Shown: positions 1 to 43,076 of the stretch, piece by piece
How positions within the stretch are numbered: the first letter of the stretch is position 1
Layout of the letters: each line of letters begins with the position of its first letter
Assembly (NCBI GenBank): GCA_020430845.1
Contig: JAGQJA010000013.1
Location: 185 to 43,260, forward strand
Source: Myxococcales bacterium
GTDB lineage: Bacteria; Myxococcota_A; Polyangia; Polyangiales; Polyangiaceae
Reading direction: 5' to 3'
DNA: 43,076 nucleotides
Position numbers and translations under genes: made by a program
Notes under the pieces: generated by a model
Databases searched by the model: none
The model's input: the letters and a program-made list of their open reading frames with translations, nothing else
What the model was told of the DNA's origin: nothing

Positions 1-117
1 CGGCGCGTCGGCCTTGGGAGCGTCGGCCTTGGCCGCCTCACCGTTGGCCGACGGAGGCGGCGCGGAGGGAGGCGCGCCCGACGACGCGGGCGCCTCGCTG
101 CCTTGCTCGGTCGACAT
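1..117 (-). CDS. N-terminus of an unknown protein, cut by the window edge
   Basis: Only the first 39 codons are present. The ATG at 117 overlaps the TGA of the upstream permease gene (TGATG), so the two genes are translationally coupled. The visible residues are low complexity (Ser, Ala, Pro, Gly) and include two copies of the pentapeptide KADAP, encoded by a 15-bp direct repeat. No domain is visible. Coupling to an ABC-2 permease makes another part of the same export system plausible (inference), but nothing in these 39 residues proves it. Confidence 0.7.
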   Translation of the reverse strand, partial: MSTEQGSEAPASSGAPPSAPPPSANGEAAKADAPKADAP

Positions 118-956
118 CAGACGTCCCTCCGCTGGAAGAGGTACGAGCCGAGCCCGAGGTACACCGCCGACATCGCGAAGCACGCCGCCATGCCCGTCAT
201 CGCCTTGGGCAGCTGCGGGTGCACGAGGTACGAGTCGTAGTAGTTGGGGTACGCGTACATCAGGAAGTCCCAGTGGGCGACGTTCCCGATGATCCACAGC
301 AGCCAAAGCGAGAAGAACGCCCCGAACGTGGCGAGCAGCGCGACGATCGGCGACTTGAAGAACGAGCTCACGAGCGTGGAGATGGCGCACCACGCGGCGC
401 TGATCGGCAGCGTGACGAGCCAGAAGCGCAAGCCCCACGTCAGCGCGACGCCCGCGGGCGCCTCGTTGCGCACCACGCACACGATCCAGATGATCGCGTG
501 CATCGTCAGCGTCATCGCGCTCACCGTGGCCCAGAGCCCGCCGAACTTGCCGATGAAGTAGCTGGGCCGGCGCGTGCGGAGCGTCCAGTAGCGCACCGAC
601 TTGTGCTGCATGTCGGACGAGATGGAGTCGAAGCCCATCAGCGAGATGATCATCGGCGTGAGCCACACGGTGAGCAGCAACACCGCGATGAGCACCTCGG
701 GCGCGTCGGCCAGGTGCTTGCCCGTGATCGGATCGCCGAACGCTTGTGTGGCCGCCTCTTCGCGGAGGGCGCGGATGGCCTCGGCGGGCGCGTCGCCCAA
801 GCGCTCTCGCTTGAGCTGCTGCGCCTTGACGAGGAGGAACGTCGCCCCCGTCCCGCCGAGCAGCGAGAGGAGAAGGAGGGCCAACCCCTTCGCGCTGCGG
901 AAGCTCTTTTGCAGCTCGCGCTGCACCACGAAGCGAATTTCGGAAGCGGGGCTCAC
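117..956 (-). CDS. ABC-2 type transporter permease
   Basis: A 279-residue integral membrane protein with about six hydrophobic segments: one near the N-terminus, then a soluble loop of about 60 residues, then five in the C-terminal two thirds. This is the arrangement of ABC-2/NosY-type permeases, which form the membrane channel of an ATP-driven exporter. The loop followed by LTVWLTPMIISLMGFDSIS and a Lys/Arg-rich stretch is typical of the family. I chose the GTG at 956. A TTG at 992 is possible, but it adds a short Arg-rich leader, and neither has a clear ribosome binding site. The ATPase partner is not visible and probably lies beyond the left edge. The substrate is unknown. Confidence 0.8.
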   Translation of the reverse strand: MSPASEIRFVVQRELQKSFRSAKGLALLLLSLLGGTGATFLLVKAQQLKRERLGDAPAEAIRALREEAATQAFGDPITGKHLADAPEVLIAVLLLTVWLTPMIISLMGFDSISSDMQHKSVRYWTLRTRRPSYFIGKFGGLWATVSAMTLTMHAIIWIVCVVRNEAPAGVALTWGLRFWLVTLPISAAWCAISTLVSSFFKSPIVALLATFGAFFSLWLLWIIGNVAHWDFLMYAYPNYYDSYLVHPQLPKAMTGMAACFAMSAVYLGLGSYLFQRRDV

Positions 957-1032
957 GGCGGGAGACCGTAGCAAGAGGCGGGCACCGCGCAAAGTCGCCT
1001 GGGACGACCTTGCGCGGTTCTACGGTGAGTTG

Positions 1033-3432
1033 TCAGCGGCGGCGGCGGCGGCGGGCTGCCGCACCGGCGGCGAGGGCAAGCGCGCCGACCCCTGCCCACG
1101 ACGAAGCGCGGGTGCCCGGCGTGGAGCAGCCGCAGCCGTTGTCGACCTCGCGCGTCTGCGTGGTGGTGCCGGCGCCCGGGTCGTCGCCAGGCGGGGTGAC
1201 CGGCACGTCGGCGCGAGGCTCGACGGTCACGGTGATGTCGTCGATCGCGCTGCCGTTGTCGCCCTTGTTGACGATCTGCACGTAGACCGACTTGGCCGTC
1301 TGCGGGATCTCGAGCGAAGCGGTCGAGGCGGGCGCGTCGACCACGCTCGCGGCGTCGTTCTTGGCGCCGCCCACGAACGTCCAGCTGATCGGCGCGTCGA
1401 ACTTGAACGCGACGGCCGGCGCGAAGGGCGTGCCCTGCCCACCGAGCGGGTTGCCCCCGCCGCCGCCGCCCGCCCTCGCCTTGAACGAGACGTTGACCTT
1501 GCCGCTCTTGGCGCCGTCGACGTCGAGCTTGATCTGCAGGATGCCCGGCGCGACCCCGGCGAGCCCGAGGTCTTGCAGACCCGGGGCCGCGTAGCCCCCG
1601 GCCCCGGCCACGGGCGCCTTGAGGGGCTTGCCGTCGTAGACGAAGACGCGATCGCACCCGGGCAGGACACCGCGCGCGGTCATTTCCTTCCGCAAGGCGG
1701 CGCCGGCGGCGGGCGCGTCGAAGTCGAGCGTCGTCAAGAAGAGCTTGGCCACGTCGTCGTATCCGACGTCGAGCTGCCCCGGGTTCATGCGCATGGCCTT
1801 GTAGACGCCGGCGTCCATCTTGGCCCGGTCGGCCTCGGGCAGGCTCTTGCGCGCGGCCCACATGGCCCCGCTGAAGAGCGTCGAGTCGAAGTGCACCTCG
1901 CCCACGAGCGCCGACGGGCACTTGTCTTGGTTGTCGAGGTCGCGGATGGCGCCGAGGTTCTGCGAGATGTCCTTGGACGCGTACTCGCCCACGGCGCTGT
2001 CGCCGGTGATGGCGGCGGCGAAGTAGTCGGCGAGGCCCTCGTTCATCGCGCCGGGCGCGTCGATCGCGCCGAACTTGTCGAGGTGCCACGCGCCCAGGCC
2101 GAGCGTGCGGTCGACGATGGCGTGACCGAACTCGTGGTAGACGACATCGCCGTCGTACGCGTAGTCGCGGTTCGGGCCCTGGCCGAACCACAGGCCGCCC
2201 TCTTTGATGCCGTAGAGCTGCTGGAAGATCTGGCCGAGGCCGCCGTTGGCCGGCGAGAAGAACGCGTTCGAGAACGTGTCGAGCGGCTTGTTCGGGTCCG
2301 CCGCCGCGCTCAGATCGCCCGAGGCGAGCCCCGCCGGGATCTGCAGGTTCGCGACGACCCGCAGCGGCTTGTCTTTCACCACCTGGGCCGAGGCGTCGCC
2401 CCCGAGCGCGCGGAAGTACTCGTAGGCGCGCGCGGTGTGGAAGTAGATGCTGACCTCGCTGAACGAGTCCTTCTTGGCCTCGGGAGAGCCGGCCTGATCG
2501 GCGGGCTCGTAGATGAAGTCGCCCGCCTGGTCTGCGGTGGCCGTCTGCACGAGATCGCAGACGTGGAGGTTCATCGGGAAGCCGAAGAAGTTCACCGACT
2601 TGACCGTCTTGTTGTCGATGCAGTTGTTCGACGTGATGAAATCGCTCGTGAGCGTCTGGCCGTTCGGCGTCTGCGGCAGCTCGGCGTCGGTGAGCGTGGG
2701 CGTGCTGACGGGGTTGAAGTTGTAGACTCGCGCCTTGGCGAACACGACGGTGTCTCGCGCCTCGATGACGTCGCCCGTCTGCGCGTCGAGCACGATGCGC
2801 GGCGCCGTCGGCACGCCCGCGGGGATCGTGGGCAGGACGACCCAGGCGAGGCGCGCGTCGCCGTGGGGCGGGGACCACACGACGAGCTTGGCGTCGCGCT
2901 CGGTGACGGCCGCGGGGGAGTACGGAGCGCTGGCGATGGCCGCCGCGCCTGCCGTGAGCGTGGGCGAAGCGGTCGCGGGCATCACGGAGGCGACGTTGGC
3001 GGCGACGAGCACAGGCTCTCCCCGCGCGTCGAGTCGCACCGCGGCGCCGCGCCCGATGACCGGGAGGCCGCGCCAGAGCTGGGCGAAGCGCACGATGTGA
3101 TCGCCGTCGCCGTACCGCGCGTCGTCCTCGACCACCAGCGCGCCGGCGGGCACGCCTACAGACGAGAGGGCCGCGCGGGCTTGGCGCTCGACGACGCGCG
3201 CGTCGACGGCCGTGACGGAGCGGGCGGGAGACCACGCGGACGAGCGCGCCCAGACCCACGCGGAGCCGGCGCGGTGGGCCGCAGGTCTGAGCTTGGTGCT
3301 CGCGCTGGGCGCGGCGTGTGCGTCGGCGGGCGCGGCGAGCGCGCCGGCGAGGGTGAGGAACGCAGCGGCGGCGGCCGGGGCGAGCGCGAGTCGGGTGTGA
3401 AGCTTCGAAGTAAGAATTTGTCGAGATCGCAT
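1033..3432 (-). CDS. Secreted M36/thermolysin-like zinc metallopeptidase with MYXO-CTERM tail
   Basis: A 799-residue exported protein. It opens with a signal peptide (MRSRQILTSK, then a long Ala-rich hydrophobic core). A propeptide-like region of about 300 residues follows, then the zinc site HEFGH at about residue 433 with a downstream GAMNEGLADYFA helix that supplies the third zinc ligand, as in the fungalysin (M36)/thermolysin class. The C-terminal part is beta-rich. The tail has CGCS, a hydrophobic span and an Arg cluster, the MYXO-CTERM type of surface-sorting signal found in Myxococcota. The start at 3432 is fixed by a GGAGGAGG ribosome binding site. A longer ORF to 3531 lacks a signal peptide at its N-terminus. 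Probably a secreted degradative or predatory protease (inference). Confidence 0.9.
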   Translation of the reverse strand: MRSRQILTSKLHTRLALAPAAAAAFLTLAGALAAPADAHAAPSASTKLRPAAHRAGSAWVWARSSAWSPARSVTAVDARVVERQARAALSSVGVPAGALVVEDDARYGDGDHIVRFAQLWRGLPVIGRGAAVRLDARGEPVLVAANVASVMPATASPTLTAGAAAIASAPYSPAAVTERDAKLVVWSPPHGDARLAWVVLPTIPAGVPTAPRIVLDAQTGDVIEARDTVVFAKARVYNFNPVSTPTLTDAELPQTPNGQTLTSDFITSNNCIDNKTVKSVNFFGFPMNLHVCDLVQTATADQAGDFIYEPADQAGSPEAKKDSFSEVSIYFHTARAYEYFRALGGDASAQVVKDKPLRVVANLQIPAGLASGDLSAAADPNKPLDTFSNAFFSPANGGLGQIFQQLYGIKEGGLWFGQGPNRDYAYDGDVVYHEFGHAIVDRTLGLGAWHLDKFGAIDAPGAMNEGLADYFAAAITGDSAVGEYASKDISQNLGAIRDLDNQDKCPSALVGEVHFDSTLFSGAMWAARKSLPEADRAKMDAGVYKAMRMNPGQLDVGYDDVAKLFLTTLDFDAPAAGAALRKEMTARGVLPGCDRVFVYDGKPLKAPVAGAGGYAAPGLQDLGLAGVAPGILQIKLDVDGAKSGKVNVSFKARAGGGGGGNPLGGQGTPFAPAVAFKFDAPISWTFVGGAKNDAASVVDAPASTASLEIPQTAKSVYVQIVNKGDNGSAIDDITVTVEPRADVPVTPPGDDPGAGTTTQTREVDNGCGCSTPGTRASSWAGVGALALAAGAAARRRRRR

Positions 3433-3752
3433 GGGGCCTCCTCCGCGCGAGCGTGGGCGGGAATCTGGCATTCGATGCAGGAAGATCAACGAAGGAATTC
3501 TGAGCATGTAAACTACCGATCGGTCGGCCATGCTAGTGATTTGATATTGCTTCGATTTCTCCCTACGTCTCTAACGCGTTGCAAAAAGGCTCGACCCCCT
3601 TCTGAAAAGGGCGTAAGCCACATTCCGCAGCCAGCGACGGCCCCTGCAGCACGGAGCCGCCGAGCGTGGTGAGGCGTTTCGCAGCCGTCGCACCACACTT
3701 TCGAAGCGCCAAGGCACATGCCGCGGCCAGCGCCTCCCGGGGCGCGAACGAT
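3433..3752. other. Intergenic region upstream of the metallopeptidase gene
   Basis: About 320 bp with no convincing gene. Its first ~170 bp are distinctly AT-richer than the surroundings, as expected for the promoter of the leftward peptidase gene. This part contains the perfect 10-bp palindrome ACCGATCGGT (3515-3524), nested within an AGCATG/CATGCT inverted repeat (3503-3534). The rest, up to the SRP RNA gene, shows no clear motif beyond what an ffs promoter would need. Confidence 0.5.
3503..3534. promoter_or_regulatory. Nested palindromes, candidate operator of the metallopeptidase gene
   Basis: AGCATG at 3503-3508 is mirrored by CATGCT at 3529-3534, and between them lies the perfect palindrome ACCGATCGGT (3515-3524). 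The centres differ by one base. The site is 71-102 bp upstream of the peptidase start codon, in the AT-richer promoter region. Short ACCGNNCGGT palindromes are often bound by dimeric repressors such as TetR-family proteins. No regulator gene is adjacent, so the role is inferred only. Confidence 0.3.
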
Positions 3753-3836
3753 GTGGCCCTGCCGACTCGGAAACGTGAACCCCGCCAGGCCCGAGAGGGA
3801 GCAACGGTAGCGCGGATGAGTGTGGCAGGGCCTTCC
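3753..3836 (+). ncRNA. ffs: 4.5S RNA of the signal recognition particle (small bacterial SRP RNA)
   Basis: The terminal helix is formed by GGCCCTGCC (3755-3763) and GGCAGGGCC (3824-3832). Between them is the universally conserved SRP apical domain, GCCAGGCCCGAGAGGGAGCA (3784-3803): the AGG/AGCA symmetric loop that binds Ffh, a CCC/GGG stem and a GNRA tetraloop. The tetraloop is GAGA rather than the usual GGAA. The AAACGTGAACCCC lead-in and the GATGAGTGTGGCAGGGCC end closely follow known 4.5S RNAs. Downstream, CCTATTTTGT could serve as a short termination U-tract. The RNA scaffolds Ffh for co-translational targeting to the membrane. The exact ends are uncertain by about 10 nt. Confidence 0.9.
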
Positions 3837-4247
3837 CTATTTTGTCGCCCCGAGGCCGCGTCGCGCGGGCTCCGCGAGCTCGGCCGTGCGCCCGATCGCG
3901 GGGCTGCCGGGCGCTGAAACTTTGGCTGGCGAGGGCGGACGGTTTGCGGCTACCATCCCCCTTCAGGAGTGGCGGCTCGTGCCTCCTCTCCGAAGCTTCT
4001 TCCTCCGCTCGGGCCATCGCCCCGCGGAGGTCGCCCAGGCCCCGAAGGTCTCGCCGCTCCGGCGCGACTATCGCCCGACGGCGCACGCCGCCCCCATCTC
4101 GACAGGTGGTCGATTCACCGATGATGATTGCTCGCTGCCGCGCCTCTTTCGAGCCGGACCACGTGGCGTCCCGCCGCGCGGGCAGCGCAATCGCACGTCA
4201 CACTGGCCGAGCGGCTCCGCGCCCCGGGCGGGAAAGTGTTCCCGTCC
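3837..4247. other. Intergenic region between ffs and the RNase E/G gene
   Basis: About 410 bp in which I see no gene. Open frames cross it on both strands, but they lack ribosome binding sites and have Arg/Ser/Pro-rich, shadow-like translations. An in-frame extension of the RNase gene back to 4128 exists but is not needed. It probably holds the promoter and 5' untranslated leader of the RNase gene. RNase E genes elsewhere have long leaders used for autoregulation, but no specific structure can be assigned here. Confidence 0.4.
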
Positions 4248-6803
4248 ATGTCGAAGAACATCCTCGTCATCTCTTGTGACATCCGCGAGACGCGCGCGGC
4301 ATTAATCGAAGACGGCATCATCGCGGAGCTCCACCTCGAGCGTCGCGGGCGCCAGCTCAGCACGGTCGGCAACGTGTACCTGGGGAAGGTCACGCGGGTG
4401 CTGCCGGGCCTGCAGGCGGCCTTCATCGAGATCGGCCAAGAGCGCGCCGCCTTCCTCCACGTCGAGGACTTGATCCGTCCTGATGACTTCGACGAGTACC
4501 TCGCCGGCGGCCGCAAGCACGCGCGCGAGGACAACACGAAGACGATCGTGAGCGAGGAGGGCGAGGAGGCCCCCGCCGCCGAGGCCGCGCCGCCCGTCAG
4601 CCCCGAGTACCAGGTGCCAACCAAGCCCAAGCCGCGCGCGGCGTCGGTGCCCGCGCGACGCAAGACCCCGAGCGGGGCGCCGGGCGGAGACGACCTCGAG
4701 GCGACCGTGGCGTACCCCAACTGGCCGCACCCGCCGTCGAAGGCAGGCGCGCCCGCAGCGGCGCCCGCGGGCAACGGCACGACCACGATGGCCAAGGCCC
4801 TCTCGTCGGGAGAGGACGACAGCGATCCCCTCGCGAGCGAGCCGCCGAGCACCGGGCCCGAGACGGCGCCCGCGCCGCCGAGCGTCGAGGCCGTCGAGGC
4901 CGCCGCGTCGGAGCACTCCCTCAACTCTGCGCCGACGCTCGACGAGCTGCCCAACGAGGACTCCACCTCGTCGATGCCGCCGGCGGCGAGCGCGCGCGAC
5001 GCGAGCCCGTCCACACCGCTGCCGGTCGTCGACGCCGACCTCGAGGACGAGGAGCTCGACGAAGAAGAGGATGACGAGGACGAGGACGAGGACGAAGACG
5101 AAGACGACCTCGTCGACAGCGACGACGAAGAAGAAGACGACGAGGACGAGGACGAGGACGAGGACGACCTCGTCGACTCGGAGCCGAACCTGAGCGGCAT
5201 CCTCCTCGACGAGTCGGCGCCGATCATCGCCGCGCCCGCGTCCGAGCCCACGGTGGGCGAGGCGCCCGCCGACGAGAGCGACGAAGAGGACGACGACGAC
5301 CTCGATCTGCCGCCCGACATGCCCGGCTTCACCATCTCGGACCCGGGCGCGCCCGTGCCGCGTGCGCCTGCGCCCGACCGCGCCGAGGCCGGCGGACGGC
5401 GACGCGGACGACGGCGCGGCGGGAGCGGCGAAGGACGCGGCGGCGCGTCCGAGGGACGCGGCGGCGAGCGAGGACGGGGACGACGCGACGACCGACGCGA
5501 CGGTCGCGGGCGAGGACGCGGCGGCCGCGACGGTCGCAGCGAGGGGCGCGACGCGAACGACAAGCGCAGCCCGGCGCCTGGGCGCATCTCCAAGTCGACG
5601 CCCATCCGCGACGTCGTGCGCGAGGGCCAGGAGATCATCGTCCAGGTCACCAAAGACCCGATCGGCACCAAGGGCGCCCGCTGCTCGAGCCACATCTCGC
5701 TACCGGGCCGCTACGTCGTCTACCTGCCGACGATCGATCACATCGGCATCTCGAAGCGCATCGGCTCCGACAAGGAGCGCGCGCGGCTGCGCGAGGCCAT
5801 CAACAGCATGAAGCCCCCGTCGGGCGGGCTCATCGTGCGCACGGTGGCCGAGGGCCTCACCAAGAAGCAGCTCAAGCAGGACGTCGGCTACCTCGTCCGG
5901 CTCTGGGGCGAGATCGCGCGCAAGCGTGAGGGCGCCAAGGCGCCCGAGGTGCTCATGAGCGAGATCGACCTCGTGCTCAAGGTGGCGCGCGATCTCTTCA
6001 CCGACGACGTGGCGCGCATCGTCATCGACGACCGCACCCAGTACGAGCGCCTCTGCCGGTTCGTCGAGATGTTCGCCCCCGACCGCGTCAAGGACGTCGA
6101 GTTCTACGACGAAGAGGAGCCCATCTTCGACGCGTACGGCATCGAGGACGAGATCGGTCGCGCGCTGAGCCGCAAGGTCCCGCTGCCGTCGGGCGGCTAC
6201 CTGATCATCGATCAGGCCGAGGCGCTGACGGCGATCGACGTGAACACGGGGCGTTTCGTCGGCAAGGGCAGCAAGGACATGGAGGAGACGATCCTCAAGA
6301 CGAACCTCGAGGCCGTGCACGAGATCGCCTACCAGCTGCGCTTCCGCAACATCGGCGGCCTCATCATCCTCGACCTCATCGACATGGAGAAGCACTCCAA
6401 CCGCGAGAAGGTGCGGCGCACGCTCGAGGACCTGCTGCAGAAGGACAAGGCCAAGACCACGCTCAACCGCATCTCGGAGCTCGGCCTCATCGAGATGACG
6501 CGCAAGCGCACGCGCGAGAGCCTGGCGCGCCTGCTCAACGAGCCGTGCCTCTACTGCGACGGCACCGGTCAGGTGCAGTCCAAGGAGACGGTCGCCTACG
6601 AGGTGCTCCGCGAGATCCGCCGCAAGCGCAACTCGCTCGCGGGCTACGCGATCATCGTCAACGCGCATCCCGCCGTGGCCGACGTGCTCAACACCACCGA
6701 GCACGCCGCGCTGCAAGACGCCGAGAACCGCTTCATGCGCAAGATCACGGTCGTGCCGCGCAAGGAGTACCACCTCGAGCAGTTCGACCTGGCGGGCCGG
6801 TGA
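4248..6803 (+). CDS. rng: Ribonuclease E/G family endoribonuclease with a large insert in its S1 domain
   Basis: An 851-residue protein. It begins with the classic Rne/Rng start (MSKNILVISCDIRETRAAL), which decides the start codon at 4248. The S1 RNA-binding domain starts at residues 38-76 (GNVYLGKVTRVLPGLQAAF). It is interrupted by about 350 low-complexity residues and resumes near 445 (VREGQEIIVQVTKDPIGTKG). The catalytic DNase I-like part follows with both magnesium-binding Asp motifs, AIDVNTGRFVG (about 663) and IILDLIDME (about 708), and the Zn-link CLYCDGTG near 767. The insert has Pro/Ala-rich, then strongly acidic (residues ~265-316), then Arg/Gly-rich segments. It should process rRNA and degrade mRNA. 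The next gene starts 4 bp downstream. Confidence 0.95.
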   Translation: MSKNILVISCDIRETRAALIEDGIIAELHLERRGRQLSTVGNVYLGKVTRVLPGLQAAFIEIGQERAAFLHVEDLIRPDDFDEYLAGGRKHAREDNTKTIVSEEGEEAPAAEAAPPVSPEYQVPTKPKPRAASVPARRKTPSGAPGGDDLEATVAYPNWPHPPSKAGAPAAAPAGNGTTTMAKALSSGEDDSDPLASEPPSTGPETAPAPPSVEAVEAAASEHSLNSAPTLDELPNEDSTSSMPPAASARDASPSTPLPVVDADLEDEELDEEEDDEDEDEDEDEDDLVDSDDEEEDDEDEDEDEDDLVDSEPNLSGILLDESAPIIAAPASEPTVGEAPADESDEEDDDDLDLPPDMPGFTISDPGAPVPRAPAPDRAEAGGRRRGRRRGGSGEGRGGASEGRGGERGRGRRDDRRDGRGRGRGGRDGRSEGRDANDKRSPAPGRISKSTPIRDVVREGQEIIVQVTKDPIGTKGARCSSHISLPGRYVVYLPTIDHIGISKRIGSDKERARLREAINSMKPPSGGLIVRTVAEGLTKKQLKQDVGYLVRLWGEIARKREGAKAPEVLMSEIDLVLKVARDLFTDDVARIVIDDRTQYERLCRFVEMFAPDRVKDVEFYDEEEPIFDAYGIEDEIGRALSRKVPLPSGGYLIIDQAEALTAIDVNTGRFVGKGSKDMEETILKTNLEAVHEIAYQLRFRNIGGLIILDLIDMEKHSNREKVRRTLEDLLQKDKAKTTLNRISELGLIEMTRKRTRESLARLLNEPCLYCDGTGQVQSKETVAYEVLREIRRKRNSLAGYAIIVNAHPAVADVLNTTEHAALQDAENRFMRKITVVPRKEYHLEQFDLAGR

Positions 6804-6807
6804 CCCG

Positions 6808-7119
6808 ATGAGCGAGAGCGACAAGCGGGCCGAAGAGCGCCTCACGATCAACAAGGAGTTCGAGTCGTTCGACGCGTTCATCCAGGAGTACGTGACCAAC
6901 ATCTCGCGCACCGGCGTGTTCGTCCGCGCTCAAGAGCCGCTCCCCATCGGCACGATCGTGCACCTCCGCTTCACGGTCATCATGGAAGACATCGAGACGA
7001 TCGAGGGCACGGGCGAGGTCGTCCGCGTCGAGAAAGACGGCATGGGCGTCGTGTTCCGCGAGCTCTCGGGGTATTCGAAGGACCTCATCGACAAGCTGCT
7101 CACCCAGAGGCGGCCCTAG
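6808..7119 (+). CDS. PilZ domain protein
   Basis: A 103-residue single-domain cytoplasmic protein. It has the two halves of the PilZ c-di-GMP site: an Arg-rich KRAEER near the N-terminus and NISRTG (the D/NxSxxG motif) about 30 residues later, followed by the beta-barrel strands VFVRAQEPLPIGTIVHLRF and GTGEVVRV. It most resembles the short myxobacterial PilZ group (TIGR02266-like). The start is 4 bp after the RNase E/G stop codon, so the two are probably co-transcribed. Ligand binding is likely but not certain, since the first Arg motif is RAEER rather than the ideal RxxxR in a longer linker. Its partner is unknown. Confidence 0.85.
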   Translation: MSESDKRAEERLTINKEFESFDAFIQEYVTNISRTGVFVRAQEPLPIGTIVHLRFTVIMEDIETIEGTGEVVRVEKDGMGVVFRELSGYSKDLIDKLLTQRRP

Positions 7120-7204
7120 GCTGCCGAGGCCGCTCCGATCTTGGCCGCGGCGCCCCGCGCGCCTGTGGTAACGTTCTGAGTCGTTTTCTTGGAGGAGAGA
7201 TCTC

Positions 7205-7552
7205 ATGAAGTGGTTGCCCCTCGCGTGTGTCTTGGCTTTCGCCGCAGGGTGCGGCGCCTCACTGCCGCCCCCGTCGGATCGGCTCGCGACCGCCGAGGCC
7301 GGCGCCCGCAGCGCGCGTGAGCTCGGCGCGAGCAAAGAGCCCAAGGCCGCGCTCCACCTCAAGCTCGCCGAAGAGCAGATCAGCCAGGCCAAGGGGCTCA
7401 TGACGGAGGGCGACAACCGCCGCGCCGACATGATCCTCCAGCGCGCCGGCGCCGACGCCGAGCTGTCGGTCATGCTCGCCAAGGAGCACAACGCCAACAG
7501 CGAGGCCTCCGAGGCCAAAGAGAAGCTCAAGAACGTCACGGGTGGAAAATGA
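7205..7552 (+). CDS. Small DUF4398-type lipoprotein
   Basis: A 115-residue protein with a lipoprotein signal peptide and lipobox (FAAGC, Cys near residue 17). An all-helical domain follows, rich in Ala, Glu and Lys, with the AEEQISQAKGLMTEGDN-type helix pair of the DUF4398 family. The ribosome binding site GGAGGAGA lies just before the ATG. Its stop overlaps the start of the following OmpA-type lipoprotein (ATGA), so both are made together. Proteins of this family sit in the outer membrane facing the periplasm; their biochemical role is not established. It is probably a helper or paralog of the downstream protein's N-terminal domain. Confidence 0.85.
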   Translation: MKWLPLACVLAFAAGCGASLPPPSDRLATAEAGARSARELGASKEPKAALHLKLAEEQISQAKGLMTEGDNRRADMILQRAGADAELSVMLAKEHNANSEASEAKEKLKNVTGGK

Positions 7553-8424
7553 GCTCGATGCGCATGAAGTCGAAGTGGTTGGCGTGCGCGGGCCTCGTCG
7601 CCCTCGTGGGTTGTGGCACGACGCTGCCGCCCAAGGAGCTGGTCGACGCGCGCGCCGCGTACCAGCGTGCGTCCAAGGGTCCCGCCGCGGCGCAGAGCCC
7701 GGCCGAGCTGCACGTCGCCAAGCAAGCGCTCGATCAGGCCGAGCGCACGTTCGCCGATGACGGCGTCACGCCGCAGACCAAGGACCACGCGTACATCGCG
7801 GTCCGCAAGGCCGAGCTCGCCGAGGCGTCGGCGCGTCAGGCGCTCGCGCTCAAGGAGAAAGAGGCCGCGGAGCGCGCCTACGAGAAGGCGACGGGCGAGT
7901 CGCTCAAGCGCGCGCAGAGCGATCTGGCGGCGACCAAGAGCAACCTCGAGAAGACCAAAGACCAGCTCGAGCGCGAGAAGAAGGCCCGCGAAGAGGCCGA
8001 GAAGAAGGCCGCGCAGGCGCTCGCCGACTTGCAGAAGATCGCGAGCGTCAAGCAAGAGTCGCGCGGCATGGTCATCACGCTGTCGGGCTCGGTGCTCTTC
8101 GCGTCGAACGAGTCGGCGCTCTTGCCGGCCGCGATGGTCAAGCTCAACGACGTGGCCGACGCGCTCATCAAGGGTAACCCCGACTCGAACATCACCGTCG
8201 AGGGTCACACCGACTCGCAGGGCCAGCGGCAGTACAACATGGAGCTCGGCGAGAAGCGCGCGCAGTCCGTGCGTGACCACCTCGTGAGCCGCGGCGTGGC
8301 CGCCGACCGCATCAAGGCCGTGGGCATCGGTCCCGATCGCCCCATTGCCGACAACAAGACGGCCGAAGGCCGCGCGAACAACCGGCGCGTCGAGATCATC
8401 GTCCAGCCGGCTCCCGCCAAGTAA
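7549..8424 (+). CDS. OmpA-family peptidoglycan-binding lipoprotein with N-terminal DUF4398-like domain
   Basis: A 291-residue lipoprotein (lipobox ALVGC). Its N-terminal DUF4398-like helices cover about residues 25-100. A long charged coiled coil follows, about 100-165 (LEREKKAREEAEKKAAQ). The C-terminal OmpA domain, about 175-290, has NITVEGHTDSQGQRQYN and the NNRRVEI motif, whose Asp and Arg bind diaminopimelate in peptidoglycan. It should tether the outer membrane to the cell wall, with the coiled coil spanning the periplasm. It overlaps the previous gene by 4 bp. A second in-frame ATG at 7558 would also give a good signal peptide. A terminator-like hairpin follows. Confidence 0.92.
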   Translation: MSSMRMKSKWLACAGLVALVGCGTTLPPKELVDARAAYQRASKGPAAAQSPAELHVAKQALDQAERTFADDGVTPQTKDHAYIAVRKAELAEASARQALALKEKEAAERAYEKATGESLKRAQSDLAATKSNLEKTKDQLEREKKAREEAEKKAAQALADLQKIASVKQESRGMVITLSGSVLFASNESALLPAAMVKLNDVADALIKGNPDSNITVEGHTDSQGQRQYNMELGEKRAQSVRDHLVSRGVAADRIKAVGIGPDRPIADNKTAEGRANNRRVEIIVQPAPAK

Positions 8425-8447
8425 CGGCGCGGCCGCGGCTGCATCGA

Positions 8448-8474
8448 CGGGTCGCGGGCGCTGTCCGCGGCCCG
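8448..8474 (+). terminator. Hairpin downstream of the OmpA lipoprotein gene
   Basis: CGGGTCGCGG (8448-8457) pairs with CCGCGGCCCG (8465-8474) over 10 bp with one G-U pair and a 7-nt loop, starting 24 bp after the stop codon. Only a weak T-rich stretch follows (TCTCGCGTTT), so it may be an imperfect intrinsic terminator or a 3'-end stabilising hairpin. Confidence 0.5.
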
Positions 8475-8571
8475 TCTCGCGTTTGTGCGAGATCCACCGA
8501 GATCACGACGAGCGATTTCTCGCGACTCTTCCCAGCGAGCAGGCTCTCCGAGGTAGGTCGGGCTCGGTACG

Positions 8572-9384
8572 ATGACGCACGAACGGTCGCCCCATGCTTC
8601 AAGCCACTCCGTCGCGCCCCACGGGCGAGTGGAAGCGCTGACGAAGTCTCTTGTCAGGTCGTCGCTCGTGCTCGCCGTCGTGGCCGTGCTGATCCCGGCC
8701 GCCCTCTACGCGCTCTTCGAGCGCCAGGGGCGCCGCCTCGACGCGCTCGCCGATCACGGTCAGCTTGCCGACGCCACAGTGACCGCGCGGCGAGACGGAA
8801 CGACGTCGTACTCCTACAACGTCGGCGGGGCGACCCATTCGTGGTCGGTGCGTGATGGCGAAGCGCCGACGACCGTTGGCGAGACCTTTGCGGTGTTCTA
8901 CCTACCCGAGGCGCCATCGTTCAGCCGCCCGGGACCAGATCGTTCAGCCGTGGCTGCCGCGGCTGCCTCCCAGCGAAGCTTCGCCGGGAAAGTCATCGCG
9001 GGCGTCTTCTGGTTCTTCGCCGCCAACTTGATCATCGTCCAGGTGAGACTGCGTCGCCTGCGCATGACGGGGCGAACCGAGATGGACGACCCGCAGGCCT
9101 ATCGCACGAGGCTGACCCTCACGGGAGTGTTGCTCCTCGCACCGATGCTGGCCGTCGTGCTCGGCTGGCACGCGACCGACGCGCTCCGCCGGAACGAGGC
9201 CATTTGGCCGGTCGTGCTCGGTGCCGTGCTCAGCTCGAGCGTGCTCGGCGGCACGGCCTTCTATGTCCTGCGCGAAGGCGTCGCCAACGCGGCGAGCCGC
9301 TCGCGGCGCGTCTTCAAGTGGGCGGCCCCGCTCGCGATAGCGTTCGCCGTGGTCCGTGCGTTGGCATGGCTCCTCAGCCAGTAG
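8572..9384 (+). CDS. DUF3592-like membrane protein
   Basis: A 270-residue protein with a hydrophobic segment at about residues 28-50, then a soluble beta-rich domain at about 55-120 of the DUF3592 kind (SYSYNVGGATHSWSVRDGE, then VGETFAVFYLPEAPSFSRPG). Four further hydrophobic segments fill the C-terminal half. DUF3592 proteins are membrane proteins of unknown function. The ATG at 8572 has no strong ribosome binding site, and a later in-frame start is possible because the first 25 residues are hydrophilic. Codon bias is milder than in neighbouring genes. It is convergent with the next gene, with no spacer. Confidence 0.7.
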   Translation: MTHERSPHASSHSVAPHGRVEALTKSLVRSSLVLAVVAVLIPAALYALFERQGRRLDALADHGQLADATVTARRDGTTSYSYNVGGATHSWSVRDGEAPTTVGETFAVFYLPEAPSFSRPGPDRSAVAAAAASQRSFAGKVIAGVFWFFAANLIIVQVRLRRLRMTGRTEMDDPQAYRTRLTLTGVLLLAPMLAVVLGWHATDALRRNEAIWPVVLGAVLSSSVLGGTAFYVLREGVANAASRSRRVFKWAAPLAIAFAVVRALAWLLSQ

Positions 9385-9385
9385 G

Positions 9386-9735
9386 TCACCGCCCCCTTGC
9401 GAGGCCGCGCGCTCCTCCGCCGCGGCCTTCTCTTCGAGCGCGCGCACCCCCTTCACGATCTGCCGCGCGCGCCGACGCGCGAAGAAGGCCTGGCGCAGCT
9501 CGCGCAGCCCGAGCTCCTCGATGATCGGTACCGCCAAGCAGCCGATCCAGACGGCGGCGAAAGAGTAGAACCCGAACGCGACGGACGTCGCCACAGGGCC
9601 ACCGATGAAGATGGCGCACGAGAGCACGAGGTGGCACCACTGCGCCGCGGACGTGGGGAGCGGGCCCCGCCGGAAGTTGACGGGGAGCGGCTCCGCGGCC
9701 TCGGGAGCGGGCTCGGGTCCGCGATAAGGGCTCAA
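9386..9735 (-). CDS. Small membrane protein, TTG start, probably frameshifted near its end
   Basis: The TTG at 9735 is chosen because GAGGAGACC directly precedes it. The first ~115 residues look real: a Pro/Ala-rich cytoplasmic start, two hydrophobic segments (about 34-72) and an amphipathic Arg/Glu-rich helix. As sequenced, the frame has no stop here and runs antisense through the neighbouring gene to 8944 (263 residues), with a shadow-like translation. One extra base in the G run at 9392-9396 would bring in the TGA at 9386-9388, right at the end of the convergent gene. The end coordinate given assumes that shift. Function unknown. It lies 7 bp after the upstream gene, in the same operon. 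Confidence 0.5.
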
Positions 9736-9742
9736 GGTCTCC

Positions 9743-10549
9743 TCAGCCGCGGTAGGAGACGTGGGCCTGCGCGTAGCGTGCGTCGCGAGCGTCCAGGTCG
9801 GTGGAGAGCTTGGCGAACGCCTCCGGGCCTTGAGCCTTCGACCAGAACATGGCGTCGACGCCCGTTTTGAACGCGGGGTCCTCGGCGTACTTCTTCGAAG
9901 CCGCGGGGTCCCCCTTCAAGAAGGCCTCGCGCGACTTTCCAGCGCCGATGGCGTCGCGTGCCGCGTTCATTCCGCGATCGCAGTGGAGCTGCAGCACGAT
10001 CGCTCGCTTGTCGGGGATCTGGTTGGCGATCTTCTGCGCCGGGTGCTGGCGGGCGTCGCTCACCTTCAGGCGGGCCATCTCGGCGTCGCGAAAGCCCTGC
10101 GGAACGTCCAGCTTGAGCGTGAGCGCGCCGTGTAGCACGTCGCGGACCGCGGCGTTCTTCATCGCCTCCTTGGCGTGGTTCAGGTGCCAGAGCCCCGCCG
10201 CGGTCCCGACCACCGCTACGGCTGTGCCCCCGAGCGTCACGCCGAGCTCCACTCCAGCGAGGATCGCCTCGGGTGCGAGGTGACTGAGTCCCGCGATCTC
10301 GGCGCCGTGCAGGGCGGTGGCGATGAGCTCGACGATCCCACCGGGCCCGACGTGGGTCTTCTGAGCCTCGAGCACCTTCGTGAGCGTCGGATCATCGCCT
10401 CGGACGGCGACCTTCTCGCTCTTGTCGCCGTTCGCGCGTCGCGCGTCCGCGAGAACGTCGCTCGGCGCCGCGTCCCGGCGGAGCGCCTCCTCCTCCTCGC
10501 GACTGAACGGCTGCGCCCCTTGCTTACTCGTGACTCCGGATACCGACAT
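9743..10549 (-). CDS. Hypothetical protein with a central glycine-rich hydrophobic segment
   Basis: A 268-residue protein I do not recognise. The N-terminus is hydrophilic with no signal peptide (MSVSGVTSKQGAQPFSREEE). The middle carries one Gly/Ala/Val-rich segment, about residues 95-125 (GVELGVTLGGTAVAVVGTAA), able to span or associate with a membrane. The C-terminal 130 residues are helical and charged, with one Cys-Asp pair (LHCDRG). A strong ribosome binding site (GGAGGTCACG) precedes the ATG. The Gly-zipper-like segment in an otherwise soluble protein resembles secreted effector or pore-type proteins in a loose way only. No function is proposed. Confidence 0.7.
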   Translation of the reverse strand: MSVSGVTSKQGAQPFSREEEEALRRDAAPSDVLADARRANGDKSEKVAVRGDDPTLTKVLEAQKTHVGPGGIVELIATALHGAEIAGLSHLAPEAILAGVELGVTLGGTAVAVVGTAAGLWHLNHAKEAMKNAAVRDVLHGALTLKLDVPQGFRDAEMARLKVSDARQHPAQKIANQIPDKRAIVLQLHCDRGMNAARDAIGAGKSREAFLKGDPAASKKYAEDPAFKTGVDAMFWSKAQGPEAFAKLSTDLDARDARYAQAHVSYRG

Positions 10550-10647
10550 CGTGACCTCCGCACGGCCCTTCGGCCGCCCCGCGCGTCGGTTGCTTGATGT
10601 GGACTCGCCCGACCCGGCGAAGTCAGGATCGGTCCCTCGGCGCGGCC

Positions 10648-12087
<1,440 letters not shown>

Positions 12088-12094
12088 CGCGCCG

Positions 12095-13309
12095 TCACTT
12101 GGGGAGCTGCACGCGCGCGCCGAACGCGAGGCCCACCTCGAGCAGCACGTTCGTGAGCTCTTCGCACGCGTCGAGCGCCGCCTTGATCTTGTCTCGACCC
12201 GCCGGATCGAAGATGGCGCGATCGAACGGGACGGGGATCGCCGCGATCGCCGCGCGGGTCTTGTCGAGGCTCGCCTTGACGCGCGGCTGCAGCGCCGGGG
12301 CGCGCGCGCCGACGAGCGCGTCGATGCTGGGTCCGGTCTTTCCGCCCGCGCGGCCGAGGTACACGTCCTCGATGCCGGCCAGGTTCGCCGCGAGATCGGC
12401 GTGCGTGTTGTCGCTGAAGCACGAGTGCTCGTCCTCCTGGTCCTGCGTGTCGAAGGCGACGGTCATGCGCTCGCCGGAGAGCTCCGCGCCGCTGAGGCTG
12501 CCCATCCCGAGGAGCATGTTCGTCAGCGCCTCGTGGGTGTCGAGCGCGGTGAAGGTCGCCCGGTAGTCGCCGCTCTCGGTCCAGGTGTCGGTGAGGCCCT
12601 GCAGGTCGGAGACGAGCAGCTCGGTGACGACCCGCAGGTACTCCCCGCGGCGGTCCTGGTTGCTCGCGGTCCCGGCGGAGCCCGTGTCGAAGTCGGTGTG
12701 CGGGCGCGCGCCGGGGCCGTCGGGCGAGAGGTCCTGACCCCAGAGCAGGAACTCGATCGCGTGGTAGCCGGTGGTGACGTTCTTCTCGCCGCTCGCCGTG
12801 TTCTGGTCCTTCAAGAAGTCGCGCGTGATCGCGGCCGGGGCCGCGGCGTTGACGATGCCCGAGGTGGGCGCGTCCTTGGTGTAGTCGATGAAGGCCTCGT
12901 CGAGCGGCCACGAGTTGATGCGGCCCTCGAGCGACTCGTCCTCGTCGATGGGGCCGCCGAAGAAGCGATAGACCTCGGTGCGACCGTACGGCTCGCGCGC
13001 GGCGATCCAGGCGGCGCGCGCCGCGTCGAGCGTGGCCTGAGAGGGCGCCGCGAGCATCGCGTCGATGGCCGTCTGCATCGCGCGAGCGCGCTCGAGCGCG
13101 AGGGAGTACGCCCCGTGGGCACCGGCGGCGTACGCGACGAGCACCGCGCGGGCCTCCTCGGTCGAAGAGGCCGCGTCCGCCGCGCCTGCGTCCGCAGACG
13201 CCGCGGGAGGTGAGGCCGGACTGCTGCTGCTCTCGCTGCATGCCGCGGCGAGCGGGACGAGGCACGACAAGAGCGCGAAGGTGCGGAGAAGGCGTGTGCG
13301 GAGGGGCAT
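12095..13309 (-). CDS. Imelysin-family iron-regulated lipoprotein
   Basis: A 404-residue lipoprotein (lipobox AAAC after MPLRTRLLRTFALLS). It has the imelysin signature GYHAIEFLLWGQD, the GxHxxE motif, near residue 176, and the family's two helical-bundle halves. Imelysins (IrpA, ICMP, and the EfeO M75 domain) are periplasmic or outer-membrane proteins tied to iron uptake; the GxHxxE residues are thought to bind metal. The start codon follows AAGGA with no spacer, so translation may be leaderless or use an unusual site. A near-perfect Fur box lies 8 bp upstream. It is the first gene of an operon with the di-heme oxidoreductase. Confidence 0.93.
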   Translation of the reverse strand: MPLRTRLLRTFALLSCLVPLAAACSESSSSPASPPAASADAGAADAASSTEEARAVLVAYAAGAHGAYSLALERARAMQTAIDAMLAAPSQATLDAARAAWIAAREPYGRTEVYRFFGGPIDEDESLEGRINSWPLDEAFIDYTKDAPTSGIVNAAAPAAITRDFLKDQNTASGEKNVTTGYHAIEFLLWGQDLSPDGPGARPHTDFDTGSAGTASNQDRRGEYLRVVTELLVSDLQGLTDTWTESGDYRATFTALDTHEALTNMLLGMGSLSGAELSGERMTVAFDTQDQEDEHSCFSDNTHADLAANLAGIEDVYLGRAGGKTGPSIDALVGARAPALQPRVKASLDKTRAAIAAIPVPFDRAIFDPAGRDKIKAALDACEELTNVLLEVGLAFGARVQLPK

Positions 13310-13317
13310 TCCTTATC

Positions 13318-13336
13318 AATACTGATTTTCATTATC
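13318..13336 (-). promoter_or_regulatory. Fur box controlling the imelysin/di-heme operon
   Basis: On the minus strand the 19 bases read GATAATGAAAATCAGTATT. Compared with the standard GATAATGATAATCATTATC, 16 of 19 positions match. The site is only 8 bp from the imelysin start codon and lies in one of the most AT-rich patches of the window. Fur with ferrous iron would cover the promoter and block transcription, with induction in iron shortage. Confidence 0.82.
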
Positions 13337-13373
13337 ATTTGCAAGAACAAGAGAGAGCCCCCCGCACGCAGCC

Positions 13374-13499
13374 GCAATCGCAGACGCAGACGCAATCGCA
13401 GACGCAGACGCAGTCGCAATCGCAGACGCAGACGCAATCGCAATCGCAAACGCAGACGCAATCGCAGACGCAGTCGCAGTCGCAGACGCAGTCGCAATC
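13374..13499 (+). repeat. Intergenic array of 21 degenerate hexamers, GCA(A/G)(A/T)C
   Basis: Twenty-one consecutive 6-bp units with no interruption. They are nine GCAGAC, seven GCAATC, four GCAGTC and one GCAAAC, followed by GCCCCC, GCCCCC and GCACCC. The array lies between the Fur-box promoter and the 3' end of the lipoprotein gene at 13521. The open frames that cross it (Gln-Thr/Gln-Ser or Arg-Leu polymers) have no start signals. Related arrays at 40616 and 42975 are inside genes and share the orientation. Confidence 0.9.
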
Positions 13500-13520
13500 G
13501 CCCCCGCCCCCGCACCCGCG

Positions 13521-14075
13521 TCAGCGCACCTCGATCCGCGTCGTCTCGTACACCGTCGTCGCGTTCGGATCGGCGCGGAACGTGACCTGCGTCACCCCGC
13601 GCGGCAACATGCCGGCGTCCCACGCCCAGCGGAACGGCGGACCGCCCAGCACCGCCGCGCTGTTGTTGACGATCGGCGTCGGGCTCGCGGGCGTGCAGAG
13701 CTGGATGTTCACGTTCGCGAGCGGCCGATCTTGATCGCGCACCTCGACACCGAGCGGCTTGGTGGTGGAGCCGGGGTTGTCGGAGAACGTGATCGTCGTC
13801 TTTGGATCGTCCTTGTCGGCGATGAGGCACGCCGGATTGGGCTGCGGGGGCGGCGTCACGTCGGGAGCGGCGTCGAGGGTCACGTCGGCCCCGGCGTCGA
13901 CCGGCGCGGCGCTGTCGACCACGACCTCGGGCACGTTGGCATCGCGGGGAGGCGCAGCGGCGTCGATCGAATCGACCACGGTGACGTCCTCGATGCCGAG
14001 CACTGCGTTGCATCCCGCGAGCACAGCGACCGCGCACGCGAGCGTCCGCCACCGGGTGAGCCGAAGCGCGACCAT
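13521..14075 (-). CDS. Lipoprotein of unknown function
   Basis: A 184-residue lipoprotein with lipobox LAGC followed by NAVLGIEDV, a start seen often in myxobacterial lipoproteins. A Pro/Ala/Asp-rich linker of about 45 residues follows, then a small beta-rich domain of about 110 residues (TTITFSDNPGSTTKPLGVEV, ending TTVYETTRIEVR). The domain has two Cys residues and resembles an Ig-like fold, though no family can be named. The ATG at 14075 overlaps the TGA of the upstream TPR gene (TGATG), so they are translationally coupled. The hexamer array starts about 20 bp after its stop. Confidence 0.75.
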   Translation of the reverse strand: MVALRLTRWRTLACAVAVLAGCNAVLGIEDVTVVDSIDAAAPPRDANVPEVVVDSAAPVDAGADVTLDAAPDVTPPPQPNPACLIADKDDPKTTITFSDNPGSTTKPLGVEVRDQDRPLANVNIQLCTPASPTPIVNNSAAVLGGPPFRWAWDAGMLPRGVTQVTFRADPNATTVYETTRIEVR

Positions 14076-14989
14076 CAGAACGTCCCCTCGACGAGCGCGC
14101 TGCCCGGTCCGAGCCGCAGTCGCGCGGACCTCGCGTCCGAGGGGGCCCCGAGCACGATGAGCGTCGCGCCGGCGGCGAGCGCGACCCCTCCGAGCACGAA
14201 GGCGACCGTCGCGACGTTGCCCGACGACTTCGCGTCGCTCGCGAGCGCGCCTCCCACGCGATCGCACACCGTGCCGCGACAGTGGTCCCGCTGCGCCTCG
14301 TCCCACTTGGAGCGCGCCGAGAGCGCGAACACGGTCCCCACGACCAGGCCCACGACCCCCGCGCTGCCCACCGCGTACCCGATGGGGCGCAGCGGGGGAC
14401 CGTCGCCCGCGGGCGCGCCGCCGTCTTTGCGAGCGAGCACGGGCACCTCGACCTCGGTCGTCTCTCCGGCCGTCACGGTCACGTTCGTGGTCCACGGCTC
14501 GACGCCAGGAGCTGCGGCCTCGACCACGTGATCTCCCGGGTCCACGGGGATCGCGACGTCGAGCGCGCCCGCGCCGATGGCCTGCCCGTCGCGCTTGAGC
14601 GTGAGCCCGTCGACCCGCTTCTTGGCCGTCACCTTGAGGCGCGCGAGCTTGGGCTCGACGATGGCGATGCGTTCCTTGGCCTGCGCGGCGCGGTCGGGGC
14701 GGCCCGCGCGCTCGGCGAGCTCGAGCGAGTCGCGAAAGGCGACCCACGCGCTGGCCGTCTTGCCCACGTGCTCGTAACAATCGCCGAGGTTGAGGAGCGT
14801 CCCGGCCCCGGGCGACGCGCGCTGACTCGCGGCGAACTTCTCGCACGCCTCGGGCCACTGCCCTGCGTCGGCCAACTTGCGACCTTCGAGGAAGAGCGCC
14901 TCGGCGGCCGCCTCGTCATCGGCGTGGGCCGCGCGCGGCCACGCGGCCGAGAGCGCGCAGACGAGGCCGATCGCGAGCGCCCTCCGCAT
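14075..14989 (-). CDS. TPR and PEGA-like periplasmic membrane protein
   Basis: A 304-residue protein with a signal peptide ending at AAHA-DD. One or two tetratricopeptide-like repeats come first (about residues 25-105, EAAAEALFLEGRKLADAGQW). A PEGA-like beta domain follows (about 115-190, GDHVVEAAAPGVEPW), then two hydrophobic segments (about 205-225 and 260-285). This arrangement is common in Polyangia and is usually of unknown function, thought to bind envelope partners. The start lies 33 bp from the end of the upstream kinase gene, so it may belong to the same operon as the kinase and the coupled lipoprotein. Confidence 0.8.
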   Translation of the reverse strand: MRRALAIGLVCALSAAWPRAAHADDEAAAEALFLEGRKLADAGQWPEACEKFAASQRASPGAGTLLNLGDCYEHVGKTASAWVAFRDSLELAERAGRPDRAAQAKERIAIVEPKLARLKVTAKKRVDGLTLKRDGQAIGAGALDVAIPVDPGDHVVEAAAPGVEPWTTNVTVTAGETTEVEVPVLARKDGGAPAGDGPPLRPIGYAVGSAGVVGLVVGTVFALSARSKWDEAQRDHCRGTVCDRVGGALASDAKSSGNVATVAFVLGGVALAAGATLIVLGAPSDARSARLRLGPGSALVEGTF

Positions 14990-15022
14990 ACCGAGAATCT
15001 ATCACGCGCGCGACGGCAGCGT

Positions 15023-16525
15023 TCAATGACGGCTCGCGGGAGGCGCGGTCGTGGTGGGCTTGGTCGTCGGCGGGGCCGTGCTCGCGGGCTTGGAGGTCGT
15101 CGCCGTGGGTACGTGGCCGGTGGGGCGTCGCACGTGCACGACCCGCGGTGAAGGAGCGGGCGCGGGCGCGTCGACCACTTCGAGGGTGGGCGGCTCGGGC
15201 GGTGGCGAGCCGAGAGGAGCCCCTGCGACCCCCACGAGCGTGGCCGACGACCTCGGCGTGGGCGCGGGCGCGGGCGCCGGGACCGGCGCGCTGACCACCG
15301 CAGACGGCGCCGCCCCCACCGCGACGTCTCTCTTGGGGTTGGGTGTGAGCAGGTGCCACACGATCGCCCCTGCCGTGACCGCCAGCACGGCAGACGAGAT
15401 GCCCACGAGCACGGCGCGCGGCATGTCGCCCGCGGGCTCGGCGACGGGCGCCACGGGGATCGGCGCGGACGGCGTCTGCGGGAAGACGAGGTGCGGCGCC
15501 ACCGCGTGGTGCATCACCGCGGTGCTCTCGGTGTGCGGCGCCGCCGCGGCCTCTGCGTCGTCGGCCACGGGCCGTCCGACCGCCCTGACCCCGACGGGCA
15601 CGGTCGTCGTCCCGTCGGCGTGGAACGTCACGTCGAGCGTCGCGCAGATCTGCTCCACGCTGAGCCGACCGCGCGCGGAGGCATACGGCAAGAGCGCGAT
15701 GGCGAGCTCGGCGAGGTTCGCGTAGCGCGTCACCTTGTCGGTGGCGAGGCACCGCGTGACGATCGTGTCGAGCTCGGGCGTCACCTCGGCGGCCAACGTT
15801 CGCAACGGGACGAGAGGCTCGATCGTCATCGCCGCGAGCACCGCCACGATCGACTCGCCGCGGTAGGGCAGGCGCCCGCCGATGAGCCGATAGAGCAGCG
15901 CGCCGAGCGACCACACGTCCGAACGCACGTCGACCTCGCGCGCGTCGGTCATCTGCTCGGGCGACATGTAGCCGGGCGACCCGAGCGCCGTGCCGCTGCC
16001 CGTGAGCGACGCCTCGGCCCCCAGCTCTTGATCGACGACCTTCGACACGCCGAAGTCGAGCACCTTGACCGTGGCCACGCCGCCGGGTCCCTTGGCCAAG
16101 AAGAGGTTCGCCGGCTTGAGGTCGCGGTGCACCATCCCGAGCGCGTGGGCCTCGGCCACCGCTTCGGCCGCCTCGAGCACCCAATCGACGGCCTCTTGCA
16201 CGCTGACCTTGCCGCGCGACGAGAGCACGGTCGAGAGGTCGCTGCCCTCGAGCAGCTCCATGACGATGTACGGCGTGTCGTCGTCGAGCGCGCCGACGTC
16301 GAACACGCGCGCCACGTGCTCGCTCCTCAGGCGGACGATGAGCCGCGCCTCGCGTCGAAACCGAGCGAGCGAGTCCTCGGAGACGTCGCGGAGCAGCTTG
16401 ATCGCGACCTTCTGGCCCAGATCGATGTGCGTCGCGGCGACGACGACCCCCATCCCGCCGCTGCCGACGAGCTCGTCGATGCGGTACTTGTCCGCGACGA
16501 TCTGTCCGGCGGCCACGTCGAGCAC
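15023..16525 (-). CDS. Membrane-anchored Ser/Thr protein kinase
   Basis: A 500-residue kinase with a full catalytic core in its first ~270 residues: the Gly loop GSGGMG, VAIK, HRDLKPANLFL, DFGVSK and GSPGYMSPEQ. A Pro/Ala-rich region follows, then one membrane span near residues 368-392 (ISSAVLAVTAGAIVW) and a Pro/Thr-rich periplasmic tail of about 105 residues with no sensory domain. The kinase faces the cytoplasm. I chose the GTG at 16525 because GGGAG sits 7 bp before it. The longer frame to 16543 would nearly touch the divergent gene. Activation-loop Ser/Thr residues suggest autophosphorylation. Substrates are unknown; the divergent FHA activator is a candidate. Confidence 0.92.
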   Translation of the reverse strand: MLDVAAGQIVADKYRIDELVGSGGMGVVVAATHIDLGQKVAIKLLRDVSEDSLARFRREARLIVRLRSEHVARVFDVGALDDDTPYIVMELLEGSDLSTVLSSRGKVSVQEAVDWVLEAAEAVAEAHALGMVHRDLKPANLFLAKGPGGVATVKVLDFGVSKVVDQELGAEASLTGSGTALGSPGYMSPEQMTDAREVDVRSDVWSLGALLYRLIGGRLPYRGESIVAVLAAMTIEPLVPLRTLAAEVTPELDTIVTRCLATDKVTRYANLAELAIALLPYASARGRLSVEQICATLDVTFHADGTTTVPVGVRAVGRPVADDAEAAAAPHTESTAVMHHAVAPHLVFPQTPSAPIPVAPVAEPAGDMPRAVLVGISSAVLAVTAGAIVWHLLTPNPKRDVAVGAAPSAVVSAPVPAPAPAPTPRSSATLVGVAGAPLGSPPPEPPTLEVVDAPAPAPSPRVVHVRRPTGHVPTATTSKPASTAPPTTKPTTTAPPASRH

Positions 16526-16572
16526 ACTGCCATTCTCCCACACGCGTGGGGATTCGGGTATCGTCGGGCGCG
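16526..16572. promoter_or_regulatory. Divergent promoter region between the two kinase genes
   Basis: Only 47 bp separate the chosen GTG starts of two oppositely directed kinase genes. The minus-strand GGGAG ribosome binding site lies at its left edge. Promoters in both directions must overlap here or lie within the opposite gene, so the two kinases are probably expressed under linked control. No -35/-10 pair can be named with confidence. Confidence 0.35.
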
Positions 16573-17514
16573 GTGTCCGCAGAACGTGTCCTCGCCGGGC
16601 GATACGAGCTCGTGGAGCGCATCGGGCGCGGCGCGATGGGCGAGGTGTGGGCCGCGCGAGACCGGAGGTCCCGACGCGACGTGGCCGTCAAGCTCGCGCA
16701 GGGCTGGTCGATCGAGATGCCCGAGCTACGGGATCGTTTCGAGCGCGAGGCCAAGGTGATGTCGCGCATCGACAACCCTCACGTGTGCGCCGTGCTCGGC
16801 GCCGGCACCACCGACGACGGGGCCCCGTTCATCGTGCTCGAGCGCCTGCGCGGTGAGTCGCTCGAGGAGCTCCTCGCGCGCGAGGGCACCTTGCCGCTCG
16901 GCGACGTCGCGTGGATCGGCGAGCACGTGCTCTCGGGGCTCGTCGCCGCACACGAAGCGGGCGTGGTGCACCGCGACCTCAGCCCGTCGAACGTCTTTCT
17001 GCACGACGACGAGGGCGAGGGCACCGTCGCGAAGCTGCTCGACTTCGGCATCGCCAAGGCCCAACGCACCACGACGGGCGCCCCGCGCACGGGCACCGGG
17101 TCGGCCATGGGCACGCTCACGTACGCCGCGCCTGAGCAGCTCACCGACAGCGCGCGCGCCGGTCCGCGCGCCGACCTCTACGCGGCCGGCGCTGTGTTCT
17201 TCCGAGCGCTCGCCGGCTGCCCCCCGTTCGGCGACGCGCGCGGCGTGGCGCTCGTGGTGATGAAGCGCGAGCACGATCCGCCGACCATCGACGAGGTGAC
17301 GGGAGAGCAATGGCCCGCGCAGGTGCGCGCGTTCCTTTCCAAGATGATGGCGCGCACGCCCAACCGGCGCTACGCGTCGGCTCAGGTCGCGCTCGAGGCC
17401 TTTCGCAGCGCGATCAAGGGTCGCGGCCCGCGCATCGAGGTCGCGGCGCCGCAGGGCTCGACTCCACGACTCACGCGCCGACGCCCCGGCGCCCGCAGCA
17501 AGTCACGAGGTTGA
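16573..17514 (+). CDS. Cytoplasmic Ser/Thr protein kinase with HRDLSPSN catalytic loop
   Basis: A 313-residue kinase with no membrane span. It has the Gly loop GRGAMG, the ATP-binding Lys in VAVKLA (about residue 40), HRDLSPSNVF (about 133), DFGIAK and the activation-segment end TYAAPEQL. The catalytic-loop Lys of HRDLKPxN is replaced by Ser, a variant seen in many myxobacterial kinases, while the essential Asp and Asn are kept, so activity is likely. The 35-residue tail is basic. GTG 16573 is chosen; a GTG at 16546 would leave no room for the divergent promoters. It is 7 bp upstream of the FHA activator gene, so the kinase probably phosphorylates or feeds that protein (inference). Confidence 0.9.
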   Translation: MSAERVLAGRYELVERIGRGAMGEVWAARDRRSRRDVAVKLAQGWSIEMPELRDRFEREAKVMSRIDNPHVCAVLGAGTTDDGAPFIVLERLRGESLEELLAREGTLPLGDVAWIGEHVLSGLVAAHEAGVVHRDLSPSNVFLHDDEGEGTVAKLLDFGIAKAQRTTTGAPRTGTGSAMGTLTYAAPEQLTDSARAGPRADLYAAGAVFFRALAGCPPFGDARGVALVVMKREHDPPTIDEVTGEQWPAQVRAFLSKMMARTPNRRYASAQVALEAFRSAIKGRGPRIEVAAPQGSTPRLTRRRPGARSKSRG

Positions 17515-17521
17515 CGACGAC

Positions 17522-18850
<1,329 letters not shown>

Positions 18851-18859
18851 GCCCGTCGC

Positions 18860-20236
18860 TCACGGGCCGCTGCGACCCTGGAGCACCTTCATCGCGTCGT
18901 CGTGCATCCTGCGAAGCTCCGCGGGCGCCGGCCTCCGGACCGCGGGCCGCGGATCGCGCACCGGCCGGGGCGGCGTAGGCGACGCGAGCTCGGGCGCCGC
19001 TGTCACCGGGGCGGGCGCCGCCGTCAACGGGGCGGGCGCCGCCGTCAACGGGGCGGGCGCCGGACGGTCTTCGTCTCGCTTGTCCTTGTCTTCTTCGCGC
19101 TGACGCCGGATGTCCTCGAGCACGAGCGCGGCCTCACGCGCGCGTGCCGCGGCCTTCTCGACGCTCTCGTCGCGCGAGGCGCTCACCTTGTCAGCGTCGC
19201 TCGTCACCTTCGCGCCCAAGAACGCGCGCTCCTCGCGCTCGACCTCTGCCCCCACCTCGCGGTAGCGGAGGATGGCGTCCACGACCTCCATCGCTCGACC
19301 GGCGCGCGCCCCTTCGGCCGCAAGCTCGACCACGAGCTCGCGCGCGTCTCCCAGGCTCACGTCGCCGAGCTGCACCATCACGCCGCCGCGCCCGGTGGGC
19401 GACGACGGCTGACCGATCACGCGCGTCACGTGGACGCCGGGACCGGGCATGAGCTCGAGCGTAGCCTGCCGTGCGACGACGCGGTTGAGTCGGACGACCT
19501 CTTCTCGAAAGAACGCCGCGACGCGCGTCGAGTCCTGCACGTAGTGAAAGCGCCCGCCCGAGCGCTGCGCAATGTCGCCCATCAGCGTCTCGTCGTAGTC
19601 GTCGCCGAGGCCGAGCGTCGTGATCGAGACGCCCGCCTGGCCCGCCTCGTCGGAGATCCGGCGCACGTCGCTGGCGGCGTTGGGCACACCGTCGCCCAGG
19701 AGCACGACGCGGTTGACGCCCTCTCGCACGAAGTGCGCGCGCACCTGCGCGAGCGCCATGCGAAGGCCTCCCTCGAGATCCGTCGTGCCCCGCGCGCGGA
19801 TGCCGGCGATGCGCGCCCGCACGGCGGTGAGGTCGGCGTCGGCGAGCTCGGTCGACGGCAGCACGAGCTCGGGAGTGGAGTCGAAGGTCACGAACGCCAG
19901 CCGATCGCCGGCGGAGAGCGATTCGATCAGCGCGAGGCTCGCTCTGCGCGCGTCGTCGATCGCGCGCCCGTCCATCGAGCCCGACGTGTCGACGACGAGC
20001 GCGAGGTTGACCGTCGGCCGCTTGGCCGTGCGCCGGCTCAGCGCTTCGAGGTCGACCCGGGCGAGCAGGGAGGTCGCCTCGCCGGCCTTCACGAGCCCTT
20101 GCCCGAGCGCCGCGCGCAACGTCACGGGGGACGGCGCCTTCTCGGGGGGCTTGGCCCCGCGACCGCACGCGAGGAGCACCGCCGCCGCGGCGGCCAACAA
20201 GAAGACGATCAGCTCTCTGCGCCGCGCGAGCCCCAT
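18860..20236 (-). CDS. VWA-domain lipoprotein
   Basis: A 458-residue lipoprotein (LLACGRG lipobox). Its von Willebrand factor A domain (about residues 70-255) has the metal-binding MIDAS site DTSGSMDG with the following Thr and Asp positions (RGTTDLEGG, VVLLGDGVPN). A beta region follows, then a charged helical stretch (about 320-390), three copies of PAPLTAA/PAPVTAA and a Pro/Arg-rich end. VWA lipoproteins of this kind bind partners in the periplasm through a divalent metal. The ribosome binding site GGGAGGT fixes the ATG. The 21-bp repeat at 19002 encodes the heptapeptides. It is the third and last gene of a minus-strand group with a zinc ribbon protein and a peptidase-like lipoprotein. Confidence 0.9.
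   Translation of the reverse strand: MGLARRRELIVFLLAAAAAVLLACGRGAKPPEKAPSPVTLRAALGQGLVKAGEATSLLARVDLEALSRRTAKRPTVNLALVVDTSGSMDGRAIDDARRASLALIESLSAGDRLAFVTFDSTPELVLPSTELADADLTAVRARIAGIRARGTTDLEGGLRMALAQVRAHFVREGVNRVVLLGDGVPNAASDVRRISDEAGQAGVSITTLGLGDDYDETLMGDIAQRSGGRFHYVQDSTRVAAFFREEVVRLNRVVARQATLELMPGPGVHVTRVIGQPSSPTGRGGVMVQLGDVSLGDARELVVELAAEGARAGRAMEVVDAILRYREVGAEVEREERAFLGAKVTSDADKVSASRDESVEKAAARAREAALVLEDIRRQREEDKDKRDEDRPAPAPLTAAPAPLTAAPAPVTAAPELASPTPPRPVRDPRPAVRRPAPAELRRMHDDAMKVLQGRSGP
19002..19062 (-). repeat. Three tandem 21-bp repeats within the VWA lipoprotein gene
   Basis: The unit GGGGCGGGCGCCGCCGTCAA (plus strand, followed by C) recurs at 21-bp period, encoding the heptapeptides PAPLTAA, PAPLTAA and PAPVTAA in the linker. 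The first two copies are nearly identical at the DNA level, a sign of recent duplication by slippage. Copy number could vary between strains without a frameshift. Confidence 0.85.
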
Positions 20237-20342
20237 CCGGCACCTCCCGTGAGGCCGGTGAGACGCGCCTGGCGCTCAAAGGATCTGCCGGCGCCCGCGA
20301 TCGGGCGCGAGGGCGGCTCACGCGCGCGCGAGCGGCCTCGCC

Positions 20343-20546
20343 TCAGACCTGGGTCTCGATCTCGCCGATGTTCGTGCGAAACGTGGCCGCCGTCTCTTCG
20401 CAGCCTCGGCATCGGCCCTCGTTTCCGCTGCGGACCACGCGAGGGCGCTCGAACGCGGCGCCACAGGCGCGGCAGGAGACGAGGATGATCACGCGCTCGT
20501 CGCTGCTGACGGACGTGTGGACCGGGATGGGAGCGGTGTGAGCCAT
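20343..20546 (-). CDS. Small zinc ribbon protein
   Basis: A 67-residue protein with two CxxC knuckles, CRAC and CRGC, 18 residues apart, in the arrangement of a four-Cys zinc ribbon; the basic linker (RPRVVRSGN) could contact nucleic acid or protein. There is no signal peptide, so it is cytoplasmic. It sits 106 bp before the VWA lipoprotein gene and about 37 bp after the cysteine-peptidase-like gene, on the same strand. The start has only a weak GAGA site. Function unknown; small ribbons like this often act as accessory or regulatory factors. Confidence 0.7.
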   Translation of the reverse strand: MAHTAPIPVHTSVSSDERVIILVSCRACGAAFERPRVVRSGNEGRCRGCEETAATFRTNIGEIETQV

Positions 20547-20583
20547 ACCCCGTCTCTCGGCGCGGGGCGCGCGCGGTTGCGCG

Positions 20584-22524
20584 TTATTTCCGCGCCGGAC
20601 GGCGGCGCTCCTTGAACCACGCGCGGTACTGGGCCATCCGCGCGCGTTGCTCCGCCGGCGCGTGCGCGCGGCACGTGGAGGCCTCGGGCGACTTGGGGTC
20701 GGCTCCCCAGCGCAACTCTACGCAATCATTGGGGTTGTAGGCCATCTCGAGCTGCGGGGCGCGCTCGACCACCTCGGCGAGCGTGAGCGCCTGCTTCGAC
20801 TCGTCGGTGCGCGTGTACGTCACGCTCCTCCGCGCGAGCTCTGCCGTGAGCGCGGCCTCGAGCTCTCGCTGCACGTCGGCGACGGCCTTGCCCGCGGGCA
20901 TCGCGTAGCGCTCGGGTCGACGCGCCACGCGCGCCGGCAGACCGCGCGCCACGTCGATGGCGATGAGGATGCGGAGATCGCGCGACGGCGTGGAGAAGTC
21001 TTCCCACGCGCCGCTCGTCTCGAAGATCTCGGGGCCCTCGGGCATCGTCGCCGTCGGCTTGCCGCTCGCGAGGAACTTGCGCCCGTTCTCGATCGAGGTG
21101 ACGCGCGCCTTCACCTGCTCCTCGAGCGCGTCGAGGATCTCGGTCATCGCGCGCGACGGGTCGAGCGGCGAAGGAGAGAGCACGTCGTCCATCGCGTCGT
21201 AGAAGGCCTCGATCCCGAGCTTGCCTGGCGCGTGCGAGAGCTCGCCCCACGTGCCGCGCTTCTGGATGTCTGCGTCGCCGAGCCGGACGACCGAGCCGCG
21301 CGCGCTCGCCATCGGCCGGAAGCGCTTGAACCCAGGGCCGCCGAGCTCGGGCTGGTTCGCGTAGAGGAAGTTGCCGCGCCAGAAGCGCTTGCGTGACACG
21401 GTGCCGTCGGGTTGCCCGTCGACCGCGAGCAGGATGCCGGCGTGGTCGGCCGTCTGCGGGATGCGCTTCGCGACGACGAGCACGTGACCGTACGGGTCGG
21501 CGTACACGACCCCCGGGCGCAGCGCGTCCCACGTGAGCGGCACGGGAAAGAAGTCGGAGCTCGGATCGTCGAACGGCGCGCGCGCCGAGCCCGAGTGCGC
21601 GCGGTCGGCCACTGTGGTGCGCAGGAAGATGCCGAACGTGCCCACCGCGTCGGGCTTGGAGTGCGCCGGCGGGTCGAGGTTGGACACGAGACCCTTGCAG
21701 CTCGGGGGCTGTCCGCCGCCGCCGCGCGTGCACTCGCCGAGACCGAAGGGCAGCCCGTGCTTGAAGGCGAAGTACGCGCGCAAGAAGTAGGGCAGATCGG
21801 CGCAGTCGGGACGGATCTTCTGCGCGTGGGTGGAGTCTTCTCCCGCGCCGAGATAGTCGTGCAGGATGTTCCGCTTCGGGTCGCGGAGCACGTCGTGGAG
21901 CGCGGCCCAGCTCGGCGCCTCGTCGAGCGGCGCGTCGAAGAGGCGCTCGATCCACGCCGAGAACACGTTCTCGTGCTCGCGCGTCCACGAGCCGCGCACC
22001 TGCCACGCCACGTCGGCCGGCGCCTTCGTCGCGGCCCACGGCCGGCGCGCGGCGACCTTGATGTCACGCGTCGTCTCGCCGACGCCGCCCTCGCACTCGG
22101 ACTGGCGGAGACGCGCGCGCACGGTGCCCGGCGGCGCGGACGCGATCTCGACCGCAAAGTGGTACGGCGGTCCGCCCATGCGCACGTCGGTACGCGCGAG
22201 CACCTCGCCGGCCTCGGTCTCGACGACGAGCTCGCCCGCGACGCGCTTGTCCGTGACGGCGAGCACCCGGAGCGGCGCCCCCGACCACGGCGCGCGCGGC
22301 CCCACGTGCACGTGCACCTCGGGCGACGCCTCGCACACCTCGGGCGGAGGCGCCACGAAGCGCGCGGTGACGGGAGCGGCGGCGTCGGGCGTGACCTCCG
22401 CGGTCGGCGCGGCTGCGTCGGTCGAGGTGCTCGCGGTCGGCTCCGGTGCGCGCGCGCGCGAGCACGCGAGCGTGAGACACGTCACCACGGTGAGCGCGGC
22501 GAGCTTTCGAGCGACGACGACCAT
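20584..22524 (-). CDS. Putative papain-like cysteine peptidase lipoprotein
   Basis: A 646-residue lipoprotein (LTLACSRA lipobox) I cannot assign to a named family. A Thr/Ala/Pro-rich linker leads to a beta-rich domain (about residues 70-165). The catalytic-looking core follows: RPDCADLPYFLRAYFAF (Cys at 241), YGHVLVVAK (His at 347) and LAVDGQPD (Asp at 369). This Cys-His-Asp order and the helix after the Cys fit NlpC/P60 or transglutaminase-type folds (inference). The C-terminal half is helical with several Trp/Arg motifs. ATG 22524 is chosen over 22539 because it gives a compact signal peptide with a weak GGTGG before it. It may cut or cross-link cell-wall peptides or proteins. Confidence 0.65.
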   Translation of the reverse strand: MVVVARKLAALTVVTCLTLACSRARAPEPTASTSTDAAAPTAEVTPDAAAPVTARFVAPPPEVCEASPEVHVHVGPRAPWSGAPLRVLAVTDKRVAGELVVETEAGEVLARTDVRMGGPPYHFAVEIASAPPGTVRARLRQSECEGGVGETTRDIKVAARRPWAATKAPADVAWQVRGSWTREHENVFSAWIERLFDAPLDEAPSWAALHDVLRDPKRNILHDYLGAGEDSTHAQKIRPDCADLPYFLRAYFAFKHGLPFGLGECTRGGGGQPPSCKGLVSNLDPPAHSKPDAVGTFGIFLRTTVADRAHSGSARAPFDDPSSDFFPVPLTWDALRPGVVYADPYGHVLVVAKRIPQTADHAGILLAVDGQPDGTVSRKRFWRGNFLYANQPELGGPGFKRFRPMASARGSVVRLGDADIQKRGTWGELSHAPGKLGIEAFYDAMDDVLSPSPLDPSRAMTEILDALEEQVKARVTSIENGRKFLASGKPTATMPEGPEIFETSGAWEDFSTPSRDLRILIAIDVARGLPARVARRPERYAMPAGKAVADVQRELEAALTAELARRSVTYTRTDESKQALTLAEVVERAPQLEMAYNPNDCVELRWGADPKSPEASTCRAHAPAEQRARMAQYRAWFKERRRPARK

Positions 22525-22659
22525 GTGCACCACCGGCATAGCGCAACGCGCGCGCACACGAAACTTCTGGTCATGCCGCGCACGAGCAAGCACCACCGCT
22601 TGGACGCCCGGTGCGCTCTTGCCTATTCCCCGCGCCAGGTCGTCGCGTATCGTCGACGG

Positions 22660-23442
22660 GTGCCGGGCGAGACGTCCTCGACGCGGATGCGGCGGGTGGT
22701 GGGCCATGTGCTCGTGGGCACGGTGGCGTGTGGGCAGATCGCGTGCCTGCTCGAGCTGCTCGGCGCTCCGCTCACGCCCACCATCGTGCTCGGCGCCGAG
22801 GCCGTGCTGGTGCCCGCCTTCGCGCTGCTCGCCGCGCGTGAGCCCAGAGAGGCGCGGGCGTGGGCGCTCGGCGGTTTCGTCATGTGGAGCATCTGGGGCG
22901 CGCTGTACTTCGGCGCCGCCGCCGTGACGCAGCCGCCCAACGCGCGCACCTTCGACGACGCGATCCTCGAACGACTGCCGCTCGTTCCTGCGTTCGCGTC
23001 CGTATACGTGGGCGTGCACACGTTCAGCATGATCCCGTACTGCTTCGTCCCCCACGAGAAGCTACGGCGCTACGCCCTGGGCAACCTGCTCATCTTGCTG
23101 CTCAGCGCGATCGTGTGGGTCACGCTGCCCGTGCGCCTCGATCGTCCGCCCTTCGCCGCCGACACGCCGGGCTTCGGCGCGTGGGTGCTGCGCCTCGTGT
23201 ACGCGGGAGATCCGACGACGAACTGCTTTCCTTCGGCGCACTGCTCGGTGGCCACCTACGCGGCGATCGGCATGCGCGCCGCGCCGCGCCCGTTCTTCGT
23301 GTGGTCGGTCGTGAGCGCCGTCGCGATCTGTGTCTCTACCGTGCTGACGCGCCAGCACTACGTCGCCGACGTGCTCGGCGGTGCGGTCATCGCGTCGCTG
23401 CTCGCGTGGGCCACGCGCGAGTCTCCGCGCGGCGCTACGTAG
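22660..23442 (+). CDS. PAP2-superfamily membrane phosphatase
   Basis: A 260-residue protein with about six membrane spans. It has the PAP2 active-site pieces CFPSAHCSVATY (phosphatase motif 2, PSxH) and LTRQHYVADVLGG (motif 3, RxHYxxD), as in lipid phosphatases and sphingolipid/inositolphosphoceramide synthase-like (PAP2_3) enzymes. Motif 1 is not the usual KxxxxxxRP. It should act on a phospholipid or isoprenoid phosphate at the outer face of the inner membrane. The start is uncertain: GTG 22660 or ATG 22687, neither with a clear ribosome binding site. A strong hairpin terminator follows the stop. Confidence 0.85.
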   Translation: MPGETSSTRMRRVVGHVLVGTVACGQIACLLELLGAPLTPTIVLGAEAVLVPAFALLAAREPREARAWALGGFVMWSIWGALYFGAAAVTQPPNARTFDDAILERLPLVPAFASVYVGVHTFSMIPYCFVPHEKLRRYALGNLLILLLSAIVWVTLPVRLDRPPFAADTPGFGAWVLRLVYAGDPTTNCFPSAHCSVATYAAIGMRAAPRPFFVWSVVSAVAICVSTVLTRQHYVADVLGGAVIASLLAWATRESPRGAT

Positions 23443-23455
23443 GACGCATCGGCGA

Positions 23456-23491
23456 CGCGTCACGCCACACCCCGTCGTGACGCGCCATTTT
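23456..23491 (+). terminator. Rho-independent terminator of the PAP2 gene
   Basis: A perfect 9-bp stem, CGCGTCACG (23456-23464) with CGTGACGCG (23476-23484), has an 11-nt loop and is followed by CCATTTT. It lies 13 bp after the stop codon and separates the PAP2 gene from the M16 operon. Confidence 0.7.
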
Positions 23492-23548
23492 CGGGTCGCG
23501 CGAGCCTCGCCCCTCCCCGCGGCCCGAGAGCTCTTGTAGCGTCGCGAC

Positions 23549-24991
23549 ATGCGCGTGGGGCAAGCGATGGCGTGGACGGTGTGCCTCGTTTGTCTTGCGA
23601 TGCTGGTCGCGTGCGCCGACACCAAGCCCCGCGTGGTCGTGCAGTCGTCCATGGAGATCCGGCACTACCGCCTGCCCAACGGGCTCGAAGTGATCCTCCA
23701 TCCGGACCCTTCGTTTCGCAACGTCGTGGTGAACGTGCGCTACGACACGGGCTCGCGGGAGGATCCCCGCGGGCAGGAGGGGCTCGCACACTTGGTGGAG
23801 CACCTCACGTTCCGACGCGTGCTCGGGCCCCCGAAGAGCCCCTCCACCTCGCCGGTCGACGACGCGGGACTGGATGCGGCGGCAGAGGAGCAGGCGTCGC
23901 GCGCGACGCCGCGCGCAGAGACCCTCGGGACCCTCGAGAACGAAATCAGCAGCAATTACAACGCGTTCACGTCTCTCGACGCGACGGAGTACCACATGGT
24001 CGTCGCCCCCGACGACCTGCCCATGGCGCTGTGGCTCGAGGCCCAGCGCATGCGTGCTCCGCTCGCCGGGCTCACAGAGGAGCAATTCGACACGGAGCGC
24101 TCCGTGGTCCGCAACGAGACGCGGCAACGAGACGAGAACGCACCGTACGGCAACGTGGGGGCGACGCTCGTACGCGCGGCGTTTCCCGATGGGCACCCGT
24201 ACCACACCGCCTTCGTGTCGGCCGAGCGAGAGCTCGAGGGCGCGACGCTCGCATCGGCGACCGCGTTCACCCGAGAGCACTACCGCGCGGCGAATGCGAC
24301 GCTCGTCGTGGGCGGCCGCTTCGACGTCGGCGAGGCGGCTCGCCTCGTGCTCGGGACCCTCGGCGCGCTCCCGTCGACGCCGCCGCGCCCGATCGTGGAG
24401 CACGCGCTGCGACCGATCGAGGGTGGCGTCGAGCTCGTGATGGAGGCCGGCGTCGACAGCGCCATGTACGCAAAGGCCTGGCTCGTGCCCCCCGCGGGGC
24501 ACGCAGGGCACCTCGAGGCCCACCTGCTCGCGCGACTGCTCGAGGGCCACGTGTTCGTCGCAGGCCGAGAGGGAGAGCTTGCCCGCGTCCGCGCAGGGGT
24601 ATGGAGCGGGCGACTCGGCGCGCTCTTGATCATCTCTGTCGAGCTCCGAGCGGGCCTCCAGCCCTCGGTCGGGCGTGCCCGCGTGATCGAGGGCATCAAC
24701 ACGCTGCTCGACGCCGACGAGCCGCCGTCGACGTGGGGCGCGATCAAGAGCGGCGTGATCGCGGAGCACGCGTTCGACATGGAGCACCTCGACGAACGCG
24801 CGACCCGCTTCCAGGACGACGTCACGATCTTCGGTGAGCCCGACGTGTTCCAGCCGCTGCTCCATGCGTTCACGCGGGTGCGCTACGTCGACGTCCTCGC
24901 GAGCGCGCACGCGCTCTTGCGTCGGCGTCACGGCGTGGGGCTGTACGTATACCCGGTCGCGGGCGCGCCTCGCGGTGGGCGGGCTCGATGA
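23549..24991 (+). CDS. M16B zinc peptidase lipoprotein, catalytic subunit
   Basis: A 480-residue lipoprotein (AMLVAC lipobox). It keeps the inverted zinc motif HLVEH at residues 81-85 and the downstream Glu (TERSVVRNE), followed by NYNAFTSLDATEYH, the hallmark of active M16 peptidases. A spacer of about 30 residues between HLVEH and that motif is longer than usual. The C-terminal half lacks the Arg/Tyr substrate pair (RVRAGVWSG instead of RxxxGxxY). Family members work as dimers of one zinc-bearing and one Arg/Tyr-bearing half, so this is the zinc half. Its stop overlaps the start of the partner gene (ATGA). Confidence 0.93.
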   Translation: MRVGQAMAWTVCLVCLAMLVACADTKPRVVVQSSMEIRHYRLPNGLEVILHPDPSFRNVVVNVRYDTGSREDPRGQEGLAHLVEHLTFRRVLGPPKSPSTSPVDDAGLDAAAEEQASRATPRAETLGTLENEISSNYNAFTSLDATEYHMVVAPDDLPMALWLEAQRMRAPLAGLTEEQFDTERSVVRNETRQRDENAPYGNVGATLVRAAFPDGHPYHTAFVSAERELEGATLASATAFTREHYRAANATLVVGGRFDVGEAARLVLGTLGALPSTPPRPIVEHALRPIEGGVELVMEAGVDSAMYAKAWLVPPAGHAGHLEAHLLARLLEGHVFVAGREGELARVRAGVWSGRLGALLIISVELRAGLQPSVGRARVIEGINTLLDADEPPSTWGAIKSGVIAEHAFDMEHLDERATRFQDDVTIFGEPDVFQPLLHAFTRVRYVDVLASAHALLRRRHGVGLYVYPVAGAPRGGRAR

Positions 24992-26466
24992 CGGCTCCGC
25001 TTCGCGCCGTCGTCGTCGCGCTCTGCTGCCTCTTCGGCGCAGGGGCGTGCGCCCGAGGCAACGAGCCGCAGCTCGCTGCGGTCCTCCGGGACCGCCGAGA
25101 CCGCGCGGACGTGCACGTCGCCGGCGCCTCCCACCCCACCGAGCTCGGCCGGCCGGCTCGCCGCGCGTTCGCGATTTCGCCCCCACGGTTCGTCGTGCCG
25201 AGCGTGACCAGACTGGCGAGCGGCGTCACGGTGGTCCTCGCGCCGCTCCACGACTTTCCCACGGTCAGCGCGAGCTTCGTCCTCGACCGCGGGCGCTGCT
25301 CGGGTGGCGTCGCCGCCGACCTCCACGCGCTCGCGCTCGGCGGTGATCCCGAAGACGAAGCGCGGACCAACCACCGGTACCTCTACGACATCGCGGCCCC
25401 CCTTCACGTCGCCGTCCACGCCGACATGACCGTCGCGCACGTCCACGCGCTCTCGCTCCTCGCTGCGCCAGCCATCCGCACGGTTGGCCCGTTCTTCCTC
25501 CGGCCGAGGCCTTCCAAGACGGATCTCGAAGGCGCGCGCAAGTGGAGCGAGCGTATCTCGAGCGTCGAGTCGACCCGGTTCGAGGGCCGACCTTTCCGCG
25601 TCGGGGCTCGGATCCTCTTCGGGGAGACCGGCTACGGGACGTCGTTCGGCGCCCCCACGACGGTCGAGCTCGCGCAGACGTCGGACGCAGACGTCGCGGC
25701 CTACCGAGAGGCGGCGCTGTCGCCCGAGCACACCACCGTGATCGTGGTCGGAGACTTCGAGCCGCACACCATCCTGCGCACGCTCGCCGACGCGACGGCG
25801 AACGGCGACCGCAGCAAGGGTTGGCGTCCCCCCACCTGCATCGGCGATGCGCACGCCGGTCCGCTGCCCACCGAGGTCGTCGTCGTCGATCAACCCGGCG
25901 CGCGCCAGGCGCGCATCTCGGTCCTCGCACGGGGCGTCCACGCAGGACACCCCGACGCCGCCGCGCTCGACGTGCTCGCGGCGAGCATGGGGCGCGCGCT
26001 CACGAGCCGACTGTCGCTCGAGATTCGTGAGAAGGCGGGCTGGTCGTACGGCATCGACATGAGCGCGCACGCGCTCCGGCACGCGGGGCTCGTGAGCGTC
26101 TCTGGCGATGTCGAGCACAGCCGCGCGACCGAGGCGCTCACCGCGATCCTTCGAGAGCTCGCCCGCGTGGGGAGCGAACCTCCCCGCGACGACGAGCTGG
26201 CGCGCGCGAAAGAGCGGGCCGCCGCAGTGCCCACGACGCACGCCCAGATCGCGGCGCAGCTCGCGCACGCAAGCGGTGTGGGCCAGGGCTTCGACTACCC
26301 CGAAAAGATGCACCGCGCGATCATGACCGTGACCTCCGACGACGTCGCGCGCGTCGCCGCGACCTATCTGACGCGCGACAAGCTCGTGCTCGTCGTCGAA
26401 GGCGACGCGACCACGCTGGTGCCACGGCTCGAAGCTGCGCAGTTCGAGACCAAGATCGGGCGCTGA
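24988..26466 (+). CDS. M16B peptidase lipoprotein, non-catalytic partner with Arg/Tyr pair
   Basis: A 492-residue lipoprotein (AGAC lipobox) with M16 fold features but no HxxEH; the matching place reads DLHALALGGDPED. It has the substrate-binding motif SLEIREKAGWSYGI in its C-terminal half (Arg-xxx-Gly-xx-Tyr type), which the upstream gene lacks. The two proteins should form one heterodimeric peptidase chamber at the outer membrane, facing the periplasm. Overlap of four bases with the first gene gives equal expression. Substrates are unknown; M16B pairs usually degrade short peptides. It is convergent with the next gene, 25 bp away. Confidence 0.93.
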   Translation: MTAPLRAVVVALCCLFGAGACARGNEPQLAAVLRDRRDRADVHVAGASHPTELGRPARRAFAISPPRFVVPSVTRLASGVTVVLAPLHDFPTVSASFVLDRGRCSGGVAADLHALALGGDPEDEARTNHRYLYDIAAPLHVAVHADMTVAHVHALSLLAAPAIRTVGPFFLRPRPSKTDLEGARKWSERISSVESTRFEGRPFRVGARILFGETGYGTSFGAPTTVELAQTSDADVAAYREAALSPEHTTVIVVGDFEPHTILRTLADATANGDRSKGWRPPTCIGDAHAGPLPTEVVVVDQPGARQARISVLARGVHAGHPDAAALDVLAASMGRALTSRLSLEIREKAGWSYGIDMSAHALRHAGLVSVSGDVEHSRATEALTAILRELARVGSEPPRDDELARAKERAAAVPTTHAQIAAQLAHASGVGQGFDYPEKMHRAIMTVTSDDVARVAATYLTRDKLVLVVEGDATTLVPRLEAAQFETKIGR

Positions 26467-26491
26467 CGGTGCGCCGAGCGGCGCGTGAGCT

Positions 26492-27847
26492 TCACAGCCA
26501 GAACCCGACGAAGCCGTCCAACGCGAGGCGACCGTGCGGCGCGTCACCGCGGAAGGGATCGGTGCTGCCCGCGACCGTGCGGTACTCGACCGTGGGCCCA
26601 GCCCCTACGAACGCGTGCGGCGCGATGTGGGCGAGCACGCTCACGTGGAGCGACAGCCCGTACACGGCGCCGCTGTCGTCGCGATCCGTGCGCGCCAGGC
26701 TCACGCTGCGCTCGCTCGAGCTGATCATGCCGACCGTGAAGCCGGCGCGCGGGTAGACGTCGAGCCAGCTCGTGATCGGGACATCGATCCCTACGCGAGG
26801 CGACGCGAACCACGTCGTCGACGTGTGAACCGCGCCCAAGACCCGATTCTCGAGCTTCGCGCGCGAGATCTCGGCGCCGAGGGCGGCCCCGACGGAGAGG
26901 CGGTCGACCACGAAGACGTCCGCCGAAGGAGCCACGCGCACGTCGACGACCTCGGCGGTCGATTGGTCGTAGGTCGTGACTCCTCCGCGCACGCCGAGGT
27001 TGCCCGCGAGCACGACACCACCGCGACCGCCGAACCGCGGGCGCGACGCCGCAGCCTGCGCAGACGCGTCCGCGTCTGGTGGAGGGTCGGGGCCCCATAC
27101 CGTGCCCCCCAACACGGACATCGCGCCGATGGTCCGACTCGCCCCGTCGGGACCTGCGCCCGCCCCCGCGACGTCTAGGTACGGGCCGAGGCCGATGAAC
27201 ACCCGCGCTTGCCTCGCGTGCACCAGCAGAGGAACGAAGACGCGGAGAGACACGCCCGCACGACGGCGCGACGCCCCGCCGTCGACCGACGGGAGCTGGG
27301 CAAGTCCGGACGCGTCCGTGGATGCTCGCCACACCTCGGACGAGACGCCGAGCCACACGCGAGGAAAGACAGAGACATCGCGAGAGAGCGGGAGGTTCAC
27401 TCCGATGCGCGGACCGGCGAACGCGCGCCACTCCTTCGTCGAAGCCTCGCGGCCCATGGAGTCGGTCACGGTGGCCGACCGAAAGCTCACGCCCGTCGCC
27501 AGGCCGACGGAGAGGTGGCGGAAGACGAAATAGTCGAGGCCCGGCGCCGCGCCGTACGTGACGCGGTCTCCCACGCCCGACACGGTCGTCGTCGACGCGC
27601 TGGCGTCGAGCTCACCCTCGATGACGAGCTGACCCGCGCCGCCGAAGTGAGGAGGGAGGGGAGGAGGCTCGCGCGGGGGTGGACGCGCGGGCAGAACCGA
27701 GCTCTCTGGAAGGGGCTCCGGAGCGTCGGACAGGATGGGGACGACGACGCGACGTCGTCCCGTCGGCTCGGCGTCGGCAGCGTGCGCCACGAGCAGACAC
27801 GACACGAAGACCCCCCAGCCGCACCGCACGGGGATCAGACGTAACAC
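26492..27847 (-). CDS. Outer-membrane beta-barrel protein with internal duplication
   Basis: A 451-residue exported protein. A signal peptide (LIPVRCGWGVFVSCLLVAHA) is followed by a Pro-rich linker and two similar barrel halves: HLSVGLATG/FAGPRIGVNLPLS/SVFPRVWLGVSSE in the first and RLSVGAALG/FASPRVGIDVPIT/DVYPRAGFTVGMIS in the second. It ends with an aromatic residue (FVGFWL), as outer-membrane barrels do. GTG 27847 is chosen; the TTG at 27883 would place the start inside a palindrome and precede the signal peptide by 12 residues. No function is known. It is divergent from the lipoprotein gene at 27983. Confidence 0.82.
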   Translation of the reverse strand: MLRLIPVRCGWGVFVSCLLVAHAADAEPTGRRRVVVPILSDAPEPLPESSVLPARPPPREPPPLPPHFGGAGQLVIEGELDASASTTTVSGVGDRVTYGAAPGLDYFVFRHLSVGLATGVSFRSATVTDSMGREASTKEWRAFAGPRIGVNLPLSRDVSVFPRVWLGVSSEVWRASTDASGLAQLPSVDGGASRRRAGVSLRVFVPLLVHARQARVFIGLGPYLDVAGAGAGPDGASRTIGAMSVLGGTVWGPDPPPDADASAQAAASRPRFGGRGGVVLAGNLGVRGGVTTYDQSTAEVVDVRVAPSADVFVVDRLSVGAALGAEISRAKLENRVLGAVHTSTTWFASPRVGIDVPITSWLDVYPRAGFTVGMISSSERSVSLARTDRDDSGAVYGLSLHVSVLAHIAPHAFVGAGPTVEYRTVAGSTDPFRGDAPHGRLALDGFVGFWL

Positions 27848-27870
27848 GTGACCGACGCGCCACGAGGACG

Positions 27871-27887
27871 CACTTTGCGCCAAAGTG
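27871..27887. promoter_or_regulatory. Perfect 17-bp palindrome, candidate operator
   Basis: CACTTTG, then CGC, then CAAAGTG: two perfect 7-bp arms and a 3-nt spacer. It lies in the divergent promoter region between the barrel gene (start 27847) and the lipoprotein gene (start 27983). It is not followed by a T run, so a terminator is unlikely; a dimeric regulator site is the simplest reading. Confidence 0.45.
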
Positions 27888-27982
27888 GTGCGCGATGCGC
27901 CTCAGCGGCTCTGCGCGTGGGTCACTCGCGGGTCTCGCTCGCGGCGCTTGACGAGCGCGCCCGCGACGCCGACCGTGGAGCC

Positions 27983-28582
27983 ATGCACCCGCGCGCGACT
28001 TGCTTCGTCCTCCTCGCTCTCGTGGCATGCGGCGACTCGTCGAGCTCCTCTTCCTCGTCGAGCTCCGCGTCCGGCGGCGCGAGCTCCTCGTCGAGCAGCG
28101 GAGGCGCGAGCTCCGCGTCGAGCAGCGGCGCGTCGTCGTCGGGCGCGTCGTCGTCGGGCACGTCCGGCGCGGTCGCAGACGCGGGCGGAGGCGACGGCGG
28201 AGGGGGCGGCGGCGCCACGTACCGCGCGGTGAACCTGGTGACGGGTGTACCGCGCTACGCGATCGTCAAGCGAGACGACGCGGCAAAAAGATGCATACGC
28301 ATGCGTGTCGAGATGGTGGGTGACGGGGACGGCATCGGCCTGACCGTGACGCCGCAGGGTTGGGCGGCCAACGTCGTCGAGCTCACCGACGATCCGACCG
28401 ACTGCGACGCACCGGGCACGCCCGCGAAGGGCGTCGTCTCCAAGGCCTCGGCCGGCGCCGGCGGCGTCACGTTCCTCACGGGCTCACCGTGCAAGACCTC
28501 GGTCGACGCGACCTTGACGTTCGCGAGCGGCACCGACGTGATGAGCGCCACCGACCTGGTCATCGAGGGCGGATGCCCGTGA
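27983..28582 (+). CDS. Lipoprotein with serine-rich linker
   Basis: A 199-residue lipoprotein (ALVACGDS lipobox). About 50 residues of Ser/Ala/Gly low complexity follow, then a Gly run, then a C-terminal domain of about 120 residues with three Cys (KRCIRMRVEM, TDCDAPG, GSPCKTS) and a final GGCP. The domain's function is unknown. The ATG at 27983 has TGGAG only 2 bp before it, closer than usual. The linker uses many TCG/TCC/AGC codons in varied order, so it is not a simple DNA slippage array. It is convergent with the next gene, 7 bp apart. Confidence 0.8.
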   Translation: MHPRATCFVLLALVACGDSSSSSSSSSSASGGASSSSSSGGASSASSSGASSSGASSSGTSGAVADAGGGDGGGGGGATYRAVNLVTGVPRYAIVKRDDAAKRCIRMRVEMVGDGDGIGLTVTPQGWAANVVELTDDPTDCDAPGTPAKGVVSKASAGAGGVTFLTGSPCKTSVDATLTFASGTDVMSATDLVIEGGCP

Positions 28583-28589
28583 CCGAGGC

Positions 28590-29231
28590 TCACTTGGGCG
28601 GCGGGCGGTAGGCGTCGATCTCCTCGGGCGTGTAGTAGTCGCGGCGCTTCTCTTCGACCTTGTCGGGCGTGATGCGATCGTAGAGCCAGTAGCGGTAGTC
28701 CTTGAGCCCTTCGCCATAGCCGCGCGAGAGCGCGTGCTCGTCGGTGGCACGTTCGTAGGCGGTGCGGAACGGCTGGTCGAGGGCGTACTTGACGCCGAAG
28801 TCGACGAGCTCGGCCTCGGTCGACTTCTTGGTGTAGTCGAGCACGTGCTTGAGCTCGTGCACGAGGATCGCGAAGACCGCGCGGTTGCTCGGCGGATCGC
28901 CGAAGAGCTTCGGGTTGTAGCGCACGCGGTACGTACGCTCGGCCGCCGGCTTGCCGATCGTGCTCGTGTCGACGTCGGCGGTGAAGAAGTCGCTCTCGCT
29001 CTCGAGCGGGTCGAGCACGATCTTGTACGAGGCGAGCTCCGCGTACTCTCGCTTGCGCACCTCGTCGACGAGGGTCTGCATCGCCGCGACCGAGTCGGCG
29101 CGGGGGAGCGTGGGATCATCGGCGAGGCGAGCGGGCTTGGGGGCCGGCGCCTGAGGAGGCGACGACGCGTCGCCGCAGCCCCACAGCGCGAGGGCGGCGG
29201 CGAACGCGAAGCTCGCGCGGGCGAGCGTCAC
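28590..29231 (-). CDS. Lipoprotein with HExxH metalloprotease motif
   Basis: A 213-residue lipoprotein (LWGCGDA lipobox). It has the zinc-peptidase helix AILVHELKHVLDY near residue 126, followed by acidic residues (STEAELVDFG) that could supply the third ligand. The C-terminal half is charged and aromatic (YWLYDR, KRRDYYTPEE). It is much smaller than classical secreted zincins, so an unusual minimal peptidase or an inactive relative is possible. The GTG at 29231 overlaps the TGA of the upstream gene (GTGA), so the two lipoproteins are translationally coupled. The target is unknown. Confidence 0.75.
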   Translation of the reverse strand: MTLARASFAFAAALALWGCGDASSPPQAPAPKPARLADDPTLPRADSVAAMQTLVDEVRKREYAELASYKIVLDPLESESDFFTADVDTSTIGKPAAERTYRVRYNPKLFGDPPSNRAVFAILVHELKHVLDYTKKSTEAELVDFGVKYALDQPFRTAYERATDEHALSRGYGEGLKDYRYWLYDRITPDKVEEKRRDYYTPEEIDAYRPPPK

Positions 29232-30637
29232 CCGGCCGGCGCGCTGTACGCCGTGACGCGCACGGTGCCGTTGGCCGGGAGGAAGACGCGCTGGACGAAG
29301 AGGTCGGAGCCGAGCACGATCGTCGCGATCGACCGGAACTGCGCGTAACCGGGCAGCAGGTCCGACTCGCCGAACGCGACGGTCGGGTCCTCGACCGTCT
29401 CCTGGGCCTGCGGGAGCCACGTCGCGAGGGCGGCGGGCAGCGCGGGGGCCTTCACCGAGGTCGCCGAGGGCGCGACCGTGAACGTCCAGGAGCCCGTGCT
29501 CTCGTTGTTGCGGAACCAGCGGATGCGCACGCCTCCGCCGTCGGACGAGGTGAGCGGCTGATCGGACTTCCACGCGACGGTCGGGCGCGCGCGGTCGGTG
29601 AGGTCGTTCGTCGCGGAGGTGATCGCCGGGAGCGACTGCGCGAAGTCGATGATGATCGACGCCGTGGGCGCCACGCGTTTGCCCACCGCCTGCGTCGAGC
29701 CGCCGAAGCCGCCGTTGACCGCGAGGGCCTGCACGGCGTCGGGGAAGCCGGCCGCCGAGCCGAACGGCGCGCCGCCGTCGCCCTGGAAGAAGCCCTCTTG
29801 GCGGTACGGGACGGTGCCCACAATTTGTGTGTAGATCGCACGCACTGCGCGCACGCCTGGCGGGTTCTCGATGCCCACGACGACGGGCGACGGCGCGGCC
29901 CACGCGGGGAGCACGGCCGGAGCCGAGCCCGCGTCGGGCGGAGTGACGAGGCCCTTCAAGCTCGAGAACGCGACGGCGTTGCCGCCCTGATCTCGTGCGG
30001 TGGCCAAGAGCGCGTTGGTCGCGCGGGCGCACCCCGGGTACAAGAAGAGCGTCTGGCCCGTGGGCGGGTCTCCGCTGAAGACCTGGCACTCTTCGACATC
30101 GGCGGTGTAGCTGCTCGCGCCCGCGAACGATCCGGGGAACGTCACGTTGTAGCTCGGCACGGCGCGCTGCGCGCCGCGCGCGTCGACGACCATGCGGAGC
30201 ACGTCGCCGTCCTCGACGCCGGTCCACGTGTGGAGGCTCGTGTCGTTCTGCGCGTCCGTCCCCACGGCGGCCGTCACCATCTGCGGGCCGAGCCCCGGAC
30301 GGTACGCGCGCCCCGCGGCGTCGGTGGTCGACGTGTCGATCACCGCGCCCGTCGCGTCGTGGAAGACGACCGTCGCGCCGGCCACCGGCTTGCCCTCGCG
30401 GTCGGCGATGACGACGGCGATGCCGCGCGGCCCCGCATCGACGTCGGCCGGCAGCGCGTCCGGGATGGCGCCGTCGGGGATGGCGCCGTCGGGCCCAGGA
30501 GGGGGCGCGAGGCCGTCGAAGCCGCCCGCTTCGGGGAGATCGACGCCGGGCGTCGTGGGGTCATCGCAGCCGACGACAGCCGCGGTCACGAGGAGGGGGA
30601 GAAAAGCGACGGGAGCGAGGACGAGTCGAAGGCGCAT
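29228..30637 (-). CDS. Large lipoprotein with carboxypeptidase-regulatory-like domain
   Basis: A 469-residue lipoprotein (AVVGCDD lipobox). It has a short Pro/Asp linker that includes two PDGAI repeats (a 15-bp duplication). A beta sandwich follows, about residues 65-130 (GIAVVIADREGKPVAGATVVF, then DAAGRAYRP), like the CarboxypepD_reg/Big-type modules that hold extracellular proteins together. The remaining 330 residues are beta-rich with two Cys and several Trp. No catalytic motif is visible. ATG 30637 is chosen over 30649 because it gives a compact signal peptide. It probably works with the coupled HExxH lipoprotein downstream. Confidence 0.8.
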   Translation of the reverse strand: MRLRLVLAPVAFLPLLVTAAVVGCDDPTTPGVDLPEAGGFDGLAPPPGPDGAIPDGAIPDALPADVDAGPRGIAVVIADREGKPVAGATVVFHDATGAVIDTSTTDAAGRAYRPGLGPQMVTAAVGTDAQNDTSLHTWTGVEDGDVLRMVVDARGAQRAVPSYNVTFPGSFAGASSYTADVEECQVFSGDPPTGQTLFLYPGCARATNALLATARDQGGNAVAFSSLKGLVTPPDAGSAPAVLPAWAAPSPVVVGIENPPGVRAVRAIYTQIVGTVPYRQEGFFQGDGGAPFGSAAGFPDAVQALAVNGGFGGSTQAVGKRVAPTASIIIDFAQSLPAITSATNDLTDRARPTVAWKSDQPLTSSDGGGVRIRWFRNNESTGSWTFTVAPSATSVKAPALPAALATWLPQAQETVEDPTVAFGESDLLPGYAQFRSIATIVLGSDLFVQRVFLPANGTVRVTAYSAPAG

Positions 30638-30789
30638 GGGCTCAAGCATGCGTGAAGGCGAGCCGCACGTAAAGATGTGGTCCCCATTCGGGCGACATGC
30701 GCGCGGGAGAGGTAGTCAGTGGTGCGAGCGGACCGCCATGACGTGAGCGCGTCCCACATGAACGGCGGGGGCGACCACGCGCGTCTGCG

Positions 30790-32358
30790 TCAGGGCGCGT
30801 CTTGGAAGCGCAGGAGCGCGGTCCACTCGGGGACCATGTTGTCGTCGGTGACGATGCGGGCGCCCTTGGTGCGCGCGAGCACGCTGTCGCGCGACTCGAG
30901 GCCGTGCCCCACGGGCGGCTCGTGGATGGAGTCGGCGTACGAGACGAGGTCGTCGTAGAACGCCTGGCCCTCGGGCGTGGAGCGGTCGATCGCCGGCGTG
31001 CCGTCGAGCGAGTAGTCGGCGAGCAGCTTGCGCCAGCGCTCCTTGTCGAACGAGAACGGCGCGTCGCTCGCCGCCATGAAGTTGTAGACGCGCATCGCGT
31101 GCGGGAACGTCTCGGCGGCCGTGCGCTGGACGTCGTCGGACGACGTGGTGTTGAAGAAGAAGAGCCCGCCGGGCGACAGGTGCTCGCGCACGAGGTGCAT
31201 GAACTCCTGCGAGAGCAGGTTGGTGCTGTGCGCGCGCCAGTGCCACGTGGTGTTCATGACGACGACGTCGAACTTCTCGGTGGGGTGGCGGTGCAACCAC
31301 CTGCGGCCGTCGTCGATGTGGATGCGGACCTTGGGGTCGGTCAGCACGCTCTTGACCTCGTCGTGGCCGCCGATGAGCTTGAGGTACCCGGGGTTGATCT
31401 CGACGATGTCGAACTGCTCGAGCCCCGGCATGTGGCTCAGCACCTTGGCCCACGAGCCCGACGCGAGCCCGATCATGAGCATGCGCTTGGGCGCCGGGTG
31501 CATGGCGCCGATGCCGTAGGCGCGCAGGATGCCGTTCCGGTCGTAGCGGATCGACGTGTTGAACCGGCCGTCGTACGCGCCGCCGCCGTACACCGTGCCG
31601 TCTTGGGTGACGGTGATGACGCCGCTCTTGGTCTCGATGATCTCGGCGAACTTTGTGTCGTCTTGGAGCTTCTTCTTGAAGAGCAAGCGCTCGTAGATGC
31701 GATCGTACGCGGCCGGCGTGCCGAGCATGATCACCCCAGCCGTGCCGGCGACGCTCGCGAGCGCGATGCCGCGACGCGCGCGGCCCAGATCGCTGAGCGC
31801 CAACAAGAGCGCCACGAGCCCGAGGCCGAGGAGCGCGAGGAAGGCGCCCGCGCGCTGGATCGACCAAGCGTCGAGGACGACGAAGCCGGTGACGAGGCTG
31901 CCCGCGGCCGAGCCGACGATATTTGCAAGATACACGTACGAGAGACGCGAGCCCGCGCGCTCGTCGGCCGGGATGCCGAAGTGACTGACGAGCGGCAGGA
32001 TGGCCCCGAGCATCGCCGCGGCCACCGCGACCGCGATGAGCGCAGGCGGCCAGTCCCACCGCTTGGCGCTCATGCCGAAGACGGGGACGACGAGCCACCC
32101 GAGCACGTTGGCCACGAGCGCGAACCACGCGATGCGCTGGAGCTGGCGCGCGTCACCCGCCTTGGCGCCCTCGCGACACATGTGACCCGCGATGCGCGAG
32201 CCGACGGCGATGCCGAACAGGTACGCGGCGAGCAAGAGCCCGAACGCGCCCGGGAGCCCCCAGCTGGCGAACGAGATGACGCGGTACCAGAGGATCTCGT
32301 ACGAGAGCGAGATGAAGCCGCTCGCGGCGGCGATGAGGAGCGTGAGCGCGAAGATCAT
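30790..32358 (-). CDS. Membrane-anchored spermidine-synthase-like methyltransferase-fold protein
   Basis: A 522-residue protein with about seven membrane spans in its first 240 residues (GFISLSYEILWYRVISFASW starts the family pattern), then a spermidine-synthase-like Rossmann domain. The SAM-binding strand reads LMIGLASGSWAKVL and the acidic end is FDIVEINPGYL. The catalytic-loop position, where true spermidine synthases have an Asp (D-x-x-D-P), reads VVMNTTWHWRAHS, so polyamine aminopropyl transfer is unlikely. The fused membrane/spermidine-synthase family has no settled function. The gene overlaps the end of the next upstream membrane gene by 4 bp (ATGA). Confidence 0.85.
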   Translation of the reverse strand: MIFALTLLIAAASGFISLSYEILWYRVISFASWGLPGAFGLLLAAYLFGIAVGSRIAGHMCREGAKAGDARQLQRIAWFALVANVLGWLVVPVFGMSAKRWDWPPALIAVAVAAAMLGAILPLVSHFGIPADERAGSRLSYVYLANIVGSAAGSLVTGFVVLDAWSIQRAGAFLALLGLGLVALLLALSDLGRARRGIALASVAGTAGVIMLGTPAAYDRIYERLLFKKKLQDDTKFAEIIETKSGVITVTQDGTVYGGGAYDGRFNTSIRYDRNGILRAYGIGAMHPAPKRMLMIGLASGSWAKVLSHMPGLEQFDIVEINPGYLKLIGGHDEVKSVLTDPKVRIHIDDGRRWLHRHPTEKFDVVVMNTTWHWRAHSTNLLSQEFMHLVREHLSPGGLFFFNTTSSDDVQRTAAETFPHAMRVYNFMAASDAPFSFDKERWRKLLADYSLDGTPAIDRSTPEGQAFYDDLVSYADSIHEPPVGHGLESRDSVLARTKGARIVTDDNMVPEWTALLRFQDAP

Positions 32359-33056
32359 GCGGCTTCTCCCGACGAAGAGGCGCTCGCGGGGGCGGCGTCG
32401 GACGCGGCCCCCTCGGTGGCGCCGGCGCGCAGCTGCTCGCCCGAGACGCGCGTCTCTCCCTCGCGGAGGGAGCGGCGATGCGCGAGGTAGCTCATGCCCG
32501 CGACGAGGAAGTTGAGGCCCGCGGCGACCCGGACCGAGCCGGACTGCCCGGCATGCGCGAGGATGCCGAGCACGGCGGCCGCGGACGCGAACGCCGAGCC
32601 GAGCGTGTTGACGAAGTACAGGGTGCCGACCGTTCGGCCCACGTTCTTCGACGAGCGCACCAGGTGCGCGACGAGCAGCGGCAACGTGCTGCCCATGAGC
32701 AGCGTGGGCAGGAGCACGAGCAAGAACGTGATCACGAAGGTCCCGCCGGCGCTCATCCCGAGCGTCGCGTTGCCCACGGCGTGGAAGACCGCGAGCGAGA
32801 CCATGCCGAAGACGCCGATGCCCAGCTCGACCATCGAGAAGAGCAGGAGCACGGGCCGCGACGGCGCGCGCGACACGGCGCCCCCCGCGAGGCTGCCGAG
32901 CCCGAGCCCGAGCATGAAGGCGGTGACCACCATCGTGACGCTCTCGACGTTGATCCCGTAGATGGCGAAGAGCGCCCGCTGCCAGACCACCTGATAGAGG
33001 AGGGCCGCGAAGCCACTCGTGAGAAACGCCGAATAAATCCAGCCCCGCGTCGCCAT
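32355..33056 (-). CDS. Six-span membrane protein, stand-alone half of the spermidine-synthase-like family
   Basis: A 233-residue protein with six membrane spans. Its start, FAALLYQVVWQRALFAIYG, matches the first span of fused MFS/spermidine-synthase proteins and is similar to the start of the coupled downstream gene (GFISLSYEILWYRV). It has no enzymatic domain, only an Ala/Ser-rich tail. In many bacteria both membrane halves and the Rossmann domain are one protein; here they are two genes overlapping by ATGA, suggesting a two-subunit version. Function unknown. Its start at 33056 has no strong ribosome binding site. Confidence 0.82.
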   Translation of the reverse strand: MATRGWIYSAFLTSGFAALLYQVVWQRALFAIYGINVESVTMVVTAFMLGLGLGSLAGGAVSRAPSRPVLLLFSMVELGIGVFGMVSLAVFHAVGNATLGMSAGGTFVITFLLVLLPTLLMGSTLPLLVAHLVRSSKNVGRTVGTLYFVNTLGSAFASAAAVLGILAHAGQSGSVRVAAGLNFLVAGMSYLAHRRSLREGETRVSGEQLRAGATEGAASDAAPASASSSGEAA

Positions 33057-33176
33057 GGCGCGGACTGTACACCCCGCTGGCCGGCCCGTGTCCCGCGAAA
33101 CCCCGTTCGTGCGCCCCGGGCCTCGTCCACAATGAAAGCCTTTCACTTTCTCCTGGACAGCCTTGGACGCGGGGCT

Positions 33177-35240
33177 ATGGTTTCCGGCATCTTGGGCCCC
33201 CTTCGCTCCGCCGCATCTGCGCGCTCGTTCGTCGTCGCCTTGGCCTTCGCGCTGGCCGGCGCGGGCGGCTGCTCGTCGACCTCGTCTCCTTCGCCCGCCC
33301 CCGCGGTGTCGTCGATGTTCGACGTGGCGTCGCCGCTCGGCGCCGAGGCGTTCTTCGACCTCCCGTTCCCGTCCGACGCGCGGCTCAACGCAGAGGGCGG
33401 CCCCGACGTCGCTGCGTTCCCCGACCAGGGCGTGGAGATCCTCGTCGGCCTCAAACGCGGCGCGGCGGCGCGCAAGGGCGTGCCCGTGGTGGCGAGCGCC
33501 TACTTTCGTTTCACGGGCGCGCTCGCCCCGCGCGACGCAGACACGCTCGTCGAAGGCGGCGACGCCGCGCCCATCCTCTTGATCGACGTCGACCCGTCGT
33601 CGCCCGACAAGGGCAAGTCCTACCCCGTCGTCGCCTCGACCCTCGCGCCCGACCCGTACGTCCCGTCGGGCCTGCTCGGCGTCGCGGCCCACCCGGGCAT
33701 CGTGCTCGAGCCGCACCGCAAGTACGCGTTCGTCGTACGGCGGAACGTGGGGGCAGAGGGCGGCGCGCCCGTCGAGCCGGCCCCCGCCTTCGCAGCGCTC
33801 GCGCGCGGAGAGACCCCACAGGGCTCGCGCGGCGCCGAGCTCGCGGCGCTCTACGCGCCGCTGTGGCCGGTGCTCGACGCGAAGGGCGTCGCGCGGACCG
33901 ACGTCACGACGGCCACGGTCTTCACCACGGGCGACGTCGTGAGCGACAACGCCGCGCTCTCGGAGAAAGTGCGTGCACAATACACGCCTTCGATCACGGG
34001 CTTCGCCCTCGAGGCCGACCCGACCGGCGCCCTCCCCGAGGTGTGCCACGTGCGCGCGACGATCACCCTGCCCCAGTTCCAGAAGGGCACGCCTCCGTTC
34101 GACACCGACGGGCTCTTCGAGCTGGGCGCCGACGGAGCGCCGATCAAACAGCGCGACGAGGTCGTGCCCGTGTCGATCACCGTGCCGCGGACGCCCATGC
34201 CCGCGGGTGGCTACCCGCTGGTCGTGTACTTCCACGGCTCCGGCGGCGTGTCTCGCGAGGCGGTCGACGGCGGCGACAAGTCGACGGCCGAGGACAACGG
34301 CAGGTGGCCCTCGACCACGCTCGCCCGTCACGGCTTCGCGGTCGCGGCGTCTGCGCTGCCCGCGAGCCCCGAGCGCGTACCGGGCGCCGGCGCGTTCGAC
34401 TACCTCAACCTCGACAACCCCATCGCCATGCGCGACACGTTTCGCCAAGGCATCATCGAGCAGCGCATCTTCATCGAGGCGCTCGGCCGCGTGAAGATCC
34501 CGACTGCGGCCCTCGCGGGGTGCTCGGGCCCGTCGCTGCCGCAGGGCGAGACCGAGTATCGCTTCTCGATGGACCCGCTCAGCGTGCAGGGCCAGTCGAT
34601 GGGCGGCATGTACGCGCACATGATGGGCGCGGTCGAGCCGCGCATCCGGGCCCTCGTGCCCACGGGCGGCGGCGGCTACTGGATGTACTTCATCCTCAAG
34701 ACGACCAAGGTGCCGGGCGCCGGCGGGCTGCTGGCGCTGCTGCTCAAGACGCCCGAGAAGCTCGACCACCTGCACCCGACGATGCAGATCGGCGAGATGG
34801 CGCTCGAGCCGATCGACCCCATCGTGAGCGTGCCTCGCCTCGCGCACGCACCACTGCCGGGCCACCCCACGCGCTCGATGTACGTGCCCGTGGGCAAGGC
34901 CGACTCGTACTTTCCGCCCGCCGTCTTCGACGCCATCGCGCTGGCGTACGGGCACCCGCGCGTGGGCGACGAGGTGTGGCCGTCGATGAGCGCCGCGCAG
35001 AGGCTCGTGGGCGTGAGCGCCGCGGCGAGCTACCCGGTGCGCGAGAACATGAAGGCCGCCGGCGGCACGTACACGAGCGCCGTCGTGCAGTACGCGCCCA
35101 CGGGCGCGTGGGACGGCCACCAGATCTACCGGCGCCTCGACGAGGTCATCTACCAGTACGGATGCTTCCACCGGTCGTTCCGCAAGGGCGTGCCCGTCAT
35201 CGCGGCGCCGGCCCCCCTCGGCTCGCCTTGCCCCGAGTGA
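33177..35240 (+). CDS. Alpha/beta-hydrolase lipoprotein
   Basis: A 687-residue lipoprotein (GAGGC lipobox). A beta-rich N-terminal part of about 320 residues precedes an alpha/beta-hydrolase domain: PLVVYFHGSGGVSREA (oxyanion region), the nucleophile elbow VQGQSMGGMYAHM (Ser near residue 473) and a late DGHQIY that may supply the His. Such enzymes cut esters or lipids outside the cell. The ATG at 33177 gives a compact signal peptide; the ATG at 33132 would add 15 residues. The first part starts with FDLPFPSDARL, a motif frequent in large secreted myxobacterial hydrolases. The substrate is unknown. Confidence 0.85.
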   Translation: MVSGILGPLRSAASARSFVVALAFALAGAGGCSSTSSPSPAPAVSSMFDVASPLGAEAFFDLPFPSDARLNAEGGPDVAAFPDQGVEILVGLKRGAAARKGVPVVASAYFRFTGALAPRDADTLVEGGDAAPILLIDVDPSSPDKGKSYPVVASTLAPDPYVPSGLLGVAAHPGIVLEPHRKYAFVVRRNVGAEGGAPVEPAPAFAALARGETPQGSRGAELAALYAPLWPVLDAKGVARTDVTTATVFTTGDVVSDNAALSEKVRAQYTPSITGFALEADPTGALPEVCHVRATITLPQFQKGTPPFDTDGLFELGADGAPIKQRDEVVPVSITVPRTPMPAGGYPLVVYFHGSGGVSREAVDGGDKSTAEDNGRWPSTTLARHGFAVAASALPASPERVPGAGAFDYLNLDNPIAMRDTFRQGIIEQRIFIEALGRVKIPTAALAGCSGPSLPQGETEYRFSMDPLSVQGQSMGGMYAHMMGAVEPRIRALVPTGGGGYWMYFILKTTKVPGAGGLLALLLKTPEKLDHLHPTMQIGEMALEPIDPIVSVPRLAHAPLPGHPTRSMYVPVGKADSYFPPAVFDAIALAYGHPRVGDEVWPSMSAAQRLVGVSAAASYPVRENMKAAGGTYTSAVVQYAPTGAWDGHQIYRRLDEVIYQYGCFHRSFRKGVPVIAAPAPLGSPCPE

Positions 35241-35294
35241 CGGCGCGCGAGCGCCACCCCAAAGGTCGCGCCAGCGGAGTAGACTGCGAGGCCC

Positions 35295-36740
35295 ATGTGG
35301 AGCCTCGTCGTACGCGCGTTCGTCTTGTCTGCGCTCGCGATCCTCGCGCTCGGGTGCGGGGCGTCGCCACACCGTGAGCCCGAGGCGCCCGCGAACGCAC
35401 GCCGGCACTACGACGGCGTCGACTGGGCCGCCGCGGGCGACGAGACGGTGCGCGTCCTGCGCGAGTACCTCCAGGTCGACACCATCAACCCTCCCGGCAA
35501 CGAGACGCGCGGCGCCGAGCTCATGGGCAAGGTGCTCGCCAAGGAGGGCATCCCCTACGAGATCGTCGAGTACGCGCCGGGCCGCGGCAACCTCATCGCG
35601 CGACTGAAGGGCTCGGGCCGCGAGCGGCCGCTGTGCCTCGTCTCGCACATCGACGTCGTGACGGCCGAGGCCGACAAGTGGCCCAAGGGCAAGGGGCCGC
35701 TGTCGGGCGCCCTCGACGACAAGGGCTACATCTGGGGGCGCGGCGCGCTCGACATGAAGGGCCTCGGCGCGCTCGAGCTGATGACGATGGTGTTGCTCAA
35801 GCGCGCGCACGTGCCGCTCAAGCGAGACGTCGTGCTCGTGGCGGTCGCGGCCGAAGAGACCGACAGCCGCGGCATCCAGTTCGTCATCGAGAACCACTGG
35901 GACAAGCTCGGCTGCTCGCACTCGGTCAACGAAGGCGGGCTCGGCATCAAGGACCTGCTCGTCGAGGGCCAGACCGTCTACACGATCTCGGTCGCCGAGA
36001 AGGGCGTGCTCTGGCTCAAGATGACGGCCCACGGCGAGGCGGGTCACGGCTCGACGCCCGTGCCGGGGCGCGCGCCCGAGCGCCTGCTGCGCGCGATCGC
36101 CAAGCTCGAGGGGCGCGACGATCCGCCGGTCGTGCACCCGTCGCTCTACGAGCTGGCCTCGCGCATCGGACGCGACGTCGGCGGCTTCAAGGGCTTCGTG
36201 CTCACGCGGCGGTCGCTCGTGAACATGTTCGTCGTCGACAAGCTCATGGAGAGCCCGCCGGCCAAGGCCACGCTCTTCAACACGGTGAACGTGACGGGCT
36301 TCGAGGGGCGCAAGGAGCCCAACGTCATCCCCAGCGAGGTGAGCGCGATCCTCGACTGTCGCGTGCTCCCCGGCACGCGGCCCATCGACCTGCTCGTCGA
36401 GCTGCGCGACATCGTCGGCGACGAGAACGTGTCGTTCGAGCTGCTCGACCTCATGGCGGCCAACGAGAGCACGTGGGACGACCCGTTCTTCCGCGCGCTC
36501 GCGCGAAACGCCGTCGACGGGCGCGACCACGTGGTGGCGGGCCCCGCCCTCTCTCCCGGGTACACCGACTCGCTCTACCTGCGCCTCAAGGGCGTGCGCG
36601 CGTACGGGTTCGTCCCCTTCGAGGTCACGCAAGAAGAGATGCGCGGCTTCCACGGGCGCGACGAGCGCGTCAGCGTCGACAACGTCAAGCGCGGCGTGCG
36701 CGCGCTCTACCGCGCCGTCTTGGACGTGTCGGCCGAGTGA
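35295..36740 (+). CDS. M20-family metallopeptidase lipoprotein
   Basis: A 481-residue lipoprotein (LALGCGAS lipobox) of the M20/M25/M40 family. It has the two-zinc ligand set: SHIDVV, GRGALDMKG, AEETDSRG, a SVNEGG substrate loop and a late FHGRDERVS. The insert domain carries a lid dimerisation part (about residues 245-370). Most M20 enzymes are cytoplasmic; this one is exported and membrane-attached, so it should trim peptides or acyl-amino acids in the periplasm. Its stop overlaps the GTG start of an Omp85 gene (GTGA), so the two are made in equal amounts. Confidence 0.93.
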   Translation: MWSLVVRAFVLSALAILALGCGASPHREPEAPANARRHYDGVDWAAAGDETVRVLREYLQVDTINPPGNETRGAELMGKVLAKEGIPYEIVEYAPGRGNLIARLKGSGRERPLCLVSHIDVVTAEADKWPKGKGPLSGALDDKGYIWGRGALDMKGLGALELMTMVLLKRAHVPLKRDVVLVAVAAEETDSRGIQFVIENHWDKLGCSHSVNEGGLGIKDLLVEGQTVYTISVAEKGVLWLKMTAHGEAGHGSTPVPGRAPERLLRAIAKLEGRDDPPVVHPSLYELASRIGRDVGGFKGFVLTRRSLVNMFVVDKLMESPPAKATLFNTVNVTGFEGRKEPNVIPSEVSAILDCRVLPGTRPIDLLVELRDIVGDENVSFELLDLMAANESTWDDPFFRALARNAVDGRDHVVAGPALSPGYTDSLYLRLKGVRAYGFVPFEVTQEEMRGFHGRDERVSVDNVKRGVRALYRAVLDVSAE

Positions 36741-38095
36741 AGGCCCGCGCCGCGCTCGCTGCGTGCCTCGTCGCCTCGTGGTGGAGCGGGCTCGCGCGCG
36801 CCGACCAAGAAGAGCACAAGGCGCCCGACGTCTTCGTCGACGGCGAGCGCACGTGCAAGGTCGACGAGGCCGACCTCCCCGCGAAGGTCGACGAGATCCG
36901 CATCGAGGGCCTCGTGCGCACCAAGGAGTACGTCGTCCGCCGCGAGCTCTTCTTCTCCGAGGGCGACGTGGTCACGCGCGCGATGTTCGACCTCGCGCTC
37001 ACGCGGCTGTGGAACACGACCATCTTCGCCCACGTCGACGGCGAGATCCTGCGCTCTTGCGACGGCGATCGCGTCATCGCCGTGCTGCGCCTCGAGGACC
37101 GCTGGACGCTCAACCCGCTCTTCAGCTTCGGGTCGGGCGGCAACGCCACGTTCTTCCGCGTCGGAGCCTCGGACAACAACCTGCTGGGGCACTACGTGGA
37201 GGCGCAGGCCCAGTACGAGAACTTCGACGGCTTCCACGGCGGTCAGGCCATCTTTCGCGACCCGCGCCTGTTCGGCCGTCGGCTCGAGCTGCTCGTCCAG
37301 ACCGACAGGCTCGTGCGTCCGCGACGGGGCTTCAGCGATCAGCGCACGCAGGCCATCGTCGAGATCGCCAAGCTCGAGCTCTCGGATCAGCTGCGGTTCG
37401 GTGCGCGCGTGAGCGCCTTCGCCAATCGGTTCCTGCCGCCGCTCGACTCGCCCGCGTATTTTCCGGCCGGGACCGAGACGGTCGCCGTCGAGCCCACGCT
37501 ACGCGTCGGGCGCGTCGACACCGTGCGCATCCGCCAGCGCGGCACGAGCCTCGAGCTCAGACCCTCCGTGGGCCGGGTCTTCGGCAGCGACGTCTCGACG
37601 GAGTACGCGGCGTTCACCGCGCAGCTGCTCGCGTTCGTGATGAGCGGCGAGCGGTGGAACTTCGCCGCGCGCGCGCGTGTGTCGGGCACCACGCGCGTGC
37701 CCGAGCACCTGCAGCTCTACGCGGGGGGCCTGGACCTCTTGCGGGGCTTCCCCGACAATTACGTGCGTACGCAAGCATTCTGGCTCACCAACGCCGAGGT
37801 GCGGTTCACGGCGTTCGACTCGACGTGGATCGCGCTCGTGCCCGTCGCCTTCGCCGACGCGGTCGCGGCGCGCGGCCCCAAGGGTGACGTGGGCGGCGCC
37901 CTCGCGGTGGGCGGCGGCCTCCGCATCCTCGTGCCCAAGTTCGTGGGCACGGGCCTGCGCGTCGACTTCGCCGTCCCCGTCACTGGCAACGTGCGCGAGG
38001 TAGGAGAGGGTGAGATGGCCCGCTTCGGTCCCACGACACCGACGCCCGAGACCGGGAGCGTCCAGCCCAGCTTCGGCGTGTATCAGTTCTTCTGA
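36737..38095 (+). CDS. Short Omp85-family outer-membrane protein
   Basis: A 452-residue protein with a signal peptide (WWSGLARA). One or two POTRA-like repeats follow (about residues 45-130, IRIEGLVRTKEYVVRRELFF and TRLWNTTIFAHVDGEI), then a 16-strand-type barrel ending with FGVYQFF. The LRGFPDNYVRTQAF motif matches the conserved VRGF/Y loop of Omp85 proteins. It is much shorter than BamA, which has five POTRAs, and resembles the single-POTRA members that insert or export selected substrates. GTG 36737 is set by the overlap with the M20 gene. Its cargo is unknown, but the M20 enzyme is the likely partner (inference). Confidence 0.88.
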   Translation: MKARAALAACLVASWWSGLARADQEEHKAPDVFVDGERTCKVDEADLPAKVDEIRIEGLVRTKEYVVRRELFFSEGDVVTRAMFDLALTRLWNTTIFAHVDGEILRSCDGDRVIAVLRLEDRWTLNPLFSFGSGGNATFFRVGASDNNLLGHYVEAQAQYENFDGFHGGQAIFRDPRLFGRRLELLVQTDRLVRPRRGFSDQRTQAIVEIAKLELSDQLRFGARVSAFANRFLPPLDSPAYFPAGTETVAVEPTLRVGRVDTVRIRQRGTSLELRPSVGRVFGSDVSTEYAAFTAQLLAFVMSGERWNFAARARVSGTTRVPEHLQLYAGGLDLLRGFPDNYVRTQAFWLTNAEVRFTAFDSTWIALVPVAFADAVAARGPKGDVGGALAVGGGLRILVPKFVGTGLRVDFAVPVTGNVREVGEGEMARFGPTTPTPETGSVQPSFGVYQFF

Positions 38096-38361
38096 AGGGG
38101 CGCCGCAGACCGCCGGCGCGACGGGAGGCGACAGAGCACTGGATCTGCGCCGTGGACGGGCGACGATCCAAAGCCGCGACGCGCAGTCCGCGTGCCGCGC
38201 GCAACTTCGTCGAGCCTGGAAGAAGGTAGGAGGTCTTGCCGCTGACGTGCTCTCGCGTGCGGCGACGCTGGATACCGCGCGATCGGCACGCCCGATGCTT
38301 TGAGTGTGCATGTAACCGCGACGCGCGATGGGGCCGCGACGCGGGACCGGAGGAGGTCGAC

Positions 38362-39549
38362 ATGTCTCGAGCAGTGGGCGCCGTCGCGGCGCTCGTCATG
38401 GTGGGTTGTGCCAGCGAAGCGCCGTCGCTGTCGTCGTACGGGTACCTGCGCGATCCCGCGCCGTCGCGCGAGCCGGGAGCGCCCGAGGGCGAGGAGGCGC
38501 CGCCCGGGCCGCGCCTTCAGGACGGCTCGCAGCCGTCGGGCGTTCAGTCGATGTTCTTCGAGAACTCGGTGCGGCGCGACGCGACCGCGGCCGAGGCGAG
38601 CCGCGTGGCGAACGTGGGCGGGTGCACGGCGTTCTTCCTCGAGAACACGGCGGGCAAGGTGTACCTGGCGTCGGCGCGTCACTGCTTCCAGTTCGCGATC
38701 ACCAACTGGTGCACGACCAACGGGCAGGTGACCGACAACTCGGGCAACAAGGGCAAGTGCACCAGGGTCGTCGCGGCCGACACGAGCCGCGACATCGCGG
38801 TGTTCGAGGCCGACATCAAGCACGCCTCGTCGGGAGACAGCACGCTGCGGCTGTCGGCGTACGTGCCCTCGATGAACTCGGCGCTCACGATGGTCGGCTA
38901 CCCCGCCGACAACGATCCGGCGACGGGCCGCAACGGCAAGCTGACCACGACCGAGAAGTGCTGGGTGCTCTCGGGGTCGGTGCAGAGCCCGTACGCGAAC
39001 CAGGACAAGAACACGCTCGATCTCTCGGCGATGCACAACTGCACGACGTACGGCGGCAACAGCGGCGGGCCCATGTACCGCGAAGGAACGCGCGACGCCG
39101 TGGGGCTCCCGTTCACCTACGTGCCCGACGACTACAAACGACGCTCGCCGACCGACACGAGCACGGCGGCGTACATGGCGCTCACGAGCGACTTCGTCTC
39201 CGCGCATCAGGCCGAGCTGACGGCGGCCGGGATCGTCATCGCGAGCACGCAGGCGGGAGGCACCGTGGGAGGCGGCGCGGGCACCGGAGCGGGCACGGGC
39301 GCAGGCACCGGTGGGACCACGGGCACCGGCGCGGGCGGGACCACGGGCACGGGCACCGGCGGGACGACCGGCACGGGAACGGCGGCGGCGGCGTGCACGT
39401 GCGGCGTCGACGGGACGGGCTACTACTGCGGCATCTTCCGCGGCACGGCGGTCGTCGCGTACAGCTACCGCACGAACGCCGACCCGACGTGCGCGGGCGC
39501 GTGCGCGAGCCCCGAATACGCGGCGGTCGCGGCGCAGCAGTGCCGGTGA
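38362..39549 (+). CDS. Trypsin-like serine protease lipoprotein with Gly/Thr linker and Cys-rich tail
   Basis: A 395-residue lipoprotein (VGCASEA lipobox). It has a chymotrypsin-fold catalytic triad: LASARHCFQ (His near 106), SRDIAVFEAD (Asp near 144) and GGNSGGPMY (Ser near 234), as in bacterial S1 proteases. A Gly/Thr/Ala-rich linker follows (about residues 300-340), then a 45-residue C-terminal module with six Cys (TCGVDGTGYYCGIF, CAGACASPEY) that looks like a small disulfide-bonded binding domain. A very strong ribosome binding site (GGAGGAGG) sits before the ATG at 38362. Probably an extracellular or outer-membrane protease; the target is unknown. Confidence 0.92.
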   Translation: MSRAVGAVAALVMVGCASEAPSLSSYGYLRDPAPSREPGAPEGEEAPPGPRLQDGSQPSGVQSMFFENSVRRDATAAEASRVANVGGCTAFFLENTAGKVYLASARHCFQFAITNWCTTNGQVTDNSGNKGKCTRVVAADTSRDIAVFEADIKHASSGDSTLRLSAYVPSMNSALTMVGYPADNDPATGRNGKLTTTEKCWVLSGSVQSPYANQDKNTLDLSAMHNCTTYGGNSGGPMYREGTRDAVGLPFTYVPDDYKRRSPTDTSTAAYMALTSDFVSAHQAELTAAGIVIASTQAGGTVGGGAGTGAGTGAGTGGTTGTGAGGTTGTGTGGTTGTGTAAAACTCGVDGTGYYCGIFRGTAVVAYSYRTNADPTCAGACASPEYAAVAAQQCR

Positions 39550-39588
39550 GCCCGGCTCGGTCCCCGACCCTCGCGGCTCGGCAGCGAG

Positions 39589-40464
39589 CTACTTGGTGTC
39601 GGGGACGGGCGCGCCGGTCTTGCAGATCTTGGACGTGCGCGCGTCGAAGTCGGACAGGTTGCCGAGCACGATGCTGATGTAGAGGTCGGACTCGCTGGTG
39701 AGCGTGGTGAGCGAGAACTCGCGCCACAGCCCGTAGAGGTGGCGGGTGCGCCCCGGCGACACCTCCCAGTACACCTCGATCTGGTAGTCCTGGTTGAACG
39801 AGGCCGGCTCGCCGCTGATGAAGTTGGCCGGCTCGTTGAGGTAGGTGCGCGAGAGCAGCACGGGACCGCCCGTGGGGCTCGCGTCGGGCAGCCGCCACGC
39901 GCCGCCGGTGAGGTTGCTCAGGTAGGTGCGGCCGAGCGCCGTCGCCTTGTAGTCGGTGCGCCACGTGAGCTGGGGCGCGGCGCGCGAGAGGAAGTCCGCC
40001 GAGCTCGACGAGTACGTGCGCGTGTACTCGTCGTAGAGGTCTGGGTAGAGCTCGGACTGGTTCTTGGCGATGACGTACTGCTCGACCTTGTCGAGCGGGC
40101 ACTCGAGCTCGGTGACGATGAGCATGCCCTGTGCGGGCGCGGGATCCTTGTTGGGCAGGACGAGGTCGGTCTCGGCCTTGGTGAGATCGCCGATCTTGAC
40201 CTGCATGGGCACGGTGGACGTGCGCTGGATGACGCCCTCGATGCCGGCCATCTCCTTCTTGACGTCGTCGGCCGAGGTCTTGGAGTAGGCCGTCCAGAAC
40301 GCGCGCGCCGCGACCGTCATCTCGCTCGGCGCGTCGATGGCCTGATCGGTGGAGAGATCGTCGAGCGTGCCGAAGTCGCAGCCCGCGAGCGGGAGCGCGA
40401 GACCTGCGACGAACGCGGCGGAAACGAGGCGCGAGAAGACGGACATGAGCGACGCTTGGCTCAT
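39589..40464 (-). CDS. Lipoprotein of unknown function
   Basis: A 291-residue lipoprotein (LPLAGCDFG lipobox). About 270 residues of mixed alpha/beta sequence follow the lipid anchor, with one late Cys (KICKTG) and the repeated phrase ALGRTYLSNLTGG. No named domain is visible. The start is uncertain: ATG 40464 or 40446; neither has a clear ribosome binding site. It is divergent from the barrel gene at 40499, with only 34 bp between the starts, so both promoters must overlap or lie inside the opposite gene. It is convergent with the trypsin-like gene. Confidence 0.75.
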   Translation of the reverse strand: MSQASLMSVFSRLVSAAFVAGLALPLAGCDFGTLDDLSTDQAIDAPSEMTVAARAFWTAYSKTSADDVKKEMAGIEGVIQRTSTVPMQVKIGDLTKAETDLVLPNKDPAPAQGMLIVTELECPLDKVEQYVIAKNQSELYPDLYDEYTRTYSSSSADFLSRAAPQLTWRTDYKATALGRTYLSNLTGGAWRLPDASPTGGPVLLSRTYLNEPANFISGEPASFNQDYQIEVYWEVSPGRTRHLYGLWREFSLTTLTSESDLYISIVLGNLSDFDARTSKICKTGAPVPDTK

Positions 40465-40498
40465 AGCACCGGCCTGACTTTCTGGTAAGAACGCACGC

Positions 40499-41329
40499 AT
40501 GCCCCGCAGGCGCACGGCCTCCTCGCTCGCTCTGGCGCTCGCCGCGCTGCTCGCTTCTCACGCCATTTCGAAGAGCGCGCGAGCCCAAGACGCCCAGCCC
40601 GAGCCAGCCCCGAGCGCAGACGCAAACGCCCCCGCAGACGCAAACGCAAACGCAAACGCAGGCGCGAACGCAAACGCAGGCGCGAACGCAGACGCAAACG
40701 CAAACGCAAACGCAGGCGCAAACGCAGACTCACCCGCACCCGCACCCGCACCCGCACCCGCCCCCGCGGCGCCCGACACCCCGACCGCAACCGGCCCCGC
40801 CCCCTCGCGTCCCTGGCGCTTCACCGCGATGCTCGGCATCGTGAGCCTGCCGCGCCTCGTGAGCGTCGAGCCGCTCGTCTCGCGCTCGCGACCGAGCGAT
40901 CCGCGCTGGCCGGTGTGGGCCGCGGGGCTGTCGTTCGAGTACCTGCCGCCCTCGATCGCGAACTTCGGAGACAAGACGACGGTGTCGTGGATGCAGATCG
41001 GCGCGCAAGGGCGATGGCACCCGTGGCGCTTCGTCTTCGTGGGCGGCGCGATCGGCTATCAGTTCGTGCGGGCCGACTCCGAGAAGTTCCGCGCCGAGGT
41101 CGACTACGTCACCAAGGGCCTCTACCTGGCGCCCAAGGCCGGCGTCGCCCACACATTTGCCAACGGGCTCACGGTGGGCGCAGACCTCGGGGCCACGATC
41201 CCCATCGCCCCCTCGGTCGAGCTCATCAGCGACGGGACCGAAGACTCGAACGCGCGCAAGGTCGCGAAGACGTTCGGCCAGTTCGTCATCCCCCAGCTCA
41301 CGCTGTTTCGTGTGGGGTACACGTACTGA
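40499..41329 (+). CDS. Outer-membrane barrel protein with Ala-Asn/Asp repeat linker
   Basis: A 276-residue exported protein. A signal peptide (SLALALAALLASHA) is followed by the hexamer-repeat region (about residues 40-76, alternating Ala with Asn, Asp or Gly) and a Pro/Ala stretch, then a beta-barrel domain of about 170 residues ending LTLFRVGYTY with a C-terminal aromatic. The barrel resembles small OmpA/OmpW-like barrels of unknown cargo. The repeat is encoded by GCA-xxC hexamers, a different codon style from the rest of the gene. There is no ribosome binding site before the ATG; translation may be leaderless. Confidence 0.82.
   Translation: MPRRRTASSLALALAALLASHAISKSARAQDAQPEPAPSADANAPADANANANAGANANAGANADANANANAGANADSPAPAPAPAPAPAAPDTPTATGPAPSRPWRFTAMLGIVSLPRLVSVEPLVSRSRPSDPRWPVWAAGLSFEYLPPSIANFGDKTTVSWMQIGAQGRWHPWRFVFVGGAIGYQFVRADSEKFRAEVDYVTKGLYLAPKAGVAHTFANGLTVGADLGATIPIAPSVELISDGTEDSNARKVAKTFGQFVIPQLTLFRVGYTY
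40616..40729 (+). repeat. In-frame array of 19 GCA-xxC hexamers in the barrel-protein gene
   Basis: Nineteen consecutive 6-bp units, mostly GCAAAC, GCAGAC and GCAGGC, with two GCGAAC and one GCCCCC. They are read as Ala-Asn, Ala-Asp, Ala-Gly and Ala-Pro pairs. Alanine is written almost only as GCA, while the rest of the gene prefers GCC/GCG. A run of GCACCC/GCCCCC hexamers follows to about 40771, as it does behind the intergenic array at 13374. Confidence 0.9.
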
Positions 41330-41423
41330 TCGCCGGCGGGGCGCGCGTCGCGAGGTCCGGCGCGCCGCGCCGCGTCGCCTCGGCCCGACGTGACTTTTGC
41401 CCGCGCCGTAGTAAGGACGCTGC

Positions 41424-43076
41424 GTGAAGACGCGCCACAAGCCCGAGGTGCTCGCGCCCGCCGGTGACCGCGCCGCGCTGGAGGCCGCGGTCCGCGCCGG
41501 GGCCGACGCCGTGTACTTCGGCGTGCCGGGCTTCAACGCGCGAGCGCGCGCCACGAACTTCGACGAGGGCGCCCTCGCCGAGACGCTCGATTACTTGCAT
41601 ACGCATGGACGCCGGGGCTACGTCGCCCTCAACACGCTCGTGTTCGACGAAGAGCTGTCGGCCGCGCGACGCGTCATCGAGCGGTGCGCCGAGGCGGGCG
41701 TCGACGCGCTCATCGTGCAGGACCTGGGCATCGCGCGGCTCGCGCGACAGATCGCGCCCGGCGTGGCCTTGCACGGCTCGACGCAGATGACGTGCACCGA
41801 CGCGAGCGCGTGTGAGCTGGCGCGCGAGCTGGGCGCGACCCGCGTGATCCTCGCGCGAGAGCTGTCGCTCGAAGAGATCGCCAAGATCGGCGCGAGCACA
41901 GGCGTGGAGATCGAGGTCTTCGTGCACGGCGCGCTCTGCGTCGCCTACTCGGGGCAGTGCCTCACGAGCGAGGCCATCGGCGGGCGGAGCGCCAACCGCG
42001 GGGCCTGCGCGCAGGCGTGTCGACTGCCCTACGAGCTCTACGTCGACGGCGAGCGCCGGGACACCGGTGAGCGCGCCTTCTTGCTCTCTCCCGAGGACCT
42101 CGAGGCGTCGGCGCTGGTGCCCGAGCTGGCGCGCGCGGGCGTCACGTCGCTCAAGATCGAGGGCCGCCTCAAGGGGCCGGAGTACGTCGCCGCCGTCACG
42201 CGCCTCTACCGCGCGGCCGTCGACGCCGCGTGCGGAGACGGCGCGGGCTTCACCGAGCGCGACCGCGAGACGGCCCTGGCGACCTTCACGCGCGGCAGCG
42301 GACCGGGCTTCTTGCGGGGCGTGGACCACCAGCGCCTCGTCGAGGGGCGCGCGTGCGACCACCGCGGCCTCGAGGTGGCTCGCGCGACGGCCGTGCGGCG
42401 CGATCGTGGGCGCGCGTGGATCGAGGTGGAGCTGTCGCGCGACGTGGCGCGCGGAGACGGCGTGCTGGTCGAGGGCGCGTGGGGCGGAGCCGGTGAGCTC
42501 GGCGGCCGCGTCTGGGAGATCGAGCCGGCAAAGGGCAAGGCGCCCGCGCGGATGTGGCTGGGCCCCGACCTCGACCGAGGCGACGCGATCGACGCGCTGG
42601 CGGCGCGCCTCCCAAAGCGTGTATTCCGCAGCAATGATCCCGCGGCGATGCGAGACGCGCGCGCGTGGGCCGAGGCGCCGCCGCCGAGGAGGACCCTGCA
42701 CCTCTCGGTGACGGGAGACGTGGGCGCCCCGCTCGTGGTGCGCGGGCGCGTGCAAGGCGGGGCCGAGGCCGTCGCGGAGAGTGACGTCACGCTCGACCGC
42801 GCCCGCAACGCGCCGCTCACGCTCGAGACGCTGCGCGAAAAGCTCGGCCGCCTCGGCGACTCACCGTTCGAGCTGGGCGAGCTCACGGTCGATCTACCCG
42901 ACGGCGTGATCCTCCCCGTCAGCGCCCTCAACCGCGTCCGCCGCGCCCTCACCGACGCCCTCCAAGCACAAACCGCAACCGCAGGCGCAGGCGCAGACGC
43001 AGACGCGATCGCAAGCGCAAGCGCAAGCGCAAACGCAAACGCAGGCGCGATCGCAAACGCAAACGCAAACGCAGGC
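41424..43076 (+). CDS. U32 family protein (RlhA/YhbU-like), cut at the window end
   Basis: The first 551 residues of a protein without a stop in the window. It starts with EVLAPAGDRAALEAAVRAGA, as U32 proteins do, and has the family signature EVFVHGALCVAYSGQCL followed by the conserved Cys set RGACAQACRLPYEL, which binds an iron-sulfur cluster in characterised members. Known relatives hydroxylate 23S rRNA (RlhA) or tRNA, or act in ubiquinone synthesis; the long C-terminal part fits the RlhA group best. GTG 41424 is chosen because AAGGA lies 6 bp upstream. The end carries an in-frame hexamer array read as alternating Ala-X. Confidence 0.9.
   Translation, partial: MKTRHKPEVLAPAGDRAALEAAVRAGADAVYFGVPGFNARARATNFDEGALAETLDYLHTHGRRGYVALNTLVFDEELSAARRVIERCAEAGVDALIVQDLGIARLARQIAPGVALHGSTQMTCTDASACELARELGATRVILARELSLEEIAKIGASTGVEIEVFVHGALCVAYSGQCLTSEAIGGRSANRGACAQACRLPYELYVDGERRDTGERAFLLSPEDLEASALVPELARAGVTSLKIEGRLKGPEYVAAVTRLYRAAVDAACGDGAGFTERDRETALATFTRGSGPGFLRGVDHQRLVEGRACDHRGLEVARATAVRRDRGRAWIEVELSRDVARGDGVLVEGAWGGAGELGGRVWEIEPAKGKAPARMWLGPDLDRGDAIDALAARLPKRVFRSNDPAAMRDARAWAEAPPPRRTLHLSVTGDVGAPLVVRGRVQGGAEAVAESDVTLDRARNAPLTLETLREKLGRLGDSPFELGELTVDLPDGVILPVSALNRVRRALTDALQAQTATAGAGADADAIASASASANANAGAIANANANAG
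42975..43076 (+). repeat. In-frame array of at least 17 GCA-xxC hexamers in the U32 gene
   Basis: Seventeen units to the last base of the window, still running: GCAACC, GCAGGC, GCAGAC, GCGATC, GCAAGC and GCAAAC forms. It is read as Ala paired with Thr, Gly, Asp, Ile, Ser or Asn. The same unit family as the arrays at 13374 and 40616, on the same strand. A poly-Ala-X tail is not a normal part of U32 proteins. Confidence 0.9.

What the first reader, a model, noticed from the sequence alone, without database searches (positions are those of the whole stretch)
35295..38095. Exported M20 peptidase translationally coupled to a short Omp85 protein
A GTGA overlap joins a lipoprotein M20 metallopeptidase to an Omp85 barrel that has room for only one or two POTRAs. 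I know of no standard system with this pair. The peptidase could process a peptide or acyl-amino acid before or after the barrel passes it through the outer membrane, giving a two-gene processing-export unit. The alpha/beta-hydrolase lipoprotein 54 bp upstream may belong to it.
Basis: inference. Interest (0 to 1): 0.55.

Follow-up and report, generated by a model that had tools for sequence, protein, structure and literature searches.

The report
START-M20-Omp85 outer-membrane gene trio

Summary
An exported M20 amidohydrolase (35295-36740) overlaps by GTGA a 452-aa Omp85 protein (36737-38095) with one POTRA and a modelled 16-strand barrel. The pairing is conserved: 14 loci in the own clade and family f26 hold both genes complete, adjacent, in the same order. 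It lies within 3 kb of M20 in 41 of 62 genomes with this M20. In f26 the same 13 of 22 genomes carry M20, START and Omp85, 9 in one row; in the own genus the same 3 of 12 do. In 30 of the 48 other M20 genomes a POTRA-less Omp85 is present instead, in 10 on the same contig. The upstream alpha/beta-hydrolase is not core. Best reading: START binds an amphipathic N-acylated substrate, M20 cleaves its amide, Omp85 gives passage across the outer membrane. The unit is well supported; substrate, direction and complex are inferred. Surface display by Omp85 is the main rival.

The parts
35295..36740 (+). Exported M20 amidohydrolase (lipoprotein type), 481 aa
   Evidence: PF01546/PF07687 above cut-off; metal and catalytic positions H118, D153, E187, E188, E213, H453 invariant in 29 aligned relatives; lipid-anchor Cys21 invariant in 5 close orthologues
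36737..36740 (+). GTGA start/stop overlap joining M20 to Omp85
   Evidence: read directly; a 4-nt overlap is also called in L009, L017, L088, L090, L091, L095
36737..38095 (+). Short Omp85 protein, 452 aa: signal peptide, one POTRA, 16-strand barrel
   Evidence: R336-G337 of the loop-6 RGF motif (motif name recalled) invariant in 34 aligned sequences
36893..37099 (+). Single POTRA domain (model residues 53-121)
   Evidence: PF07244; model
37109..38083 (+). 16-strand Omp85 barrel (model residues 125-449)
   Evidence: model; BamA and TamA are the top PDB matches
39589..40464 (-). Third partner: START/SRPBCC-fold lipoprotein, 291 aa, no Pfam family
   Evidence: family conserved beside M20; model pLDDT 89.2 with START matches; Cys29 invariant in 29 aligned members
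33177..35240 (+). Alpha/beta-hydrolase-like lipoprotein; neighbour, not part of the conserved core
   Evidence: orthologue only in L016 (62%); absent from L017, not seen upstream in L009; only a weak TIGR03502 match, E 0.003, far under its cut-off

Best explanation
The overlapping M20 and Omp85 genes belong to a three-protein outer-membrane module whose third member is the START-fold lipoprotein at 39589-40464. Shown: the three genes are conserved together, occur together or not at all in one family and one genus (one f26 genome has an Omp85 alone), and the Omp85 slot is filled by either of two different Omp85 subfamilies. Inferred mechanism: the START lipoprotein holds an amphipathic N-acylated amino acid or peptide (or a lipid carrying one) at the periplasmic face of the outer membrane; M20 hydrolyses the amide bond; the Omp85 barrel lets the substrate or a product cross or enter the outer membrane. 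Which molecule, which direction, and whether the proteins form a complex are not known.
For: Pair and trio conservation: M20-Omp85 adjacent in 14 complete pairs plus one cut by a contig end. START gene within 3 kb of M20 in 41 of 62 loci: 14 upstream on the same strand, 26 divergent, 1 (window) downstream on the opposite strand. In f26 START, M20 and Omp85 stand in one row in 9 of 13 carriers, with -22 and -4 nt overlaps in L088, L091 and L095. All-or-none: f26, M20 and START in the same 13 of 22 genomes, 1-POTRA Omp85 in those 13 plus one; own genus, START in exactly the 3 of 12 genomes that carry the M20 orthologue and the Omp85. Phylum sample of 377: 58 of 62 M20 genomes have START against 10 of 315 without M20; 44 of 62 have a strong hit to one of the two Omp85 types against 5 of 315, and no genome has strong hits to both. 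The POTRA-less Omp85 is directly next to M20 (L096, L099, L121) or to START (L117, L147), and one gene from M20 in L098 and L101; L176 is a weak, truncated case. START fold: Foldseek E 1e-6, Z up to 13.3. M20 nearest to PRK07906, PRK09133, aminoacylase-1 and ArgE/DapE models, none reaching its cut-off, with N343 and R356 invariant; in such enzymes these positions bind the free carboxylate of the substrate (recalled).
Against: No biochemical data. A START fold gives no ligand, and many relatives with this fold are enzymes (the top Z row is an aromatase/cyclase, though rows within 1 Z are tied). 18 of 62 M20 genomes lack a strong hit to either Omp85 type (9 of the 18 have a weaker POTRA-less hit), and 4 of 62 lack a strong START hit (G171 and G259 have weak ones). 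G020 (95% complete) has the M20 orthologue (64%) and no hit for START or either Omp85. Of the 30 M20 genomes with the POTRA-less Omp85, 20 have it on another contig; in f40 it mostly lies in other conserved neighbourhoods. 33 of 43 genomes with a weaker POTRA-less hit, and all 29 with a weaker 1-POTRA hit, lack this M20. Five f26 genomes carry a further close Omp85 copy with no M20 or START beside it (L122-L126). In f40/f32/f34, 20 of 24 M20 do not match the lipobox pattern. In the window the START protein has Asp at +2, an inner-membrane signal in E. coli though not the one found in M. xanthus. Co-occurrence counts are phylogenetically non-independent (the 13 f26 carriers lie in 4 of 10 genera), and thresholds were set after seeing the scores.
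Confidence: 0.42

Rival explanations
1. Surface-display unit: the Omp85 barrel is a dedicated translocator that carries the M20 enzyme and the START lipoprotein to the cell surface or assembles them into the outer membrane, like a two- or three-gene version of type Vd secretion (PlpD), where patatin, POTRA and barrel are one polypeptide.
For: A single POTRA, as in PlpD; lipobox patterns in all 18 M20 of the 1-POTRA clade and an invariant anchor Cys in START; tight overlap of enzyme and barrel genes.
Against: The replacement Omp85 has no POTRA, and in f40/f32/f34 20 of 24 M20 lack the lipobox pattern, so a common translocation signal is not obvious. The window proteins lack Ala at +7, the M. 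xanthus extracellular-matrix lipoprotein signature (read).
Confidence: 0.25
2. Co-regulated envelope catabolism without a physical unit: M20 and START handle acyl amino acids or lipids in the periplasm, and the Omp85 is an accessory assembly factor (BamA-like) whose gene is merely in the same regulon.
For: 18 of 62 M20 genomes have no strong hit to either Omp85 type; Heinz and Lithgow propose that BamA-like proteins with 1-3 POTRAs are assembly factors (passage); POTRA-less barrels on another contig in 20 of 30 M20 genomes.
Against: Overlapping or near-abutting genes in the same order across 14 complete pairs, and two different Omp85 subfamilies linked to the same enzyme and START gene.
Confidence: 0.22
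3. Accidental adjacency of unrelated envelope genes.
For: 4-nt overlaps are common in dense genomes (recalled); G020 keeps M20 without Omp85.
Against: Conserved pair and trio in two families at 38-58% protein identity, all-or-none presence in f26 and in the own genus.
Confidence: 0.04

Closest known systems
Type Vd secretion, PlpD (patatin and POTRA fused to Omp85)
   Same: A hydrolase coupled to an Omp85 barrel with a single POTRA (passages)
   Different: Here the enzyme is a separate protein, of family M20 rather than patatin, and a START-fold lipoprotein is added; translocation of the enzyme is not shown
TamA-TamB (TAM)
   Same: An Omp85 barrel working with a partner linked to lipid transfer (abstract starts only)
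   Different: No TamB-like neighbour noticed; one or no POTRA instead of three; the partners are a START lipoprotein and an M20 enzyme
BamA with its lipoproteins (BAM)
   Same: Omp85 barrel with lipoprotein partners; top sequence and structure matches are BamA
   Different: One POTRA, far below the BamA equivalog cut-off (53.6 against 297 bits); BamB-E are recalled to be of other families
BamA-like, noNterm and Metallo Omp85 subfamilies of Heinz and Lithgow 2014
   Same: The window Omp85 would fit the BamA-like group (1-3 POTRAs) and the replacement barrel the noNterm group by layout; the Metallo group fuses a hydrolase domain (PF00149) to an Omp85 barrel (passages)
   Different: Subfamily membership was not tested here; the passages seen mention no M20 or START partner
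M20 aminoacylases, PM20D1, PRK07906/PRK09133
   Same: Same enzyme family; NCBIfam models PRK07906, PRK09133 and aminoacylase-1 match well, below their cut-offs; kinship to PM20D1 is recalled
   Different: Lipoprotein form genetically tied to START and Omp85; substrate unknown

Membership tests
Peptidase family M20 | M20 catalytic and dimerisation domains above Pfam cut-off | tested here: met
   PF01546 85.8 against 24.6 bits, PF07687 53.7 against 21 bits
Peptidase family M20 | Metal ligands and catalytic Glu conserved | tested here: met
   H118, D153, E187, E188, E213, H453 invariant in 29 aligned relatives; role assignment recalled; alignment to a DapE and to aminoacylase-1 covers part of them
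Peptidase family M20 | Hydrolytic activity on an amide bond | not testable with these tools
   needs enzyme assay
Omp85 superfamily | 16-strand C-terminal barrel | tested here: met
   model with 16 strands, BamA/TamA top in PDB
Omp85 superfamily | Pfam Omp85 domain PF01103 above cut-off | tested here: inconclusive
   23.0 bits against 24 for the window protein; POTRA PF07244, 23.6 against 21.3, is above
BamA | BamA equivalog score and five POTRAs | tested here: not met
   TIGR03303 53.6 against 297 bits; one POTRA; number five recalled
TamA | three POTRA domains | tested here: not met
   one POTRA; three in TamA per passage
Type Vd (PlpD) | enzyme, POTRA and barrel in one polypeptide | tested here: not met
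   stop codon of M20 at 36738-36740, separate N-terminal signals
Type Vd (PlpD) | patatin passenger | tested here: not met
   the enzyme is M20; no patatin among its Pfam matches
Two-partner secretion TpsB | POTRA_2 domain (PF08479) | tested here: not met
   not among the Pfam matches up to E 0.1; the POTRA found is PF07244
START / SRPBCC superfamily | helix-grip fold | tested here: met
   model pLDDT 89.2; Foldseek top hits START proteins, best E 1e-6; Z 13.3 over 145 residues at 2.7 A
START / SRPBCC superfamily | Pfam START or Polyketide_cyc domain by sequence | tested here: not met
   neither among the matches up to E 1 of 29 members
START / SRPBCC superfamily | binds or transfers a lipid | not testable with these tools
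   needs ligand-binding assay
Slam surface-lipoprotein exporters | 14-strand barrel with N-terminal TPR domain (recalled) | tested here: not met
   16 strands and a POTRA in the model

The most novel reading that the evidence does not exclude
A previously undescribed outer-membrane machine: a START lipid-carrier lipoprotein, an amide-cleaving M20 enzyme and an interchangeable POTRA-poor Omp85 barrel that together capture, deacylate and move an acylated amino acid or peptide across the outer membrane. It would be, to my knowledge, the first Omp85 barrel dedicated to a small amphipathic molecule rather than to protein.
Probability: 0.25. Interest if true: 0.85.

Novelty: new variant of a known kind. 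Interest (0 to 1): 0.6.

Why it matters
What Omp85 barrels with one or no POTRA carry or assemble is an open question. A conserved enzyme and a START-fold partner tie two such subfamilies to one substrate-handling task and make the question testable with three gene deletions, one enzyme assay and one ligand pull-down. If the barrel serves a small amphipathic molecule, it would extend the job list of the Omp85 superfamily beyond proteins and bulk phospholipid.

Tried and rejected
Upstream alpha/beta-hydrolase as a fourth member: rejected, orthologue only in L016. Fusion of M20 with Omp85: none seen; the two over-long M20 models were checked by eye: L117 runs on in the same frame into a Pro/Ala/Arg-rich tail of about 260 residues with no Omp85-like match, and the extra N-terminus of L105 lies upstream of a likelier start. 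Sigma-54 regulator next to Omp85 in f28: those Omp85 are a distant subfamily with no M20 hit beside them. Coproporphyrinogen oxidase, HAD phosphatase and Dicty_CTDC-repeat neighbours in f26: set aside as not shared with the own clade. A common hydrolase replacing M20 beside START genes not near M20: none found; neighbours differ from locus to locus, except that L142 and L143 share one. START family in plasmids: no match; M20 in plasmids: 3 hits of 31-34% identity. START profile against PDB sequences: one hit at E 1.6. BLASTP between the two Omp85 types: best E 0.11, but profile comparison 96.5% over 161 columns.

Counting choices: the M20 set of 62 genomes means E at or below about 3e-122; 13 of 75 genomes, with hits at E 1e-99 to 1e-90, were dropped. 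START set of 68 genomes: hits down to about 1e-36 plus one contig-end hit (G336); 18 of 86 dropped. 1-POTRA Omp85: 17 genomes at E up to 4e-73; 29 of 46 dropped. POTRA-less Omp85: 32 genomes at E up to 1.2e-113; 43 of 75 dropped. In one search the M20/Omp85 count used another Omp85 list (32 genomes, 14 shared with M20). Thresholds were chosen after seeing the score gaps. START alignment A3 used 29 of the 30 hits (L120, truncated, left out). The Omp85 tree and A4 left out two short hits (L132 and one of two in L140).
Full report
Observation. The window lies in G000:C5. The M20 gene is 35295-36740 and the Omp85 gene 36737-38095, joined by GTGA. Pfam gives Peptidase_M20 and M20_dimer for the first (plus a weaker M28 match) and one POTRA for the second, with Omp85 PF01103 just under its cut-off. 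The AlphaFold2 model of the Omp85 (34 sequences, pLDDT 87.8, pTM 0.84) shows a signal helix, one POTRA and 16 strands; the PDB matches listed are BamA and TamA. The alpha/beta-hydrolase ends 54 bp upstream.

Is the pair conserved? Among 58 genomes (own included) the Omp85 orthologue appears in G006 and G011 at 67-70% identity, both directly after an M20 orthologue. A MAG titled Myxococcales bacterium (L009) has the pair with a 4-nt overlap. Profiles of the pair searched in 377 genomes of the phylum found it again in another family, f26. In all, 14 loci hold a complete M20 gene followed at -4 to +76 nt by a complete 1-POTRA Omp85 on the same strand: window, L009, L016, L017, L082, L084, L085, L086, L088, L090, L091, L092, L094, L095; L083 is the same but cut by the contig end. 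Of the 18 M20 loci of this clade the other three are L018 (no Omp85 hit in the genome), L087 (Omp85 on another contig) and L102 (M20 at a contig end). Gene starts come from a home-made caller, so spacings are approximate. FastTree trees of M20 and Omp85 both separate the own clade (0.98 and 1.0 local support) from f26 (0.95 and 0.96), and in the M20 tree own clade (with L018) and f26 join with 0.96. The f26 Omp85 clade also holds copies not linked to M20: L127 and L128, the only strong hits of G321 and G126, and L122-L126, further copies.

The missed partner. Clustering the genes of 65 loci (45 of them M20 loci) gave, after M20 and Omp85, one family of 25 members, the next having 7: a lipoprotein of about 270 aa, found in 30 loci by a six-frame search. 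It has no Pfam or NCBIfam assignment (only scattered weak matches among 29 members) and no PDB sequence match better than E 1.6. In the window it is 39589-40464 on the minus strand. In f26 it precedes M20; START, M20 and Omp85 stand in one row in L082, L085, L086, L088, L090, L091, L092, L094 and L095 (9 of 13 carriers; L083 truncated), with a 22-nt overlap to M20 in L088, L091, L092, L094 and L095. In eight f40/f32/f34 loci called it is divergent from M20 with gaps of -8 to 104 nt. In the 377-genome sample it is within 3 kb of M20 in 41 of 62 loci. Its model (29 sequences, pLDDT 89.2, pTM 0.84) is a START/SRPBCC helix-grip fold: Foldseek hits are START-type domains (carotenoid-binding protein, StarD13, MLN64, CERT, StAR) and VIA-align gives Z 13.3 to TcmN, 13.0 to a Xanthomonas START protein and 12.8 to StAR, which count as tied. 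The anchor Cys is invariant in 29 of 29 aligned members.

All-or-none behaviour. In f26 as held (22 genomes) M20 and START occur in the same 13 genomes and the 1-POTRA Omp85 in those 13 plus G122 (Fisher 2e-6 and 3e-5, not corrected for ancestry: the 13 lie in 4 of 10 genera). M20 and Omp85 are adjacent in 10 of these 13; G200 is cut by the contig end, G321 has M20 at a contig end, G126 has them on different contigs. In the window's genus START occurs in exactly 3 of 12 genomes, G000, G006 and G011, the same that carry the M20 orthologue and the Omp85 (of the other 9, 6 have only M20 relatives of 34-40% identity and 3 none at that threshold).

A second Omp85 type. Several M20 loci outside f26 carry a different Omp85 barrel with no POTRA (PF01103 in 4 of 6 members at E up to 0.1; alignment; related to the first type by profile comparison, 96.5%). 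It is next to M20 in L096, L099 and L121, next to START in L117 and L147, and one gene away from M20 in L098 and L101; L176 shows a weak, truncated case beside a START-like gene. Phylum-wide, 32 genomes have a strong hit, 30 of them with the M20, and none with a strong hit to the 1-POTRA type. On the same contig as M20 or START it is in 10 of these 30 (G190, G330, G360, G147, G326, G352, G138, and at about 3 to 8 kb G130, G286, G264); in 20 it is on another contig. Strong hits to either type accompany 44 of 62 M20 genomes against 5 of 315 others (Fisher 4e-37, inflated by shared ancestry). The wider barrel families are not tied to this M20: of the weaker hits, 33 of 43 POTRA-less and 29 of 29 1-POTRA genomes lack it. 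In f40 the unlinked barrel lies in two other conserved neighbourhoods, beside a 600-690-aa protein that looks like a radical-SAM enzyme or beside a 620-640-aa repeat protein (both named by eye).

Mechanism. M20: metal ligands and catalytic Glu are invariant in 29 sequences, as are N343 and R356, which in ArgE/DapE/aminoacylase relatives bind a free carboxylate (roles recalled; partial alignment). The nearest curated models are PRK07906, PRK09133 and aminoacylase-1, none reaching its cut-off. This points to a substrate with a free alpha-carboxylate and an N-acyl group. A START fold points to an amphipathic ligand. An Omp85 barrel points to passage across, or insertion into, the outer membrane. 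The joint reading is capture, deacylation and passage of an acylated amino acid or peptide. Only the genetic unit is shown; ligand, direction and complex are inferred. The main rival is surface display of the enzyme and the START protein by the barrel, as in PlpD. Against it: the POTRA-less version, and 20 of 24 M20 without a lipobox pattern in f40/f32/f34. By the M. xanthus finding (Lys at +2 in 8 of 12 inner-membrane lipoproteins) neither window protein is marked for the inner membrane, but Asp at +2 of the START protein would be so marked in E. coli, so its membrane is uncertain; 3 of 30 START sequences have Lys at +2.

Literature. Seen: passages of Heinz and Lithgow 2014 (PMC4104836) and of the M. 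xanthus lipoprotein study (PMC3222651); search listings and abstract starts for TAM (PMC11014939, PMC12800296), PM20D1 (PMC7145423) and others. No listed title or abstract start describes such a trio in the searches for Omp85 with patatin/POTRA/lipoprotein (14 of 14 listed), Omp85 with M20, peptidase and lipoprotein (9 of 9), Myxococc with Omp85 and surface lipoprotein (none found), two of Omp85, START domain and M20 (12 of 146 listed), and bacterial START domains or START with periplasm (12 of 346; 6 of 6). Nothing more can be said about what is in print.

Noticed in passing
window 30790-33056, minus strand: Two genes overlapping by 4 nt encode membrane/spermidine-synthase-like proteins (PF01564 found in the long reading frame); the pair is conserved in L016 and L017 beside the same M20 locus.
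   Followed up: partly
window 38362-39549, plus strand: Trypsin-like protease (PF13365) with a Gly/Thr-rich linker and Cys-rich tail between Omp85 and the START gene; no relative was found in the other loci clustered.
   Followed up: no
window 40499-41329 and L009:3-563: Small outer-membrane barrel with an Asn/Ala low-complexity N-terminus; its relative (52%) sits 5 bp upstream of M20 in L009, so it may be loosely tied to the locus.
   Followed up: no
window 23600-26466, plus strand: Two neighbouring genes overlapping by 4 nt; the first begins like an M16 peptidase (recalled motif, not searched).
   Followed up: no
L176 (G130:C24) 1-3500: M20 followed by a second START-like protein with a signal peptide (weak PF03364), then a divergent START-family lipoprotein, then a truncated weak match to the POTRA-less Omp85: a possible expanded form of the trio.
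   Followed up: partly
L122-L126: Further copies of the 1-POTRA Omp85 in f26 without M20 or START beside them; L124 has a large c5-cluster gene next to it, a cluster whose L086 member carries Dicty_CTDC repeats.
   Followed up: partly
L163, L165, L166, L169, L171, L173: In f40 the unlinked POTRA-less Omp85 follows a protein of about 600-690 aa (radical-SAM-like by eye) and a 200-230-aa protein in a conserved gene row.
   Followed up: no
L016:2656-3690 and L017:6268-7296, minus strand: ArgZ-like protein (Pfam for L016; 79% identical in L017) upstream of the pair in two own-genus relatives, absent from the window.
   Followed up: no
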